The notes beneath the pieces are model-generated. The model ran no database searches. It saw only the letters and a program-made list of their open reading frames with translations, and was not told the DNA's origin. Positions 1 through 64,000 of a stretch of DNA of 64,000 nt are shown one piece after another (the stretch's first letter is position 1; the number at the start of each line of letters is the position of its first letter). Source of the DNA: an uncultured Roseburia sp. (GTDB lineage Bacteria > Bacillota > Clostridia > Lachnospirales > Lachnospiraceae); the NCBI GenBank assembly GCA_945787015.1, contig CALZGM010000002.1, forward strand, positions 1 through 64,000, written 5' to 3'. Position numbers and translations under genes: made by a program.

Positions 1-28
1 TTGGCGTTATTTCTGAATTACAGGAATG

Positions 29-98
29 CTCCTTGTTTTGCGAAGCAAAATCCGAACCTTCTGGTGAGGAGAGGATTTAGCCTCCTTGTTTTGCGAAG
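29..98. repeat. 17-bp direct repeat pair in the leading intergenic region
   Basis: The 17-mer CTCCTTGTTTTGCGAAG occurs at 29-45 and again at 82-98. The stretch 1-175 holds no convincing gene. The repeats may be the edge of a feature lying left of the window; no function is visible. Confidence 0.4.
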
Positions 99-175
99 TT
101 CCTTCTATATAGATAGCTTTATTTTATGCTATCTGTTCTCTTATTTCAAGAAGAAAAAGTAAAGGAAAAATGGAA

Positions 176-204
176 TTGTGCATGACAAAAAAATCCTTTA
201 CAAT
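176..204 (+). promoter_or_regulatory. Predicted housekeeping promoter of the SPL-like gene
   Basis: TTGTGC at 176-181 and TACAAT at 199-204 are separated by 17 bp and lie about 20 bp before the ATG of the radical SAM gene. Prediction from consensus similarity only. Confidence 0.5.
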
Positions 205-224
205 AGAGAAAAAGGAGGGTGTCT

Positions 225-1094
225 ATGCATTTTGTGAAAGCGAAGGGAATTTTATCTGCCCGGAATGGAATGAATATTTATCGTGGCTGTACCCATGGTT
301 GCATTTACTGTGACAGCAGAAGCAAATGCTATCAGATGTCCCATGCCTTCACGGATATTGAGGTCAAGGAAAATGCACCACAGCTTTTGGAGGCAGCTTT
401 GCGTTCAAAACGGAAAAAATGCATGATTGGAACCGGTGCCATGTGTGACCCGTACATGCACTGCGAGGAGCAGCTTAAACTGACTCGAAGGTGCATCGAG
501 TTAATTGACGAGTATGGTTTTGGGTTAGCAGTTCAGACGAAATCAGACCGCATTTTGCGGGATTTGGATTTGCTAAAAAGTATTAATCAAAAGAGTAAAT
601 GTGTAGTTCAGATGACGCTGACCACTTATGACGAAGAACTTTGTAAAATTCTAGAGCCAAATGTCTGTACCACAAAGCGACGTTTCGAGGTGTTACAGAT
701 TTTAAAAGAAAATGGGATACCAACCGTGGTATGGATGACACCGATTTTACCGTTTATCAATGATACAAGGGAGAATATTGAAGGATTACTGGATTACTGC
801 ATGGAAGCGAAGGTATATGGAATCCTTACTTTTGGCATGGGCGTGACATTACGGGAAGGCGACAGAGAATATTTTTATGAAGCGCTAGATAAGTATTTCC
901 CCGGTATGAAAGGGCGGTATCATCAGAAATATGGCTATGCATATGAGATACCAAGTGACCATAATGCACTTTTAATGGGAATTTTGCGGGAGACCTGCCA
1001 TAAGCATGGTATCGTCTGTGAAGCGGATGCGATTTTTCAATATCTGCATACTTTTCCGGAAGATTCTAATTATGAGCAGCTGAGTTTATTTTAA
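225..1094 (+). CDS. SPL-like radical SAM protein
   Basis: A 289-residue protein with a radical SAM cluster motif near the N-terminus: C22, C26 and C29 in the context YRGCTHGCIYC, the CX3CX2C pattern that binds the SAM-cleaving [4Fe-4S] cluster. The sequence style (KGILSARNGMNIYRGC) matches the SPL/Rv2578c-like family, which is related to spore photoproduct lyase but mostly uncharacterised. GTG 219 touches the AAAGGAGG at 211-218, so ATG 225 with a 6-nt gap is the better start. The gene stands alone, with its own promoter and a strong terminator. True DNA photoproduct repair is not shown; a general radical SAM function is safer. Confidence 0.85.
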   Translation: MHFVKAKGILSARNGMNIYRGCTHGCIYCDSRSKCYQMSHAFTDIEVKENAPQLLEAALRSKRKKCMIGTGAMCDPYMHCEEQLKLTRRCIELIDEYGFGLAVQTKSDRILRDLDLLKSINQKSKCVVQMTLTTYDEELCKILEPNVCTTKRRFEVLQILKENGIPTVVWMTPILPFINDTRENIEGLLDYCMEAKVYGILTFGMGVTLREGDREYFYEALDKYFPGMKGRYHQKYGYAYEIPSDHNALLMGILRETCHKHGIVCEADAIFQYLHTFPEDSNYEQLSLF

Positions 1095-1113
1095 AGAGGG
1101 AATGACAGAAAAA

Positions 1114-1144
1114 GAGGCGGCGATGGACCGCCTCGAATTTTTTT
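1114..1144 (+). terminator. Rho-independent terminator after the radical SAM gene
   Basis: Perfect 7-bp stem GAGGCGG (1114-1120) / CCGCCTC (1128-1134) with a 7-nt loop, followed by GAATTTTTTT. Confidence 0.85.
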
Positions 1145-1226
1145 GAACCAAATAAGAAGTTATTACAATGTATTGTTGAAGGGCAAAAAAATCCCTTATG
1201 ACGTACGTTAATTTGTGGAGAATTGT

Positions 1227-1760
1227 GTGGAACAGCAAATGACAAAGCTTGAGTTAGAACAATGTATTAACGAGTACGGAAAAGATATTTACTCGTTTTG
1301 CAGGCAGCTCACCTGTAATCGGCAGGAGGCAGATGATTTGTATCAGGACACCTTTTTAAAGGCAGTTGAGCAGCGGGAAAAACTGGATAAAAACGGCAAT
1401 TTAAAAAGCTATCTGTTAGGGATTGCCATGCGCATCTGGAAAAACCGAAAACGTAAATACGCATGGCGAAACCGGATAGCGCCGGTGGAACGGCTTGTGG
1501 AAGAACGTGATGATGATGTGGCAATTGGTATGGAGGCATCTTTAGAGGATACCTTCATTACGAACGAAGAAGCAAAAGTTGTCAAAAGCGTCGTGGATAA
1601 GCTGCCGGGAAAAATGAAAGTATGTGTATTACTTTTCTATATGGAAGGACTATCTACACCGCAGATTGCAGCAGTATTACGGATTCCGGAAGGAACTGTA
1701 AAAAGTCGGCTGTACCAGGCGAGGAAGCAACTGGAAAAAGAATTGGAGAATGTTTTATGA
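1227..1760 (+). CDS. ECF-type RNA polymerase sigma factor
   Basis: A sigma-70 family factor of the extracytoplasmic-function class, about 177 residues with only regions 2 and 4. Region 2 is seen around CNRQEADDLYQDTFLKA and region 4 around the helix-turn-helix GLSTPQIAAVLRIPEGTVKS. Possible starts are GTG 1215, GTG 1227 and ATG 1239; GGAG at 1217-1220 best supports 1227. The stop overlaps the ATG of the next gene as ATGA, so the sigma factor and its membrane partner are translationally coupled, typical for a sigma/anti-sigma pair. Target promoters are unknown. Confidence 0.85.
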   Translation: MEQQMTKLELEQCINEYGKDIYSFCRQLTCNRQEADDLYQDTFLKAVEQREKLDKNGNLKSYLLGIAMRIWKNRKRKYAWRNRIAPVERLVEERDDDVAIGMEASLEDTFITNEEAKVVKSVVDKLPGKMKVCVLLFYMEGLSTPQIAAVLRIPEGTVKSRLYQARKQLEKELENVL

Positions 1761-2965
1761 AGCAAAACTATGATGAGATATTAAAACACGCCCTTACTCC
1801 AAATGAGGAGCCGGATTTCTGGCTGAATCAGAAAATCTTACGTCAAGTGAGGGAGGAAAGAAAAGTGGAAAAGAGAAATGATAAAAGGCTTGTAACAGCA
1901 GTGTTAGCAGCTGTACTGGTGCTTGGTACCGGTTCGGTTACCGCTGTGGCAGCATGGAAACATCTTATGCCAAATCAAGTGGCAGAGGAAGCGCAGGATG
2001 AAAAACTGGCAGAAGCATTTACGAGTGGGGACGCGGTTTTCGTAAATGAGACGCAGAGTTATGGCGGCTATGATGTCACTTTTTTGGGTATTGTTTCAGG
2101 TAAGCAGCTTTCAGAAGGCTTATGCATAAGTAACGGAAAAATTCGGGAAGACCGAAGCCATATTGTTGTTGCAATTGAAAATGCGGATGGGACACCGATG
2201 CCGGACACATCAGAAGAGACCTATGGCGAACAGGATTTTTATGTATCACCATTTATAAAGGGTTATCATCCGGTCGATTACAATGCGAATACGCTGGCAG
2301 GAAATTACACAGATGTTGTGCAAGACGGAGTGCTATATCGTTTGCTGGAGTGTGACAATGTAGAGATATTTGCAGACTGCGGATTGTACTTAGGTGTAAT
2401 GGATAGTACGTTTTACAACGCAAATGCGTATCATTATGATGAGGTGACAGGAGAAATCAGCCGCAATGAGTCCTATAATGGCTTAAATGCACTCTTTCAG
2501 CTGCCGATTGACAGTTCCAAAGCTAATCCGGAGGCTGCGGCTGCTTTCGTGGAGAATCTTTTTTTCGATGAGGGAGGCGATATAGAAAACGGCGAAGCTA
2601 ATCCGGAAGATGTGATACCGGAGGGCGTCGATAAAGACGAGTACCTTGCGGTACAGGCTTGGATGGAACAGTTGACCCCTGACAATATTGAGGAACTTGC
2701 AGTACGAGTGGAAAGTACGGTTCAGGTTTTGAGTGTCGATAAAGAGGGATATCTTAATGTCGGCCCATATGAGCTGGAAGGCCGTGGAGGAAGTGACGGA
2801 ATGAAAATTTTAACTTCCTGGGCATTTAAAGATGCCAAAACCGGTGCACTAAAGATTTGGGGCTGTTCTGCCTCTGGTACATTTGATACCTTAAGGGTGG
2901 AGACTTTCACAAAAAATGAGGATGGAACCTATACCTTTGCGGTATACATTCCGAAAGAACAATAA
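1757..2965 (+). CDS. Membrane anti-sigma factor-like protein
   Basis: A 402-residue protein with a cytoplasmic N-terminal segment of about 44 residues, one transmembrane helix (about 45-67, TAVLAAVLVLGTGSVTAV) and a large extracytoplasmic region. This layout and the coupled position after an ECF sigma gene point to an anti-sigma factor or signal-sensing partner of DUF4179-like type. The N-terminal segment should bind the sigma factor, and the outer domain should sense an envelope signal; both are inferred from family and context. No HXXXCXXC zinc anti-sigma motif is seen. ATG 1757 is chosen because it overlaps the sigma stop; longer in-frame versions run inside the sigma gene. Confidence 0.75.
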   Translation: MKQNYDEILKHALTPNEEPDFWLNQKILRQVREERKVEKRNDKRLVTAVLAAVLVLGTGSVTAVAAWKHLMPNQVAEEAQDEKLAEAFTSGDAVFVNETQSYGGYDVTFLGIVSGKQLSEGLCISNGKIREDRSHIVVAIENADGTPMPDTSEETYGEQDFYVSPFIKGYHPVDYNANTLAGNYTDVVQDGVLYRLLECDNVEIFADCGLYLGVMDSTFYNANAYHYDEVTGEISRNESYNGLNALFQLPIDSSKANPEAAAAFVENLFFDEGGDIENGEANPEDVIPEGVDKDEYLAVQAWMEQLTPDNIEELAVRVESTVQVLSVDKEGYLNVGPYELEGRGGSDGMKILTSWAFKDAKTGALKIWGCSASGTFDTLRVETFTKNEDGTYTFAVYIPKEQ

Positions 2966-2986
2966 ATACCTATCTACAGTAGAAGA

Positions 2987-3010
2987 GGCAGCCGATGTGG
3001 CTGCCTTTTT
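2987..3010 (+). terminator. Rho-independent terminator
   Basis: Perfect stem GGCAGCC (2987-2993) / GGCTGCC (2999-3005), 5-nt loop, then a T run. It ends the first sigma/anti-sigma operon. Confidence 0.88.
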
Positions 3011-3123
3011 CGTAAAAAAATAAAAAATAATTGCAACACTTTCCACTTTTTTACAGACATATAAGATAGAAACCGTTAAAATGGTTGGTATAAGAACACT
3101 CGCGGGTTTAAAGGAAAACAGTT

Positions 3124-3636
3124 ATGGAAATGAATATCTTAGAGGTGAAGAAGGCAAAAAGAGGCGATGCGGCAGCATTTGCCCGGCTATATGAGCAGAT
3201 TTATCCAGATTTGTACCGGTTTGCTTTGTATACCCTGAAACATACTTCCGATGCGGAAGATGTAGTCAGTGAGACCGTTACGGATGCATTTGCATCCATT
3301 CGTAAACTGAAGAAGGCAGAGTCTTTTAAAGGCTGGATGTTCCGCATCTTATACAATAAATGTAAAGATAAGCTGAAAGAATATACGAAAAAAATCGTAG
3401 AGCTTCCCGAGGATTATAGCGAACAGGTTGCAAAGGAAAATGTCGAAGAAGGAGTTGTTGTCAGAACTTTATTCTTCGAGCTGGGGGAAGAAGAACGAAT
3501 GATTATCAGTATGCATCTTTTTGCAGGGTACACCACCAAAGAGATTGCAGAACTATTAAAGATGAATGAGAATACCGTCCGTTCAAAGGAAAGCCGGGCG
3601 CTAAAAAAACTGGCAATGCAGGCGGAGGAACGTTAG
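3124..3636 (+). CDS. ECF-type RNA polymerase sigma factor (second)
   Basis: A 170-residue ECF sigma factor with region 2 (YEQIYPDLYRFALYTLKHTSDAED spans it) and a C-terminal region 4 helix-turn-helix around GYTTKEIAELLKMNENTVRS. It is followed 17 bp later by a membrane beta-propeller gene that probably encodes its regulator. ATG 3124 has AAAGGA about 9 nt upstream. It is clearly different in sequence from the factors at 1227 and 56833, so the window holds three independent ECF systems. Confidence 0.87.
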   Translation: MEMNILEVKKAKRGDAAAFARLYEQIYPDLYRFALYTLKHTSDAEDVVSETVTDAFASIRKLKKAESFKGWMFRILYNKCKDKLKEYTKKIVELPEDYSEQVAKENVEEGVVVRTLFFELGEEERMIISMHLFAGYTTKEIAELLKMNENTVRSKESRALKKLAMQAEER

Positions 3637-3653
3637 GAAAGGCAGGGATTAGA

Positions 3654-5690
3654 ATGAGTGAGCAGGATATCTTGAAAAAAATAAAAGACTCCGCAGATGG
3701 GGTAGAGATTCCGGAATCGTTGAAACCGGAGAAGATAGAGACCATGTTAAAGGATAATCAGAGGAAAGAAAAACGCTTCCGGTGGAAAGCAAGCCACTTG
3801 GTAACCACGGCGGCTGTGCTGGCATTGTTACTTGGAGCGTTGCCGGTAGGTCTGCTTTTGAGCAGTGAGAAGGAAATTTCGGAGTCAGCAAGTACGAATG
3901 AGATGAGCGATGTTGCAGAGGCCGTCGAGGTAGAGGAAATAAAAGATTTACAGGAGATAACCGCAGAAGTAGGTCCGAAGCAGGACGCCGGGGATATGTA
4001 TCTGATTGCGAAGAGTGAAGAGGAAGTATATACCTTTTTGGAGGAAAATTATAATGAGTATCGTTCACGATATATTTATGGTTTGACAAATGGAGCTGTC
4101 ATGGAAGCAGCAGAAGGAGAAGCTGCAGATGGTACGGCCTTGTCCGCTGAACCGGATGAAGCAGCAGAAAAGCTTTCTTATTCGACGACCAATCTCCAGA
4201 TGGCAGGGGTAGATGAGAGTGATATTGTAAAAACAAATGGTACGCATATTTTTGTGGTGGCGGACGATCAGATAAAAATTATGGAAGTTTCGAGCGGAAA
4301 AATGAAACAGGTAGGAAGTATTACACCAAAGTTTTCTTCTTTTACGGATCGTGTGCAGGAGATGTATGTAGATGATGAAAAACTGATGCTGATTGTGCAG
4401 AAGTGCGAAGAGAATATGGAGAAAACCAGTACTGCCAGTGGCGGTAGCGGATATCTTCCGTTACAGGAAACGGGTGAAATATGTAAGGATGTTGCGTATC
4501 TTTTCGATGCCTCTTATAGTACGATTCTTTATACCTATGATATTTCCAATCCGGCGAGCCCGAAGCAAATCGGAAGTATCAGGCAGGATGGCTCTTATAA
4601 GACTTCCAGAAAAATCGGGGATTTAGTGTATTTGTTTACGGTAGACTCTATTGAAAAGAATACGATTCCGAGAGTAGGGGATGTGGCAATTCCTTTTGAC
4701 AGTATTTATCTTCCGAGAAGCGGAACACAGGGGTTAGTGATATCCTCCATTTCCACAAAAAAACCAAATGAGGTTGTGGATAACACCCTGATTTTTAATG
4801 ATTATGTGGAAATTTATGTGAGCAGCAATGCGATTTATTTATATAATTCGAATTATACCGGTGAGCAGGAAGTAACGGAAATAGCAAAGTTTTCTTTGAA
4901 TAACGGCAGAATTTCCGCAACGGCAGCAGCTACGGTTCCGGGCACTGTGCGGGATACGTTTGCGATTAACGAAAGTGGCAATGAGCTTCGCGTGCTTACC
5001 ACACTTTGGGACTCCGATGCAAGAGCAAATACAAACCAGCTTTTTATTCTGGATCAAAATTTAAACCCGGAGGGCAGTATCAAAAATATTGCACAGGGTG
5101 AACAGATATATGCGGCACGATATTTTGGAGACCTTGTGTACTTTATCACCTATCGAAATATGGACCCGTTATTTGTGGCAGATCTGTCTGACAGTAAAAA
5201 TCCTAAAATTTTAGGGGAGCTGGAGATTACCGGATATTCCGATTATCTGCATCCATGGGGTGAGGATAAACTGCTTGGTATCGGTTACGAGACAGACCCG
5301 AAAAATAGCAGCAGAGAAGGGATAAAGCTGGTCATGTTCGATATTTCCAATCCGGGAGAGCTCTCTATACTGGATACGGTGGTGTTAAAAAATGCAGACT
5401 ACAGTGCAGCTTTGTATGATTATAAATCTGTTCTGGCTGATGCAGGGGAGAACATTATTGGCTTTACCACAACGCGGTATAACGATTATCAGATTGATTA
5501 TCATGTATACTCTTTCGAGAATGGAAAATTTAAAGAACAGCTGACGTTTGATGTGAAGAGGTCCAGAATAGAAGAAGACTGCCGCGGACTTTATATTGGT
5601 GATTACTTCTACTTTGTAAATGAAGTGTGGATGGGAAGCTTTGATAGAAAAGATGGCTATAAAGCAGTAGATGAGCTGGAGTTCTACTAA
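3654..5690 (+). CDS. Membrane-anchored beta-propeller domain protein, probable anti-sigma partner
   Basis: A 678-residue protein: about 46 cytoplasmic residues, a transmembrane helix at about 48-69, a low-complexity acidic linker, then an extracytoplasmic secreted beta-propeller domain. The start of that domain is marked by TTNLQMAGVDESDIVKTNG, a hallmark of this family. It lies directly behind an ECF sigma gene. The short charged N-terminus (SEQDILKKIKDSADGVEIPE) looks like a sigma-binding tail, so the propeller could be the sensor that controls the sigma factor. That role is inference; the domain call is firm. The gene runs into a very large palindrome that contains its stop codon. Confidence 0.82.
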   Translation: MSEQDILKKIKDSADGVEIPESLKPEKIETMLKDNQRKEKRFRWKASHLVTTAAVLALLLGALPVGLLLSSEKEISESASTNEMSDVAEAVEVEEIKDLQEITAEVGPKQDAGDMYLIAKSEEEVYTFLEENYNEYRSRYIYGLTNGAVMEAAEGEAADGTALSAEPDEAAEKLSYSTTNLQMAGVDESDIVKTNGTHIFVVADDQIKIMEVSSGKMKQVGSITPKFSSFTDRVQEMYVDDEKLMLIVQKCEENMEKTSTASGGSGYLPLQETGEICKDVAYLFDASYSTILYTYDISNPASPKQIGSIRQDGSYKTSRKIGDLVYLFTVDSIEKNTIPRVGDVAIPFDSIYLPRSGTQGLVISSISTKKPNEVVDNTLIFNDYVEIYVSSNAIYLYNSNYTGEQEVTEIAKFSLNNGRISATAAATVPGTVRDTFAINESGNELRVLTTLWDSDARANTNQLFILDQNLNPEGSIKNIAQGEQIYAARYFGDLVYFITYRNMDPLFVADLSDSKNPKILGELEITGYSDYLHPWGEDKLLGIGYETDPKNSSREGIKLVMFDISNPGELSILDTVVLKNADYSAALYDYKSVLADAGENIIGFTTTRYNDYQIDYHVYSFENGKFKEQLTFDVKRSRIEEDCRGLYIGDYFYFVNEVWMGSFDRKDGYKAVDELEFY

Positions 5691-6045
5691 GACGCAGCAT
5701 AAATTAAGAAAGCTGTCAAAATTTTTTCGCAGCATCCATATTATAGGAATTCTCGTTTTTAAGCTATTTTCTTTTTAAAAAAGTTTGTACTCATGAAGAA
5801 AAGTGTGAAATACTACTTACCTTTCTCTGAAAATGCGATATTTTATGTTCGCTAAAGGTTTTCTGTCAAAGCCATTAGCGTACACAAAATGTTATTTCAG
5901 AGAAAGATAAGAGTATTTTTACACTTTTCTCCAAAGAGTACAAACTTACTTTCAAAAAAGAAAATAGCTTAAATTCTAAAGTTCTAATAATATGGATTAT
6001 ACATAAAAATTTTGATAGCTTTCTTATTTTACTGCGTATAGTAGA
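5683..6045. repeat. Large imperfect palindrome across two convergent stop codons
   Basis: The sequence from about 5683 to 5862 is an imperfect inverted copy of about 6045 back to 5868. Matching blocks include AAGAAAGCTGTCAAAATTTT (5706 onward) against AAAATTTTGATAGCTTTCTT (ending near 6025), AAGCTATTTTCTTTTT against AAAAAGAAAATAGCTT, and TTTCTCTGAAA against TTTCAGAGAAA. Both the beta-propeller stop (TTCTACTAAGACGCAG) and the DUF885 stop on the other strand (TATACGCAGTAA) lie inside the arms. It could be a foldback/MITE-like insertion that supplied both gene ends, and as RNA it would form a huge bidirectional hairpin. No transposase is present. Confidence 0.8.
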
Positions 6046-7804
6046 CATCCAGATATTTTTCTACAATATCAAATGGTGCCGGTCCGATGGAAAGCAATGC
6101 ATTGTGAAAAGCAATTTCATCAAAGGCGTCTCCATAGGTTTCTTCTGCTTTCTCGCGAAACTCCATAAATTCCAGATAGCCGACATAGTATTTTAAATAA
6201 TTGGCCGGTTCTCCAACAATGTACTCATAAATGTTCTGTATCACCTCTTCGTCATCAATTCCATAGTGACTCCAAAAATTCTTTGTTTCATCTAAGCCCC
6301 AGCCCTCATAATGAATACCAATATCTGTAGAAGCATAGAGACTTAGGGTTGCTGACTGATTTTTTTGTAAAAGTGTAGCGACATCAGGATCGATATCTGC
6401 ATAGGAGTAAGCCATCATTTCCACATAGGTTGCCCACCCTTCTGTGTAGCCGGAGTAGTTCATCATACTACGGACTGCCGGATATCCGGATTTATAGGTC
6501 ATGACGGTCTGATATAAATGACCGGGAAATCCTTCATGGGCAAGGGTTGTAAAATAATAAATATCCGTTGTATTGGTTTCTTTATTAATATAAATGGAAT
6601 GACTATCATATTCATCAATCGGAGCAACAATGTAGTATGCTGGGGCTACAAAATCGGCAATGCTTTCATCAATATAATTGACGGTGTAGTTTGTGACCGG
6701 AGGTTTTGGAAAATCCGCTAACATATCTTCCTGCAATTCACACAGGGTGGCTGAAGCATCTTTTTCGGTAAGGGATGCTGCCACGCATTCATCCCAGATG
6801 TCGGGATTTTTTTCCATGAGTTCGTAGCAGGCAAGTAAATCATCAGAGAGTGCCTGTGCGATTTCATCCTGCAAGTCTTTGATTTTATCGGAGCTGCCGG
6901 TGGAATAGTAAACAAGGGTTTCGTAATATTCTTTTCCTTCCGGGAAATAACAAAGTCCTTTATCATTTTTTCCGCTGCCAAGTAAAGCGGTCATTTCGTT
7001 TCCGAGGTATTCGTAAGCAGCTGCTAAATCTTCTTTTACAAGCTTTTCATTCAAAGCAATGTAGGCATCTTTCTGCGAGTCAGAGAGTCCGGGTACGTTA
7101 TCTAAGCGTTTGTTAAATGTCTCAATTAAAAAGTGGTTATCGGCGGCTGCAACAAATTCATTACACTGGTCGATGATGGATTGACAGGAGAAGTCAGGCA
7201 TAAAAAGCCCTACAGCGGCTTTTTCTTTTTCAAAAGCAATTACCTGTTCAAAGTAGCCTTTCGTTTGTGGCAAAAGAGCAAGGTAGTCTTGGACATCCTT
7301 TTCCTCATAGAAGGTATATTCTTCTAACAGGATTGGAAGATTCGCCTGCAGACCACTGGACGGGGTCAGAATCTCATCATACAGATAGTAATCTGTAGTA
7401 GAAAGCTGGAGGTTGAAGTAATCTTTCAAAATGTCGTAGGTAATCTGCTGTTTTGTGGATAGATTTTTTGGTGAAAAGGTATCTAACACAGCAAGATAAT
7501 TTTCCAAACGCGCATCACATTCGGCAATGGATTCCTTCGATATGTCACCATAGGTTACTTCATAATCGGTGATGCCCATGTCCTTTGGATGGGCAACGGT
7601 GAAATGCAGGTTGATGAGATTTTCAGCGATTTCTTTGCAAAAAAGTTCTTCTGTAAACTTGTCGAAATCAACCTGAGCGGAGGAACTGCCCGTGAGACCC
7701 GGTGCGCATCCACCGCTACTTACAAAGAGCGCAAGGGAAAAAATAATACAAACAAGGACAGAAGCGCCTCTTTTTTTTACCGTACCAGGTGAAATATGTT
7801 TCAT
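6029..7804 (-). CDS. DUF885 family lipoprotein (metallopeptidase-like)
   Basis: About 591 residues. The N-terminus is a lipoprotein signal peptide ending in SSGGC, with the lipid-bearing Cys at about residue 33. The rest matches DUF885, including the zinc-peptidase-like motif HEGFPGH at about residue 425 and a downstream EGWATYVE motif that probably gives the third metal ligand. The likely role is a cell-surface peptidase of unknown substrate. ATG 7804 is preferred over ATG 7810 because the GAGGG upstream is then 8 nt away rather than 2. The C-terminal residues are encoded within the arm of the large palindrome. Confidence 0.85.
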   Translation of the reverse strand: MKHISPGTVKKRGASVLVCIIFSLALFVSSGGCAPGLTGSSSAQVDFDKFTEELFCKEIAENLINLHFTVAHPKDMGITDYEVTYGDISKESIAECDARLENYLAVLDTFSPKNLSTKQQITYDILKDYFNLQLSTTDYYLYDEILTPSSGLQANLPILLEEYTFYEEKDVQDYLALLPQTKGYFEQVIAFEKEKAAVGLFMPDFSCQSIIDQCNEFVAAADNHFLIETFNKRLDNVPGLSDSQKDAYIALNEKLVKEDLAAAYEYLGNEMTALLGSGKNDKGLCYFPEGKEYYETLVYYSTGSSDKIKDLQDEIAQALSDDLLACYELMEKNPDIWDECVAASLTEKDASATLCELQEDMLADFPKPPVTNYTVNYIDESIADFVAPAYYIVAPIDEYDSHSIYINKETNTTDIYYFTTLAHEGFPGHLYQTVMTYKSGYPAVRSMMNYSGYTEGWATYVEMMAYSYADIDPDVATLLQKNQSATLSLYASTDIGIHYEGWGLDETKNFWSHYGIDDEEVIQNIYEYIVGEPANYLKYYVGYLEFMEFREKAEETYGDAFDEIAFHNALLSIGPAPFDIVEKYLDVYYTQ

Positions 7805-7965
7805 ATGCATAGCCCTCTTTTCTTAAGGATGTAAATTTATTTTATTTATCCAATCATATGTAAAGAGAATACGAACTATGAAAGGACCTTTGCAGGCGGT
7901 TTAGACATATTTGCCAGGCTATATTACATAGAATGGAGTAATGAAAGAAGGGCAAGTGAGCGGCT

Positions 7966-8580
7966 ATGAATTATTTGTGGGCAGGAATGATTCTGGTGGG
8001 AGTGGTCTATGCGGCTTTCCATGGGACACTTCCGAATGTGACGACTGCGGCATTGGATTCGGCGAAGGAGGCAGTGACGCTCTGTATCACCATGCTGGGT
8101 GTCATGTCTTTTTGGATGGGGCTGATGAAAATTGCAGAGCGGGCCGGAATGATTGCAGGCTTTACAAAACTGCTAAAGCCGGTGTTGCGCTTTCTGTTCC
8201 CCAATATTCCGCGTGACCACATCGCAAATGAATACCTCGCCACAAATATGGTTGCCAACATTTTTGGATTAGGATGGGCAGCGACTCCTGCCGGTTTGAA
8301 AGCTATGGAGGAATTGCAGAAGCTAAACGAGGAGAGGTGTAAGCGTTATGGGACAAATCGTTACCGGGACTATGATATGGCGACAAAGGAAATGTGTGAT
8401 TTTTTAATCATTAACATTTCTTCTCTGCAGCTTGTACCGGTTAATATTATCGCTTATCGTGCGCAGTATGGCAGCGTGAATCCAACCGAAATTATGGGGC
8501 CGGCTATTGCTGCCACGACGGTCGGGACATTAGCCGCGATCATTTTTTGTAAACTAGTACCAAATAAAGGAGAGTCATGA
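7966..8580 (+). CDS. spmA: Spore maturation protein A
   Basis: A 204-residue polytopic membrane protein of the nucleoside-recognition (Gate) family with the SpmA pattern: GVMSFWMGLMKIAERAG, then FLFPNIPRDH and TNMVANIFGLGWAATP. In Bacillus, SpmA and SpmB act together in spore-core dehydration; the molecular activity is unresolved. The stop overlaps the start of spmB as ATGA, giving a two-gene operon. Another frame open at 7941-8216 is a shadow. The pair supports a spore-forming lineage. Confidence 0.9.
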   Translation: MNYLWAGMILVGVVYAAFHGTLPNVTTAALDSAKEAVTLCITMLGVMSFWMGLMKIAERAGMIAGFTKLLKPVLRFLFPNIPRDHIANEYLATNMVANIFGLGWAATPAGLKAMEELQKLNEERCKRYGTNRYRDYDMATKEMCDFLIINISSLQLVPVNIIAYRAQYGSVNPTEIMGPAIAATTVGTLAAIIFCKLVPNKGES

Positions 8581-9101
8581 ACCTGTTACTTTTTGTATCG
8601 GAAATAACGATTCCGCTTCTGGTGTTTGGGGTGGTTGCTTATGGCATCACAAACCGGCAGCCTGTATACGAGGATTTTATCACGGGTGCAAAAGATGGAA
8701 TGAAGACCGTATTTGGCATTATGCCTACACTAATTGGGCTTATGATTGCCGTTGGAATTTTACGGGCATCCGGATTTTTAGGTTATCTGACAAATCTGTT
8801 GTCTTGCTTGATTCCCGACGTAGTATTTCCATCGGAGCTGTTACCTTTATCTATTGTGAAGCTTTTTTCTTCTTCAGCTTCCACCGGACTTTTGCTTGAT
8901 ATTTATAAGGAGTATGGCGCGGACTCGGTTCTTGGGAAAATGGCGTCTATTATGATGAGCAGTACAGAGACGGTCTTTTACACGATGTCTGTGTACTTTA
9001 TGTCTGTGAGTATAAAGAAAAGCCGTTATACATTAGCAGGAGCAATGGTGGCGACGATTGCGGGACTTATTGCAAGCATTTATTTTACAAAATTTATCTG
9101 A
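8577..9101 (+). CDS. spmB: Spore maturation protein B
   Basis: A 174-residue membrane protein of the nucleoside-recognition family, matching SpmB in length and in motifs such as GAKDGMKTVFGIMPTLIGLM and MMSSTETVFYT. It is translationally coupled to spmA and is expected to act as its partner in sporulation. No separate terminator is visible before the tRNA gene 48 bp downstream. Confidence 0.9.
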   Translation: MNLLLFVSEITIPLLVFGVVAYGITNRQPVYEDFITGAKDGMKTVFGIMPTLIGLMIAVGILRASGFLGYLTNLLSCLIPDVVFPSELLPLSIVKLFSSSASTGLLLDIYKEYGADSVLGKMASIMMSSTETVFYTMSVYFMSVSIKKSRYTLAGAMVATIAGLIASIYFTKFI

Positions 9102-9148
9102 CATGCATAAAAGGAAAAAAATGACATAGAATAGTATAGTAAAAACAT

Positions 9149-9222
9149 CGCGGGGTGGAGCAGTCTGGAAGCTCGTCGGGCTCATAACCCGAAGGTCACA
9201 GGTTCAAATCCTGTCCCCGCAA
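9149..9222 (+). tRNA. Initiator tRNA-fMet (CAU)
   Basis: A 74-nt cloverleaf. The acceptor is CGCGGGG (9149-9155) opposite CCCCGCA (9215-9221), the anticodon loop is CTCATAA between GGG and CCC, and the T arm is ACAGGTTCAAATCCTGT. Two initiator hallmarks are visible: the C1-A72 mismatch and three G-C pairs at the base of the anticodon stem. CCA is not encoded. A short T run follows at 9223. Confidence 0.95.
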
Positions 9223-9484
9223 TTTTTTATTTCTACTTGCAATTTCTGGCAGAATCCCTTAAAATCGATTCATACTTATCTAGTCGGGAAATTTTTTCCG
9301 ATTCTTTAAAATTGCGTGATAGCAGATACGTAATTTTATTCATGATAATAGAAAGTTCGCGGGTTGTACTTTCTGTTATTTACAGCCATGGCTGTATCCA
9401 CAAAAATCACACTTTTAGCGAAAAGTTAATAGGAAATAAATTGTATTACAGGCTATTTTTCGCTATAATCAAAGGAGAAATCAC
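9223..9484 (+). other. Intergenic leader before the first rpn gene
   Basis: No convincing gene. A frame of 83 codons open from 9237 has no ribosome site and no recognisable protein. The stretch holds a 14-bp palindrome, ACAGCCATGGCTGT, at 9383-9396, and is AT-rich. It probably holds the rpn promoter. Confidence 0.4.
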
Positions 9485-10462
9485 ATGAGAAGAAAATGGA
9501 ATATTGAATTAACAAGTTTTAAGCGGATTGCAAGACACGGTAGGCGAATCTTTGCAAAGAAGAAGTATAGGGATGAACTTTTCCGGCGGATATTTAATAA
9601 TCGTAAATCTCTGCTTGAACTGTATAACGCAATTAATGAGACGGATTATACAGATGAAAGTGAATTGATCATCTATACGATGGAAGATGTTATTTATTTA
9701 GGATACAAAAATGACGTCTCTTTTATCGTCTCAGGAATGTTGAACCTATATGAGCACCAAAGTACAATTAATCCCAATATGCCATTACGTGGGCTTATTT
9801 ATTTGGGGAAACAATATGAGAGTTATATTTTGCAACATAAGCTGAACGTATATGGTTCAAGTCTGGTTAAGGTCCCGTTTCCACAGTACATAATTTTCTA
9901 TAATGGTACCAAACCACTTGAAAATAGTAGTGATAAAATGACATTGCGCTTATCAGATTCATTTATGAAGCCGGACAGAAAAGATGCAGTTGCATGCTTA
10001 GAATGTATGGCAACGGTCTATAACATTAATTATGGGCATAATCAGAATATGATGAAACGTTGTCGGACATTGGAGGAATATTCTATTTTCATCAGCAGAG
10101 TAATGGAAAATATAGAAAAAAATGATGCGTTTGAAGTGGCAGTGGATACTGCAGTGGTTTCTTGTATTGAAGATGGTATTTTAGAAGATTTTTTGCTGAA
10201 ACACAGAGCGGAGGTTGTTGGAATGCTGTTTGAAGAATTTGATATGAAAGAATATTTGAAAATGGAACGGCGGGATAGCTATGCAGAAGGAAAAGCAGAA
10301 GGAAAAGCAGAGTCCCTGCTTGATGTGTTAGAAGATAAGGGAGAAATACCGGAAGCCTTAAAACAGAAAATTCAAGCTGAAAAAGATACAGCAGTGTTAA
10401 GGCAGTGGTTAAAATTAGCAACGAAAGTGTCCACTGTATCTGAATTTGAAGAGAAACTGTAA
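9485..10462 (+). CDS. Rpn family PD-(D/E)XK nuclease / putative transposase
   Basis: A 325-residue protein of the Rpn (recombination-promoting nuclease, formerly transposase_31-like) family. The nuclease core is recognisable at LFRRIFNNRKSLLELYNAIN, the metal-binding aspartate in KNDVSFIV and the E-x-Q pair in LYEHQST. The C-terminal third is charged and includes a short tandem EGKAEGKAE. AAAGGAG lies before the ATG. It is 13 bp upstream of the Sir2 gene. An internal GGAGGT followed by an in-frame ATG at 10223 could give a 79-residue C-terminal product. It is a distant paralogue of the rpn genes in the 38-54 kb island. Confidence 0.85.
   Translation: MRRKWNIELTSFKRIARHGRRIFAKKKYRDELFRRIFNNRKSLLELYNAINETDYTDESELIIYTMEDVIYLGYKNDVSFIVSGMLNLYEHQSTINPNMPLRGLIYLGKQYESYILQHKLNVYGSSLVKVPFPQYIIFYNGTKPLENSSDKMTLRLSDSFMKPDRKDAVACLECMATVYNINYGHNQNMMKRCRTLEEYSIFISRVMENIEKNDAFEVAVDTAVVSCIEDGILEDFLLKHRAEVVGMLFEEFDMKEYLKMERRDSYAEGKAEGKAESLLDVLEDKGEIPEALKQKIQAEKDTAVLRQWLKLATKVSTVSEFEEKL
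10210..10225 (+). promoter_or_regulatory. Possible internal ribosome site and start in rpn
   Basis: GGAGG (10210-10214) lies 8 nt before an in-frame ATG (10223-10225), in codons for AEVVGM. Translation from here would give a C-terminal protein of 79 residues. The island rpn copies have AGGAGGTG at the same aligned place with the same spacing. Sequence observation; expression is inferred. Confidence 0.5.
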
Positions 10463-10474
10463 GGAGGCCGTTTT

Positions 10475-11197
10475 ATGTCAAATATAGATACCTTTTTAAA
10501 AATGATAGAAGAATCGGATAACATCGTATTTTTTGGTGGTGCGGGAGTGTCTACGGAAAGCGGCATTCCGGACTTTCGAAGTGTAGATGGCTTATATAAT
10601 CAAAAATATGACTATCCGCCGGAGACGATTTTAAGCCATTCTTTTTATATGCGGCATACGGATGAGTTTTACCGTTTTTACAAAGACAAGATGCTTTGCC
10701 TGGATGTAAAGCCAAATGTGACACATATCAAGCTGGCTGAATTAGAAAAAGCCGGAAAGCTAAAGGCGATTGTTACGCAAAATATCGATGGCCTGCATCA
10801 GGCGGCGGGAAGTAAGAAGGTATTGGAACTGCATGGAAGCGTGCATCGCAATTATTGCAGAAACTGTGGAAAAGGATTTGACGCAGCCTATGTCCAGCAA
10901 TCTGAGGGTGTCCCAACATGCGATAAATGTGGGGGACAAATCAAGCCGGATGTGGTGTTATATGAGGAGGGCTTAGACCAGCAGACGCTGGATGATGCCG
11001 TTTTTTATATCAGCCATGCAGATATGCTCATTATCGGTGGCACATCTCTTGCAGTTTATCCTGCGGCAGGACTGATTAACTACTATAGAGGAAATAAGCT
11101 TGTGCTGATAAACAAATCGACCACGCCCATGGACAGTAAAGCGGACCTGCTGTTGCAGTGTGGACTCGGAGAGGTGTTTGAAAAAGTGAAATGCTAG
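10475..11197 (+). CDS. cobB: NAD-dependent protein deacylase, Sir2 family
   Basis: A 240-residue sirtuin. NAD-binding motif GAGVSTESGIPDFRS near residue 22, TQNIDGLHQAAG with the Asn-Ile-Asp triad, catalytic His in LHGSVHR, and a structural zinc site made by two CXXC pairs (YCRNC and TCDKC). It removes acyl groups from lysines using NAD+. AAGGAGG lies well placed before ATG 10475. It is close to the preceding rpn gene and may share its transcript. Confidence 0.92.
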   Translation: MSNIDTFLKMIEESDNIVFFGGAGVSTESGIPDFRSVDGLYNQKYDYPPETILSHSFYMRHTDEFYRFYKDKMLCLDVKPNVTHIKLAELEKAGKLKAIVTQNIDGLHQAAGSKKVLELHGSVHRNYCRNCGKGFDAAYVQQSEGVPTCDKCGGQIKPDVVLYEEGLDQQTLDDAVFYISHADMLIIGGTSLAVYPAAGLINYYRGNKLVLINKSTTPMDSKADLLLQCGLGEVFEKVKC

Positions 11198-11225
11198 TGT
11201 AAACCGAAGCGGCAAGAAAGGTAAT

Positions 11226-11408
11226 ATGAGTATGTTTGAAACAATTTATTATGAGGTAGTAAGTATTGACGGAGATTATGCAAATCTTAAGAATATAGAG
11301 ACCGGAGAGGACGAGCTAAAATTGGTAGCAAGAGCGCTGCTTCCACCGGAGATTAGGGAAGGAAGCAGACTAAAATATGAGATGTTACAGTACGAACTTA
11401 TCGGTTAA
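11226..11408 (+). CDS. Small conserved protein, DUF3006-like
   Basis: A 60-residue acidic protein. The pattern EVVSIDGDYANLKNIETGE followed by LLPPEIREGSRL resembles the DUF3006 type, a small beta-rich domain of unknown role. The ribosome site is modest (AGAAAGG). Its stop lies 17 bp before the DUF951 gene, so the two are probably cotranscribed with cobB. Confidence 0.65.
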   Translation: MSMFETIYYEVVSIDGDYANLKNIETGEDELKLVARALLPPEIREGSRLKYEMLQYELIG

Positions 11409-11424
11409 GCAGGAGAAACAGGGA

Positions 11425-11616
11425 ATGAATCAATATAATTATGAAGTGGGCGACATTGTCCGCCTGAAAAAAGGGCATCCATGCGGAAGCAGCGAATGGG
11501 AAATCCTGCGCGTTGGTGCTGATTTTCGTTTGAAATGCACAGGATGCGGACACCAGATTATGATTGCCCGTAAATTGGTGGAAAAAAATACAAAAGAAAT
11601 TCGAAAAAAGGCTTGA
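11425..11616 (+). CDS. DUF951 domain protein
   Basis: A 63-residue protein that fits DUF951 over its full length: VGDIVRLKKGHPCGSSEWEI, then RVGADFRLKCTGCGHQI. Three Cys (HPCG and CTGC) could form a small metal site. Function is unknown; the family is widespread in Firmicutes and often lies just upstream of rpsF, as here. AGGAG at 11411-11415 supports ATG 11425; an earlier in-frame ATG lies inside the previous gene. Confidence 0.85.
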   Translation: MNQYNYEVGDIVRLKKGHPCGSSEWEILRVGADFRLKCTGCGHQIMIARKLVEKNTKEIRKKA

Positions 11617-11641
11617 AAAGCCCATGAATTCATGGTATAGT
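11613..11641 (+). promoter_or_regulatory. Predicted rpsF operon promoter
   Basis: TTGAAA (11613-11618) and TATAGT (11636-11641) with a 17-bp spacer. The -35 box overlaps the DUF951 stop codon. About 75 nt of leader follow before rpsF; I could not confirm a ribosomal-protein autoregulatory structure in it. Confidence 0.6.
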
Positions 11642-11720
11642 ACTAATTCGTGATATATTATAATTATCCTTGCTCATTGCATAAAGTGGTGGGCCAGAGA
11701 CCAAAAGGAGGAAAATTCGC

Positions 11721-12011
11721 ATGAATAAGTATGAATTAGCACTCGTTGTAAGTGCAAAGATCGAAGATGATGCGAGAACAGCTACAGTAGAAAAGGCAAA
11801 AGAGTACATCACTCGTGCCGGCGGTACTGTAACAGAAGTAGAAGACTGGGGTAAGAAGAAATTAGCTTACGATATCCAGAAAATGAGCGAAGCTTACTAC
11901 TACTTCATTCAGTTCGACGCAGCTGCAACAGTTCCAGCAGCAGTTGAACAGGACGTTCGTATCATGGACAACGTACTTCGTTTCTTAGTTGTTAGAAAAG
12001 ACGAAGCATAA
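11721..12011 (+). CDS. rpsF: 30S ribosomal protein S6
   Basis: A 96-residue protein with the S6 fold signature, beginning MNKYELALVVSAKIEDD and including VEDWGKKKLAYDIQK. It binds 16S rRNA together with S18, encoded two genes downstream. AAAGGAGG is placed 8-9 nt before the ATG. It is the first gene of the conserved rpsF-ssb-rpsR operon. Confidence 0.97.
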   Translation: MNKYELALVVSAKIEDDARTATVEKAKEYITRAGGTVTEVEDWGKKKLAYDIQKMSEAYYYFIQFDAAATVPAAVEQDVRIMDNVLRFLVVRKDEA

Positions 12012-12062
12012 GAAGTTGTTCTTTGAACTGACAACGGTTCGATAGAAGAGAGGAAATCGTAG

Positions 12063-12503
12063 ATGAATAAAGTTATTCTTATGGGACGATTGACAAGGGA
12101 CCCTGAAGTACGCTACTCACAGGGTGAACAGGCAACAGCAATCGCAAGATATACTATCGCAGTAGACCGTAGATTTAAAAGAGACGGAGATCAGCAGACA
12201 GCTGATTTTATCGGATGTGTCGCATTCGGACGTCTTGGTGAATTTGCAGAGAAGTATCTCCGCAAGGGCACAAAGGTATTAGTTACCGGACGTATTCAGA
12301 CCGGAAGCTATACAAAGCAGGATGGACAGAAGGTATATACAACGGATGTTGTTGTAGAAGAGTGTGAATTTGCAGAGAGCAAAGGCCAGGGCGATAACGC
12401 CGGCGGTTTCACACCAAGTGACAGACCATCTCCAAGCAGCGCAGCTGGCGATGGCTTCATGAATATTCCGGATGGAATAGATGAAGAGTTACCATTTAAC
12501 TAA
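12063..12503 (+). CDS. ssb: Single-stranded DNA-binding protein
   Basis: A 146-residue SSB. The N-terminal OB fold begins MNKVILMGRLTRDPEVRYS. It is followed by a Gly/Pro/Ser-rich linker and the acidic C-terminal tip DEELPFN, which in SSBs recruits partner proteins. It lies between the genes for its usual neighbours S6 and S18. Confidence 0.97.
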   Translation: MNKVILMGRLTRDPEVRYSQGEQATAIARYTIAVDRRFKRDGDQQTADFIGCVAFGRLGEFAEKYLRKGTKVLVTGRIQTGSYTKQDGQKVYTTDVVVEECEFAESKGQGDNAGGFTPSDRPSPSSAAGDGFMNIPDGIDEELPFN

Positions 12504-12524
12504 ACCTAACAGGAGGTAATAATC

Positions 12525-12788
12525 ATGGCTTTCAATAAAGCAGCAGATAAGGATGGCGCTTCCATGAAGAGACGCCCAATGCATAGAAGAAAAAAAGTTT
12601 GTGTATTCTGTGGTAAAGATAACGTAATCGATTACAAGGACACAAACAAATTAAAGAGATATATCTCTGAGAGAGGAAAAATTCTTCCTCGTCGTATCAC
12701 AGGAAACTGTGCAAAACATCAGAGAGCTCTTACAGTAGCAATCAAGAGAGCACGTCACGTTGCTCTTATGCCATACGTTTGCGACTAA
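12525..12788 (+). CDS. rpsR: 30S ribosomal protein S18
   Basis: An 87-residue basic protein matching S18 ([19 protein letters not shown], then [10 protein letters not shown]). It keeps the CXXC...C set (CVFCG, GNC) that marks the zinc-binding form of S18. Strong AGGAGG ribosome site. A terminator follows directly. Confidence 0.97.
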
Positions 12789-12800
12789 GCAGAATTAGAA

Positions 12801-12834
12801 AACCAGCTGCCCAATGAAGGCAGTTGGTTTTTTT
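12801..12834 (+). terminator. Terminator of the rpsF-ssb-rpsR operon
   Basis: Stem AACCAGCTGCC (12801-12811) / GGCAGTTGGTT (12819-12829) with one G-T pair, 7-nt loop, then a run of T. Confidence 0.92.
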
Positions 12835-12843
12835 AGAATCTTG

Positions 12844-12872
12844 TTGCCAAACATATGTTTGCATGATAAAAT
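12844..12872 (+). promoter_or_regulatory. Predicted promoter with palindrome in the spacer
   Basis: TTGCCA (12844-12849), 17-bp spacer, TAAAAT (12867-12872). The perfect palindrome AAACATATGTTT (12849-12860) sits in the spacer and could be a repressor site for the ABC exporter operon. Confidence 0.5.
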
Positions 12873-12902
12873 AGAAAAAATTGTGTGAAGAGGGGACAAT
12901 AG

Positions 12903-13925
12903 ATGATAGAGGTCAGACACGTATCAAAAGAATTTGTTTCGCCCAAGAAATATCCGGGATTAAAAGGTGCCATTAAAGGGCTATTTTCTACGGAAAAAGT
13001 TGTAAAAAAAGCGGTAGAGGACATTTCTTTTACGATACAGGATGGAGAGATTGTGGGATATATCGGAAGCAATGGTGCAGGTAAATCTACCACAATAAAA
13101 ATGATGACGGGAATTATGAGACCGACCAGCGGAGAATGCATTGTGAATGGGATTAATCCAAGTGCGCAGCGAAAGAAAAATGCGCAGGAGATCGGCGTGG
13201 TATTTGGGCAGCGTACCCAACTGTGGTGGGATTTGCCGTTAAGTGAGTCATTTACTATTTTGAAGGAAATATATAATGTTTCAGATAAAGATTACACAGA
13301 GCGTATGAAATTTCTGAATCAGGTCTTACAGCTGGATGATTTTTTTGACAGACCTGTAAGAACCTTATCTCTGGGGCAGAGAATGCGGGCTGATTTAGGC
13401 GCGGCACTTTTACATAATCCAAGGGTATTGTATCTGGATGAGCCGACAATCGGGTTAGACCTTGTGGTAAAGGATAATATTCGGGCTGCTATCAAAGAAA
13501 TAAATGAGAAATATCAGACCACGGTTATTCTGACAACCCATGATATTGGTGACATAGAGGAACTCTGCAGCCGCATCATTATTATTGATGAGGGAAAGAA
13601 AATTTACGATGGTTCCTTAGAGGAACTGAAGGACACTTATGGAACCAGGCGTACGGTTTCCATGGAGATTAAAAGTCCAAAAGAGATTGTTGAATTAGAC
13701 TTGCCGGGGAAGCTTGGGGTAACAGAACAAACATGTAAGGTAGCGTTTGATGAAGAGCGAAAAGTGCTGTCTGTAAGCTTTGACAAGCATAAGGTGCAGG
13801 TGCCTCAGGTGCTGGGTGCAGTGATGGAATTAACCGAGGTGAGTGACATTCAAATTCAGGAAACGCAGTTGGCTGAAATTGTAAAGGAGATTTATAATCA
13901 CGGCTTAAATCAGGCGGATTCGTAA
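12903..13925 (+). CDS. ABC transporter ATP-binding protein (ABC-2 exporter)
   Basis: A 340-residue ATPase with Walker A (GSNGAGKSTTIKMM), signature LSLGQRMRADLGAAL, Walker B (VLYLDEPTIGLD) and H-loop (THD). The long N-terminal part before Walker A and the C-terminal extension fit the COG4586 group of uncharacterised ABC-2 ATPases (NatA/YdbJ-like). It is followed at 13 and 15 bp by two membrane subunits of the partner families, making a complete exporter. Substrate unknown. Confidence 0.88.
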   Translation: MIEVRHVSKEFVSPKKYPGLKGAIKGLFSTEKVVKKAVEDISFTIQDGEIVGYIGSNGAGKSTTIKMMTGIMRPTSGECIVNGINPSAQRKKNAQEIGVVFGQRTQLWWDLPLSESFTILKEIYNVSDKDYTERMKFLNQVLQLDDFFDRPVRTLSLGQRMRADLGAALLHNPRVLYLDEPTIGLDLVVKDNIRAAIKEINEKYQTTVILTTHDIGDIEELCSRIIIIDEGKKIYDGSLEELKDTYGTRRTVSMEIKSPKEIVELDLPGKLGVTEQTCKVAFDEERKVLSVSFDKHKVQVPQVLGAVMELTEVSDIQIQETQLAEIVKEIYNHGLNQADS

Positions 13926-13938
13926 AGGGGGTAGTGTT

Positions 13939-14757
13939 ATGAGAAGAAAGTTGCGAATCTATCTCCCATTTGCATTGAACGAAATGAAGAGGCAGATGTC
14001 TTACAAAGGAGCATTTTACCTCTTTATTCTCATTAGTACGTTCAGCTCTTTTGTTTCCTATTTTTTATGGATGGCAATTTACGGAAGTACGGATAGGGTA
14101 ATGCTTGGCGGGCTTACAAAAGAAGAAATGGTAGTGTATATTTTTATGGTATATGTAACCGGCTCTATCGTCAGTATATCCATATCAGACTGGGTAAGTG
14201 ATGATGTGGTGAAGGGAACAGTAGCCATGAATCTGATAAAACCGCTGGACTATCGCTTGAGTTTGATTTCGAGAGCACTGGGGTGTTCGGTGTATAATTT
14301 TTTTGTGCCATCGGTATTTATCTGGATTGGACTTGAAATTTATAAGGTAAACGTATTGGGTATGCCGGTAACAGGTGTTTGGAACGTCGTATTATACATA
14401 ATTAGCTGTATCATGAGTTTTTTGATTTTTGTGTTATTTGATTTTTGCGTGGGAATGATTGCTTTTTTTACAAATTATATATTTGGTTTGTTAATGGTCA
14501 AGGAGGCTCTGCTAAAGTTTCTGACCGGTGCATTGATTCCATTAAGTTTTTTCCCGGAGGGTGTAAGACGGGTATTTGACTTTTTGCCATTCTCCTCCAT
14601 GGTGTATACACCGGTTATGCTTTATCTTGGAAAATATAGTATGGCAGAATTGGAATTTGTGTTGGCCAGACAGGCTATATGGGTGGTTTTATTATATCTG
14701 CTTGGCAGTCTTATCTGGAAAAGGGTAACAACGCGTCTGGTAGTGCTGGGTGGTTAG
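13939..14757 (+). CDS. ABC-2 type permease subunit
   Basis: A 272-residue protein with about six predicted membrane helices, of the COG4587/DUF990 style permease that pairs with the upstream ATPase. Markers include KGTVAMNLIKPLDYRLSLISRALG after the second helix. It probably forms a heterodimeric channel with the next gene product. AAAGGGGG lies before the ATG. Confidence 0.82.
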   Translation: MRRKLRIYLPFALNEMKRQMSYKGAFYLFILISTFSSFVSYFLWMAIYGSTDRVMLGGLTKEEMVVYIFMVYVTGSIVSISISDWVSDDVVKGTVAMNLIKPLDYRLSLISRALGCSVYNFFVPSVFIWIGLEIYKVNVLGMPVTGVWNVVLYIISCIMSFLIFVLFDFCVGMIAFFTNYIFGLLMVKEALLKFLTGALIPLSFFPEGVRRVFDFLPFSSMVYTPVMLYLGKYSMAELEFVLARQAIWVVLLYLLGSLIWKRVTTRLVVLGG

Positions 14758-14772
14758 TAAGGTGGAAGAAAA

Positions 14773-15594
14773 ATGAAGACAATAAAACGTTATATGCGGT
14801 TATACAAAGTGTTAATCGTTCAGTTTTTTAAGGTAATTATGCAGTCAAAAGTAGATTTTCTGATGGGACTGTTTGGATTCTTTTTTACACAGATTACAGG
14901 AATTTTGTTTTTATATCTGGTATTTGAACAGATTCCTCTTTTACAGGGATGGAGTTTAGAACAATTGATTTTTATTTATGGTTTTGCGCAGATTCCGAGA
15001 AGTATTGATCATTTATTCACAGATAATATCTGGCTTGTAGCATGGCGTCTTGTGATTAACGGTGATTTTGATCGCTATATGCTCCGCCCAATGAATGTAT
15101 TTTTCCAGGTGATTGCGGAAAAATTACAGCCGGATGCGTTGGGTGAATTGCTGGTAGGGAGTATTTTGGTCATACATTCTTGCAGGAAAGGTATTGTTGT
15201 AACAGATGCATTACATATCGGTCTCTTTTTTGTGTCTATTATGGCGGGAGCACTGATTTATACATCTATTAAATTATTTTTTGCATCTTTTGCATTTTGG
15301 ATTAAGACAAGCGGACCGTTTTTACAGGTGGCTTATGAGCTGGCCGATTTTGCAAAATATCCGACTGAAATGTATGCAAAAGGGATTCAATTTTTGATTA
15401 CATGGGTAATTCCCTTTGCTTTTGTAGCGTATCTTCCAGCCAGCTACTTTTTGGGCAGGGGAGGTTTTTTTGGTGCCGGAAGCAGTAATGTGGAAGTGAT
15501 TGGAATCGAATGCCTGATTGCAGGACTATTTTGGTGTATTGCGTATTCTGTTTTTCGGAAGGGAATAAGCATATATGAAAGTGCAGGAAATTAG
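14773..15594 (+). CDS. ABC-2 type permease subunit (second)
   Basis: A 273-residue protein with about six membrane helices, of the COG3694 type, with the matching cytosolic motif GDFDRYMLRPMNVFFQV. Together with the two genes upstream it completes an ATPase/permease/permease exporter of unknown substrate. No terminator is obvious before gdpP, about 90 bp downstream, but a TATAAT box near 15636 suggests a separate promoter there. Confidence 0.82.
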   Translation: MKTIKRYMRLYKVLIVQFFKVIMQSKVDFLMGLFGFFFTQITGILFLYLVFEQIPLLQGWSLEQLIFIYGFAQIPRSIDHLFTDNIWLVAWRLVINGDFDRYMLRPMNVFFQVIAEKLQPDALGELLVGSILVIHSCRKGIVVTDALHIGLFFVSIMAGALIYTSIKLFFASFAFWIKTSGPFLQVAYELADFAKYPTEMYAKGIQFLITWVIPFAFVAYLPASYFLGRGGFFGAGSSNVEVIGIECLIAGLFWCIAYSVFRKGISIYESAGN

Positions 15595-15684
15595 GATGTG
15601 AAAAAATAGACTTTATCTTATACCGGTAAAATGCTATAATAATGAATATATACCCATTATTGATTTTTATCTTGGAGGTGCGGG

Positions 15685-17739
15685 ATGAAGTCTTCCATAA
15701 AAATTAAAGGTAAGCTTAAGAATTATATTTATCTGCCAATGATGTTAACCGGATTGTTAGTGCTGTTTAATGTGGCAGTGTATATGAAAGATGTCAGTGT
15801 AGGAGCCATGTTTACGGGCTTTGTTATCATATATTTTGTTGTACTGCTCTTGTTCTACCGGCATTATAAGCCAAAGCTTGCTCATGAACTGATTAGTTTT
15901 GCAACACAGTATGGAACGGTACAAAAGCAGTTGCTTTATGAGCATGAAATACCTTATACCCTAGTGGATTATAATGGCAAGATATTATGGTGTAATGAGC
16001 AGTTTCAAAAGATGACAGGCGCGGATAAAGATTATCATAAATCAATAGCAGCACTGTTTCCGACGCTTACAAAAGAAGTTCTTCAAAAGACAACAGCAAT
16101 TAATTCCATGAACATGGTATATGAAGAAAGATATTATCGCATATCAATGCGCCGTATTTTTTTCTCGGAGATTGCAGAGGAAAACGAAGTTATTGAAGTA
16201 GAGAATAGTACCGATTATCTGACGGCAGTCTATTTGTTCGATGAGACAGAATTAAACCACTATATTCGTGAAAACAAAGAGCAGAAAATGGTGGCCGGAC
16301 TGATTTACATCGATAATTATGAAGAGGCATTGGAGAGCATCGAAGATGTAAAACGCTCTCTGCTTATTGCGTTAATTGACCGAAAAGTAAATAAATATTT
16401 TTCTGAGATTGATGCATTGGTTCGAAAAACGGAAAAAGACAAATACTTTGTTGTATTTAAATATAAATGCTTAGAGCAGTTAAAAGCAGACAAATTCAGC
16501 CTGATTGAAGACGTTAAGACCGTGAAGGTTGGAAATGAAATGTCTGTTACTTTAAGTATTGGTATCGGTGCTGAGGGTGTCAGCTATAATCAGAATTATG
16601 AGTATGCACGTATGTCCATTGACCTTGCACTTGGCCGAGGCGGCGATCAGGTAGTCGTTCGAGAAGGCGAAGAGGTCACTTACTACGGCGGTAAGACGAA
16701 GCAGGTAGAGCGAAATACAAGGGTAAAAGCAAGAGTAAAAGCACATGCACTGCGAGAAACGATTGAGAGTCGTGAGCATGTAGTGATTATGGGACACAAT
16801 ATTAGTGACGTCGATTCTCTCGGAGCAGCAATCGGCGTTTACTGTGCAGCAAGAGAACTTGGCAAGAAGGCACAGATTGTAATCAACGAAGTGACAACTT
16901 CACTGCGGCCATTGGTAGATTTGTTTACACCGGAAAAGGGTTATCCGGCAGATTTGTTTATCAATAGTGAAGAGGCGCTTGCGATTACCAATCGTAATAC
17001 GCTGGTTATGGTTGTGGATACTAACAGGCCAAGTTATACAGAATGTCCGGAGTTGCTGAAACGGACGAATACAATCTGTGTATTTGACCATCACAGGCAG
17101 GGAAGTGAAGTAATTGAAAATCCGGTTCTGTCCTATATTGAACCTTACGCATCCAGCGCTTGTGAAATGATTGCGGAAGTTTTGCAGTATTTTGCAGAGG
17201 ATATTCAATTAGAGCCGGATGAGGCGGATTGTATTTATGCCGGTATTTTGATTGATACCAATAATTTCAGTACAAAGACAGGTGTCCGTACGTTTGAAGC
17301 AGCTGCATATTTGAAGCGGGCCGGTGCGGAAGTGACAAGAGTCAGAAAGATGCTTCGAAACGACATGACAGCCTATAAGGCTCGTGCGGAAGCTGTGCGT
17401 CATGCAGAGGTACATCGTAATGCGTTTGCGATTTCTATCTGCCCGGCAGATAATGTAGAGAGTCCAACTGTTGTTGGTGCACAGGCAGCGAATGAGCTTT
17501 TGAATATTGTTGGCATTAAGGCTTCGTTTGTAATTACAGAGTATCAGAATAAAGTTTATGTCAGTGCCCGTTCGATTGATGAAGTAAATGTACAGCTCAT
17601 TATGGAAAAAATGGGCGGTGGCGGCCATCTAAACGTGGCAGGTGCACAGTTTGCTGACCGGACGGTTATGCAGGTAAAACGAATGATTCAGGATACCATT
17701 GATCAAATGATAGAAGAAGGAGATATTATCGTATCATGA
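15685..17739 (+). CDS. gdpP: Cyclic-di-AMP phosphodiesterase (DHH family)
   Basis: A 684-residue protein with the full GdpP layout: two N-terminal transmembrane helices (about 12-55), a PAS domain (about 85-150), a degenerate GGDEF domain (about 170-300), then DHH and DHHA1 domains. Catalytic metal motifs are visible as [20 protein letters not shown] and the C-terminal [13 protein letters not shown]. It hydrolyses c-di-AMP to pApA and so controls osmolyte transport and wall stress responses. It overlaps rplI by ATGA, the standard gdpP-rplI-dnaB order of Firmicutes. Confidence 0.95.
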
Positions 17740-18182
17740 AAGTAATTTTATTACAGGATGTAAAAGCCCTTGGTAAAAAGGGTGAAGTTGTAAACGTAAA
17801 TGATGGCTATGCCAGAAATGCACTTTTCCCAAAGAAACTTGCATTAGAGGCAAATGCAAAAAATATGAATGATTTAAAACTGCAGAATCAGCATGCAGAT
17901 AAGGTGGCGCAGGAGAACTATGAAGCTGCCCTTGCTCTTGCCGAAGAGTTAAAAGAGAAAAAAGTTGTCGTAAAAATGAAGGGTGGCGAAGGCGGAAGAA
18001 CCTTTGGTTCTGTATCCACAAAGGAAATCGCTGCAGCAGCAAAGGAGCAGCTGGGACTGGAATTGGATAAAAAGAAGATGCAACTTTCCGAGCCAATTCG
18101 TTCTTTTGGAATGACAGAAGTTCCGATTAAGCTTCATCCAAAGGTAATCGGTAAGTTTACCGTTCATGTAGTAGAAGAATAG
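17736..18182 (+). CDS. rplI: 50S ribosomal protein L9
   Basis: A 148-residue protein beginning [19 protein letters not shown], with the L9 signature [13 protein letters not shown], a central helix and a C-terminal RNA-binding domain. Full length for the family. Translationally coupled to gdpP and followed 51 bp later by dnaB. Confidence 0.97.
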
Positions 18183-18233
18183 AATTGACGCCGACAGTAG
18201 ATTGCGGCGCAGTAAGTTACGAGGAGGAATGTC

Positions 18234-19568
18234 ATGGAAGAAACGCTCATTAAGCGGATTATGCCACACAGTCTGGAAGCAGAACAGTCTGTGATTGGCT
18301 CCATGATTATGGATAAAGACGCCATTATGGCGGCTAATGAAATTCTCATTAGTGAAGATTTTTATCATCAGCAGTATGGCGTGCTGTTTGATACCATGGT
18401 GGAGTTGTTTAATGCAGGTCTGCCGGTAGACTTGATTACCTTGCAGAATAAATTAAAAGAGAAAGATGCACCTGCTGAGATTACAAGTTTAGACTATGTG
18501 CGGGAGCTGCTTAATGCGGTTCCGACTTCAGCAAATGTGAAGTATTATGCAAAGATTGTAAAAGATCATGCGATGCGCCGTAAACTGATAAAATTGAATC
18601 AGGAAATTGAAAATGAATGTTATTCGGGGCAGGAATCCGTTGAGACAGTCATGGATATCACGGAAAAAAAGGTGTTTGAGCTATTACAGTCTCGCGGAGG
18701 ATCGGGAGATTTTGTGCCGATTCGTAAGGTTGTTATGAATGCCTTAGAGAAGATTGAAAATTCCGCAAAGAGTGATGGCAATGTTACCGGTATTCCAACC
18801 GGGTTTGTGGACCTGGATTATCGTACTGCCGGATTGCAGCCTTCCGATTTAATTTTGATTGCAGCCCGTCCATCTATGGGTAAGACGGCATTTGTATTGA
18901 ATATTGCCCAGTATGTGGCGTTTCATGAAGACATGTGCACGGCGATTTTCTCTCTGGAAATGTCAAAAGAACAGCTGGTGAACCGTCTGTTCTCTTTGGA
19001 ATCGCATGTAGATGCTCAGGCGCTGCGTACCGGTAATCTTTCCGATGCCGACTGGGAGAAATTGATTGAAGGCGCTGGAGTAATTGGTAATTCACACTTA
19101 ATTATCGATGATACACCGGGTATTTCCATTGCAGAGATGCGTAGCAAGTGCCGTAAGTATAAACTGGAACATGATTTGAAATTAATTATCATCGACTACT
19201 TACAGTTGATGTCGGGTTCCGGTAAATCCTCAGATTCCAGACAGCAGGAGATTTCAGATATTTCCCGAGCATTAAAGGGACTTGCGAGAGAACTTTCCGT
19301 GCCGGTAATTGCGTTATCACAGCTTTCCCGAGCAGTAGAGCAGAGACCGGATCACAGGCCGATGCTTTCCGACCTTCGTGAATCCGGAGCGATTGAGCAG
19401 GATGCCGACGTGGTTATGTTTATTTACCGTGATGATTACTACAATCATGATTCGGAAGAAAAGGGTATTTCAGAGATTATTATTGCAAAACAAAGAAATG
19501 GTCCAATCGGGACGGTGAAACTGGCATGGTTGCCACAGTACACGAAATTTGGAAATTTGGAGAAATAA
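18234..19568 (+). CDS. dnaB: Replicative DNA helicase
   Basis: A 444-residue DnaB. The N-terminal DnaG-interaction domain (PHSLEAEQSVIGSMI) is followed by the RecA-like motor with Walker A (RPSMGKTAFVLNIA), FSLEMSKEQL, Walker B (LIIIDYLQLM) and the arginine-finger region (LRESGAIEQDADVV). It forms the hexameric helicase at the replication fork. GAGGAGGA precedes the ATG. Intein-free and full length. Confidence 0.97.
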   Translation: MEETLIKRIMPHSLEAEQSVIGSMIMDKDAIMAANEILISEDFYHQQYGVLFDTMVELFNAGLPVDLITLQNKLKEKDAPAEITSLDYVRELLNAVPTSANVKYYAKIVKDHAMRRKLIKLNQEIENECYSGQESVETVMDITEKKVFELLQSRGGSGDFVPIRKVVMNALEKIENSAKSDGNVTGIPTGFVDLDYRTAGLQPSDLILIAARPSMGKTAFVLNIAQYVAFHEDMCTAIFSLEMSKEQLVNRLFSLESHVDAQALRTGNLSDADWEKLIEGAGVIGNSHLIIDDTPGISIAEMRSKCRKYKLEHDLKLIIIDYLQLMSGSGKSSDSRQQEISDISRALKGLARELSVPVIALSQLSRAVEQRPDHRPMLSDLRESGAIEQDADVVMFIYRDDYYNHDSEEKGISEIIIAKQRNGPIGTVKLAWLPQYTKFGNLEK

Positions 19569-19693
19569 GAGCAGCATGATATGTTGCAAGTGTGGGCAGA
19601 ATTCGAAGTCCTAAATGGGAAGCGGATTCTGCTCATTTGTCGTATAAAAGTTTCAAGAGGCGAATTGTGTCGGAATAAGGCGACCGATTTTCA

Positions 19694-19722
19694 TTGTGCC
19701 GAATTTATGGGAAAGTTATAAT
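19694..19722 (+). promoter_or_regulatory. Predicted promoter of the MerR-like gene
   Basis: TTGTGC (19694-19699) and a perfect TATAAT (19717-19722), 17-bp spacer. An imperfect hairpin at about 19596-19637 upstream may end dnaB transcription, but it lacks a T run. Confidence 0.6.
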
Positions 19723-19759
19723 AGATAGAAGAAAGTAACAAAAAAGAGGAGGACAAGCC

Positions 19760-20344
19760 ATGGAAAGGGTACGCTACATGATATCTGACGCTGCCTCGCT
19801 GGTAAACGTAGAATCTCATGTATTACGTTACTGGGAAGAGGAACTCGATCTTAATATCCCTCGAAATGAAATGGGACACCGATACTATACACAAGAGAAT
19901 ATTGATGATTTTATGAAAATAAAGGAATTGAAGGAGAAGGGCTACCAGTTAAAGGCCATTCGCATGATTATACATAATGGGAGCAGCGACTATCTGATAC
20001 CGGAAGAGGCACCTCCAAAGCCTCAGGTTGTTTATCGTGGACCGCTTATGATGGCGCAAAAAGAAGATGAGCGAAGTATCTTAGACAACACGGACCGAAT
20101 GGCACAATTTACAGAGCTTATGACAGAAATTGTGGAAAAAGCAATTAATGCAAATAATGAACAATTGAGCAAAGCGATTAGTGAAGAAGTAGGAGAGCAG
20201 GTTATCAAGGAAATGAACTACCTGATGCGAGAGCAGGAAGAGGCAGAGGAAGAGCGGTTTCGAAAGCTGGATGAAGCAATTCGCGGAAATTTAAAGAAAA
20301 CAAAAAAACACAGCATATTTGAGAGCAAACAAAAAAGAGGGTAA
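19760..20344 (+). CDS. MerR-like helix-turn-helix regulator with coiled coil
   Basis: A 194-residue protein. Residues about 5-70 form a MerR-type winged helix (HVLRYWEEELDLNIPRN, GHRYYTQENIDDFMKIKELK). The remainder is charged and helical with heptad-like runs (EQEEAEEERFRKLDEAIRG), suggesting a coiled-coil dimerisation or partner-binding tail rather than a metal or drug sensor. RacA-type chromosome-associated proteins have a similar layout, but a specific role is not shown. AGAGGAGGA lies before the ATG. Confidence 0.75.
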   Translation: MERVRYMISDAASLVNVESHVLRYWEEELDLNIPRNEMGHRYYTQENIDDFMKIKELKEKGYQLKAIRMIIHNGSSDYLIPEEAPPKPQVVYRGPLMMAQKEDERSILDNTDRMAQFTELMTEIVEKAINANNEQLSKAISEEVGEQVIKEMNYLMREQEEAEEERFRKLDEAIRGNLKKTKKHSIFESKQKRG

Positions 20345-20359
20345 AGATAACCCTCTTTT
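20333..20359. terminator. Bidirectional terminator between MerR-like and ferredoxin genes
   Basis: Stem AAAAGAGGGT (20333-20342) / ACCCTCTTTT (20350-20359), with A-rich and T-rich flanks so that it can end transcription from both sides. The stem includes the stop codon of the MerR-like gene. Confidence 0.85.
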
Positions 20360-20375
20360 TTTGAATAAGTATCAA

Positions 20376-20567
<192 letters not shown>

Positions 20568-20679
20568 TTAGAAATCATATCTGCTATCCAATCATAGCTT
20601 ATTATTGATTTTAATACAAAAAGAACTGCTTAGCAAGTAATAATCTCTAAAAAAATGTATAAAAGCAAATACACTTTGC

Positions 20680-21717
20680 TTAGAAGGTCGAAAAGTGATA
20701 GAGTGTTTTGCTTCGGAATGCTTCGCCTGCCTTTAAGACAATGCTAGGAAAATTCTCGTGATTAATGGAATCCGGATAGTGCTGGGTCTCTAAACATACA
20801 CTGGCCTGTTTTGGGTAGTAACCGCCGAATTTACCTACAAAGTCAGAACCTTGTGCAGCAACATAAATCTGGATGCCCGGCTGATCGGTAAAACATGTGA
20901 CACGGATTCCGCTTTCCTTTGACTGCAAAATGGCTGCTTCTCTTAAACCGGTTCCATTGATCACAAAGTTATGGTCATAGGTTCCTAAAGGTGCAATCTG
21001 TGGATGATTAGAATCAATAAATTTACCTATTGTATGGAGAGTTCTGAAATCGAATGGCGTACCTTCTACCGGTAGCAGTTCTCCGGTTGGAATCAGAGTG
21101 GAGTCAACCGGTGTGATGGCATCTGCATCTATAAACAGTTCGTGGTTTAAAATGCTTTCCGTTCCCTCACCATTTAAGTTGAAGTAGGTGTGGTTTGTCA
21201 CATTTAAAATCGTATCCTGATCAGAAGCTGCCTCGTATAAAATACCGATTTCATTATCTTCAGACCATGAGTAAGTAACAGTCAGAGTAAGATTACCCGG
21301 ATAATTTTCTTCTCCATCAGGAGATTCCATTGTAAGTACAAGCTTATCATCTTTTATCGCAGAGTTCCAAACCTTATGGCTGTATCCGACAGCGCCACCA
21401 TGCAGATGGTTTGGACCATTGTTAATGGCGAGCTGATAATCTACACCATTTAGTGAAAAACGGCCTTCTCTGATTCGGTTTGCTACACGGCCGCAGATTG
21501 CACCGTAGTAGGAAGTTTCCTTTTCATAATCCTCCATTGAGGTAAGACCTAAGCAGACATCTCTAAGGGTACCTTCTTTGTCAGGGACTGCTATTTTGTA
21601 GATACGTGCGCCAAAATCGATAATTTCGATATATGCGCCATCTGCATTCTCCAGATGGAATAAACTAACAGCTTCCCCTGCGGTTGTTGTTCCAAAATCT
21701 GATTTTATAATTTTCAT
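20680..21717 (-). CDS. galM: Aldose 1-epimerase (mutarotase)
   Basis: A 345-residue GalM-family protein. Catalytic residues are visible in family motifs: His in NGPNHLHGG, His in VTNHTYFNLNG and the general-base Glu in CLETQHYPDS. It interconverts alpha and beta anomers of galactose or glucose. The gene is not next to other galactose genes here. A 14-bp perfect palindrome lies in its upstream region. Confidence 0.92.
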   Translation of the reverse strand: MKIIKSDFGTTTAGEAVSLFHLENADGAYIEIIDFGARIYKIAVPDKEGTLRDVCLGLTSMEDYEKETSYYGAICGRVANRIREGRFSLNGVDYQLAINNGPNHLHGGAVGYSHKVWNSAIKDDKLVLTMESPDGEENYPGNLTLTVTYSWSEDNEIGILYEAASDQDTILNVTNHTYFNLNGEGTESILNHELFIDADAITPVDSTLIPTGELLPVEGTPFDFRTLHTIGKFIDSNHPQIAPLGTYDHNFVINGTGLREAAILQSKESGIRVTCFTDQPGIQIYVAAQGSDFVGKFGGYYPKQASVCLETQHYPDSINHENFPSIVLKAGEAFRSKTLYHFSTF

Positions 21718-21744
21718 AACAAATATCCTTTATCCTTTTATGCT

Positions 21745-21758
21745 ATAGTTTAAACTAT
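21745..21758. promoter_or_regulatory. Palindrome upstream of galM, possible operator
   Basis: ATAGTTTAAACTAT is a perfect 14-bp dyad about 28 bp before the galM start. It could be a repressor site; the binding protein is unknown. Confidence 0.4.
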
Positions 21759-21866
21759 TATCCATATTATTATACGTTTTTTAGGAAAACATGGCAAGTA
21801 GGTTGCCTAAATTTTGGAATTGTGCCATAATAATAAAAACGATTTTAAATTGGGATGGTAGGATTT

Positions 21867-22937
21867 ATGCAGACCAAACTTGTAAAAATAGAAAATAAAC
21901 CAAGCGATGATGCCTCTATGGAGGAGGCAGCAGAGCTGATAAAAAACGGAGAACTGGTTGCGTTCCCTACAGAGACCGTATATGGTCTGGGTGCAGATGC
22001 ATTAAGACCGGAAGCAGCAAAAAAGATTTATGCGGCAAAGGGCAGACCGTCAGACAATCCGCTCATTGTTCACATTTGTAAATATGAAGAACTACTGTCA
22101 ATTGCAAAGGAGGTTCCGCCGCAGGCAAAAAAATTAGCAGATGCATTTTGGCCGGGACCGCTTACCATGATCGTATGGAAAAATGAAAGAGTTCCGTATG
22201 AGACGACAGGCGGAATGGATACGGTAGCAGTTCGGATGCCGAATCATCCGACAGCATTAAGGCTGATTGAAGAAAGCGGTTGTCTGATTGCGGCACCAAG
22301 TGCAAATACATCCGGAAAGCCAAGCCCGACAGAGGCGACGCATGTATTACGTGATATGGATGGTAGAATTCCGATGATATTAGACGGAGGTCCGGTAAGA
22401 ATCGGTTTAGAGTCTACGATTATTGATTTGACAGAGGAAAAACCGATGATTCTGCGGCCGGGCTATATTACAAAAGAGATGTTTGAGGAGGTGCTTGGAG
22501 AAGAGGTACAAATTGATCCGGGTATTCTTGCGGCAGATATTACAGATCCATCGAAGGGTGGACAGAAACCAAAGGCACCGGGGATGCGCTATAAGCATTA
22601 TGCACCAAAAGCGGATTTGGTGTTGATAGAAGGCGCGACGGATCATGTGGTTGCAAAAATAAATGAGCTGGTGGCAGGCGGACAGAAGGAAGGTTTGCGC
22701 ATTGGAGTCATTGCAACGGATGAGACATACCATCGTTATCAGGCGGATGTGGTATTTAGTATTGGCGCGAGAACAGATGAGGATGCAATTGCACAGCATC
22801 TTTATAAGATACTGCGGGAATTTGATGAACAAGAAGTTGATGCGATATATTCGGAAAGCTTTAAAACGCCAAGAATCGGACAGGCAATCATGAACCGTCT
22901 GTTAAAAGCGGCAGGATATCAGGTATTGCATGTGTAG
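21867..22937 (+). CDS. Threonylcarbamoyl-AMP synthase (Sua5/YwlC type)
   Basis: About 356 residues. The N-terminal YrdC domain has the family sequence ELVAFPTETVYGLGADAL and KIYAAKGRPSDNPLIVHI. The C-terminal Sua5 domain follows after a linker containing PGMRYKHYAPKA. It makes threonylcarbamoyl-AMP for the t6A37 modification of ANN-decoding tRNAs. ATG 21855 or ATG 21867 are both possible; TAGGA lies just before 21867. It is followed by a YwlE-like phosphatase and upp, an order resembling the B. subtilis ywlC-ywlE-upp neighbourhood. Confidence 0.9.
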   Translation: MQTKLVKIENKPSDDASMEEAAELIKNGELVAFPTETVYGLGADALRPEAAKKIYAAKGRPSDNPLIVHICKYEELLSIAKEVPPQAKKLADAFWPGPLTMIVWKNERVPYETTGGMDTVAVRMPNHPTALRLIEESGCLIAAPSANTSGKPSPTEATHVLRDMDGRIPMILDGGPVRIGLESTIIDLTEEKPMILRPGYITKEMFEEVLGEEVQIDPGILAADITDPSKGGQKPKAPGMRYKHYAPKADLVLIEGATDHVVAKINELVAGGQKEGLRIGVIATDETYHRYQADVVFSIGARTDEDAIAQHLYKILREFDEQEVDAIYSESFKTPRIGQAIMNRLLKAAGYQVLHV

Positions 22938-22953
22938 CAGGAGAACATTAGGA

Positions 22954-23409
22954 ATGAAAGAATATAATCGAATTTTATTTGTATGTGAGAGCGGTACATC
23001 ACGGGCTCCTATGGCAGAAGCAATTTTAAAGGATTTTTCGCTGAAGCACCCAGTTGATATAGAATCACGAGGTTTGGTAGTGCTGTTCCCGGAGCCAATT
23101 AATCAGAAAGCAGAAGCAGTTCTAATCAGTAATGGTATTTCACTGAGCGATTTTTGCTCGACGCAGTTGACAGAAGAGGATTTGACTGAGGACACTTTAA
23201 TTCTGACAATGGAGTACATACAAAGGGAGAAAATTCTGGAGAAATACGAAAACGTAATCCCGGAAAATGTCCACGTCTTAACGGAGCTGGTGGGCGATGA
23301 ATTAGAAATATTGGATCCGTATGGCGGAAATTTACAGTCTTATGGACTGTGTTACGAAACCATGCGAAAGACAATACAAAAGCTAGTCAACTTATTAAAT
23401 GAATCTTAG
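22954..23409 (+). CDS. Low-molecular-weight phosphatase, YwlE-like
   Basis: About 151 residues. It has the CX5R phosphate loop (FVCESGTSRAPMAEA) at the N-terminus and the general-acid Asp in LDPYGGN, so a catalytic core is present. The loop lacks the usual G-N-x-C of LMW tyrosine phosphatases. The Thr four residues after the Cys matches the Thr that gives B. subtilis YwlE specificity for phosphoarginine, and the DP(F/Y)GG motif and sua5 neighbour also fit YwlE. An arginine-phosphatase role is inference. ATG 22954 has AGGAG 10 nt upstream; ATG 22930 lies inside the previous gene. Confidence 0.75.
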   Translation: MKEYNRILFVCESGTSRAPMAEAILKDFSLKHPVDIESRGLVVLFPEPINQKAEAVLISNGISLSDFCSTQLTEEDLTEDTLILTMEYIQREKILEKYENVIPENVHVLTELVGDELEILDPYGGNLQSYGLCYETMRKTIQKLVNLLNES

Positions 23410-23421
23410 GAGGAAAAACAA

Positions 23422-24051
23422 ATGTCAAAGGTAGTGGTAATGGATCATCCATTAATTCAGCACAAAATCGGAATTCTTCGAAGAGTTGAAACCGGCTCAA
23501 AGGATTTCCGCACCTTAATCGGTGAAATTGCGATGTTAGAGTGCTATGAAGCAACCAGAGATCTTCAGCTGGCGGATGTCGAAATTGAAACTCCGATTTG
23601 TAAGACAATCGCAAAGGAATTAAAAGGAAAGAAGCTGGCAGTGGTGCCGATTCTTAGAGCCGGCCTTGGAATGGTAGACGGTGTGCTTGCCATGATTCCG
23701 GCGGCAAAGGTGGGACATATTGGTTTATACCGTAATGAAGAAACCTTAGAACCGGTTGAATATTTCTGCAAGTTACCTGCAGACTGTGCTAACAGGGAAG
23801 TATTCGTAGTTGATCCAATGCTTGCAACCGGCGGTTCTGCTATTGCAGCCATTCAGATGCTGAAAAACAGAGGCGTGAAAAACATTCACTTCATGTGTGT
23901 GATTGCTGCACCGGAAGGCATTAAGAAGATGCAGGAAGCACATCCGGATGTTGATATGATTATTGGTGCATTGGATGACCATTTAAATGAAAAAGGCTAT
24001 ATTGTACCGGGACTCGGTGATGCTGGTGACCGTATTTTCGGAACAAAATAA
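23422..24051 (+). CDS. upp: Uracil phosphoribosyltransferase
   Basis: A 209-residue enzyme with the family sequence [15 protein letters not shown] at the N-terminus, [14 protein letters not shown], and the PRPP loop [11 protein letters not shown]. The C-terminus has the uracil-binding [17 protein letters not shown]. It converts uracil and PRPP to UMP. The preceding gene is 12 bp upstream and the dCMP deaminase 35 bp downstream, suggesting a shared transcript for pyrimidine salvage. Confidence 0.96.
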
Positions 24052-24086
24052 TCGAAGCAGTCTCCTTCGGAGAAAAAGGAGGACTT

Positions 24087-24572
24087 ATGAGCGAAAAGAG
24101 AACAGACTATATTAGCTGGGATGAGTATTTTATGGGAGTAGCCATACTTTCCGGCATGCGTTCCAAGGACCCCAATACGCAGGTGGGCGCCTGTATCGTA
24201 AGCCCGGACCATAAGATTTTATCCATGGGGTATAATGGCTTGCCAATCGGATGCTCGGATGATGAGTTCCCGTGGTGCAGAGAGGGTGATCCCTTGGAAA
24301 ACAAGTATTTCTACACTACACATAGTGAACTGAACGCTATATTAAATTACCGTGGCGGCAGCTTGGATGGCGCAACCATTTACGTTACTTTATTTCCGTG
24401 TAACGAATGCGCGAAAGCGATTATTCAGGCGGGAATTAAGCGCGTAGTTTACGATAGTGACAAATACGGGAAAGAGCCAAATACCATTGCTTCCAAACGC
24501 ATGCTAAATGCAGCCGGGGTCGAATTGGTAAACTATAAGCATACGAATCGCGAAGTAAAAATAGTGTTATAA
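24087..24572 (+). CDS. dCMP deaminase family protein
   Basis: A 161-residue zinc-dependent deaminase. The zinc site is HSELNA (His and catalytic Glu) plus PCNECA (two Cys). The N-terminus DYISWDEYFMGVAILSGMRS matches ComEB/dCMP deaminases, which convert dCMP to dUMP for dTTP synthesis. It probably works in the same pyrimidine pathway as upp upstream. Confidence 0.9.
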   Translation: MSEKRTDYISWDEYFMGVAILSGMRSKDPNTQVGACIVSPDHKILSMGYNGLPIGCSDDEFPWCREGDPLENKYFYTTHSELNAILNYRGGSLDGATIYVTLFPCNECAKAIIQAGIKRVVYDSDKYGKEPNTIASKRMLNAAGVELVNYKHTNREVKIVL

Positions 24573-24579
24573 ACAGTTT

Positions 24580-24615
24580 GGGGTTGAGACAGGTGAGTTT
24601 CAACCCCTATTCTTT
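24580..24615 (+). terminator. Probable terminator after the dCMP deaminase gene
   Basis: Stem GGGGTTG (24580-24586) / CAACCCC (24601-24607), extended by an A-T pair, then TATTCTTTT. Confidence 0.7.
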
Positions 24616-24641
24616 TGCAAAATATTATACCCCCACGGGGC

Positions 24642-24670
24642 TTCACCTAATTTGTAAAAACCGCTATAAT
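24642..24670 (+). promoter_or_regulatory. Predicted promoter of the ECF transporter operon
   Basis: TTCACC (24642-24647), 17-bp spacer, perfect TATAAT (24665-24670), about 20 bp before ecfA1. The leader is too short for a riboswitch, so control by a vitamin riboswitch is unlikely here. Confidence 0.55.
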
Positions 24671-24691
24671 CAAGCAATATGAGGTAAAATT

Positions 24692-25519
24692 ATGCAGGCA
24701 GTTATTGCACAACACTTAACGTATTCCTATCTAGAAAAAAGTAAAAACCGGGCGATTGACAATATTTCCTTTCAGGTAAGGGAGGGGGAATTTTGGGCAA
24801 TTTTAGGTCATAATGGCTGTGGAAAAACCACCCTTGCCCGTCATTTAAATGCTTTAATTTCGCCACAAAAAGGGGAACTTGTGGTGGCAGGATTAGATGC
24901 TTTGGCGAATGCGAATATCTGGAAAATTCGTAAGGCTTGCGGCATGGTATTTCAAAATCCGGACAACCAGTTTGTTTCTTCTGTTATTGACGAGGACCTT
25001 TCCTTTGGTCTTCGTAATTTTGGCGTAAGCGAAGAAGAGATTCCGAACAGGGTAAAAGTGGCACTGGAAGCTGTGGGTATGGCAGGATATGAGAAGCGAT
25101 CCACACATTTTCTTTCCGGTGGGCAGAAACAGCGTATTGCAATCGCAGGGGTCTTGGCTGTAGAACCGGATATTCTTATTTTCGATGAAGTAACATCCAT
25201 GCTTGACCCGGAGGGGAGACGGGATGTGTTAAATACGATGCAAAGGCTCCGGGAAAGGGGAAAAACAATTATCATGATTTCACACTACATAGAAGAAGCG
25301 ATATTGGCGGACCGTATGATGTTACTTCATGATGGAAAAATTCTTGGAATAGGAACCCCCGGAGAGATTCTGCCGGACATAGAACTACTAAATAGGACCG
25401 GACTTACACCGCCAATGGCAGTAAGGGCTTATTATGATTTGAAAGCAGCAGGGATTACATTAAAAGAATGTCCTCTGACAAATGAAGAGCTTGTGGAGGG
25501 ACTATGTCAATTACGTTAG
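24692..25519 (+). CDS. ecfA1: ECF transporter ATPase A1
   Basis: A 275-residue ABC ATPase with Walker A (GHNGCGKTTLARHLN), Q-loop (MVFQNPDNQFVSSVIDEDLSFG), signature LSGGQKQRIAIAG and Walker B (ILIFDEVTSMLD). The Q-loop context and the pairing with a second ATPase and an EcfT gene identify the energy-coupling-factor module for vitamin or metal uptake. Its 3' end overlaps ecfA2 by 16 bp. Confidence 0.92.
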   Translation: MQAVIAQHLTYSYLEKSKNRAIDNISFQVREGEFWAILGHNGCGKTTLARHLNALISPQKGELVVAGLDALANANIWKIRKACGMVFQNPDNQFVSSVIDEDLSFGLRNFGVSEEEIPNRVKVALEAVGMAGYEKRSTHFLSGGQKQRIAIAGVLAVEPDILIFDEVTSMLDPEGRRDVLNTMQRLRERGKTIIMISHYIEEAILADRMMLLHDGKILGIGTPGEILPDIELLNRTGLTPPMAVRAYYDLKAAGITLKECPLTNEELVEGLCQLR

Positions 25520-26358
25520 ACTCGGTATTTTATACTTATGCGCCGGGGACTCCCTATGCCTCGGCCGCACTTAAAAACATTTCATTCACCGTTGAAAAGG
25601 GAGAATTTGTAGGCATTATGGGAAAAACCGGCTGTGGAAAATCCACCCTGATTCAGCTGATTGCAGGGCTATTGACACCGGATAGCGGAGCGGTTCTTTT
25701 AGATGGAAAAAATATAAATGATAAAAATTATGATAGAAACGAGCTTCATCGTAAGGTAGGTGTGGTGTTTCAACATCCCGAATGTCAGCTCTTTGAAACA
25801 ACGGTGGAACGGGACGTGGCGTTTAGCTTAAAGCACTTTGGCTGGTCAAAGGAAAAAGTGCAGTCAGCAGTAGAGCGTGCATTAACCATGATGGGATTTG
25901 ATTATGAAAAGGTGAGAGAAAAATCACCGTTGGAATTTTCCGGAGGAGAAAAAAGAAGAATTGCGATAGCCGGTATTCTGGCAGCAGAACCGGAAGTGCT
26001 GATTTTAGATGAGCCGATAGCGGGGTTAGACCCTCTTGGAAGAGAAGCATTTTTAGTATTGGTAAAGCGGTTGAATGAAGCAGGAATGACGATTCTTATG
26101 ATTTCTCATAATGCAGATGCGCTTGCAGAATACGCAGAGAGAATTGTGATACTAAAGGATGGAATGCTTTTTAGGGATGGGGTTACACGAGAGGTGTTTT
26201 CCGATATGGATGAGTTACAGAAAAATGGTATTGGCGTCAGCGAGGCGCGTCAGTGTGCAGCGCTGCTGGCAGAGAGAGGGTTTGATGTTGCAAAGGATAC
26301 CATCTGTTATGAAGATTTGCTGAAACAAATGATTGCAATCGGAAGGGGGCAGCAGTGA
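25504..26358 (+). CDS. ecfA2: ECF transporter ATPase A2
   Basis: A 284-residue ATPase partner of EcfA1: Walker A (GKTGCGKSTLIQLIAG), Q-loop VVFQHPECQLFETTVERDVAFS, signature FSGGEKRRIAIAG and Walker B (VLILDEPIAGLD). It forms the heterodimeric motor with EcfA1. The ribosome site lies within the end of ecfA1, and its stop overlaps ecfT as TGATG. Confidence 0.92.
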   Translation: MSITLDSVFYTYAPGTPYASAALKNISFTVEKGEFVGIMGKTGCGKSTLIQLIAGLLTPDSGAVLLDGKNINDKNYDRNELHRKVGVVFQHPECQLFETTVERDVAFSLKHFGWSKEKVQSAVERALTMMGFDYEKVREKSPLEFSGGEKRRIAIAGILAAEPEVLILDEPIAGLDPLGREAFLVLVKRLNEAGMTILMISHNADALAEYAERIVILKDGMLFRDGVTREVFSDMDELQKNGIGVSEARQCAALLAERGFDVAKDTICYEDLLKQMIAIGRGQQ

Positions 26359-27149
26359 TGAACCAACTTCCAACCGGTATGTATCAGCCGGGAACCTCCG
26401 TCGTGCATCAGATGAAAGCGAATATAAAAATTTTTTGTTTTCTTATTCTGACGGGGGCAGTTTTGATGGCAGAGACGATTTGGGGCTATGCCGTATTGGT
26501 TTTATTTTCCGGATGCCTTATTTACTTCTCAAAAATCGGCCTGCAGACGGCGCTTAGCTCCGTTAGGCGGTTGATATGGTTTTTGATTATCATTTTCGTC
26601 ATGAATCTTTGCTTTTACGGACCGGAAAATCCGTGGATAAAAATCGGAATTTTTGCACCCTCTTATGAGGGGCTGATGCAGGGAGTTCATATCGCAGTGA
26701 GAGTTATTCTGATGATGGTAATCGGCAATGTGCTGATGGTAACTACTGCTCCTTTGGTGTTGACGGAAGGAATGGAGACACTTTTGCTGCCATTGAAATT
26801 ATTCCGGATTCCGACAGAACAAATTGCGATGATTTTATCGGTGGCGATGCAGTTTATACCAACCCTATTTGAAGAGGCAGATATGATTAAAAAAGCACAG
26901 ATTGCACGAGGCGCACGATTTGACAGTAAAAAGCTCCTCGATAAAGCCGGGGCGGTTATGCCACTGGTGGTTCCGATTTTTCTGGCGGCCTTTAAACGAG
27001 CAGATGAATTATCTCTGGCAATGGAAGCCAGAGGGTATCGGACAGATATGGCACGTGGGCAAAGAAAGTTTGGAATGCCGACAGGCTTTGAGTGGCTTGC
27101 AATCATTACTTGCAGCATCCTTTGTATCTTACAGATTTTATGTCTGTAA
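26358..27149 (+). CDS. ecfT: ECF transporter transmembrane subunit T
   Basis: A 263-residue membrane protein with several N-terminal helices and the two ARG motifs of EcfT coupling helices (IARGARF and MEARGYR). It links the ATPases to the substrate-binding S component. ATG 26358 overlaps the ecfA2 stop and has AAGGGGG upstream; GTG 26355 is an alternative. Confidence 0.9.
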   Translation: MNQLPTGMYQPGTSVVHQMKANIKIFCFLILTGAVLMAETIWGYAVLVLFSGCLIYFSKIGLQTALSSVRRLIWFLIIIFVMNLCFYGPENPWIKIGIFAPSYEGLMQGVHIAVRVILMMVIGNVLMVTTAPLVLTEGMETLLLPLKLFRIPTEQIAMILSVAMQFIPTLFEEADMIKKAQIARGARFDSKKLLDKAGAVMPLVVPIFLAAFKRADELSLAMEARGYRTDMARGQRKFGMPTGFEWLAIITCSILCILQILCL

Positions 27150-27196
27150 ATATATATTAATACGGCGATTCGCCGGAAAAAAGAAAGGGAAAATTT

Positions 27197-27745
27197 ATGA
27201 ATAAAATGACAACTGTTAAAAAATCAATTATTACAGCAGTATGTATTGCCTTATGCGTTGTACTGCCACAGGCATTTCATGCGATTCCGAATGCAGGCTC
27301 CATCTACCTGCCAATGCATATTCCGGTATTACTTTGCGGATTAATCTGCGGATGGCAGTATGGCTTGCTTTGCGGTCTTGCGGGACCATTATTTTCAACG
27401 CTCATCACAGCGATGCCTCCAATGGCATATCTTCCCCCAATGATGGTAGAATGTGCTGTATATGGCTGCGTGGCAGGACTTATGATGAAGCTTGTACATA
27501 CAGGAAAGGTGTATGCAGATTTATATATCAGTTTAGTGGCAGCAATGCTTGCAGGCCGCGTTATCGCAGGAATTGCAAAAGCGGTCATTTTTATGCCGGG
27601 TAAGTTTGGCATGGCGATGTGGACAACCAGCTATTTTGTTACAGCTTTGCCGGGGATTGTCATTCAGCTTGTGATTTTGCCAACGCTTGTTTTTGCATTG
27701 ATGAAAGCGAGATTGATTCCGCTGAGATATTCTAAGGAAGCATAG
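27197..27745 (+). CDS. ECF transporter S component (substrate unknown)
   Basis: A 182-residue protein with about six membrane helices in the general ECF S-component pattern (PMHIPVLLCGLICGWQYGLLCGLAGPLF, split across helices 2-3). It lies 47 bp after ecfT, so it is probably the dedicated substrate-binding subunit. The sequence does not clearly match a known specificity such as biotin, riboflavin or thiamin. The next genes, a methyltransferase and a CsoR-like regulator, may hint at the substrate, but that is weak. Confidence 0.8.
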   Translation: MNKMTTVKKSIITAVCIALCVVLPQAFHAIPNAGSIYLPMHIPVLLCGLICGWQYGLLCGLAGPLFSTLITAMPPMAYLPPMMVECAVYGCVAGLMMKLVHTGKVYADLYISLVAAMLAGRVIAGIAKAVIFMPGKFGMAMWTTSYFVTALPGIVIQLVILPTLVFALMKARLIPLRYSKEA

Positions 27746-27770
27746 TTGCAGCAACATGGAGGATGTGGCA

Positions 27771-28358
27771 ATGAACAAAAGCGATATAATCGAGTTTTTT
27801 GACCGCCAAGCCGTGCATTGGGATGATGATATGGTTCGAAATGATACGATTATCAATACGATTTTAGACAATGCAAAGGTTTGTGCAGGAAAAGACGTGC
27901 TCGACGTTGCCTGTGGTACGGGCATTTTGATACCTGATTATCTTGCAAGAAATGTGAAAACAGTGACCGCGATTGATATCTCGCCGGAAATGGTAAAGAT
28001 TGCTCGAAAAAAATTTGACCGGGAAAACGTACATATTCTGTGCGGCGATGTGGAAACAGCTTCGTTTGACCATAAGTTTGACTGCATAGTTGTTTATAAT
28101 GCCTTTCCGCATTTCCCGGACCCGGAGAAATTAATAAATATGCTTGTAAGCCACTTAAAGCCGGGAGGAACCCTTACCATTGCTCATGGAATGAGCCGTG
28201 CAAAGATTGATATCCATCATTCCGGAAGTGCCAGCAAGGTGTCCGTCGGCTTGATGAGTGAAGAGGAGCTTGCTGCCATTTTTGAATCCCGGCTGCAGGT
28301 AACAGTGAAGATTTCGAATGATGAGATGTATCAGGTTGTGGGATACTTGGAAAAATAA
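27771..28358 (+). CDS. Class I SAM-dependent methyltransferase
   Basis: A 195-residue protein with the SAM-binding motif I VLDVACGTGILIP, motif II around VTAIDISPEMV and motif III with CIVVYNAFPHFPDP. Its acceptor is unknown. GGAGG at 27758-27762 lies 8 nt before ATG 27771, so the upstream ATG 27756 is unlikely. It follows the S component by 25 bp and is probably part of the ECF operon. Confidence 0.82.
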   Translation: MNKSDIIEFFDRQAVHWDDDMVRNDTIINTILDNAKVCAGKDVLDVACGTGILIPDYLARNVKTVTAIDISPEMVKIARKKFDRENVHILCGDVETASFDHKFDCIVVYNAFPHFPDPEKLINMLVSHLKPGGTLTIAHGMSRAKIDIHHSGSASKVSVGLMSEEELAAIFESRLQVTVKISNDEMYQVVGYLEK

Positions 28359-28362
28359 TGGA

Positions 28363-28392
28363 TTGCAAAGATATTTTCCCTTTTGGTATAAT
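28363..28392 (+). promoter_or_regulatory. Predicted promoter of the CsoR-like gene
   Basis: TTGCAA (28363-28368), 18-bp spacer, perfect TATAAT (28387-28392). The gene therefore probably has its own promoter and may repress it. Confidence 0.6.
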
Positions 28393-28427
28393 CAGTTTAT
28401 AGATTAAAAGATAGGATTGAAGGATAA

Positions 28428-28748
28428 ATGGAAAATAAGCAGGAACATCTCCACGAGCACATACATGAATTGCACAAGCATGTTCATTCACAGGAAGAAA
28501 AAAAGAAGGTTGTAAACCGCTTATCCAAGGCAATCGGTCACTTGGAGGCAGTAAAGCAGATGGTATTACGGGACGAAGACTGCAGTGATGTCTTAATACA
28601 GCTGGCAGCCGTGCGGGCAGAGATTAACAATACGGGCAAGGTGGTCTTAAAAAATCATGTGTCACACTGTATTGTGGAAGCAGTAGAGGATGGCGACATG
28701 GAAGCAATTGAGCAGCTGAATAAGGCAATCAATATGTTTGTAAAATAA
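28428..28748 (+). CDS. CsoR-family metal-sensing repressor with His-rich N-terminus
   Basis: A 106-residue all-helical DUF156 protein. The Cu(I) ligand set of CsoR is visible as Cys (EDCSD), then His 25 residues later and Cys 4 after that (NHVSHC), the same spacing as in M. tuberculosis CsoR. The first 25 residues carry seven His (HLHEHIHELHKHVHS), an unusual metal-binding tail for this family. No copper ATPase gene lies beside it; its neighbours are an ECF transporter operon and the atp operon, so its targets are unclear. Confidence 0.82.
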   Translation: MENKQEHLHEHIHELHKHVHSQEEKKKVVNRLSKAIGHLEAVKQMVLRDEDCSDVLIQLAAVRAEINNTGKVVLKNHVSHCIVEAVEDGDMEAIEQLNKAINMFVK

Positions 28749-28780
28749 TTATTAAAAGTTCTCTCAAATGCAAGAATTCA

Positions 28781-28845
28781 TAGACAAAAATCTGAAAAAT
28801 GATATAATAAAAGGTGATACTTCGTCAAAAAGTATTACCTTTTTT
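28781..28845 (+). promoter_or_regulatory. atp operon promoter followed by a 5' hairpin
   Basis: TAGACA (28781-28786) and TATAAT (28803-28808), 16-bp spacer. The predicted transcript starts almost at a 14-bp stem, AAAAGGTGATACTT (28809-28822) / AAGTATTACCTTTT (28830-28843), followed by more T. It could be a 5' stabilising stem or an early terminator; the T tail makes attenuation possible. Confidence 0.55.
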
Positions 28846-28862
28846 CGTATCAGGGAGAAAAA

Positions 28863-29096
28863 ATGAAAAATCCGAGAAAAGTATTTCAGGCACTGACAAT
28901 GATCCTACAGTTTGGATTAAATATGATAGTGCCGATTGCGATATGTATGGCGCTTGGAATCTGGCTTGATAAAAAATATGACATGCCATGGGTGATTCTG
29001 GTATTGTTTTTTGCCGGGGCACTGGCAGGATTTACAAGCATCTATAAAATGGCGAAGCCGTTCATGAAGAGCGAGCGGAAACGACATGAGAAGTAA
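28863..29096 (+). CDS. AtpZ/AtpI-family small membrane protein
   Basis: A 77-residue protein with two predicted membrane helices, of the putative F0F1-ATPase subunit (ATPase_gene1) family. It is the first gene of the atp operon. Family members are linked to c-ring assembly or Mg2+/Ca2+ movement together with AtpI. CAGGGAG precedes the ATG. Confidence 0.8.
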   Translation: MKNPRKVFQALTMILQFGLNMIVPIAICMALGIWLDKKYDMPWVILVLFFAGALAGFTSIYKMAKPFMKSERKRHEK

Positions 29097-29114
29097 GTAT
29101 TTAGGAAGTAACAG

Positions 29115-29549
29115 ATGTTAAGAAGATTGAATGATGCATTACCGGACCTGGTTCTGGGAATTATTGTATATGGAGTGTTGGCAGAGCTTATCGGAGTCTG
29201 GTTTGTGACAGACAAGGTCCGCTACAGCACAGGGCTTTTGATTGGAATTTCTCTTGCAGTAGGGATGGCAATTCATATAGCGGTGGTAATCCGGGATGCG
29301 GTGGAAATCTATGGTGAACACGGGGCAAGAAACAGAGTCATTGCAAAATCTCTGCTGCGTTATGTAGTAGTGGTGATTGTGTTTTTTGTCATGATGAAGT
29401 TTAACCTGGGCAATTTGTTTTCTGCATTTATTGGAGTGTTAGGCTTAAAGATAGCTGCGTATCTTGCGCCTTTTACACATAAAGTTATTCTAAAATTACA
29501 AGGAAGAGGTGATGAGTCTTCGGACAACGATGATAACAAAAATATATAA
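29115..29549 (+). CDS. atpI: ATP synthase subunit I-like protein
   Basis: A 144-residue protein with about four membrane helices, at the AtpI position between the small first gene and atpB. In other bacteria AtpI helps assemble the c ring. Sequence similarity is recognisable by size and hydropathy more than by motif. The acidic tail (DESSDNDDN) is unremarkable. Confidence 0.75.
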   Translation: MLRRLNDALPDLVLGIIVYGVLAELIGVWFVTDKVRYSTGLLIGISLAVGMAIHIAVVIRDAVEIYGEHGARNRVIAKSLLRYVVVVIVFFVMMKFNLGNLFSAFIGVLGLKIAAYLAPFTHKVILKLQGRGDESSDNDDNKNI

Positions 29550-29561
29550 GGAGGTGAAATT

Positions 29562-30299
29562 GTGAGTAACGCAATTTTGATGGAATCCGGCGGAAGCGAT
29601 ATTGACTTTATGATACACGGGTTATTTCCGGTCAATTTTTTTGGCAATGAAGTCTGGATTACCACATCACATGTGTGCATTTTGATTGTAATGCTCCTGA
29701 TGCTGACGTTGGCAGTTGTCGGACATTTCAAAATGAAGCGCGCAACAGAAGTGCCGGATGGGCTGCAGAATCTTCTGGAGCTGCTCGTAGAAAAGCTGGA
29801 TGGAATTGTTTACAGTACGATGGGAAAAATCGCTGCACCAAAGTATGCGAATTATATTTTGACCATTTTTGTATTCATATTTTTTAGCAATATTTCCGGT
29901 CTGTTTGGTTTAAGACCGCCGACAGCGGATTATGGTACAACCCTGGCACTGGGTCTTATCACATTTTCTTTGATCCATATCGCGCAGTTTAAAAATCTGC
30001 CGTTAAAACAGATATGGAAGGATATGTGTTCGCCGTTACCGCCGTGGCTGCCAATCTGGTTCCCAATCAACTTAATCAGTGAGATTGCGGTTCCGATTTC
30101 CCTGTCATTACGTTTGTTTGCAAACGTATTATCAGGAACGGTTATAATGGCACTTGTATATGGATTGCTCGGAAAATTGGCATTGATTTGGCCGGCGGCA
30201 CTCCATGTTTATCTGGATTTGTTCTCGGGAGCAATTCAGACTTATGTATTCTGTATGCTGACAATGACTTATATCAGCCAGAACTACGAAATGGAATAA
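29562..30299 (+). CDS. atpB: ATP synthase subunit a
   Basis: A 245-residue polytopic subunit with the essential stator Arg in the helix SLSLRLFANVLSG. It forms the two ion half-channels next to the c ring. The start is GTG 29562, with AAGGAGGTG 6-8 nt upstream. Two tandem perfect hairpins follow before atpE. Confidence 0.95.
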   Translation: MSNAILMESGGSDIDFMIHGLFPVNFFGNEVWITTSHVCILIVMLLMLTLAVVGHFKMKRATEVPDGLQNLLELLVEKLDGIVYSTMGKIAAPKYANYILTIFVFIFFSNISGLFGLRPPTADYGTTLALGLITFSLIHIAQFKNLPLKQIWKDMCSPLPPWLPIWFPINLISEIAVPISLSLRLFANVLSGTVIMALVYGLLGKLALIWPAALHVYLDLFSGAIQTYVFCMLTMTYISQNYEME

Positions 30300-30300
30300 A

Positions 30301-30645
<345 letters not shown>

Positions 30646-30694
30646 ATCGAACCGTAAGTGAACAAAATTTGAGAAGGGAGGCCAGAGAAAAAAG

Positions 30695-31197
30695 ATGGAA
30701 TTTCTTTTTGGTCTTGATCCTCAGCTTTTATTTGATACCTTGTTAATGGCAATTGCAGTATTTTTCCTGTTCTTAGCAATGTCATATCTGTTGTTTAACC
30801 CGGTTCGTAAGATGTTAAAGGACAGACAGGAGAAGATTGCTTCTGATATCGACAGCGCTAATGCGGATAAAGAAGATGCTGCGAAGTTAAAAGCAGAGTA
30901 CGAAGCAAAGCTTAAGGATATAGAAAAAGAAGCAGAGCAGATTTTAAGCGATGCCCGAAGAAAAGCTTTAAAGAATGAAGCGAAAATTATCGAGGACGCC
31001 AAAGCTGAAGCTGCAAACATCATGCACAGAGCAAACGAGGAAGCAGAGCTTTCTAAGAAGCGTGCAATGGATGAAGTAAAACAGGAAATGATAGCTATCG
31101 CATCATTAATGGCAGCAAAGGTGGTTGCAGCCAATATTGATACGACAGTTCAGGATACGCTGGTAGAACAGACGTTGAAAGAAATGGGTGAATCAAC

Positions 31198-31210
<13 letters not shown>
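30695..31210 (+). CDS. atpF: ATP synthase subunit b
   Basis: A 171-residue subunit with one N-terminal membrane helix (about 8-30) followed by a long charged coiled coil rich in Ala, Lys and Glu, which forms the peripheral stalk. Its 3' end overlaps atpH by 13 bp, so the two are coupled. Confidence 0.95.
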
Positions 31211-33269
<2,059 letters not shown>

Positions 33270-33298
33270 GCAGTCGTGGCGGAAGGAGGATTTTCCTT

Positions 33299-34159
33299 AT
33301 GGCTTCAATGAGAGACATAAAGAGAAGAAAAAGCAGCATACAGAGTACGCAGCAAATCACAAAAGCCATGAAGCTTGTTTCTACGGTTAAATTGCAGAAG
33401 GCGAGAAGTCGAGCAGAGCAGACCAATCCGTATACAAACCATATGTATCAGACCATCCGCTCAATACTGACGAAATCAGCGAATGTGAATCATCCGTATC
33501 TGATTTCCGGGGAATCGCCAAAGAAGGCAGTCGTTGCCATCACATCAAACAGAGGTCTGGCAGGCGGATACAATTCCAATATTGTAAAGCTGATTGCAAA
33601 CAGCGGCTTACCGAAGGAAGATGTGGAAATATACGCAATTGGAAATAAAGGCCAGGATGCATTGATAAGACGCGGATATCATATCAAATACAGTGACAGT
33701 GAATTGATAGAAGCTCCGACTTATCCGGATGCAGCCGCACTTTGCAAGCAGGTATTAGAGGCGTTTACAAATGGCGAGATTGGTGAAATCTATCTGGCTT
33801 ATACGCACTTTAAGAATACCGTAAGCCAGGAACCGACGCTTATCAAGCTGCTTCCGGTAGAAATCGATACGACGGAATCGGAGGAACCGGTTGGTGCAAC
33901 AGCCCAGATGGTTTATGAGCCAACCGAAGAAGAGGCTTTGGATATGATTATTCCAAAATATATTACAAGTTTATTCTACGGTGCGTTGGTAGAAGCAGTA
34001 GCAAGTGAAAATGGTGCCAGAATGCAGGCGATGGATTCTGCAACAAGCAATGCAGAAGACATTATCAGTGATTTGACGCTGAAGTATAACAGAGCGCGTC
34101 AGGGCGCAATTACTCAGGAATTAACTGAGATTATTGCCGGTGCATCTGCTATCAGTTAA
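33299..34159 (+). CDS. atpG: ATP synthase subunit gamma
   Basis: A 286-residue central shaft subunit. N-terminal coiled coil SMRDIKRRKSSIQSTQQITK with KAMKLVSTVKLQKA, Rossmann-like core with TSNRGLAGGYN, and the C-terminal coiled coil ending in RARQGAITQELTEIIAGA. Full length. Strong AAGGAGGA before the ATG. Confidence 0.97.
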   Translation: MASMRDIKRRKSSIQSTQQITKAMKLVSTVKLQKARSRAEQTNPYTNHMYQTIRSILTKSANVNHPYLISGESPKKAVVAITSNRGLAGGYNSNIVKLIANSGLPKEDVEIYAIGNKGQDALIRRGYHIKYSDSELIEAPTYPDAAALCKQVLEAFTNGEIGEIYLAYTHFKNTVSQEPTLIKLLPVEIDTTESEEPVGATAQMVYEPTEEEALDMIIPKYITSLFYGALVEAVASENGARMQAMDSATSNAEDIISDLTLKYNRARQGAITQELTEIIAGASAIS

Positions 34160-34167
34160 ATTTATAA

Positions 34168-35586
<1,419 letters not shown>

Positions 35587-35602
35587 GTAAATGGAGGTCA
35601 TT

Positions 35603-36013
35603 ATGGCAGATTTGAGCAAAGTTTTTGAGGTAGAGATTATTACGCCGGACCGTGTCTTTCACAAGGGTGAGGCGACAATGATCGAATTTAATACGGCTGC
35701 CGGTGAGATTGGTGTATATAAAAATCATATACCGCTTACCACGGTGCTTGCACCGGGTGTTGTGACCATCCACAGAGATGGAGAAGAGAATGTGATTGCA
35801 GCCGTACACTCCGGTTTCGCAGAAATACTGCCGGAGAAAGTAACCCTTCTTGCAGAAGTTGCAGAGTGGCCGGATGAAATTGATGTGGGACGTGCCGAGG
35901 CAGCAATGAAGCGAGCTGAGGAGCGTCTGGCACATAGAACCGAATCCGTGGACGTTATGCGTGCAGAACTGGCACTTCGCAGGGCACTGGTGCGAATCGA
36001 CATCGCAAAATAG
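35603..36013 (+). CDS. atpC: ATP synthase subunit epsilon
   Basis: A 136-residue subunit with an N-terminal beta sandwich (EVEIITPDRVFHKGEA) and a C-terminal helical pair (AEAAMKRAEERLA), which can inhibit ATP hydrolysis. GGAGG at 35593-35597 favours ATG 35603 over ATG 35591. It is the last gene of the atp operon; a hairpin follows. Confidence 0.94.
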   Translation: MADLSKVFEVEIITPDRVFHKGEATMIEFNTAAGEIGVYKNHIPLTTVLAPGVVTIHRDGEENVIAAVHSGFAEILPEKVTLLAEVAEWPDEIDVGRAEAAMKRAEERLAHRTESVDVMRAELALRRALVRIDIAK

Positions 36014-36032
36014 AATAACTTTATGTGACAAA

Positions 36033-36082
36033 AGCAGTCATGGGAATATTTCCATTAAAAGGGAAACATTCTTATGACTGCT
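36033..36082 (+). terminator. Long hairpin after atpC, probable terminator
   Basis: AGCAGTCAT (36033-36041) pairs with ATGACTGCT (36074-36082), with a second inner stem formed by GGAAT/TTTCC and GGAAA/ATTC segments. The T run after it is weak (ATTGTTTT). Confidence 0.6.
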
Positions 36083-36083
36083 A

Positions 36084-36112
36084 TTGTTTTGGTAGGGTAT
36101 GTGGGATATAAT
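36084..36112 (+). promoter_or_regulatory. Predicted promoter of the histidine phosphatase gene
   Basis: TTGTTT (36084-36089), 17-bp spacer, perfect TATAAT (36107-36112). Confidence 0.6.
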
Positions 36113-36156
36113 AAAAAAGTAAGAGACAATTAGACTCGTCATGAGGAGCATAACAG

Positions 36157-36762
36157 ATGAAATTCTATTTTGTACGACACGGAGAAACTGACTGGAATGT
36201 AGCAAAGAAAATACAGGGGACAACGGATGTTCCGCTAAATGAGACCGGACTGCGTCAGGCGAAGGCACTTGCGGACAAGCTTGTGAGTGAACATTATCAG
36301 ATTGACAGAGTCTATACTTCTCCACAGCTTCGTGCGGCTGTGACTGCCCAGATTGCAGCTTCTGCTCTTGGAGTAGAATGTATTCCATTACAGGATTTGG
36401 TAGAGATGGACCTGGGGGAATGGGAAGGTGATAACTGGCCGAATATTGAAAAAACCTACGGTGAGACCTATTATTACTGGAATTCCCACCGTAGATATAC
36501 ACATACACCGGACGGTGAATGCTATAATGATGTACTAAAAAGAACATTCCGTGCGTTAAAAACCATCATGGAAAAAGAAACCGGAAATGTGCTGATTATG
36601 TCACACAGTGCTATTTTGGTTTCCTTACGCTGTTATCTGGCAGGGCTTTGCATGGACGATGAGACGATGCTGCAGTTTCGCACGAAGAACACAGAGATTG
36701 TGGAAATTGATGCAGAGGAGATTAAGAAAGGCATAAGACGGTTTAAAGAAGACGAGAAATAA
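36157..36762 (+). CDS. Histidine phosphatase family protein
   Basis: A 201-residue protein of the phosphoglycerate-mutase-like superfamily, with the catalytic RHG motif (FVRHGETDWN) and second His in MSHSAILVSLR. It removes phosphate from an unknown small molecule or protein; similar enzymes include PhoE and CobC, which cannot be told apart here. ATGAGGAG precedes the start. It is the last gene before the AT-rich accessory island. Confidence 0.88.
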   Translation: MKFYFVRHGETDWNVAKKIQGTTDVPLNETGLRQAKALADKLVSEHYQIDRVYTSPQLRAAVTAQIAASALGVECIPLQDLVEMDLGEWEGDNWPNIEKTYGETYYYWNSHRRYTHTPDGECYNDVLKRTFRALKTIMEKETGNVLIMSHSAILVSLRCYLAGLCMDDETMLQFRTKNTEIVEIDAEEIKKGIRRFKEDEK

Positions 36763-36914
36763 AAATTTTTTTGACAAGACGGGCAAAGTAACATCTATTT
36801 GCCTATCGATATGGCATGTTTTGTGAGCAGAATGATTTTAAAGAGTGTATCGTTAAAAAGATTGTGTTTTAACATGGTAACAACTCCAATTGACAACAAA
36901 TAATAAAATACTTA
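36763..36914. other. AT-rich left edge of the accessory island
   Basis: No gene is seen. A TTGACA at about 36771 and a dyad GGCAAA(10 nt)TTTGCC at about 36782-36803 look like a promoter with an operator but precede no recognisable gene, which suggests a remnant. Confidence 0.35.
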
Positions 36915-36951
36915 CGGACAGGAGATTTGTGATATCTCCCATCCGTTTTTT
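36915..36951. terminator. Island stem-loop terminator, copy 1
   Basis: CGGACAGGAGAT (36915-36926) / ATCTCCCATCCG (36934-36945) followed by TTTTTT. It is one of five related stem-loops in the island (others at 38495, 39575, 42551 and 50738). Confidence 0.75.
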
Positions 36952-37010
36952 AATGTAGTAATTGAATGAAAACGTTTCTCTTCCTCATCATTGTAAAGTT
37001 CTATGTTTCC
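36930..37010 (-). pseudogene. 3' remnant of an agrC-like kinase gene
   Basis: About 80 bp that align with the last codons of the two intact agrC genes in the island, including the same terminator, the TTTTTTAATGT block and the CTCTTCCTC...AAAGTTC...ATGTTTCC blocks. The match stops at 37010 and is joined to promoter element copy 1 at 37031. The rest of the kinase and any agrA copy are deleted. Confidence 0.7.
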
Positions 37011-37030
37011 GGGATAATATTGAAAATATT

Positions 37031-37103
37031 ACCAAAAAGTGTAGAAAAATGTCGTTTCACGAAATACATATTGAAGTGTGATAGCGAATTGGGTTACTAT
37101 GAG
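37031..37103 (+). promoter_or_regulatory. Shared agr-type promoter element, copy 1
   Basis: ACCAAAAAGTGTAGAAAAAT (37031-37050) then GTCGTTTCACGA, -35 TTGAAG (37071-37076), 18-bp spacer, -10 TACTAT (37095-37100). The upstream box is laid out exactly as in copies 2 and 3. Presumed target of the island's LytTR regulator (inference). Confidence 0.7.
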
Positions 37104-37221
37104 TAAAACCATTGATGCTACCTACCAATATTTGTAAAGGAGAAAACTAATTGAGGCATTCCCACATTTAGAAGAAGAAATTCTAAACGCGAATGAAATA
37201 AATAATGCCCGCACAAGCAAA

Positions 37222-37713
37222 ATGAGCATGAGAAAAAATCTGAATGTGGTATATAGAGAAAGTAAATGGATAAGTGATGATGAATTGCTAGGAATTGCCT
37301 TTGATGAAAATGGAGTATATTCTGCATATGATTTACTAGTTGGAGAAGGAAGCAAGACTTGGATTGGTGGTACATCGGCTTCTGGAACAGGATATCGTAA
37401 TATATATGATGCTACATTGATGGTGTCGAATAGCTATTATTTATATGCGATTACAATATATCCAATTAGTTATTCTGTAGTTAATAATGGCTATGATTCC
37501 TTTATTGATACTGGAATTGCGACTTCTCCAATAATGCCATGTTTAACTGCATATCCGGTTCAGATGCAGGAAACAGCACAATCAGAAGCGTATGCTTGCT
37601 ATGATGCTAAAAATGTTTTTAAAATAGAACAATCGTCAGAGGTAAGTTTCCCAATAGAAATAAGAATATCAAATAATAATGTATATGTTTATTTGCTTGG
37701 CGTACAGATATAA
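37222..37713 (+). CDS. Hypothetical protein downstream of agr-type promoter (cargo 1)
   Basis: I do not recognise this protein. It has about 163 residues, is rich in Tyr, Ser and Asn, and has a beta-strand-like pattern (for example SASGTGYRNIYDATL). The start is uncertain: the frame is open from 37138, where AAAGGAG is followed by ATT rather than ATG at 37150, and ATG 37222 lacks a ribosome site. A 12-codon leader frame (MSKTIDATYQYL) begins at 37099 in the same frame and stops at 37137. No signal peptide is visible in the present frame, so the gene may have lost its 5' end. A lipoprotein gene follows at 8 bp. Confidence 0.5.
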   Translation: MSMRKNLNVVYRESKWISDDELLGIAFDENGVYSAYDLLVGEGSKTWIGGTSASGTGYRNIYDATLMVSNSYYLYAITIYPISYSVVNNGYDSFIDTGIATSPIMPCLTAYPVQMQETAQSEAYACYDAKNVFKIEQSSEVSFPIEIRISNNNVYVYLLGVQI

Positions 37714-37721
37714 GGGGTATT

Positions 37722-38423
37722 ATGAAGAAAATCATACTAGTAGTAGTAACATTTTTTGCTTGTTTGACTGCATGTGGTGGAACAAAAGAAAACTACGCAT
37801 TAGTTGAAACAGCATACGATAATCTAAGAAGTAAAGATGAAATATCATACGAAGTGCAATATACTTTAGGTCAAGAATCAGAAAAACAGATTTATGTAGT
37901 TAATCAACAAGGGGATGACTGGAGTTATGAACTGTATATTGGAACAGATATGCTTTTACAGGAACGTAAATACGAAAAAGGCAACCAATATGTTCGATAT
38001 AATGGTGGACAATGGCTGCAGGATTCAGTGGAATACAAGCTGTCTTTCCTTGATGAAATTTTAGTGGATTCTAGTCAAATAGAGCATGTTGTCGCTAATG
38101 ATAAGGATGTTACCGAGATTGTTATAACACTTAACCAAAAAGCACTTGATGAAATGCGTAATACAGCAATTCTTTTAGGCGAAGAAGCTATTAATAATCT
38201 GATAAATATGGGGGCGTCAGATGATGCAATTAATGCGCAAAAGGAACATAATCTGTTACTAGAGAGGACAACTTATCATTACGACGAGAGAAAATATTAT
38301 ATTGATGAGAACGGTGTACTGATAAAATATATGCGAACAGTGATGTTAGAGCAACCAAATATGGAAAACGAATTAGAAGAGGAACGCATCGAAATAATAA
38401 TTTCTGTTAACGCGTATGAATAA
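37722..38423 (+). CDS. Lipoprotein of unknown function
   Basis: A 233-residue secreted lipoprotein with signal peptide and lipobox LTACGG near residue 18. The mature part starts with a Tyr/Asp-rich stretch and contains SYEVQYTLGQESEK, resembling the two-sheet fold of LolA/LppX-like or DUF6612-like lipoproteins, but no firm family is assigned. It lies 8 bp after cargo 1, with GGGG before the ATG, and so is probably driven by the agr-type promoter copy 1. Confidence 0.7.
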   Translation: MKKIILVVVTFFACLTACGGTKENYALVETAYDNLRSKDEISYEVQYTLGQESEKQIYVVNQQGDDWSYELYIGTDMLLQERKYEKGNQYVRYNGGQWLQDSVEYKLSFLDEILVDSSQIEHVVANDKDVTEIVITLNQKALDEMRNTAILLGEEAINNLINMGASDDAINAQKEHNLLLERTTYHYDERKYYIDENGVLIKYMRTVMLEQPNMENELEEERIEIIISVNAYE

Positions 38424-38494
38424 ACATGGTAAGTATTTTATTATGACAGAGTATGATTTTTAGAGTTCTAATAGCCGAACAGAAAAACACTAGC

Positions 38495-38528
38495 GGACGG
38501 GAGATTTATGAAATTTCCTGTCCTTTTT
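38495..38528 (+). terminator. Island stem-loop terminator, copy 2
   Basis: GGACGGGAGATTT (38495-38507) / AAATTTCCTGTCC (38511-38523), 3-nt loop, then TTTTTC. It ends the lipoprotein transcript. Confidence 0.85.
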
Positions 38529-38531
38529 CGT

Positions 38532-38560
38532 TTGTAAAAAAATAGTTCTGATGTTATACT
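38532..38560 (+). promoter_or_regulatory. Predicted promoter of the intact island rpn gene
   Basis: TTGTAA (38532-38537), 17-bp spacer, TATACT (38555-38560). A leader of about 130 nt follows and holds a perfect 8-bp hairpin, ATTCCTGC / GCAGGAAT, at about 38585-38607. Confidence 0.6.
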
Positions 38561-38700
38561 GTTAGCACCATCCTTTTCATATTTGATTCCTGCATGGCGA
38601 GCAGGAATTATCTATAACATAGTCGACATGAGGAATATTTTACTGATCTGGGACGAATCGTTCAAATATCAATTATTACAATTCATAGGAGGAATAGTTA

Positions 38701-39567
38701 GTGGTAAATAGACAGTATAAAGACAGACTGTTCAAGCGAATTTTTCGGGATAAGAAGGATTTGTTGGAACTTTATAATGCGATGAATGATACAAACTATA
38801 GTAATCCAGAAGATATAGAAGTAAACACACTTGAGGACGTAGTATATATGGGAATGAAAAATGATGTTTCGTTTCTATTTACCGAAGTTTTGAACCTTTA
38901 TGAACATCAAAGCACGTTTAATCCCAATCTTCCGTTAAGGGGACTACTGTATTTTGCAAAATTATATCAAAAAATAATCGGACCAAGAAAAGATTTATAT
39001 AGTGAAAAACTCATTGAGTTGCCCTATCCGCAGTTTGTGGTATTTTATAATGGTACAAAAGAGGAACCGGAACGTCAGGTGTTGGAACTGAGTGCAGCTT
39101 TTCCGAAAGAGTATAGCAAAGAAAATGCAGCTTTGCAGTGCCGGGCGGTTGTATTGAATATTAATTTGGGCTATAATAAGAAAGTAATGGAGAAATGCAG
39201 GAAACTTAAGGAATATGCACAGTTTATAGCCATGATACGCGAGTATCTGAAGGAAATGGGTAATATCGAAGATGCAGTTGACCTAGCGATAGGTGAGTGT
39301 ATAAAGCAGGGGATTCTTGAGGATATTTTACGAGAGGACCGCGAGGAGGTGCGTTCTATGTTATTAACAGAATATGATGAACAGGCGCATATTAAGAATG
39401 AAAAAGAGATATCATATGAAGAAGGCAAAAAAAAGGGCGAAGATATGCTATCTATACTAATCCAACATTTACTAGCTGCCGGAAGAATGGACGATGTGAA
39501 CCGGGTGACAACAGATGCACAGTATCGCAGGGAATTATATAAAGAGTTCCAACTTATCGAACAGTAA
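38701..39567 (+). CDS. Rpn family PD-(D/E)XK nuclease / putative transposase (island, intact)
   Basis: A 288-residue full-length Rpn protein. The core is seen in DRLFKRIFRDKKDLLELYNAMN, the Asp in KNDVSFLF and the E-x-Q in LYEHQSTF. The start is GTG 38701 with AGGAGGA about 7 nt upstream. Within the gene, a perfect AGGAGGTG precedes an in-frame ATG at 39358. Two truncated copies of its 3' part lie at 50256 and 53539. It is convergent with agrC1 and shares its terminator. Rpn proteins of E. coli are toxic nucleases linked with recombination and phage defence; the role here is inferred. Confidence 0.87.
   Translation: MVNRQYKDRLFKRIFRDKKDLLELYNAMNDTNYSNPEDIEVNTLEDVVYMGMKNDVSFLFTEVLNLYEHQSTFNPNLPLRGLLYFAKLYQKIIGPRKDLYSEKLIELPYPQFVVFYNGTKEEPERQVLELSAAFPKEYSKENAALQCRAVVLNINLGYNKKVMEKCRKLKEYAQFIAMIREYLKEMGNIEDAVDLAIGECIKQGILEDILREDREEVRSMLLTEYDEQAHIKNEKEISYEEGKKKGEDMLSILIQHLLAAGRMDDVNRVTTDAQYRRELYKEFQLIEQ
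39344..39360 (+). promoter_or_regulatory. Internal ribosome site and start in island rpn
   Basis: AGGAGGTG (39344-39351), then ATG 39358-39360 in frame, 8 nt after GGAGG. It would give a 69-residue C-terminal product beginning MLLTEYDEQ. The same site is kept in the truncated copies at 50482 and 53838. Confidence 0.6.
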
Positions 39568-39574
39568 AACATTT

Positions 39575-39612
39575 ACGGGCGGGAGATTTAAGAAATTTCC
39601 CGTCCGTTTTTT
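39575..39612. terminator. Island stem-loop terminator, copy 3 (bidirectional)
   Basis: ACGGGCGGGAGATTT (39575-39589) / AAATTTCCCGTCCGT (39593-39607), then TTTTT. It lies between convergent rpn and agrC1, and contains the agrC1 stop codon. Confidence 0.88.
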
Positions 39613-40922
39613 AATGTGATAATCGTATGAAAACTCTTCTCTTCCTCGTCATAATAAAGTTCCATGTTTCCATTATATTTCGCGACAATCCGCTTAATAC
39701 TCTTTATGCCAAAGCCGTGTCGTGTGGCATCTTTCTTTGTTGAAACGAGTTTCCCGCCAGCTGTGGAAAAAGGATTTACACGACAGGAATTTACCATGGT
39801 TATAATGGTAAGATCTGTCTGTGGTTTTCGTAGGACATTTACCTCAATAAAGGAAGAAGTCTGCTTGGAAGCAGATTCTACAGCATTATCCAATAGATTG
39901 CAGAAGAGGGATGTCAAATCATTTTCTTCTATAAAGCTTACAGTATTGCTTCTGATATCTGTATGAAAAGAAATACCGCGTTCTCTGCAATCATTTTGAT
40001 AACGACAAAGGATTGCATTTAGGAATTCATTGTCACAGACGCGGGAAGCCGACTGCAAATCAGAAGAATTAACGAGCTGCTTGATATAGGAAGCAACTTT
40101 TTCCTTCTCACCCTGTTCATTTAGCAGTGCAATGGAATGCAGATGCTTTTTGATATCGTGAATCAGAATACTTTGTGATTCATCCTGCTTTAGCAGCATT
40201 TTATAATAGGAAACGGAGTCATATTCTTTTTGCAACTGAAGCTGCATTTCTGTAAAATCGCGGTTTTTTTCCCCAGAGTAGATGTAGATTGCCCATATCG
40301 TAACATTGGAAACCAACAAAAGGATGGAACTAATGGCGACCATTTTGTTTATATTAGATGGTAGAATGATGTTGTAGGAAATGGAGCCGAGTGTATGCAT
40401 AATCCATATGGAAATGAATGGAATGATTGTGAGCATCAGAAGTTCTTTTCCTGAATTTTGATTTTTTTCTTTTGTTCTTACAAAAAAACGTGAAATGATA
40501 AATGATATACAAAAATAAATTTGTTTACCAAAAACAGCTATAAATATTAGATTTTCGATATAGGAATCTGATGCATATAAGTTCAATGTGGGTTGCGAAT
40601 ATATTCCTGCAACTGCTAATTCACTAAATCCCATGATTGTGGTGAGAATTAAGGCATGAAAAAGAGCGGATAAGAGGTTTGTTTGATACAAGCTTTTTAT
40701 CAAAATTAAATTGATAATTAGAAATGCAGACAAATTTAATATAGCAATTTCAAACGAGGAAACAGCAAATAAAATACAATAAAGTCCAAAGATAAATATC
40801 CATTCAGCTATTTTAGAATATTTCGAAAGAAACACGGTAGAACAATACTGTTTTAAGATAAGGGCTTCTACTAAAAAATAATGATATAGCAAATAGTAAT
40901 ACTCATAAATAGACACTCCCAT
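39588..40922 (-). CDS. agrC: AgrC-like sensor histidine kinase 1
   Basis: A 444-residue kinase of the HPK10/AgrC type. The N-terminal half (about 1-215) has six or seven membrane helices that should bind the peptide signal. The C-terminal half has the phospho-accepting His in ILIHDIKKHLHS, the N box NLLDNAVESA and the G box HGFGIKSIKRIV. It follows agrA by 5 bp on the same strand, so the two are coupled. Its transmitter half is nearly identical to that of the second kinase at 42562, while the sensor halves differ widely. No strong ribosome site precedes ATG 40922, which fits coupling to agrA. Confidence 0.9.
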   Translation of the reverse strand: MGVSIYEYYYLLYHYFLVEALILKQYCSTVFLSKYSKIAEWIFIFGLYCILFAVSSFEIAILNLSAFLIINLILIKSLYQTNLLSALFHALILTTIMGFSELAVAGIYSQPTLNLYASDSYIENLIFIAVFGKQIYFCISFIISRFFVRTKEKNQNSGKELLMLTIIPFISIWIMHTLGSISYNIILPSNINKMVAISSILLLVSNVTIWAIYIYSGEKNRDFTEMQLQLQKEYDSVSYYKMLLKQDESQSILIHDIKKHLHSIALLNEQGEKEKVASYIKQLVNSSDLQSASRVCDNEFLNAILCRYQNDCRERGISFHTDIRSNTVSFIEENDLTSLFCNLLDNAVESASKQTSSFIEVNVLRKPQTDLTIITMVNSCRVNPFSTAGGKLVSTKKDATRHGFGIKSIKRIVAKYNGNMELYYDEEEKSFHTIITLKNGREIS

Positions 40923-40927
40923 TGAAA

Positions 40928-41635
40928 TTATTGCAGACTTTCTAAATATAATAAATAAGTCGCTTTGAACTGGCTAAATTTTCTTCGCGTTAGGTAGGCT
41001 TTAAACTGGCCTCGATAAAGCGAAATCAATGTGTGTGAAAAGTCTGTTACATGTTCTAAATTTACAATAAAACTTCTATGTGTCTGAAAAAAACAAGGCA
41101 TGGAAAGATGTTCTACCCAGTATTGCATGGTATGTGCCGATTCATAGTCAGCTTGGGTAGTGTGAATAATCACTTTTCTGCCTAGCGCTTCCACGCATAT
41201 AATGTTAGAAGTAGAAATAGAATAAACACCTTGCTTCGTTTCAATTGCAATTTTGGTATTTGAGGTATTATATAGCTGTAACGCATCTTTCATGTTCCGA
41301 AACAGGCGTTGCTTGTCAAGCGGTTTTGAAAGATAGCGAAAAACATGAAACCGCATGGCCTCATCTAAATATTCGGAAAAGGAAGTTACTATAAAAATGA
41401 TTACATTAGGATTACCTTTCTTTAGTTCTTTTCCGGTATAGATACCACTTACACCGGGCATTTCTATATCTAAAAAAACAATATCTTTTTTCCCAGAATC
41501 AGCAAGTAATTTTTCCCCACTATTATAAGAAACTATTTCAGGGCAGGTAAGTTTGTTTTTTGCAAAGTACTCCTGAAGATATTTTTCCAATTGTTCGTTC
41601 ATAAGACAGTCATCATCACAAATAAGAATCCGCAT
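40928..41635 (-). CDS. agrA: AgrA-like LytTR response regulator
   Basis: A 235-residue regulator: receiver domain (acidic pocket in LICDDD, phospho-Asp in IVFLDIEMPG, Lys in RYLSKPLDK) and a C-terminal LytTR DNA-binding domain (YSISTSNIICVEALGRKV, then FFQTHRSFIVNLEHV). It is the only LytTR regulator in the island and is presumed to serve both kinases. ATG 41635 has GAGGG 8 nt upstream; the longer frame starts with TTG and has no ribosome site. Confidence 0.92.
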   Translation of the reverse strand: MRILICDDDCLMNEQLEKYLQEYFAKNKLTCPEIVSYNSGEKLLADSGKKDIVFLDIEMPGVSGIYTGKELKKGNPNVIIFIVTSFSEYLDEAMRFHVFRYLSKPLDKQRLFRNMKDALQLYNTSNTKIAIETKQGVYSISTSNIICVEALGRKVIIHTTQADYESAHTMQYWVEHLSMPCFFQTHRSFIVNLEHVTDFSHTLISLYRGQFKAYLTRRKFSQFKATYLLYLESLQ

Positions 41636-41647
41636 ACAAAATTCCCT

Positions 41648-41761
41648 CAAATTAAGAAGTAGTTAAGTTATATTCTACTGGAATAAAAATAGGAAAGCAA
41701 TAAATACGTATGAAAAGACAGATTATGGTGCGTTTTGGTAAAAGAAAAGGCATATATCATA
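41648..41761 (-). promoter_or_regulatory. Duplicated agr regulatory block with agrA promoter (copy A)
   Basis: A 114-bp block, nearly identical to 43897-44010. It contains a promoter reading leftward: -35 TTGCTT (41700-41695) and -10 TAGAAT (41677-41672), 17-bp spacer. Here it drives agrA-agrC1; the other copy drives agrC2. Confidence 0.75.
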
Positions 41762-41832
41762 ACCAAAAAGTGCAAAAAAATGTCGTTTCACGACAAATGT
41801 ATTGAAAAGTAGAAAGAATGGGTTATTATGAG
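41762..41832 (+). promoter_or_regulatory. Shared agr-type promoter element, copy 2
   Basis: ACCAAAAAGTGCAAAAAAAT, then the dyad GTCGTTTCACGAC (41782-41794), -35 TTGAAA (41802-41807), 16-bp spacer, -10 TATTAT (41824-41829). It is divergent from the agrA promoter. The following ATGAGG...CCATTGATTCTAT is also shared with copy 3. Confidence 0.75.
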
Positions 41833-42139
41833 GATAGCCATTGATTCTATAAAAAATATAAATGTTAGTGGCTCATGGGCATGTATATCAAACACTTATT
41901 CTATGACATTTTCAAATAGAATAGTGAGTGTTAATGATGGACAATCAATATGGGCAAAAGATTTTATTAAATATCCATCATCAAATAATTTTTCATATGA
42001 TACAGGAAGGGGATATGTGCAATATTATCCTGCGTCATCGGATGGAGTTTCAGGTGCAAGGGCTTATTCAGAAGCAATAGGAACTATTGATGGGATGGGA
42101 GGATCATATACTATATTTATAACAGTAAATGTTCCATAG
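41828..42139 (+). CDS. Hypothetical small protein (cargo 2), possibly 5'-truncated
   Basis: I do not recognise this protein of 103 residues. It is rich in Ser, Tyr, Gly and aromatic residues (SGSWACISNTYSMTF at the start), like a secreted beta-sheet protein, but it has no signal peptide. The only usable in-frame start, ATG 41828, overlaps the predicted -10 box. In copy 3 the same leader is followed by a ribosome site and signal peptide, which are missing here. Either the gene is a truncated remnant or the leader itself is translated as its N-terminus. Confidence 0.45.
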   Translation: MRIAIDSIKNINVSGSWACISNTYSMTFSNRIVSVNDGQSIWAKDFIKYPSSNNFSYDTGRGYVQYYPASSDGVSGARAYSEAIGTIDGMGGSYTIFITVNVP

Positions 42140-42176
42140 ATTAGTAATCAATATTAATATTAGAGGTGAAAGCATT

Positions 42177-42512
42177 ATGAAATTATTAAATATTAAACAA
42201 AAAAAATTTTTCCTTATGGTAATAATTTTATTTGTAATTGTTCTGTTAGATTTGGAGCATACACTAGTTAGGCGTATATTGTATACTGTAGCAGGTGTTG
42301 TTTTGTCAGCTAAAACCAGAACGGAAAAAGTTACAATGATGGAGTATGCTTCATTAATAGGTTTAGTATATATAGTTATTTCATTAGTGTTTCCATCTAT
42401 AATGCCGGTTAAGAGTTTTGTGTATAAAATATTAAAATTGGGAGGATTATATGGCATTCTACATTTTATTATGGGAGAGTTGTTGGGATATATATTTATT
42501 CCAAGGGATTAA
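42177..42512 (+). CDS. Small membrane protein of unknown function
   Basis: A 111-residue protein with about three hydrophobic helices (FFLMVIILFVIVLLDLE, ASLIGLVYIVISLVF and a C-terminal one). It starts at ATG 42177, with TAGAGGTG about 8 nt upstream; the longer frame overlaps cargo 2. It follows cargo 2 by 37 bp and may be its partner, for example an immunity-like membrane protein, though nothing in the sequence proves this. Confidence 0.6.
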   Translation: MKLLNIKQKKFFLMVIILFVIVLLDLEHTLVRRILYTVAGVVLSAKTRTEKVTMMEYASLIGLVYIVISLVFPSIMPVKSFVYKILKLGGLYGILHFIMGELLGYIFIPRD

Positions 42513-42550
42513 GTGAAATATAATTTCAGAATAATGTAGTATTTATTAGA

Positions 42551-42585
42551 GGACGGGAGATTTATATGATTTCCCGTCCGTTTAT
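42551..42585. terminator. Island stem-loop terminator, copy 4 (bidirectional)
   Basis: GGACGGGA (42551-42558) / TCCCGTCC (42572-42579), then GTTTATT. It lies between the small membrane protein and the convergent agrC2, whose stop codon it contains. Confidence 0.8.
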
Positions 42586-43881
42586 TAATGTGATAATTGT
42601 ATGAAAACTCTTCTCTTCCTCGTCATAATAAAGTTCCATGTTTCCACTATATTTTGCAACGATTCGCTTAATACTCTTTATGCCAAAGCCATGTCTTGTC
42701 GCATCTTTCTTTGTTGAAACGAGTTTCCTGCCAGTTGTTGGAAAAGGATTCACACGACAGGAATTTACCATGGTTATGATGGTGAGATCTGTCTGTGGTT
42801 TCCGTAGAACGTTTAACTCAATAAAGGAAGAAGTCTGTTTAGAAGCAGATTCGACAGCATTATCCAACAAATTGCAGAAGAGGGATGTTAAATCATTTTC
42901 TTCGATAAAGTTTACTGTGTTGCTTCTGATATCTGTATGAAAAGAAATACCGCGTTCTCTGCAATCATTTTGATAACGACAAAGGATTGCATTTAGGAAT
43001 TCATTGTCACAGACGCGGGAAGCCGACTGCAAATCAGAAGAATTAACGAGCTGCTTGATATAGGAAGCAACTTTTTCCTTCTCACCCTGTTCATTTAGCA
43101 GTGCAATGGAATGCAGATGCTTTTTGATATCGTGAATCAGAATACTTTGTGATTCATCCTGCTTTAGCAGCATTTTATAATAGGAAACGGAGTCATATTC
43201 TTTTTGCAACTGAAGCTGCATTTCTGTAAAATCGCGGTTCTTTTCCCCAGAGTAGATGTAGATTGCCCATATCGTAAGGTTTGCAAATAATAAAAGAGTG
43301 GCACTTAGAGAGACCATATGATTAAGGATTTCCGGAAGCGTAACATAATAACAAATAGAGATTAGTGTAATTAGTACAAAAATAGAAATAAGTGGAATAA
43401 CCGTCAATAATAAAATTTCTTTGCCGGGAGCATGACAGGGATCTTTTGATTTTACAAAGAACCGAGAAATAATGAATAAAATCCAAAAGTACAACTGTTT
43501 GGCAAATACAAGTAATATGAGCAGACTTCTAAGATAGGTGTCAGACTCATAAAGATTTCTTGCCAGGTGCGTAAAAACTCCTGAGACAATTAGTTCGCTT
43601 AATCCCATGACGATTGTAACTATTGTTGTATGAAAAAGAGCAGATTGCCAACCGGTTTCATAGATGCAGAGGATAAAAATAAAATTGATAATGAGAAAAG
43701 AAACCATATTTAGTGGGAAATTTTCTAAACAGGAAATCCCAAAAAGAATCGTATAAAGAGTAAGAACCACACACCATTGAATGATTTTTGAATGTTTCGC
43801 AGTAAATAGTGAGGAACAGTATTGTACAATAATGAGTGCTTCAATAAAATATGCAATTATGTAGCATAGTGTAATTCCCAT
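42562..43881 (-). CDS. agrC: AgrC-like sensor histidine kinase 2
   Basis: About 439 residues with the same layout as kinase 1: multi-helix membrane sensor, His in ILIHDIKKHLHS, N box NLLDNAVESA and G box HGFGIKSIKRIV. From about the sequence IYSGEKNRDF to the end it is almost identical to kinase 1 at both DNA and protein level, whereas the sensor halves are only moderately similar. No agrA copy precedes it; it is driven directly by the duplicated 114-bp promoter block. ATG 43881 has GGAG about 9 nt upstream; the longer frame starts with TTG. Confidence 0.9.
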   Translation of the reverse strand: MGITLCYIIAYFIEALIIVQYCSSLFTAKHSKIIQWCVVLTLYTILFGISCLENFPLNMVSFLIINFIFILCIYETGWQSALFHTTIVTIVMGLSELIVSGVFTHLARNLYESDTYLRSLLILLVFAKQLYFWILFIISRFFVKSKDPCHAPGKEILLLTVIPLISIFVLITLISICYYVTLPEILNHMVSLSATLLLFANLTIWAIYIYSGEKNRDFTEMQLQLQKEYDSVSYYKMLLKQDESQSILIHDIKKHLHSIALLNEQGEKEKVASYIKQLVNSSDLQSASRVCDNEFLNAILCRYQNDCRERGISFHTDIRSNTVNFIEENDLTSLFCNLLDNAVESASKQTSSFIELNVLRKPQTDLTIITMVNSCRVNPFPTTGRKLVSTKKDATRHGFGIKSIKRIVAKYSGNMELYYDEEEKSFHTIITLINGREII

Positions 43882-43896
43882 ATCACAATCTCCAAT

Positions 43897-44010
43897 CAAA
43901 TTAAGATGTAGATAAGTTATATTCTACTGGAATAAAAATAGGAAAGCAATGAATATGAACGAAAAGACAGATTATGGTGCGTTTTGGTAAAAGAAAAGGC
44001 ATATATCATA
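43897..44010 (-). promoter_or_regulatory. Duplicated agr regulatory block with agrC2 promoter (copy B)
   Basis: A 114-bp block nearly identical to 41648-41761 and of the same length. -35 TTGCTT (43949-43944), -10 TAGAAT (43926-43921), 17-bp spacer. The identity ends abruptly at 44010, marking a duplication junction. Confidence 0.75.
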
Positions 44011-44028
44011 GAGATATATACCTTAAAA

Positions 44029-44385
44029 TTATGTGGAATGGTTCTGATTCCACTTGGTTTGATTTCGTTCCACTAAAAGTTCAATAAAATCACGAGCAAG
44101 TTTTACATCTTCCTTGCTACAAAGACGTAGGCTTGCCAGTATATCTTGAGAAATATCATCTGTATGCATATTGCCTAAAAGCAAATAATCCGGTGTGATT
44201 TTTAGTATGTCACATATGTGTAATAGTATTTCCAAACTAGGCTTTTCTCGACCATTTTCAATAGATGACATATGATTATTAGAAATATCAAGCTGTTCAG
44301 CTAGGACATATTGTTTCATGCCAAGTTCTTTGCGTCTCATCTGTATTCTGTTTCCGATTACATTGTATTGAATATCCAAATACAT
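44029..44385 (-). CDS. XRE-family helix-turn-helix regulator
   Basis: A 118-residue protein with an N-terminal Cro/C1-type HTH (GNRIQMRRKELGMKQYVLAEQLDISNN, then MSSIENGREKPSLEILLHI) and a short helical C-terminus (LRLCSKEDVKLARDFIELLVE). ATG 44385 with AAGGA is better placed than the 16-codon longer version. It lies between agrC2 and the divergent agrDB promoter and could repress either; this is inference from position. Confidence 0.85.
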   Translation of the reverse strand: MYLDIQYNVIGNRIQMRRKELGMKQYVLAEQLDISNNHMSSIENGREKPSLEILLHICDILKITPDYLLLGNMHTDDISQDILASLRLCSKEDVKLARDFIELLVERNQTKWNQNHST

Positions 44386-44542
44386 CACATCCTTTTTTAT
44401 AATAATAACAAGCATAAGATGATAAGCAAACAAGAATTAGCAGAATAATTCTGTATTAAATTATTAAATGAAAGAAAAAATGTGTATAAATAATAAAATG
44501 TTCTGCCATACAATTGATTTTTCTTTTGCTATGGAGAAAAAA

Positions 44543-44611
44543 ACCAAAATCAAAAGAAACAATGTCGTTAACGCATATGAGCTCGAAAAAAAACATACTT
44601 TCAAGTATTAT
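44543..44611 (+). promoter_or_regulatory. agrDB promoter, degenerate copy 4 of the shared element
   Basis: ACCAAAATCAAAAGAAACAA then GTCGTTAACG (44564-44573), -35 TCGAAA (44583-44588), 17-bp spacer, -10 TATTAT (44606-44611). The order and spacing match copies 1-3 within one base, although the right half of the dyad is lost. This suggests that agrDB is under the same regulator (positive feedback). Confidence 0.55.
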
Positions 44612-44658
44612 ACAGATGTAGTTTCAATGGTTATTTTTAACGAAAGGAGGAAGAAGCT

Positions 44659-44811
44659 ATGGAAAAGACAACAATATCTAAGAGCTCTGCTAAAGCGGTT
44701 GCATCCACATTAGAGAGGATGTTACATATTGAAGCGAACACTAGCTCATGCATATTGCTACATCAGCCCAAAGCACCAAAAGAATTAAAACAGTTCAGGA
44801 GAGATAAGTAA
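44659..44811 (+). CDS. agrD: AgrD-type cyclic autoinducer peptide precursor
   Basis: A 50-residue precursor. An N-terminal amphipathic leader (about 1-27) is followed by NTSSCILLH, then the conserved acidic/charged tail QPKAPKELKQFRR. As in S. aureus AgrD, the Cys is four residues before the AgrB cleavage site, so the mature signal should be a thiolactone ring C-I-L-L-H with a short N-terminal tail. AAAGGAGG lies 8 nt before the ATG. Its stop overlaps the agrB start as TAATG. Confidence 0.88.
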   Translation: MEKTTISKSSAKAVASTLERMLHIEANTSSCILLHQPKAPKELKQFRRDK

Positions 44812-45419
44812 TGGAACAATTGGCAGGAGTTATTGTAAGCTGGCTCATCAGGCAGGAGGCAATTGAAGAAGAAAGCAGGGAATTGTATGAATATGCGGTT
44901 CACAGTTTCTTTTTAGGAATTACACCACTTATATATGCGGTAATCATCGGTGGATTAATGGGAGAAGTAAGGACAAGTATAGTGCTTATTCTTCCGTTTA
45001 TGATTATCCGAAAATTCAGCGGTGGTTTTCATGCAAAAAGAGAGTGGGTATGTTTGGTGAGCTCCTGCCTTTTGTTATTTGGTTGTATTTTTACTGCGTC
45101 ACATATAGAGCACAATGTTTTATTTGATGCAATTGTTATATGGGCTGTTGTAAGTCTAATTGTGTGCAGTCCCATTGATTCGGAAAACCGCAGGCTAGAG
45201 CCGGATGAAAAGAAATTGAGGAAGAAAGAAACGACGATTATTTCATTATTTTTCTACATAGTGTATATTGGCTTGCTGCTTTTGGGAAAACAAAGCTATG
45301 CGGTTTGTATAGGGACGGGAATGATTCTAACAGCTGGCTTACAAGTACCTTGTATTATAAAAAATATAGCCAAAAAGTGCAGAAAAATGTCGTTTCACGA
45401 CACACGTATTGAAAAGTAA
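44811..45419 (+). CDS. agrB: AgrB-type autoinducer-processing membrane peptidase
   Basis: A 202-residue membrane protein. The catalytic His and Cys of AgrB are visible as GGFHAKREWVC, seven residues apart as in S. aureus (H77, C84). It cleaves the AgrD tail and helps form the thiolactone. Its last 17 or so codons (KNIAKKCRKMSFHDTRIEK) are encoded by the same DNA that forms promoter element copy 3, so coding and regulatory sequence overlap. Confidence 0.93.
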   Translation: MEQLAGVIVSWLIRQEAIEEESRELYEYAVHSFFLGITPLIYAVIIGGLMGEVRTSIVLILPFMIIRKFSGGFHAKREWVCLVSSCLLLFGCIFTASHIEHNVLFDAIVIWAVVSLIVCSPIDSENRRLEPDEKKLRKKETTIISLFFYIVYIGLLLLGKQSYAVCIGTGMILTAGLQVPCIIKNIAKKCRKMSFHDTRIEK

Positions 45420-45440
45420 AAGGAATGGGTTAACATGAGG
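45370..45440 (+). promoter_or_regulatory. Shared agr-type promoter element, copy 3, inside agrB
   Basis: CCAAAAAGTGCAGAAAAAT (45370-45388), dyad GTCGTTTCACGAC (45389-45401), -35 TTGAAA (45409-45414), 16-bp spacer, -10 TAACAT (45431-45436). The upstream box lies in the last codons of agrB. Confidence 0.75.
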
Positions 45441-45485
45441 GTAACCATTGATTCTATGAAAAATTATTTAAGAGAGGAAATTATT

Positions 45486-45920
45486 ATGAAGAAAAAACTA
45501 GGTCTATTTATATGCTGTTTATTAATGGCAACAAGCTTATGTGGAGAGACAGTAAGAGTATTTGCAAATAACTATAAAGATACAACATTTTCAATTGAAT
45601 ATTATGCGGATGGATCGGATTATCCGATTGAACCAAGGGAAAAACAAGATAATACTGCGTCTTATATTAAAAGTTATGCCTCAAATCCGGCACTTTTAGT
45701 ATGTGTAGCGGGTACAAATAATGCAAATTCATATACTGCTATTGACCCTAATAGATGTTCAAGTATTATCAGTGTCCCATCTGGCTCATACCGCTATATT
45801 TCTAACACCGTATATGGTAATTATTCTTATGCGTATCTTGTAATTGGAACAGAACAGACAAATCAAACATATACGATTAGCGGAAAATGGAGTCCGGATA
45901 ATATAAGCAATCGTTATTAG
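45486..45920 (+). CDS. Small secreted protein downstream of agr-type promoter (cargo 3)
   Basis: A 144-residue protein with a clear Sec signal peptide (MKKKLGLFICCLLMATSLC, probable cleavage near VFA-NN). The mature part of about 115 residues is rich in Tyr, Ser, Asn and Thr (for example SGSYRYISNTVYGNYSYAY). No family is recognised. AGAGGA at about 45472 lies 7-8 nt before the ATG. A longer frame from ATG 45435 would add the leader MRVTIDSMKNYLREEII but would put the start in the predicted -10 region. It is the one cargo gene with an intact ribosome site and signal peptide, so it is the best candidate for a quorum-controlled secreted effector. Confidence 0.75.
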   Translation: MKKKLGLFICCLLMATSLCGETVRVFANNYKDTTFSIEYYADGSDYPIEPREKQDNTASYIKSYASNPALLVCVAGTNNANSYTAIDPNRCSSIISVPSGSYRYISNTVYGNYSYAYLVIGTEQTNQTYTISGKWSPDNISNRY

Positions 45921-45963
45921 GCAATAGAGAATAGAAATATCAATAAACAAATATAACATGATA

Positions 45964-46002
45964 GAGCCCCATTCTTTGATACTATGTCAGAGAGTGGGGT
46001 TC
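45964..46002 (+). terminator. Stem-loop after cargo 3, possible terminator
   Basis: AGCCCCATTCTTTGA (from 45965) pairs imperfectly with TCAGAGAGTGGGGTT (to 46001). It has no immediate T run. Confidence 0.5.
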
Positions 46003-46100
46003 ATAAAACTCTTTGATTTTTAAGAAAATCTTTCCCTTGCCTTAAAAGGATTTTTCAACTTAATCGTTATAATAAGTGCAGGGAAGGGGATAAGGAAAGC

Positions 46101-46808
46101 ATGAAGAAAAAGATCTATTACATATTGCTTTTGGTAGTAACCATACTATTGATGGGCTGTCAGGAGAAGAATTCTGTTAGTGAAGAGCAAGGAAATAAGA
46201 GTAATCATATAGAAACAGAGGCGGCAACAGAACCAGATACACAGAGCGAAGAAGAGACATTGAAATATACAATAGAACTCGCCACACATGGCTGTAAGGT
46301 AGTGCAAGAAGGCGAAACTATGTCATTGAATAGAATGAACATTACAGTAAATGATGTAACTGTCACGAGAAAAAAGGGCGATTGGTATGATTTTTTAAGC
46401 CAGAAGTTGGATGAGAATGGCTATTTATTTGAGAACAGAGCATATGTGATTGTGAATGTTACGATAGAGCAGGCGGAAGAGGTGGATTTTTGGCTAAATT
46501 CCATACGGCTTGCTTATTTTTCGGAGGATGATTTGAGAATCGGATCCATCGAGTTGGATGGAACAAGTTTATTTAAAGAAGATGATGGAAATCCGGATGT
46601 ATTTCAGGGATTGATTAAAAAAGGGGAAACGCTGACTACGGATTTGATTTATGTGATAAAAGAGGAGGAAGAGGGAGCTGATGCACATTTCCTTCTGGAA
46701 TATAACCCGACAGGATGCGGTTTGGATTATGTAGAACCGGATAAATATGGAATGATATATTTAAAATCACTGGAGGATGTGTGGAATGAAATCCCTATGG
46801 AAGAATGA
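46101..46808 (+). CDS. Lipoprotein, DUF4352-like
   Basis: A 235-residue lipoprotein with lipobox LLMGC near residue 20 and a Glu/Thr-rich linker. The domain after about residue 60 (SLNRMNITVNDVTVTRKKG, then AYVIVNVTIEQAEE) resembles the immunoglobulin-like DUF4352 fold found on many Firmicute surface lipoproteins. It overlaps the following permease gene, so it belongs to the same operon. Confidence 0.7.
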   Translation: MKKKIYYILLLVVTILLMGCQEKNSVSEEQGNKSNHIETEAATEPDTQSEEETLKYTIELATHGCKVVQEGETMSLNRMNITVNDVTVTRKKGDWYDFLSQKLDENGYLFENRAYVIVNVTIEQAEEVDFWLNSIRLAYFSEDDLRIGSIELDGTSLFKEDDGNPDVFQGLIKKGETLTTDLIYVIKEEEEGADAHFLLEYNPTGCGLDYVEPDKYGMIYLKSLEDVWNEIPMEE

Positions 46809-47574
46809 GTTAAATAGGATGCTTGGTGAAAAGGATTTTAGAATAACAATGGTCCTTGGATGCGGGGTGGCTGTCTGGCATTTCGTGCAGCATGTGTATC
46901 ACGCTGAAATGTTTGCATTAGAGGTTCCGGAAAATGTATATGTATGCTGGATGGGCGCTAGTGCGTATCGGATGCAGTCTTACTGGTATTATATGATTTT
47001 TCCGCTATTAGCGGTGCTGCCCTATGTGGGAAGCTGGTATGAGGATTATCATTCCGGTTATGTAAAAAGTGTGCTGCTAAGGTGTGATAGAAGAAGCTAT
47101 TTTATGGTAAAGGGTGTGGTGATGTTTTTATCCGGCGGACTTGGCGTAACGGTACCGCTTTTATTAAATTTTTTGTTGACTGCGACAAGACGACCATTGC
47201 TGTATCCGGACCCGTTTATTGCAATTGGACCTCAGTCCTATTGCATCGGGAGCGAGCTTTATTATACACATCCGATGCTGTATACATTACTGTATCTAAT
47301 GTTTGATTTTGTGGCAGGTGGGCTGATTGCAATAGGGGCAATGCTTTTATGTACCCGTGTGAATTATAAGTTTGTGGCGTTGATTCTTCCATATGGAATT
47401 TTCTATTTGCTGAATTGCCTTGGCACTGTTTTAGGAACAAATATTTTTGCACCAAATTTTTTCCTGATACCGGGAATAGGGATTGAAAATGTGTGTTCCC
47501 TTGTAATGGTAACTTTATTTGGAGCCTTGATACTGCTGACCTACGTGAGAAGAGGAAGTGTTTATGAGGGTTAA
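46786..47574 (+). CDS. Putative ABC-2-like membrane protein 1
   Basis: A 262-residue polytopic membrane protein with about six hydrophobic helices and no clear named family. GGAGG at 46772-46776 supports ATG 46786. It is the first of three consecutive membrane-protein genes that overlap one another and precede an ATPase gene, so it is probably a permease subunit of an ABC exporter. Confidence 0.65.
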   Translation: MKSLWKNELNRMLGEKDFRITMVLGCGVAVWHFVQHVYHAEMFALEVPENVYVCWMGASAYRMQSYWYYMIFPLLAVLPYVGSWYEDYHSGYVKSVLLRCDRRSYFMVKGVVMFLSGGLGVTVPLLLNFLLTATRRPLLYPDPFIAIGPQSYCIGSELYYTHPMLYTLLYLMFDFVAGGLIAIGAMLLCTRVNYKFVALILPYGIFYLLNCLGTVLGTNIFAPNFFLIPGIGIENVCSLVMVTLFGALILLTYVRRGSVYEG

Positions 47575-48295
47575 ACCGTGGCTGCTGATGGCATTGATGC
47601 TGTTTGAAGGATTCGGGCTTGCTGCCTATCTGCTGTTACTTGGTGAGCAGAGTCCAGTGAATTTGTCCGTTTTTTGCAGTGCAGATGTGCAGGTGATTGC
47701 GAGTGGAAAAAATGTGTACAGTCTGTTTCTGGTGGGAACGGTCTTATTTGGAACAGCATTCTTTGCCGGTGAGAACAGTGGTGGAATGTCTGTAGTGCTG
47801 TGGCAGAGCAAGAGGCGGCTACTGGAACGTCAGGGAATGTTTTGCGCGGTATGGAGTCTGCTCGTTGCCGCGATTGCAGTACTTGTACCGCTGATTTTGG
47901 CAGATACATGGGGAAAAACAGAAATTAACTGGGGAAGCAGCTCCAGTTATTTTGCAATTATAAATCATGCGGTGTTGCCTAAAGTACAGTTGTGGGAGGT
48001 AGTATTGGTAAACTTTTTGACACAGTGGGCAAGAAATATGATTTTTTCTGCTATGGTGCTGTTAAGCTACTGGTGGAATGGTAATTTGCTGTATGGAATT
48101 CTGGCAGCAACAGGTATCTGTTTCGTGGAAATGAAAATGCCGCAAATAGGGATGCTACTAGGTCTCGTAAAAGCGGATTATGAATTTTGGCTGTCTGATG
48201 TAAAGAAACTGTTTGCGGTGGCAGCAGGCATTGGCTGGCTTTGCGTCACAGGTGGAGCACTGTATTATTTACAAAAAGGAAAAGAATTTATATGA
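47564..48295 (+). CDS. Putative ABC-2-like membrane protein 2
   Basis: A 243-residue protein with about six hydrophobic helices. ATG 47564 has GAGGA 7 nt upstream and overlaps the previous stop by 11 bp. The layout fits an ABC-2 permease subunit; substrate unknown. Confidence 0.65.
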   Translation: MRVKPWLLMALMLFEGFGLAAYLLLLGEQSPVNLSVFCSADVQVIASGKNVYSLFLVGTVLFGTAFFAGENSGGMSVVLWQSKRRLLERQGMFCAVWSLLVAAIAVLVPLILADTWGKTEINWGSSSSYFAIINHAVLPKVQLWEVVLVNFLTQWARNMIFSAMVLLSYWWNGNLLYGILAATGICFVEMKMPQIGMLLGLVKADYEFWLSDVKKLFAVAAGIGWLCVTGGALYYLQKGKEFI

Positions 48296-49056
48296 AATGG
48301 AAGCGATATTTACTTGCTGCGGTACTGATGCTGATTCCGGGCATTTTGGAGATTTTGCAAGCATTTCGAGGTTTTGAAGGACAGTTTTTTGAGTTACCAT
48401 CCTACGGAAATTTTCTTGTGAAATGGCTGCAGGGTATGCCGCTTGTAACGGGCTCCAATGAAAGACAGTTAAAGATTCCGATTGAGTGGTTTGTGTTACA
48501 TGGGGGATATTTGATGGTAATTGTAGGCTGCTGTACACAGAGCCTTACCCAAAACAGCAGTTATGAATTGCTTTGTAGCGGAAAAAGAGTCCGCTGGTGG
48601 AGTGCAAAATGCAGGTGGCTTGTGAAAAATACGATTATGTATTATGGAATGTTTTATCTGTTGCTGCTTACTTTTTCAGCAGTTACAGGCGATGTCAGTT
48701 TAAGCGCTTCCTCTGAAATCTGGATGGGCGGTCTGACTTATGAGAAGGATATGGAACGCATGATTATGACATTTGTACTTCCGGTGTTAGGTAGTACGTG
48801 TATAGGAATGATGGAGTTTTTTTTCGAGCTGGTATTTTCACCCGCAATTGCATTGTTTTTGTGCAGCGGCTACCTGCTGGCTGGGATTTTTTCAAATCAT
48901 GCGTTGTTTGTGGGAAATCTTACAATGCTTTACCGCAATGCGTTTTATATTGGTGAGAAGGGCATTGGTACAGGTGCGGGAATGATAGCGAGTATTGGAG
49001 GAATGATTCTTTTTTATCTTCTCGGGAGAGAGAAAATGAAAAGATGGGAAGGATGA
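48292..49056 (+). CDS. Putative ABC-2-like membrane protein 3
   Basis: A 254-residue membrane protein beginning MKWKRYLLAAVLMLIPG, with about six helices. ATG 48292 overlaps the previous stop as ATGA; an upstream in-frame ATG lies within the previous gene. Three permease-like proteins for one ATPase is unusual and recalls lantibiotic-immunity (LanFEG) type exporters, but no immunity signature is clear. Confidence 0.65.
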   Translation: MKWKRYLLAAVLMLIPGILEILQAFRGFEGQFFELPSYGNFLVKWLQGMPLVTGSNERQLKIPIEWFVLHGGYLMVIVGCCTQSLTQNSSYELLCSGKRVRWWSAKCRWLVKNTIMYYGMFYLLLLTFSAVTGDVSLSASSEIWMGGLTYEKDMERMIMTFVLPVLGSTCIGMMEFFFELVFSPAIALFLCSGYLLAGIFSNHALFVGNLTMLYRNAFYIGEKGIGTGAGMIASIGGMILFYLLGREKMKRWEG

Positions 49057-49060
49057 GGCA

Positions 49061-49702
49061 ATGTATCTAAAATTAAATCATATCACTAAAGTGATAAAAG
49101 GAAATGTTTTGCTGGATGGGGTTGATTTGGAGCTTTCCGGCGGCAGGATTTATGGACTACAGGGGAAAAACGGTTCCGGAAAAACGCTGTTATTGAAGGC
49201 GATGTGCGGACTACTGATACCAAGTGAGGGAACCGTAGAAGTGGATGGAGTAGTTTTGGGAAAGGAGATGGATTTCCCGAAAGATGTCGGTGTGTTAATT
49301 GAAAATCCGGGCTTTATTGCAGGCTATACAGCTTTTAAAAACTTGAAGGTGCTGGCTGATATCCGAAAAAAGATTTCGAACGAAGAAATTTTGTCAATAT
49401 TGGATGAAGTTGGCCTGGGAGACTGTGGAAAAAAGAAATACAGAAACTTCTCGCTGGGCATGAAGCAGAAACTGGGAATTGCAGCAGCGCTTATGGAGAA
49501 TCCGAAATTGATTTTGCTGGATGAGCCAACAAATGCACTGGATGAAAAAAGTGTGAGGGATTTGCGGAGCATTTTAGAGAGAAGAAGAGAAGAAGGCGCG
49601 TTAATTGTCGTAGCCTCACATGATAAAGAGGAGCTGGAGCTTTTAGCAGATCAGATTTTTGTGATAGAAAAGGGGAAGATTATTGAAACGCGGAAACAGT
49701 AG
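49061..49702 (+). CDS. ABC transporter ATP-binding protein
   Basis: A 213-residue ATPase with Walker A (GKNGSGKTLLLKAM), signature FSLGMKQKLGIAA, Walker B (LILLDEPTNALD) and an H-loop SHD. The short length fits exporter ATPases of the bacitracin/lantibiotic-resistance group. It is 4 bp from the third permease and is followed by an overlapping membrane protein gene. Confidence 0.88.
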   Translation: MYLKLNHITKVIKGNVLLDGVDLELSGGRIYGLQGKNGSGKTLLLKAMCGLLIPSEGTVEVDGVVLGKEMDFPKDVGVLIENPGFIAGYTAFKNLKVLADIRKKISNEEILSILDEVGLGDCGKKKYRNFSLGMKQKLGIAAALMENPKLILLDEPTNALDEKSVRDLRSILERRREEGALIVVASHDKEELELLADQIFVIEKGKIIETRKQ

Positions 49703-50252
49703 GAGACGATGGCTTAGTGCAGCGGTATTTTTTGCAGGAGCGTTGGCAGCAGTTTTTCTTGGATTAAAAATAAAGCAAATCAACGAAGCATATCCGCAAG
49801 TTGAGATACAGGATGTGGAGAGAGGCATGCCGGCAGAAGTGCAGTCAGGTGTGGATATGAGAATTGTGGATGCGAAACTGTTTACCATGGAGGAAGCGCA
49901 GAACCGCTATGGAGAAGAGTTCGTTAAGGAAGTCGGACAAGAGTACCCATACAAAACAGTAGAAGTAACGATTCTTTTAGAAAATAAAGCAGAAGAAGTG
50001 GCGGAAATTCCACTTTATGATATTTATTTTGAGCAGGAAGACTACTGCAATGGACTTGCGCCGGAGGTGTTTTTCGGGATAGGAAATGAGACAGAATATG
50101 TGACGCTTACAGAAAATGAAGCAAAAGAAGTTACCTTGGGATATCTCATTTATGAAAAGCAATTTAAAGCAGGTGAGTGGGAACGGATGCGAATAGAGGA
50201 TTTTTATCTGGTAAGGCAGCGGTACCCGCAAAAAATAAGGTGGAGAATGTGA
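49683..50252 (+). CDS. Membrane-anchored extracellular protein, DUF5028-like
   Basis: A 189-residue protein with one N-terminal membrane helix (WLSAAVFFAGALAAVFLG) and an acidic outer domain. It starts at TTG 49683, with AGGGGA upstream, and overlaps the ATPase gene by 20 bp. The sequence resembles DUF5028 proteins that accompany similar ABC exporters; this family call is tentative. It closes the cassette that begins with the lipoprotein at 46101. Confidence 0.6.
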   Translation: MKRGNSRRRWLSAAVFFAGALAAVFLGLKIKQINEAYPQVEIQDVERGMPAEVQSGVDMRIVDAKLFTMEEAQNRYGEEFVKEVGQEYPYKTVEVTILLENKAEEVAEIPLYDIYFEQEDYCNGLAPEVFFGIGNETEYVTLTENEAKEVTLGYLIYEKQFKAGEWERMRIEDFYLVRQRYPQKIRWRM

Positions 50253-50255
50253 ATT

Positions 50256-50729
50256 AAAGAAAATGCAGCTTTGCAGTGTCGGGCGGTTGTATTGAATATT
50301 AATTTAGGCTATAATAAGAACGTAATGCAGAAATGCAGGAAACTTAAGGAATATGCACAGTTTATAGCTATGATTCGGGAGTATCTGGAGGAAACGGGTA
50401 ATATTGAGGACGCAGTTGACCGGACGATAGATGAGTGCATAAAGCAGGGGATTCTTGAGGACATTTTGCGAGAGGACCGCGAGGAGGTGCGTTCTATGTT
50501 ATTAACGGAATATGATGAACAGGTCCATATAAAGAACGAGAAAGAAATATCATATGAAGAAGGTGAGCGGGCTGGTATAAAAACCGGAATAAAAAAGGGC
50601 GAAGATATGCTATCTACACTAATCCAATATTTGCTAGCTGCCGGAAGAATAGATGATGTGAACCGGGTGACAACGGATGCACAGTATCGCAGGGAATTAT
50701 ATAAAGAGTTCCAACTTATCGAACAATAA
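50256..50729 (+). pseudogene. Truncated rpn copy (3' part only), copy 2
   Basis: From AAAGAAAATGCAGC the DNA aligns closely with 39117-39567 of the intact rpn gene, so the first 140 or so codons, including the nuclease Asp and E-x-Q residues, are absent. The frame stays open for about 152 codons to the same C-terminus. A small insertion (GERAGIKTGI) extends it. The internal AGGAGGTG (50482-50489) and ATG 50496 are kept and could make a 77-residue protein. Confidence 0.8.
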
Positions 50730-50737
50730 AACACTTA

Positions 50738-50773
50738 CAGACGGGAGAGTTAAGAAATTTCCCGTCTGTTTTT
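50738..50773. terminator. Island stem-loop terminator, copy 5
   Basis: CAGACGGGA (50738-50746) / TCCCGTCTG (50760-50768), then TTTTT. It is followed to about 50792 by a remnant (TTTTATGTAATAATCATATGG) matching the last codons of agrC, so the whole rpn-end/terminator/agrC-end junction was copied. Confidence 0.8.
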
Positions 50774-50794
50774 ATGTAATAATCATATGGAAGC

Positions 50795-50846
50795 TTGACA
50801 AAAGCGTCTAATGGCGTTAGACTAATATTGTCTAATAGCATTAGAC
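50795..50846 (+). promoter_or_regulatory. Promoter with two BlaI-type operators
   Basis: TTGACA (50795-50800) with a probable -10 at TAGACT (17-bp spacer). Two dyads, GTCTAATGGCGTTAGAC (50806-50822) and GTCTAATAGCATTAGAC (50830-50846, perfect), are spaced 24 bp centre to centre and cover the promoter. This is how a BlaI-family repressor would autoregulate its operon. Confidence 0.8.
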
Positions 50847-50875
50847 GATTTTGCTTGGTATCAGGAGGAAATCGC

Positions 50876-51244
50876 ATGCAGGAGAATGTATTGGGTGTAA
50901 TGGAAGGAAGATTTGCAGATTTGATTTGGAAGAACGCTCCGATTAGTACCAGTGATTTGGTAAAGCTTTGCCAGGAACAGTTTGACTGGAAGAGAACCAC
51001 GACTTATACGATGTTAAAGCGCCTTTGCCAGAGAGGGCTTTTTGCAAATGAGAATAGTGTGGTGGTCGTGCTTATGTCGAAGGAAACATTTCACGGTAAG
51101 CAAAGCGAGCAATTTGTAGCGGATACATTTGGAGGCTCACTTCCTGCGTTTATCGCAGCATTTACGAAGGGAAAGACGCTAAGTGACGAAGAAGCGGATG
51201 AAATCCAGCAGTTGATTGAGAACAGCAGGAGGAAACGAAAATGA
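50876..51244 (+). CDS. BlaI/MecI/CopY-family transcriptional repressor
   Basis: A 122-residue winged-helix repressor (VMEGRFADLIWKNAPISTSDLVKLC, then TTTYTMLKRLCQRGL with the family's T-T-x-x-T-x-L-x-R-L pattern). ATG 50876 has AGGAGGAA 6 nt upstream; a longer frame begins in the operators. Its stop overlaps the metallopeptidase gene, the BlaI/BlaR1 arrangement. Confidence 0.9.
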   Translation: MQENVLGVMEGRFADLIWKNAPISTSDLVKLCQEQFDWKRTTTYTMLKRLCQRGLFANENSVVVVLMSKETFHGKQSEQFVADTFGGSLPAFIAAFTKGKTLSDEEADEIQQLIENSRRKRK

Positions 51245-53472
51245 TGATGGCAGATCTATTCCGGGAAGTATTACGCTTGAGTATTTATGGAACCGTAGCA
51301 GGAATGGGTGTATTACTGATTGGCCTGCTTGTTAACCGCGTACGGGCACCAAAATGGATTGTTCTATGTCTGTGGGGGTTGGTCGGATTGCGTCTGATTT
51401 GTCCGATAACTGTTTCATCAGACTTTAGCATCTTTCGGATGGAAGGACTTTCGAAGCTGGTGGAAGAGAACGCGAAGCTTGACGAAAACAATGTAGACGA
51501 TTTTCATGCGGCAGCAGAAGGTAGTAGTCAATACGATGTTGCAGTTGAAGCAGGAATCCCGATAGAAATGACGGAATGGGGAAAGACAGCCTATTATTAT
51601 GAGAAAGAAGATGGAACTCTGATGCCTGCTAAGACAACACAGGATTCCGTAATATCTTTGCTTGCCGGAATTTGGCTGTCTGTAATAGCAGTCCTATGGT
51701 TATGGGCAGTAAGCTCTTATCTTCGATTGAAGCTGCGCCTTCGTTTTGCAATAAAGGTGTCGAATGGAATATATGAGACAGATGCAGTTTCTTCGCCATG
51801 CGTGGTAGGCTACATACAGCCGAAGATTTACCTGACACCGAATCTGTCTGATACACAAAGAGAACATATTTTATTACATGAGCAGATGCATATCCAATAT
51901 AAAGACTATGTATGGAAGCTACTGTCATTTGCTATTATGAGTATCCATTGGTTCAACCCTATTCTATGGGTAATGTATAAAGTTTTTCAGGGAGAACTTG
52001 AAAAAGCCTGTGATGAAAGAGTGATCAGGAGACTTGGCGAGGAAAAGAAAGAGGATTATAGTGAATCCCTGCTTTCCCTTGCAAGAGAGCGCTCATGGAA
52101 GCTTTCTGCACCGCTTTCTTTTGGGGAGGATAACACAAAGGGAAGAATAAAATCTATCCTGCGTTATAAAAAGCCGGTACTTGTTGTGACAGTATGTGTG
52201 GTGGCAGTTGCAGCGGTAATATGTGTTGTATTAATGACGGGAGCACCAAAGAAAGAGAAACCAGAGACTGTTGCCTCAGAGGATACAGCGGCAGATTCTG
52301 TATTTGAGGAACTTGTTTACAACGACATCGTTTATCAGGCGAAGAGAGACGGGATTCATCGTATTTCGGGCGACAAGGACGAGGTGATTTATGATGTTTA
52401 CCCGGGTTTGCATCCGGCTATGACAATTTGTGGAAACAAGCTCTATTTTAAGACAGACAAATCGTATCAGGACGGAGCATTAGATTGGGCAGACACGACC
52501 GTTCGTTGGATTAGTTTGGAAACAGGTGAGATTGGCGATGTGGAATTATCTTATAGTGGAAGTAATGTACCAACCATACAAAACTACACAATATATCAGG
52601 GTATCATGCTGATACATTATAGTACCGGTTCAAAAACAGAGACAGATGTAATTTTTTTGGAAGGGGAAAAACAACCGGTCGGAAATGATGTGGCATGGCT
52701 TTCTGAAGAGGAAGAGCAACTCTTGGGAGCAAGCATGCGGCAAATGATTTTAGAGAACCGCAACCAGTTGGTGAACCTTTCCGGTGAGGTGCAAGGGGAA
52801 AGTATCATTTATCTGGATATGGACGGAGATAGTAATTCGGAAAAGATTTTATTGAAAATTTATGAAAGAGAAGAGGACACAAGAGTAGGCAACTATCGGT
52901 TGCAGATTGATGATGCTTTTCTCGAAGCTTCCGGTGAAAATATGGAGCAGACACTTTGGGCATTCAGCTTGGATGGGGAAGAGATCTATCTTGTAATGTT
53001 TGAAGATGGGCCAAATGAAGATATACACACCGTATTATATAAATATGCAGATGGAAAAGTACTTGAGGCAGGAAACATGGAAGCAGATCTTCGCAGTTGT
53101 GAGATTCGTGAAGGATTGATAAGCGGTGCAATTCGTAAGGAAGTGATACAGACAGACTGGATTTGGGTGAGCTGGATGGAAACCGAGGGTGGAATGCTGG
53201 AAGAGGTTCCGCAGGAAGTATACGGGTTCGTATCCTTAAACGAAATCGATTTATTGGAACAACTTCCGCTGCACACGGAAATAGGAGGGAAAGATACTTT
53301 TGAAGTAGAACCGCAAAAGGTGACAGCCTTAGAGGTAAGTGCAGATGGAGAATGGGTATTGCTTGAAATTGCAGATGGAAGGCAGGGCTGGGTTCACATA
53401 GAGAATTTTGAAGTTGTGGAATTACAGAAGAATGTTATGGATGTTTTTGCTGGGCAGTATTTGCCGGGATAG
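51241..53472 (+). CDS. M56 (BlaR1-like) sensor metallopeptidase with unusual C-terminal domain
   Basis: A 743-residue protein. The N-terminal part has membrane helices and the M56 zinc site HEQMHIQYKDY with the downstream Glu in ELEKACDERV. A further helix lies at about 313-333. Residues about 350-740 are extracellular but do not resemble the penicillin-binding sensor of BlaR1: there is a DUF5050/propeller-like part (VRWISLETGEIGDVELS), a DMDGDSNSEK calcium-loop-like motif and a terminal SH3-like stretch (GRQGWVHIENF). The likely job is signal-triggered cleavage of the BlaI-type repressor, with a signal other than a beta-lactam. Confidence 0.85.
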   Translation: MMMADLFREVLRLSIYGTVAGMGVLLIGLLVNRVRAPKWIVLCLWGLVGLRLICPITVSSDFSIFRMEGLSKLVEENAKLDENNVDDFHAAAEGSSQYDVAVEAGIPIEMTEWGKTAYYYEKEDGTLMPAKTTQDSVISLLAGIWLSVIAVLWLWAVSSYLRLKLRLRFAIKVSNGIYETDAVSSPCVVGYIQPKIYLTPNLSDTQREHILLHEQMHIQYKDYVWKLLSFAIMSIHWFNPILWVMYKVFQGELEKACDERVIRRLGEEKKEDYSESLLSLARERSWKLSAPLSFGEDNTKGRIKSILRYKKPVLVVTVCVVAVAAVICVVLMTGAPKKEKPETVASEDTAADSVFEELVYNDIVYQAKRDGIHRISGDKDEVIYDVYPGLHPAMTICGNKLYFKTDKSYQDGALDWADTTVRWISLETGEIGDVELSYSGSNVPTIQNYTIYQGIMLIHYSTGSKTETDVIFLEGEKQPVGNDVAWLSEEEEQLLGASMRQMILENRNQLVNLSGEVQGESIIYLDMDGDSNSEKILLKIYEREEDTRVGNYRLQIDDAFLEASGENMEQTLWAFSLDGEEIYLVMFEDGPNEDIHTVLYKYADGKVLEAGNMEADLRSCEIREGLISGAIRKEVIQTDWIWVSWMETEGGMLEEVPQEVYGFVSLNEIDLLEQLPLHTEIGGKDTFEVEPQKVTALEVSADGEWVLLEIADGRQGWVHIENFEVVELQKNVMDVFAGQYLPG

Positions 53473-53505
53473 TGTTCGCGTTTTAATGAAATTTTGAATG
53501 GAGAA

Positions 53506-53541
53506 AAAAGTGCTTTGGAGCGTTTGTCCGAGGCACTTTTA
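53506..53541 (+). terminator. Terminator after the M56 gene
   Basis: AAAAGTGC (53506-53513) / GCACTTTT (53533-53540), with inner pairs GG/CC. The T run leads straight into the rpn fragment. Confidence 0.7.
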
Positions 53542-54052
53542 TAATGGTACAAAAGAGGAGCCGGAACGTCAGGTGTTGGAACTGAGTGTAGCTTTTCCGA
53601 AGGAGTATAGCAAAGAAAATGCAGCTTTGCAGTGCCGGGCGGTTGTTTTGAATATTAATTTGGGCTATAATAAAAAAGTAATGGAAAAGTGCAAGAAACT
53701 TAAGGAATATGCACAGTTTATAGCCATGATTCGGGAATACCTGGAAGAAATGGGCAATATTGGGGACGCAGTTGACCGGGCGATAGATGAGTGCATAAAG
53801 CAGGGGATTCTTGAGGATATTTTGCGAGAGGACCGCGAGGAGGTGCGTTCTATGTTATTAACGGAATATGATGAACAGGCCCATATTAAGAATGAGAAAG
53901 ACATATCATATGAAGAAGGCATAAAAAAGGGTGAAGATATACTTTCTACATTGATTCAACATTTGCTAGCTGCAGGTAGAATGGATGATGTGAACCGGGT
54001 GACAACGGATGCGCAGTATCGCAGGGAACTATATAAAGAATTTGGATTATAA
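53539..54052 (+). pseudogene. Truncated rpn copy (3' part only), copy 3
   Basis: From TTTTATAATGGTACAAAAGA the DNA aligns closely with 39049-39560 of the intact rpn gene; the first 115 or so codons are missing. The open frame begins at ATG 53498 within the preceding terminator region, giving a chimeric 184-residue protein that lacks the nuclease core. AGGAGGTG (53838-53845) and in-frame ATG 53852 are kept and could yield a 66-residue C-terminal protein. Confidence 0.8.
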
Positions 54053-54089
54053 ACAGTAATACAGAAACGGGATTACAGGAGGAATAGAA

Positions 54090-55724
54090 GTGTCGTTTGA
54101 TTCACTTTTAGCGGCTGGGAAATACGGGGATTTGACATCTTATTTTTCGATGGATTACCTGATGTTTTTCCTGCCGCTTACGATTTTGATTTATAGTATT
54201 GTAGGAGCGAAGCAGAAAAAATACGTTTTGCTTGCAACAAGCTATGTGTTTTTCTGGTTGATAAGCGGAAAACTCGTGGTATATCTGGCGCTTAGCACGA
54301 TATTTATTCATTATTTTGGCATATGGTTTGATAGACTGCATTGTAGTGAAAAAGCATGTTTAGAGCAGACAGAAAAAGAAAACCGAAAGGCAGTGAAAGC
54401 AGAGTATCTGCACAGGAAACGCCTGGTGCTGGCATTTGCGGCAGCTGTACATATCGGTTTGCTTTTGGTACTAAAATACTCCGCATTTTTTACAGAAAAC
54501 GTAAATACAGTACTGACTCTATTGAAAGTGCCGGTGCAGATTCTGATACCGGAATATGTGATGCCAATCGGAATCTCCTTCTTTACGATGCAGGCGGTTT
54601 CCTATGTATTTGATGTTTACCGGGGAACCATAAAAGCGGATGATAATATTCTAAGACTTGCGCTTTTTATGAGCTTTTTCCCGCAAATTGTGGAAGGACC
54701 GATTTGCCGATATGAGCAGACTGCGAATTCTCTCTGGAAGGTTTCCAAAATCGAACATAAAAATCTGGTGTTTGGTTTGCAGCGGATTCTTTTTGGTATG
54801 ATGAAAAAAATGGTAATAGCAGACCGCCTGAATCCATTAATAGAAGAGGTTTTCACAAACTTTGAAAATTATGATGGCGGAATTGTTGCCATTGCCGGGG
54901 TGTGCTACACGATTCAGCTCTATATGGAATTTTCCGGAACGATGGATGCGGTGATTGGAACGGCTCAGATTTTTGGCGTGAAGCTTCCTGAAAACTTTGC
55001 AAGACCATTCTTTTCAAAGACCATTTCTGAGTTTTGGATGCGATGGCATATTACGTTGGGTGCGTGGTTTAAGGATTACATTTTTTATCCGGTTACTTTA
55101 TCAAAACCGGTGAAAAAAATCACTTCAAAATTAAAGAAAAAAACAGGCAGCCATTTTGCATTGGTGGTTGCGAGTGCAATTGCGCTGTTTTTCGTCTGGT
55201 TCTGCAATGGTTTGTGGCACGGAGCAGCATGGAATTATATCTTTTTCGGGATGTATCATTTCGTACTCATTTTGATGGGAAACGTTGTCGAGCCATTTGT
55301 TAAACAGATGAAAAAAGGCTTGCACATCAATTCGAACTGGTTTGGCTACAGGGTGTTCCAAATGCTTCGGACAAGTATTCTGGTTGTCATCGGAGAGTTG
55401 TTTTTCAGAGGCCATGGATTAAAATCCGGACTTATCATGTTCAAAAAAATGCTGACAGAATTTTCGCTTGCCGGATTTAACATAGAAACCATGGAATCCT
55501 TGGGAATCGATGGATATGACATTGGCATCGCCTGTGTGGCAATCCTGTTTGTGTTTGTCATCAGTGTCATGAAGGAACGTGGTATAGAGATTCGGGAATC
55601 CCTTGCAAAACGCAATGTGGTAATTCGTTGGGCGTTGATGTATGCTTTGATTTTGTTTATTATTATTTTTGGCGCATATGGGCTGGGATATATACCGGTG
55701 GATCCAATTTATGCGAATTTCTAA
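54090..55724 (+). CDS. MBOAT family O-acyltransferase
   Basis: A 544-residue polytopic protein of the AlgI/DltB MBOAT group: SEFWMRWHITLGAWFKDYIFYP and the catalytic His in NGLWHGAAWNY. It moves acyl groups across the membrane for O-acetylation of a cell-surface polymer. The start is GTG 54090 with AGGAGGA 6-8 nt upstream. It is followed 16 bp later by an SGNH-type partner, the usual two-gene acetylation pair. Confidence 0.92.
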   Translation: MSFDSLLAAGKYGDLTSYFSMDYLMFFLPLTILIYSIVGAKQKKYVLLATSYVFFWLISGKLVVYLALSTIFIHYFGIWFDRLHCSEKACLEQTEKENRKAVKAEYLHRKRLVLAFAAAVHIGLLLVLKYSAFFTENVNTVLTLLKVPVQILIPEYVMPIGISFFTMQAVSYVFDVYRGTIKADDNILRLALFMSFFPQIVEGPICRYEQTANSLWKVSKIEHKNLVFGLQRILFGMMKKMVIADRLNPLIEEVFTNFENYDGGIVAIAGVCYTIQLYMEFSGTMDAVIGTAQIFGVKLPENFARPFFSKTISEFWMRWHITLGAWFKDYIFYPVTLSKPVKKITSKLKKKTGSHFALVVASAIALFFVWFCNGLWHGAAWNYIFFGMYHFVLILMGNVVEPFVKQMKKGLHINSNWFGYRVFQMLRTSILVVIGELFFRGHGLKSGLIMFKKMLTEFSLAGFNIETMESLGIDGYDIGIACVAILFVFVISVMKERGIEIRESLAKRNVVIRWALMYALILFIIIFGAYGLGYIPVDPIYANF

Positions 55725-55740
55725 AAGGAGAGAACTGTTT

Positions 55741-56709
55741 ATGCGAAATAGAATAAAACAATGCTTGTTAAACGGGGTATTTCTCCTTGTATTACTGGGC
55801 TTACTGGTTTTTGCATCACGGGTGTTTCAACCGAAAAATAATACGGAAGCAGCCGGAATGGAGGACGTGGCGGCAAACGGAATCTTAGGAGAACCTGAGA
55901 ATTCGATTGATGTCCTGTTTATTGGCGACAGTGTCACTTACTGCTCTGTGATTCCAAATCAAATTTGGCGGGATTATGGGATTACGTCCTATGTCTGCGG
56001 AACCTCTTTACAGAAACTCTATTATTCGAAGGATTTTTTATATAAGGCATTCGAAACGCAGTCCCCAAAAGTAGTGATGTTGGAAATGACACCGGCGTAC
56101 AGCAACTTTATGTATCAGGAAAATTATAAAACCACATGGGAACGACTGCTTCCGGTATTTCGCTATCATGACAGGTGGAAGGATTTCCTCGCGGCAGGAA
56201 AGCCGGATGCCACTTTACATGTAGAATACACGCATCAGGAAATCAATAAGGGATATTATTACAGCCCGGCGATTGAAGTAGTGGAAGCAAAGCAATATAT
56301 TGGCGTGACGGATGAATCGGCGCCAATGCTTTCCGATAACAGAAAGACATTACTTGATATAAAAGAGTTTTGTGAGAAACGAGGCGTAGAATTGATTTTA
56401 TTTAGTGCGCCGAGTGCAGTGACCTGGCGGCCGGAGTATCACAATGGGATAGAAAAATTTGCACAGGAAGAGAACCTTACTTATTTTGATATGAATTACA
56501 TGACAGAGGAAATCCCGATTGACTGGTCAAAGGATTCCTTCGATGGTGGCGACCATCTAAACTACGATGGGGCAAAAAAGACTACCGCATACCTGGGTAA
56601 GTATCTAAATGAAATGGGCATATTTACAGATAAAAGAAACGATGCAGACTATCAGAGTTGGAATGATATTCAGAAGAAGTTCTATGATGAGGTTGTGGGA
56701 GAAAAATAA
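55741..56709 (+). CDS. SGNH-hydrolase-like acyltransferase partner (AlgJ/DltD-like)
   Basis: A 322-residue protein with an N-terminal membrane anchor (about 10-28) and an SGNH fold: catalytic Ser in VLFIGDSVTY and the C-terminal Asp/His pair in DGGDHLNYDGAKK. It is expected to transfer the acyl group delivered by the MBOAT protein onto an extracellular glycan or teichoic polymer; the acceptor is unknown. ATG 55741 has AAGGAG upstream; the longer frame overlaps the MBOAT gene. Confidence 0.85.
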   Translation: MRNRIKQCLLNGVFLLVLLGLLVFASRVFQPKNNTEAAGMEDVAANGILGEPENSIDVLFIGDSVTYCSVIPNQIWRDYGITSYVCGTSLQKLYYSKDFLYKAFETQSPKVVMLEMTPAYSNFMYQENYKTTWERLLPVFRYHDRWKDFLAAGKPDATLHVEYTHQEINKGYYYSPAIEVVEAKQYIGVTDESAPMLSDNRKTLLDIKEFCEKRGVELILFSAPSAVTWRPEYHNGIEKFAQEENLTYFDMNYMTEEIPIDWSKDSFDGGDHLNYDGAKKTTAYLGKYLNEMGIFTDKRNDADYQSWNDIQKKFYDEVVGEK

Positions 56710-56719
56710 AAGACAAAGG

Positions 56720-56752
56720 AGTGCTTTGGAGCTGTTTTCAAAGCACTTTTTT
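56720..56752 (+). terminator. Terminator of the acyltransferase pair
   Basis: GTGCTTTG (56721-56728) / CAAAGCAC (56739-56746), 10-nt loop, then TTTTTT. Confidence 0.9.
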
Positions 56753-56832
56753 CATGCAACGAAAAATCTTTATTTTTTATCTAATAAATGTAAGCAAGAA
56801 AAGTTATCCGGATAACAACAGATGGAGGAAAC

Positions 56833-57345
56833 ATGGAACGATTAGTAAAGAAAGCACAAAAAGGCGATACGAAAGCGTTTATTGCGCTGATGGAGAAAAG
56901 TAAGGAAACACTAAAGAGAGTTGCCCTATCCTATCTGAAAAATGAGGAGGATGTGGCGGATGCTATACAGGAGACAATTCTGAATGCATATGAACATTTG
57001 GGAGAACTGAAAAAGGCGGCATTTTTCCGGACCTGGCTTGTGCGGATTCTGATAAACAATTGTACGAAGTTATATCGAAAAAATAAAGAACACGAAAATT
57101 ATGAATACACGCCGGAGGAACTGGCTACCGGTAACAGGCCGGAGGAATTCTCCGTGGCATTTGTGTCGAATTTGGAGTTCCTTGATTTGCTTCGGACATT
57201 ATCGGAGGAGAACAGGACGATTTTCCAACTCTATTTTGGAGAGCAGTTTACAACTGCTGAAATTGCAGAAATTCTTCAGATAAAGGAAAATACGGTAAAA
57301 AGCAGAATTCGAAGAGGAAAAGAACAGTTGCGAAAGGAATTATAG
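56833..57345 (+). CDS. ECF-type RNA polymerase sigma factor (third)
   Basis: A 170-residue ECF sigma factor of the SigV/SigW-like shape: region 2 around LKNEEDVADAIQETILNAYEH and region 4 helix-turn-helix around FTTAEIAEILQIKENTVKSR. GGAGG lies 5-6 nt before the ATG. It is followed at 17 bp by a DUF4179 protein. Confidence 0.88.
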   Translation: MERLVKKAQKGDTKAFIALMEKSKETLKRVALSYLKNEEDVADAIQETILNAYEHLGELKKAAFFRTWLVRILINNCTKLYRKNKEHENYEYTPEELATGNRPEEFSVAFVSNLEFLDLLRTLSEENRTIFQLYFGEQFTTAEIAEILQIKENTVKSRIRRGKEQLRKEL

Positions 57346-57362
57346 AAGAGGAGGAAACGAGC

Positions 57363-58460
57363 ATGGATAAGCAGTATTCAGATCAAACAATAAAAGAAAT
57401 ATTAAGTGCGCCGGTTGGAGAGAGTGACATCATAGATTGGAAAATGCAGGATGCCTATGAAAAGATTCGGAAAATGAATAAAACGGAAACAGTACAGAAA
57501 AAAAGAGTCATACGAAGCATCGGGAAAGGCTTTGCGGCACTGGCAGCAGTATTTGTACTGGTATTTACCATTTGCCTTGCAAATCCGGTCTGGGCTTCTG
57601 GACTTCCGCTCATCGGTGGTATTTTTGAGAGAATCCAGAGGTTGTGGAATTTTGGAGAATTGTCGGAAGAAGAGATTGTATCGCTGATGACCGAAACCGT
57701 ATCAGAAACGGAAACAGAGGTAGAAAAGGGATACCCATACCAGGCAAGCTCAAAAGGATATACCTTCTATATCACAGAATATTATGCAACCAATCAGGGA
57801 GTCTTTTTGGGCGTTCGGATAGAGAGCGAAGAAAAGCTACCGGGATTTTATGAGCCGGCAGAAAATAATATGAATATTTTAATAGATTGGCAGACGTTAG
57901 AAGGCATTCAGCTAGATGAATATACCTATGAAGGAGTGCTGCGAATAGATATGGAGGAAGTTCCGGAACAATTCGAACTGGACTTTAGCATCCGTGAAGT
58001 ATGGATTGATTATTTGAACGAAGAGAAAACCGCTCACAATCACAAGACTTTGGTTCTAGACGGGTGTGATTTTAAAATTCCGATTGAAAGAAGCGATAAG
58101 GATTTAAAAATGATTCCTGTAAATGAAATAGGAGAAGCCGGAGTCGGAATGAAATCGGTTCAGATTTCACCGGTGGAAGTAACCTTAAATCTAATTAATA
58201 CGGAAGAGGAGGAAGGACTTGTAACTTATCCTGTTGTACTGGATGCTAAGGGGCGTAAACTAGAGCCCGGCAGTATGAATTCCCCGGATGTGTATGCGAT
58301 TGGAGATAGTGATATTTCTACTTTGTATGTTTATGTATGTGAATGGGATGAATATATGGATATTAAGGGATTAGCATTGGAGGAGGATGCAAGCTTATTC
58401 CAAAACGCTTTGGAGGAATGTGCGCTATATAAAAAGGTGATTGATACAACAGAAAAATAG
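57363..58460 (+). CDS. DUF4179 domain protein, probable anti-sigma factor
   Basis: A 365-residue protein with a cytoplasmic N-terminus of about 50 residues, a transmembrane helix at about 57-78 (FAALAAVFVLVFTICLA), and an extracellular DUF4179-type domain with PVWASGLPLIGGIFERI just outside the membrane. As the second gene of an ECF operon it is the likely membrane anti-sigma factor. The signal is unknown. Confidence 0.82.
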   Translation: MDKQYSDQTIKEILSAPVGESDIIDWKMQDAYEKIRKMNKTETVQKKRVIRSIGKGFAALAAVFVLVFTICLANPVWASGLPLIGGIFERIQRLWNFGELSEEEIVSLMTETVSETETEVEKGYPYQASSKGYTFYITEYYATNQGVFLGVRIESEEKLPGFYEPAENNMNILIDWQTLEGIQLDEYTYEGVLRIDMEEVPEQFELDFSIREVWIDYLNEEKTAHNHKTLVLDGCDFKIPIERSDKDLKMIPVNEIGEAGVGMKSVQISPVEVTLNLINTEEEEGLVTYPVVLDAKGRKLEPGSMNSPDVYAIGDSDISTLYVYVCEWDEYMDIKGLALEEDASLFQNALEECALYKKVIDTTEK

Positions 58461-58464
58461 AGAA

Positions 58465-58499
58465 AAAAGCAGGTGCCTATCAAGGGGGCACCTGCTTTT
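58465..58499. terminator. Bidirectional terminator
   Basis: Perfect 13-bp stem AAAAGCAGGTGCC (58465-58477) / GGCACCTGCTTTT (58487-58499), 9-nt loop. It serves both the anti-sigma gene and the convergent symporter gene. Confidence 0.92.
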
Positions 58500-58514
58500 G
58501 ACATAACGGGTGAT

Positions 58515-60050
58515 TTATTTCTTCGCTTTTTCATCCCAAACAGGAACGGAGGTTCCTGCTATCTCAGAAGTAAATGGCGTGCCATCGTTCTTATCAAAAT
58601 GAGCGGTGGCTCTTTTTACATATTTAAAGCCGAGGTAGAGAAGCGGTATATTGCAGTAAGCAATCAGAATGTTTGCAAAATCGGACAGATTCCACAATGC
58701 GCTTAAATCCATACCTGCGATACTGGTTAAGACACCAAAGGAAATAACCACGAGGCAGAGCACCCGGATAAAGTTGATAAAGGCTTTGTTGGTTGAAATT
58801 CGGTTTGCGCAGATTTCTGCAAAGGAGATGAAGCCTAACAGACAGGTGAAGGCAAACAGTCCAAAGCAAAGAGAAATCAAAAGAGAAACAATCGTATTAA
58901 ACGCAGTGCCCGGTGCAAGCTCGGTTGCGGAGGCAAGGTATTTTGGAAGCTTGCCTAAGTCAAACCATGCATTGGCCGCATCGGTCTGCCATACACGTCC
59001 CATGATAACCACAAATCCGGTTAAAGTACAGATTACCATCGTGTCTAAGAATACGCCAATGGACTGCACACAACCCTGTGTACATGGATGCGCAGAATCT
59101 GCAGCTGCGGCTGCCATGGTCATGGTACCCTGGCCGGCTTCGTTTGACATTAAGCCACGTTTTACACCCTGAACCAAGGCAATACCAAAGGCTCCGCCAA
59201 ACACAGCTTCCGGTTTAAATGCTTCTGTAAAGACTGCATAGAAGAACCAAGGGATGCGGTCAAAGTTTACAACGATAAGAACCACAACCGTTGCAACATA
59301 AATCACTGCCATAACAGGAACCAGAAGGTCTGTTAACTTTGTTAATTTCTTAATTCCGCCGAAAGATACTGCAATTGCAATTGCAATCAGGACAACGAAG
59401 GAAATCCAATACAGGGAAGAGTTGGTAGGGATGGTTTTTCCTGTAAGTGTTTCTGCAATCTGCCCAACTGCAGAAATGGTATTAAATCCCTGTGCCGGGA
59501 AGCATAATAATGCATAAATGATGTAAATAATAGAAAGAACAATACCGACGGTAACAGAACCTTTTAAAAGACGTTTGCCATAGAAAGCTAGTCCACCGAG
59601 GTATTCGTTTCCTTTTTTCTCTTTAAAAATCTGTGCAAGAGTCGATTCGGTGTAGGCTGTTGCCATGCCAAAGAATGCAGACACCCACATCCAGAACAGA
59701 GCACCCGGTCCGCCAACGGAAATTGCACCGGTAACACCTAAAATATTTCCGGGACCCACACGCATTGCAGTAGACAGGAAGAAGGCTGCAAGCGGTGTGA
59801 TACCGATAGCAGTTGCTTTTGAATTTTTTAAGATGCGAAGACCTTCCTTAAATTTACGAACCTGAATGAATTTTAAACTACAAGTGAAATAGATTCCTGA
59901 GCCAATCAGCAAAATGATTGCCAGGGAAAAGTTTCCCAAAATCGGGATGTTTGCATACCAGCTAAGATTTGTTGGGAAATCCCAAAACAAGTCAGAGATC
60001 ACCTGGATTTTTTCGCAAACAGCATTAATGACATCAAAAAGTGCTTGCAT
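58515..60050 (-). CDS. Alanine/glycine:cation symporter (AGCS family)
   Basis: A 511-residue polytopic transporter. Family markers include STAMRVGPGNILGVTGAI near the first third and GLMSNEAGQGTMTMAAAAAD in the middle. It imports alanine or glycine with Na+ or H+. Na+ coupling would fit the Na+-type ATP synthase of the same window, although the ion is not proven here. It is transcribed away from the amidohydrolase gene. Confidence 0.92.
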   Translation of the reverse strand: MQALFDVINAVCEKIQVISDLFWDFPTNLSWYANIPILGNFSLAIILLIGSGIYFTCSLKFIQVRKFKEGLRILKNSKATAIGITPLAAFFLSTAMRVGPGNILGVTGAISVGGPGALFWMWVSAFFGMATAYTESTLAQIFKEKKGNEYLGGLAFYGKRLLKGSVTVGIVLSIIYIIYALLCFPAQGFNTISAVGQIAETLTGKTIPTNSSLYWISFVVLIAIAIAVSFGGIKKLTKLTDLLVPVMAVIYVATVVVLIVVNFDRIPWFFYAVFTEAFKPEAVFGGAFGIALVQGVKRGLMSNEAGQGTMTMAAAAADSAHPCTQGCVQSIGVFLDTMVICTLTGFVVIMGRVWQTDAANAWFDLGKLPKYLASATELAPGTAFNTIVSLLISLCFGLFAFTCLLGFISFAEICANRISTNKAFINFIRVLCLVVISFGVLTSIAGMDLSALWNLSDFANILIAYCNIPLLYLGFKYVKRATAHFDKNDGTPFTSEIAGTSVPVWDEKAKK

Positions 60051-60129
60051 AATAAACTCCTCCTAAAAATAGTCTCTACCTAATATAGCACAACTCAATT
60101 TAAAATAACAGAAAAAAAGAAAGGAAACC

Positions 60130-61320
60130 ATGCATATGTCCGAAAAAATGCTCATAAAGCAGGGAAACATTCACAATGCTATTGAGAAAGAAGCATTTGT
60201 TGCAGATATTCTGATTGAAAAAGGAAAAATTGCAAAAATCGCTGAGATGATAACAGGACCGGTTATAAATGATGCAGATTTGTTGGATGCATCCGGATAT
60301 GATATTTATCCCGGATTCGTAGATGCCCATTGTCATTTGGGATTGGATGGATATGCAGTAGAGTTTCCGGGACAGGACTTTAATGAACTGGGGGACCCGG
60401 TGACACCGCAGCTTTCTGCCATAGATGCTATAAATCCGCAGGATAAAACCTTTCAGATGGCGAGGGCAGGCGGCGTTACCTGCGTCGCAACAGGACCGGG
60501 CAGTTCTAATGTAATAGGAGGAACTTTCTGTGCGATAAAAACCTATGGGCATCGGATTGACGATATGATTGTAAAAGAAAAGGTTGGAATGAAAATTGCA
60601 TTTGGAGAAAACCCTAAAAACTGTTATAAGGACAAAGGAGTTTGTTCCCGGATGAGCATTGCAGCGAAGCTTCGGGAAGAACTTTACAAAGCAAAGTATT
60701 ATGAGAAAAAGATGATGGCAACCGGTTATCCGGATGAGACAGATTATAGCAGGCTTCCTGCTTATGATGCCAAAATGGAAGCACTTCTTCCGGTGATTCG
60801 AGGGGAATTGCCGCTAAAAGCCCATGTACACCGGGCGGATGATATTTTTACAGCAATCCGGATAGCCAGAGAATTCGGGCTTGATCTTCGACTTGACCAT
60901 GTGACCGATGGAGCGTTGATTGCAGAGGATTTGGCGAAAGAAGGGTATCCCGTAGCGGTAGGGCCTTCCTTTGGTCATGCTACAAAATTTGAATTAAAGA
61001 ATAAGGATTTTACGACACCGGCATTGCTTGCAAAAGCGGGCTGTCAGGTTTCCATCATAACGGATTCACCGGTGATAGAAGAGAAGTATCTGCCGCTTTG
61101 CGCGGGGAGGGCAATTCACGAAGGACTGGATGCATTTACCGCATTGCAGGCAGTCACAATGAATGCCGCAAAGCATATCGGAATTGAAGGGCGTGTAGGC
61201 AGTATTGAGGAGGGAAAGGATGCAGATTTTGTGATTTTAAAGGGAAATCCATTTGCGGTAGATACAAGAATTCTGTATACAATTATAAACGGGAAAATCG
61301 TGTATTCTGATAAAAAATAG
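60130..61320 (+). CDS. Amidohydrolase family protein
   Basis: A 396-residue metal-dependent hydrolase with the HxH site at VDAHCHLGLDG, further ligands in KAHVHRADD and RLDHVTDG, the Asp in SIITDSPV, and the composite-domain tail GRVGSIEEGKDADFVIL. It belongs to the imidazolonepropionase/dihydroorotase-like COG1228 group; substrate unknown. ATG 60130 and ATG 60136 are both possible after AAGGA. Confidence 0.85.
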   Translation: MHMSEKMLIKQGNIHNAIEKEAFVADILIEKGKIAKIAEMITGPVINDADLLDASGYDIYPGFVDAHCHLGLDGYAVEFPGQDFNELGDPVTPQLSAIDAINPQDKTFQMARAGGVTCVATGPGSSNVIGGTFCAIKTYGHRIDDMIVKEKVGMKIAFGENPKNCYKDKGVCSRMSIAAKLREELYKAKYYEKKMMATGYPDETDYSRLPAYDAKMEALLPVIRGELPLKAHVHRADDIFTAIRIAREFGLDLRLDHVTDGALIAEDLAKEGYPVAVGPSFGHATKFELKNKDFTTPALLAKAGCQVSIITDSPVIEEKYLPLCAGRAIHEGLDAFTALQAVTMNAAKHIGIEGRVGSIEEGKDADFVILKGNPFAVDTRILYTIINGKIVYSDKK

Positions 61321-61388
61321 CGCTTTACAGATAGGAAGGCATCGGGGTAAAATAAGGTATATCTTTGGGCGAAAAGGAGACGGATACC

Positions 61389-62513
61389 ATGGAAAAAGCG
61401 AAAGTATATTATACCGACTTTCGAACAACAGGAAGAGAAAACCTGATGCAGAAGCTACGCAGACTGATATTGACAGCGGGTATCAGGGATATTGATTTTG
61501 AAGATAAATATGCAGCGATAAAGATACATTTCGGCGAATACGGGAACCTTGCTTTCCTGCGTCCGAATTACGCAAAAGTAGTGGCAGACCTTGTAAAAGA
61601 ACTTGGGGGTAAGCCGTTTTTGACAGACTGTAATACACTTTATGTGGGAAGCAGGAAAAATGCACTAGATCATTTAGATACTGCTTATGCAAATGGATTT
61701 TCTCCATTTTCAACAGGGTGTCACGTCATCATCGGCGATGGCTTAAAGGGAACAGATGAAGCTCTGGTTCCGGTAAACGGTGAGTATGTAAAGGAAGCAA
61801 AAATCGGTCAGGCTGTTATGGATGCAGATATTTTTATTTCCCTTACGCATTTTAAAGGGCATGAAGCCACCGGTTTTGGCGGAGCATTAAAGAATATTGG
61901 TATGGGCTGTGGCTCCCGCGCAGGAAAAATGGAGATGCATAATCAGGGAAAACCTGCGGTCAGTGAAGAGCGATGCGTGGGCTGCGGTGCCTGCATCAAA
62001 ATTTGTGCGCATGATGCACCGGTCATTACAGATGGAAAAGCAGCGATTGATTTAAAGAAATGCGTAGGCTGCGGGCGGTGTATCGGTGCCTGCCCAAAGG
62101 ATGCCGTGCATCCGACACAGGACAATTCTAACGATGTATTAAACTGTAAAATTGCAGAATACACAAAAGCAGTTTGTGATGGAAGACCTTGTTTTCATAT
62201 TTCCCTGATTTGCGATGTGTCACCAAACTGTGACTGTCATTCTGAAAACGACGTGCCGATTATTCCGAATGTTGGTATGCTGGCATCCTTTGACCCGGTG
62301 GCACTTGATATGGCATGTGCGGACTTAGCGAACAGTCAGCCAATGTTACATAACCACAGCGTGCTTCATGAAAACTGTATGGCACATAAGGAAGAAGCAG
62401 AGCATCACGATCATTTCCACATGACACATCCGGATACAAACTGGAGAACCTGTGTGGCGCATGCAGTAAAAATCGGAATAGGAACCGATCAGTATGAACT
62501 AATAGAAATCTAA
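61389..62513 (+). CDS. DUF362 protein with two [4Fe-4S] clusters
   Basis: A 374-residue protein. The DUF362 domain is visible at KIHFGEYGNLAFLRPNYAK and SLTHFKGHEATGFGGALKN. A ferredoxin-like insert follows with two clusters (CVGCGACIKIC and CVGCGRCIGACPKDA). A redox role is likely, but the reaction is unknown. ATG 61389 has AAGGAG 9 nt upstream; the longer frame starts with TTG and has no ribosome site. Confidence 0.88.
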   Translation: MEKAKVYYTDFRTTGRENLMQKLRRLILTAGIRDIDFEDKYAAIKIHFGEYGNLAFLRPNYAKVVADLVKELGGKPFLTDCNTLYVGSRKNALDHLDTAYANGFSPFSTGCHVIIGDGLKGTDEALVPVNGEYVKEAKIGQAVMDADIFISLTHFKGHEATGFGGALKNIGMGCGSRAGKMEMHNQGKPAVSEERCVGCGACIKICAHDAPVITDGKAAIDLKKCVGCGRCIGACPKDAVHPTQDNSNDVLNCKIAEYTKAVCDGRPCFHISLICDVSPNCDCHSENDVPIIPNVGMLASFDPVALDMACADLANSQPMLHNHSVLHENCMAHKEEAEHHDHFHMTHPDTNWRTCVAHAVKIGIGTDQYELIEI

Positions 62514-62526
62514 AAGGATGGAAACA

Positions 62527-64000
62527 ATGAAAAAGAAAACCAGAGTATTTGCGTTTGCATTAGCGATTATGCTGCTATTGTCGCTTATGCCACAGACTGC
62601 AGTAAATGCAGAAACAGAAGAGAAGAAAACAATCGATGTCATGTTTACGCATGATTTACATTCCCATTTGGAAAGTTTTGCTACCGTTGAAAATGGAGAG
62701 ACTGTTATAGTAGGCGGGATGCCTCAGATGAAAACCTTAATTGAGGAGCAAAAAGCAAAGAATCCTGATACATTAATTCTGGATGCCGGAGATTTTTCCA
62801 TGGGAACTTTGATTCAGACCGTTTATGAGACCGAAGCGGCAGAACTTAGAATGCTTGGAAATATTGGCTGTGATGTGACAACGCTTGGAAATCATGAGTT
62901 TGATTACCGGGGAAAAGGTCTTTCCAATATGCTGGAAACTGCTGCCGCAAACGGTGATGCAGTGCCGGCTATGGTTTTATGTAATGTAGACTGGGAGACG
63001 ATGGAAGCAGCAGGGCTGACAGAAAATCAGCAGAGATTGAAGGAAGCTTTTGACACCTATCCGGTACAGGATTATGTGGTGTTGCAAAAAGGTGACGTCA
63101 GGGTTGCTGTATTCGGTGTTTTTGGCAAAGATTCTTTGGCATGTGCACCGACTTGTGATCTTTTATTTAAAGATCCGGTAGAAGCGGCGAAAGCAACCGT
63201 TGATGAGATTCTGGAAAAAGAAGAGGTGGATCTGATTGCCTGTGTTTCCCATAGTGGAACATGGCCAAAAGAGAAAGATTCAGAGGATGAAATTTTAGCA
63301 AAAGCGGTTCCGGAAATTGATGTTATTATTAGCGGACATACGCATTCGAAACTTGAAGAACCAATTGTTCATGGAAATACCTATGTCGTTTCCTGTGGAG
63401 AATACGGAAAACGAATCGGTTCTTTTCGCATGGAGATGACGGGCGACGGAATCTGGGAGATGGTAGAATATGAACTGTTAGAAGTATCACCGGATATCCC
63501 TGAAAATAAAGAAACGAAAGCTCGGATAGAAGAGCTGAAAAAGAGCGTTGATGCTGATTACCTGAGCAAATGGGGATACACAGCAGATCAGGTGATTGCA
63601 CAAAATGATGTGGTATTTAGTTCGGTAAATGATTTGATAATGTATCACGAAGACTATAACCTCGGAAATATCATTGCGGATTCTTACAAATATGCAGTAG
63701 AACATGCAGCAGATTTTAACGGAGATGAGGTTGCAGTAGCCATTGCACCAAGCGGAACCATCAGGGACAGTTATCCGTTAGGGGATATTACAGTAGGAGA
63801 CATTTTCAATTCCTTTTCTCTGGGAATCGGGGAGGATGGTGTGCCCGGCTATCCGTTGATTAGTGCTTATTTGACTGGGGCAGAATTAAAGCTTTTGGCA
63901 GAGGTAGATGCATCTGTTTCTGATTTTATGACAACAGCAAGACTATATAATGCAGGACTTGGCTTTACATTTAATCCAAACCGAATGATTTTGAATAAGG
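62527..64000 (+). CDS. Secreted 5'-nucleotidase / metallophosphatase, cut by window end
   Basis: The first 491 codons, open to the last base. The protein has a Sec signal peptide (residues about 1-29, ending near VNA-ET) and a calcineurin-like metallophosphatase domain with THDLHSHLE, DAGDFSMGT, LGNHEFDYRG and SGHTHSKLEE. The 5'-nucleotidase C-terminal domain begins around NLGNIIADSYKYA. It removes phosphate from extracellular nucleotides. GGATGGAAACA before the ATG gives a modest ribosome site. Confidence 0.9.
   Translation, partial: MKKKTRVFAFALAIMLLLSLMPQTAVNAETEEKKTIDVMFTHDLHSHLESFATVENGETVIVGGMPQMKTLIEEQKAKNPDTLILDAGDFSMGTLIQTVYETEAAELRMLGNIGCDVTTLGNHEFDYRGKGLSNMLETAAANGDAVPAMVLCNVDWETMEAAGLTENQQRLKEAFDTYPVQDYVVLQKGDVRVAVFGVFGKDSLACAPTCDLLFKDPVEAAKATVDEILEKEEVDLIACVSHSGTWPKEKDSEDEILAKAVPEIDVIISGHTHSKLEEPIVHGNTYVVSCGEYGKRIGSFRMEMTGDGIWEMVEYELLEVSPDIPENKETKARIEELKKSVDADYLSKWGYTADQVIAQNDVVFSSVNDLIMYHEDYNLGNIIADSYKYAVEHAADFNGDEVAVAIAPSGTIRDSYPLGDITVGDIFNSFSLGIGEDGVPGYPLISAYLTGAELKLLAEVDASVSDFMTTARLYNAGLGFTFNPNRMILNK

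What the first reader, a model, noticed from the sequence alone, without database searches (positions are those of the whole stretch)
36763..46000. Modular agr quorum-sensing island built from three copies of one cassette
One layout recurs three times: leftward kinase gene ending in the same stem-loop, leftward promoter block, then a rightward shared promoter and a small-protein gene. Copy 2 is fullest (agrC1-agrA, shared promoter, cargo 2). Copy 3 keeps agrC2 and the promoter block, lacks agrA, and has gained the XRE gene, agrD and agrB before the shared promoter and cargo 3. Copy 1 is reduced to the last 80 bp of agrC fused to the promoter and cargo 1. The promoter stays constant while the cargo proteins show no similarity to one another. 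This looks like a system that places different small proteins under one peptide signal.
Basis: partly seen in the sequence, partly recalled or inferred. Interest (0 to 1): 0.88.

Follow-up and report, generated by a model that had tools for sequence, protein, structure and literature searches.

The report
Agr-controlled bacteriocin-like cassettes, two decayed
A gut bacterium carries three tandem copies of a peptide-signalling cassette: one looks complete (signal, receptor, a secreted bacteriocin-like protein and its likely immunity genes), while two have lost the signal and the start of the secreted protein but keep genes that may give immunity, a pattern that recurs in related bacteria.

Summary
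The threefold layout is real: terminator, agrC tail, leftward block and rightward promoter recur with sharp boundaries, and the promoter and terminator match nowhere else in the 3.3 Mb genome. Relatives explain it. The promoter is a conserved element at or just after the agrB 3' end in related Lachnospiraceae, before small Sec-secreted proteins that differ between loci (26 cargos, 19 clusters; one is lactococcin-972-like), usually followed by a lipoprotein and ABC transporter. Best reading: agr-controlled bacteriocin-like/immunity cassettes. Cassettes with receptor, promoter and likely immunity genes but no intact agrB recur, and intact secreted cargo goes with agrB (22 of 30 versus 1 of 10). 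One matches a producer in receptor sensor and lipoprotein, like pneumococcal blp 'cheaters'. New here: the cargo leader is complementary to the agrD leader and the two co-vary between loci (31 loci, permutation p about 1e-4); RNA pairing or shared operator is open. Toxicity, immunity and AgrA binding are inferred, not shown.

The parts
36899..37010 (-). copy 1: terminator stem-loop plus last ~80-100 bp of an agrC gene
   Evidence: (39560-39671 is 81% identical), frame 36912-37028
37029..37117 (+). copy 1: AgrA-type promoter
   Evidence: 56.7 bits
37138..37713 (+). cargo 1 remnant: open frame without start codon at its ribosome-binding site and without signal peptide
   Evidence: no relative outside the own genome in 299 family genomes; two short pieces left in sister genome G048
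37722..38423 (+). lipoprotein 1, possible immunity gene, intact
   Evidence: 94% aa relative in G048; dN 0.023, dS 0.129
38476..38528 (+). extra copy of the terminator
38701..39567 (+). Rpn-like gene (name recalled; no Pfam family over cut-off)
39558..39610 (.). shared terminator between the convergent Rpn-like gene and agrC1
39588..40922 (-). agrC1, receptor kinase (GHKL)
   Evidence: (HATPase_c_5 2.8e-22)
40928..41635 (-). agrA, LytTR response regulator; no second one seen among the ORFs of the island
   Evidence: LytTR 1.7e-16, Response_reg 4.7e-16
41636..41761 (-). leftward promoter block of agrA-agrC1 with an AgrA-like box (box read by eye)
   Evidence: 91% to 43885-44010
41759..41850 (+). 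copy 2: AgrA-type promoter, 124 bp from agrA with no XRE-agrDB between
   Evidence: (73.8 bits)
41861..42139 (+). cargo 2 remnant, matching part of the C-terminal half of a 224-aa secreted protein of another genome
   Evidence: (E 1.8e-4)
42177..42512 (+). small membrane protein, possible immunity gene
   Evidence: no family match
42532..42584 (-). terminator of agrC2
42562..43881 (-). agrC2, second receptor kinase with a different sensor half; no agrA of its own
   Evidence: sensors about 50% identical
43885..44010 (-). copy 3 leftward promoter block
44029..44385 (-). XRE-family regulator, usual part of the cassette
   Evidence: HTH_3 3.9e-11
44619..44633 (+). agrD leader element, complementary to 45442-45456
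   Evidence: place read
44659..44811 (+). agrD, cyclic peptide precursor (ANTSS-CILLH|QPKAP)
   Evidence: (TIGR04223 3.6e-9)
44811..45419 (+). agrB
   Evidence: PF04647 2.6e-38
45365..45457 (+). copy 3: AgrA-type promoter, starting inside the agrB 3' end
   Evidence: 71.4 bits
45442..45456 (+). cargo leader element complementary to the agrD leader
   Evidence: own partner ranks 1 of 31
45486..45920 (+). cargo 3: intact secreted protein, DUF2712
   Evidence: PF10916 2.2e-6
46101..46808 (+). lipoprotein 3 (DUF4352-like, below cut-off), likely immunity
   Evidence: 4.6e-5, 24.1 bits; cut-off 25.9
46792..49056 (+). three ABC permease-like membrane genes (46792-47574, 47564-48295, 48292-49056)
   Evidence: no Pfam match; assigned by position beside the ATPase
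49061..49702 (+). ABC ATPase of the likely immunity transporter
   Evidence: ABC_tran 2.5e-30
50271..50795 (+). 3' fragment of a second Rpn-like gene, fifth terminator copy and a few bp of agrC tail: end of the array

Best explanation
The island is a tandem array of one cassette type: agrC-agrA facing left; XRE facing left; agrD-agrB facing right; an AgrA-type promoter at the agrB 3' end; a Sec-secreted bacteriocin-like protein; a lipoprotein; an ABC transporter. The cyclic peptide from agrD would be sensed by AgrC, AgrA would fire the promoter (probably its own and agrD's too), and the cell would release the secreted protein while switching on its own protection. Copy 3 is a complete producer that borrows agrA from copy 2. 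Copies 1 and 2 are displaced older cassettes that lost agrD/agrB and the start of their toxin gene; lipoprotein 1 and the copy 2 membrane gene may still give immunity, and copy 2 keeps a second receptor (AgrC1) with a different sensor that could report a neighbour's peptide. Shown: the repeats, the conserved promoter, cargo exchange in relatives, recurrent loss of agrB together with toxin. Inferred: AgrA binding, killing activity, immunity, eavesdropping.
For: Seven close AgrB relatives in the genus carry the promoter at or shortly after agrB, and the six with room go on to a secreted small protein, one with an interrupted frame. 34 of 80 agrB-bearing loci from named records have a promoter match at E<=1e-4, six of them training loci. 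Of 51 non-redundant sites, 40 could be classed by hand: intact Sec cargo in 22 of 30 with agrB versus 1 of 10 without intact agrB (p=7e-4). 26 cargos fall in 19 clusters. L134 cargo: lactococcin_972 7.4e-6 with TIGR01654 8.7e-49 and TIGR03608 4.4e-70 (all three below curated cut-offs). Same peptide ring (CAIMY) in L113, L114 and L134, whose downstream genes differ; near-identical cargo (87.5%) in L129 and L141 under different rings. L205, with agrD/agrB mostly deleted and no toxin, has a lipoprotein 88% identical and an AgrC sensor 88% identical to producer L142. Cargo 2 aligns with part of the C-terminal half of a full-length secreted protein. In sister genome G048 cargo 1 is reduced to two short pieces while lipoprotein 1 is intact with dN/dS about 0.18.
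Against: No expression, binding or killing data. Only one cargo links to a known bacteriocin family, and that below the curated cut-off. The lipoproteins and permeases that were scanned match no family over cut-off. Eight of 30 sites with agrB lack an intact secreted toxin. L206 lacks agrB but keeps an intact toxin. In G008 and in the own genome a second, complete agrDB exists, so an agrB-less cassette does not make the cell signal-blind. Cargos 1 and 2 could simply be decaying duplicates. lipo1's low dS (0.13) against gpmB's 0.51 suggests recent transfer, which weakens the selection argument. The cargo 2 match to the full-length protein is modest (E 1.8e-4).
Confidence: 0.66

Rival explanations
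1. Copies 1 and 2 are plain debris of tandem duplication: deletions between repeats removed agr genes and cargo starts, and nothing in them is kept by selection.
For: Truncated cargos, lone agrC tail, five terminator copies that invite recombination.
Against: Lipoprotein 1 and the copy 2 membrane gene are open; lipo1 dN/dS about 0.18 against G048; agrB-less cassettes with lipoprotein and ABC genes recur in L202, L203, L204 and L205 and, with the lipoprotein alone seen, in L207 and L101.
Confidence: 0.3
2. The cargos are not antibacterial but secreted envelope or host-interaction proteins exchanged under agr, and the lipoprotein/ABC genes are unrelated export or stress functions.
For: DUF2712 has no paper in the held library; most scanned cargos match no family.
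Against: Lactococcin-972-type cargo with its own membrane protein and ABC ATPase in L134, peptidoglycan hydrolase in L138; high cargo turnover beside lipoprotein plus ABC genes.
Confidence: 0.2
3. One reading: copy 3 gained XRE-agrD-agrB, and three different cargos are expressed in parallel under one peptide signal.
For: Copy 2 has a clean junction between the leftward block and the promoter.
Against: XRE is present at 24 of 33 agrD-bearing sites; L202 and L205 show partial deletions; cargos 1 and 2 lack starts and signal peptides.
Confidence: 0.07
4. The complementary element after both -10 boxes is a DNA operator (for example for the XRE protein) placed in opposite orientation, not an RNA pairing site.
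For: Position just after the -10 in both promoters; XRE belongs to most cassettes; the G-U versus A-C mismatch count does not favour RNA (within-locus 11 to 6, cross-locus 335 to 133).
Against: Complementarity is kept in L124 and L206, where no XRE match was found in the fetched locus; the element is not palindromic as a rule (TGnnATnnATnnCA in 7 of 30 rows).
Confidence: 0.45

Closest known systems
Staphylococcus agr quorum sensing (AgrBDCA)
   Same: AgrD cyclic-peptide precursor, AgrB, GHKL receptor AgrC and LytTR regulator AgrA, all matched here by family models.
   Different: The promoter serves an adjacent swappable secreted protein plus likely immunity genes; a linked XRE gene; tandem cassettes with two receptors and one AgrA. 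The staphylococcal layout is recalled.
Streptococcus pneumoniae blp bacteriocin locus and its 'cheater' strains (PMC4739721, passages read)
   Same: Peptide-controlled bacteriocin/immunity region with variable content; strains without signal export keep receptor and immunity and answer a competitor's peptide.
   Different: Here an Agr-type cyclic peptide, Sec-secreted ~95-175 aa proteins, lipoprotein/ABC genes, and loss of agrD/agrB rather than of an exporter.
Lactococcin 972 family bacteriocins (TIGR01653/01654/03608)
   Same: Secreted bacteriocin with integral membrane protein and ABC ATPase; one member (L134) sits in the cargo slot.
   Different: Cargo 3 (DUF2712) and the other scanned cargos do not match this family; all three L134 hits are below the curated cut-offs.
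Gallocin loci of the S. bovis/S. equinus complex (PMC7417737, search listing with start of abstract)
   Same: High gene synteny with highly variable structural bacteriocin genes.
   Different: Two-component bacteriocins in another genus; no agr-type signal mentioned in the part seen.
LanI/LanFEG lantibiotic immunity (recalled)
   Same: Lipoprotein plus ABC transporter beside a secreted antibacterial.
   Different: No sequence match tested; resemblance of gene order only.

Membership tests
agr quorum-sensing system | AgrB protease family member | tested here: met
   PF04647 2.6e-38
agr quorum-sensing system | AgrD cyclic lactone precursor next to agrB | tested here: met
   TIGR04223 3.6e-9, over cut-off; ring CILLH before QPKAP (ring rule recalled)
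agr quorum-sensing system | GHKL-type receptor kinase and LytTR response regulator | tested here: met
   two kinases, one regulator
agr quorum-sensing system | AgrA binds the conserved promoter and answers the peptide | not testable with these tools
   promoter has two spaced conserved boxes before -35/-10; the same model also hits upstream of agrD in L128, L149 and L165
bacteriocin/immunity locus | small secreted protein with signal peptide | tested here: met
   cargo 3, by sequence heuristics; not met for cargos 1 and 2
bacteriocin/immunity locus | cargo belongs to a known bacteriocin family | tested here: inconclusive
   cargo 3 is DUF2712 only; L134 lactococcin_972-like below cut-off
bacteriocin/immunity locus | killing and self-protection | not testable with these tools
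   no experiment
lactococcin 972 family | PF09683/TIGR01653 match of cargo 3 | tested here: not met
   no such match for cargo 3
blp-type cheater (works like, not member) | receptor, promoter and immunity kept, signal and toxin lost | tested here: met
   met by gene content in L202, L203, L204, L205 and L207; L101 shows only an agrA fragment at its contig end; window copy 2 only partly (truncated toxin, unproven immunity gene, and a complete agrDB next door)
blp-type cheater (works like, not member) | receptor and immunity match those of one producer | tested here: inconclusive
   met for L205 versus L142 only (sensor 88%, lipoprotein 88%); L202 matches L113 in sensor (91%) but L127 in lipoprotein (51%); window copy 2 has no close outside match (36%)

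The most novel reading that the evidence does not exclude
The toxin mRNA and the signal mRNA carry complementary 5' ends that co-evolve, so the first ~15-20 nt of the toxin transcript can pair with the agrD leader just upstream of its ribosome-binding site. Making toxin would then feed back on signal production (or the agrD transcript would gate the toxin). Every new cargo placed behind the promoter would inherit this control because the element belongs to the promoter module; by eye all three copies in the window still carry a core (ACCATTGA or GCCATTGA) that matches the single agrD leader.
Probability: 0.4. Interest if true: 0.85.

Novelty: new variant of a known kind. Interest (0 to 1): 0.72.

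Why it matters
It points to a set of agr-controlled bacteriocin-like cassettes in gut Lachnospiraceae, not found described in the ten paper searches made here, with fast exchange of cargo, recurrent cassettes that look like immune listeners, and a co-evolving element linking signal and toxin leaders. It makes peptide-matched immunity and eavesdropping testable in commensals: receptor sensor, peptide ring and immunity gene can be matched by sequence. It also gives DUF2712, a family with no paper in the held library, a plausible role.

Tried and rejected
BLASTN of the promoter across the genus found only the three own copies above noise; a profile model was needed. Cargo 1: no relative outside the own genome in 299 family genomes, about one per genus; its lipoprotein was found instead in G048. 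Cargo 2: relatives in G123 and G107 have no promoter match in the fetched stretches, and a 46-aa match in L169 (E 0.005) was not followed, so an intact cargo 2 behind this promoter was not found. XRE operator idea: palindrome TGnnATnnATnnCA in 7 of 30 rows and 0 in 36 XRE-agrD intergenic regions (shuffled mean 0.45), not supported in that form. G-U versus A-C test for RNA: not informative. Leader pairing: the own partner ranks first in only 5 of 31 loci and in the top three in 14, many loci sharing one motif; L156, L138, L136, L140, L148 and L115 rank 23-28 of 31; L148's sequence match (score 15) is a ribosome-binding-site match; L124's 14-nt match contains a self-complementary core; the register was the best-fitting one on the same data; L205's agrD leader is a remnant. 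The 10 training sites are not independent (4 of its 14 strong sites are new), nor are at least 7 of the 21. Fisher table: 11 of 51 sites left out (L140, L132: no room; L115 and L209 second sites; L173; L098 second site; window copy 1; L208; L211 twice; L213). L137, whose agrB lies on the far side of agrC-agrA, was counted as having agrB. No structure work was possible, so shared folds among cargos are untested.


Full report
What was reported and what is there. Repeat search gives terminator plus agrC tail at 36899, 39560 and 42534, the leftward block at 41636 and 43885 (91%), and the rightward promoter at 37015, 41759 and 45366 (the last two 89%). The promoter matches only these places in the genome at E<=0.001. 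The terminator matches five, all between 36.9 and 50.8 kb, one of them after a 3' fragment of a second Rpn-like gene at 50.27-50.73 kb, so the array probably ended there. AgrC1 and AgrC2 have near-identical kinase halves and diverged sensor halves, as after gene conversion.

Genes. AgrA, both AgrC, AgrB, AgrD and XRE match their families. Cargo 3 has a signal peptide by inspection and is DUF2712 (PF10916 2.2e-6). It is followed by a lipoprotein, three membrane genes without Pfam match and an ABC ATPase. Cargo 1 is an open frame (37138-37713) with no usual start codon behind its ribosome-binding site, and cargo 2 begins at the promoter with its first ATG inside the -10 box. Neither has a signal peptide. 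Cargo 2 aligns (E 1.8e-4) with part of the C-terminal half of a 224-aa secreted protein in G107, and more strongly (5.1e-12) with a short frame in G123. Cargo 1 has no relative in the other 298 family genomes searched, but its neighbour lipoprotein 1 has a 94% relative in sister genome G048, where it lies close to the same flanking gene and cargo 1 is cut to about 20 middle residues and the last ~37. For lipoprotein 1 dN is 0.023 and dS 0.129; for the flanking gpmB-like gene dN is 0.030 and dS 0.513. So the lipoprotein is conserved, but it also looks recently exchanged.

The promoter is an agr element. Seven AgrB relatives in the genus carry the element at or shortly after the agrB stop, and the six with room go on to a secreted small protein (the frame is interrupted in L037/L146). 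A profile from ten copies found 14 strong sites in 9 of 62 genus genomes with a gap from 37.9 to 21.6 bits; four are new, and 13 of 14 lie within 6 kb of agr genes, the last about 10 kb away in the same island. The consensus of 43 sites is AATGACCAAAAA-n6-AAAAATGTCGTTTCGTGCA-n7-TTGAAA-n16-nATAAT-n5-TTGTCATTGATTTCA. In a draw of about one genome per genus (299), 21 sites at E<=1e-5 lie in 13 genomes; 18 of 21 are within 6 kb of an agrA, agrB or agrC relative, and the three others are weak and have no agr gene in the fetched stretch. At least 7 of the 21 were in the training set.

Cargo exchange. 26 secreted cargos, picked by hand from these loci, form 19 clusters at E<=0.01. L134 carries a lactococcin-972-like cargo with that family's membrane protein and ABC ATPase (all below curated cut-offs, but TIGR01654 8.7e-49 and TIGR03608 4.4e-70). 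L138 carries a peptidoglycan-binding / phage-lysozyme-type protein without an evident signal peptide. The peptide ring and cargo are shuffled: CAIMY in L113, L114 and L134 with different downstream genes, and 87.5% identical cargos in L129 and L141 under CCIIY and CAIAY.

Polarity. XRE lies upstream at 24 of 33 agrD-bearing sites (L115's second site left out), so XRE-agrD-agrB before the cargo promoter is the usual state. L202 keeps XRE and only the last 32 aligned residues of AgrB; L205 keeps an agrD tail and an internally deleted agrB; L206 keeps agrD only; L203, L204, L207 and window copy 2 have agrA 105-139 bp from the site. So copies 1 and 2 are best read as losses, and loss has happened in several different ways.

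Listener cassettes. Sites with agrB and enough sequence have an intact secreted cargo in 22 of 30; sites with agrA but no intact agrB in 1 of 10 (Fisher p=7e-4; a lenient count 25 of 30 versus 2 of 10, p=6e-4; classes by hand, 11 of 51 sites not classed). Six of the ten agrB-less ones go straight to a lipoprotein, followed in L202-L205 by ABC genes; the others are three cassettes with a truncated or interrupted toxin (window copy 2, L212, L098) and L206 with an intact one. L205's lipoprotein and AgrC sensor are 88% and 88% identical to those of producer L142. This mirrors the pneumococcal blp 'cheaters', which keep receptor and immunity and answer a competitor's peptide (PMC4739721, passages read). 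Window copy 2 resembles them, but its sensor matches no outside locus closely (36%) and the same genome still makes a signal from copy 3.

Complementary leaders. The conserved stretch after the cargo -10 is found as its reverse complement after the agrD -10. In 31 loci the best ungapped complement within a locus scores 11.48 on average, against 9.46 for permuted pairs (largest of 10,000: 10.71), 7.14 for shuffled leaders and 7.48 in direct orientation. Duplex energies are -19.66 versus -15.61 permuted (p=5e-5) and -11.82 shuffled. An alignment-based count on 30 loci gives 19 two-sided changes against 7.2 expected (p=2e-4; register chosen on the same data). Some lineages changed both sides together: the window (TAACCATTGA), L164 (TCATCAACTTC), L117, L121, L143. 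Against it: L156, L138, L136, L140, L148 and L115 show no special within-locus match (ranks 23-28 of 31), relatedness is not fully controlled, and the G-U test does not separate RNA from DNA. No XRE match was found in L124 and L206, which keep the complement. I hold RNA pairing and a shared operator about equally likely.

Known or new. Ten paper searches (open-licence library only) found no paper on DUF2712, none with agrD, antisense, leader and Lachnospiraceae together, and no listed title describing agr-linked bacteriocin-like cassettes of Lachnospiraceae; listed papers were seen as titles and abstract starts only, except PMC4739721 and PMC12328743, of which passages were read. Parts are known kinds (agr, peptide-controlled bacteriocins, cheater strains), so I file it as a new variant, with the co-evolving leaders as the boldest open point.

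Noticed in passing
window 38701-39567 and 50271-50729: Two Rpn-like genes (name recalled), the second only a 3' fragment, each followed by the island's terminator; they may have mediated the tandem duplication.
   Followed up: partly
window 50876-53472: By recall, a BlaI/MecI-like repressor and BlaR1-like membrane peptidase pair just after the island; not searched.
   Followed up: no
L199 (G048:C25:1-9000): At the same chromosomal place the sister genome has what looks like a broken ATPase gene (by recall, AAA type) instead of the agr copies, then the cargo 1 remnant, lipoprotein 1 and an Rpn-like gene.
   Followed up: partly
L209 10996-11073 (G232:C10:145995): A second AgrA-type site 4.7 kb after agrB precedes a 613-618 aa gene that looks TIR-like by eye, not a secreted protein.
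   Followed up: no
L211 6788-7729 (G181:C11): Two weak promoter sites with no agr gene in the fetched 10.7 kb, one before a Cys-rich secreted protein reminiscent of L156's cargo; an agrB of this genome is on another contig.
   Followed up: partly
L098 5364-5450 (G008:C1:2740363): A promoter copy about 10 kb from the nearest agrA leads straight to a lipoprotein and ABC genes without a secreted protein.
   Followed up: partly
L146 after 10665; L098 14866-15118: Cargo frames interrupted near the start, beside A-rich runs; could be phase variation or sequencing error.
   Followed up: no
window 41636-41761, L203, L204, L207: The agrA leader block holds an AgrA-like box on the opposite strand (by eye), suggesting autoregulation of agrA-agrC.
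   Followed up: partly
cargos: A C-terminal G-x-[WYF] motif is shared by 10 of 26 cargos, several of them otherwise dissimilar, hinting at a common fold.
   Followed up: partly
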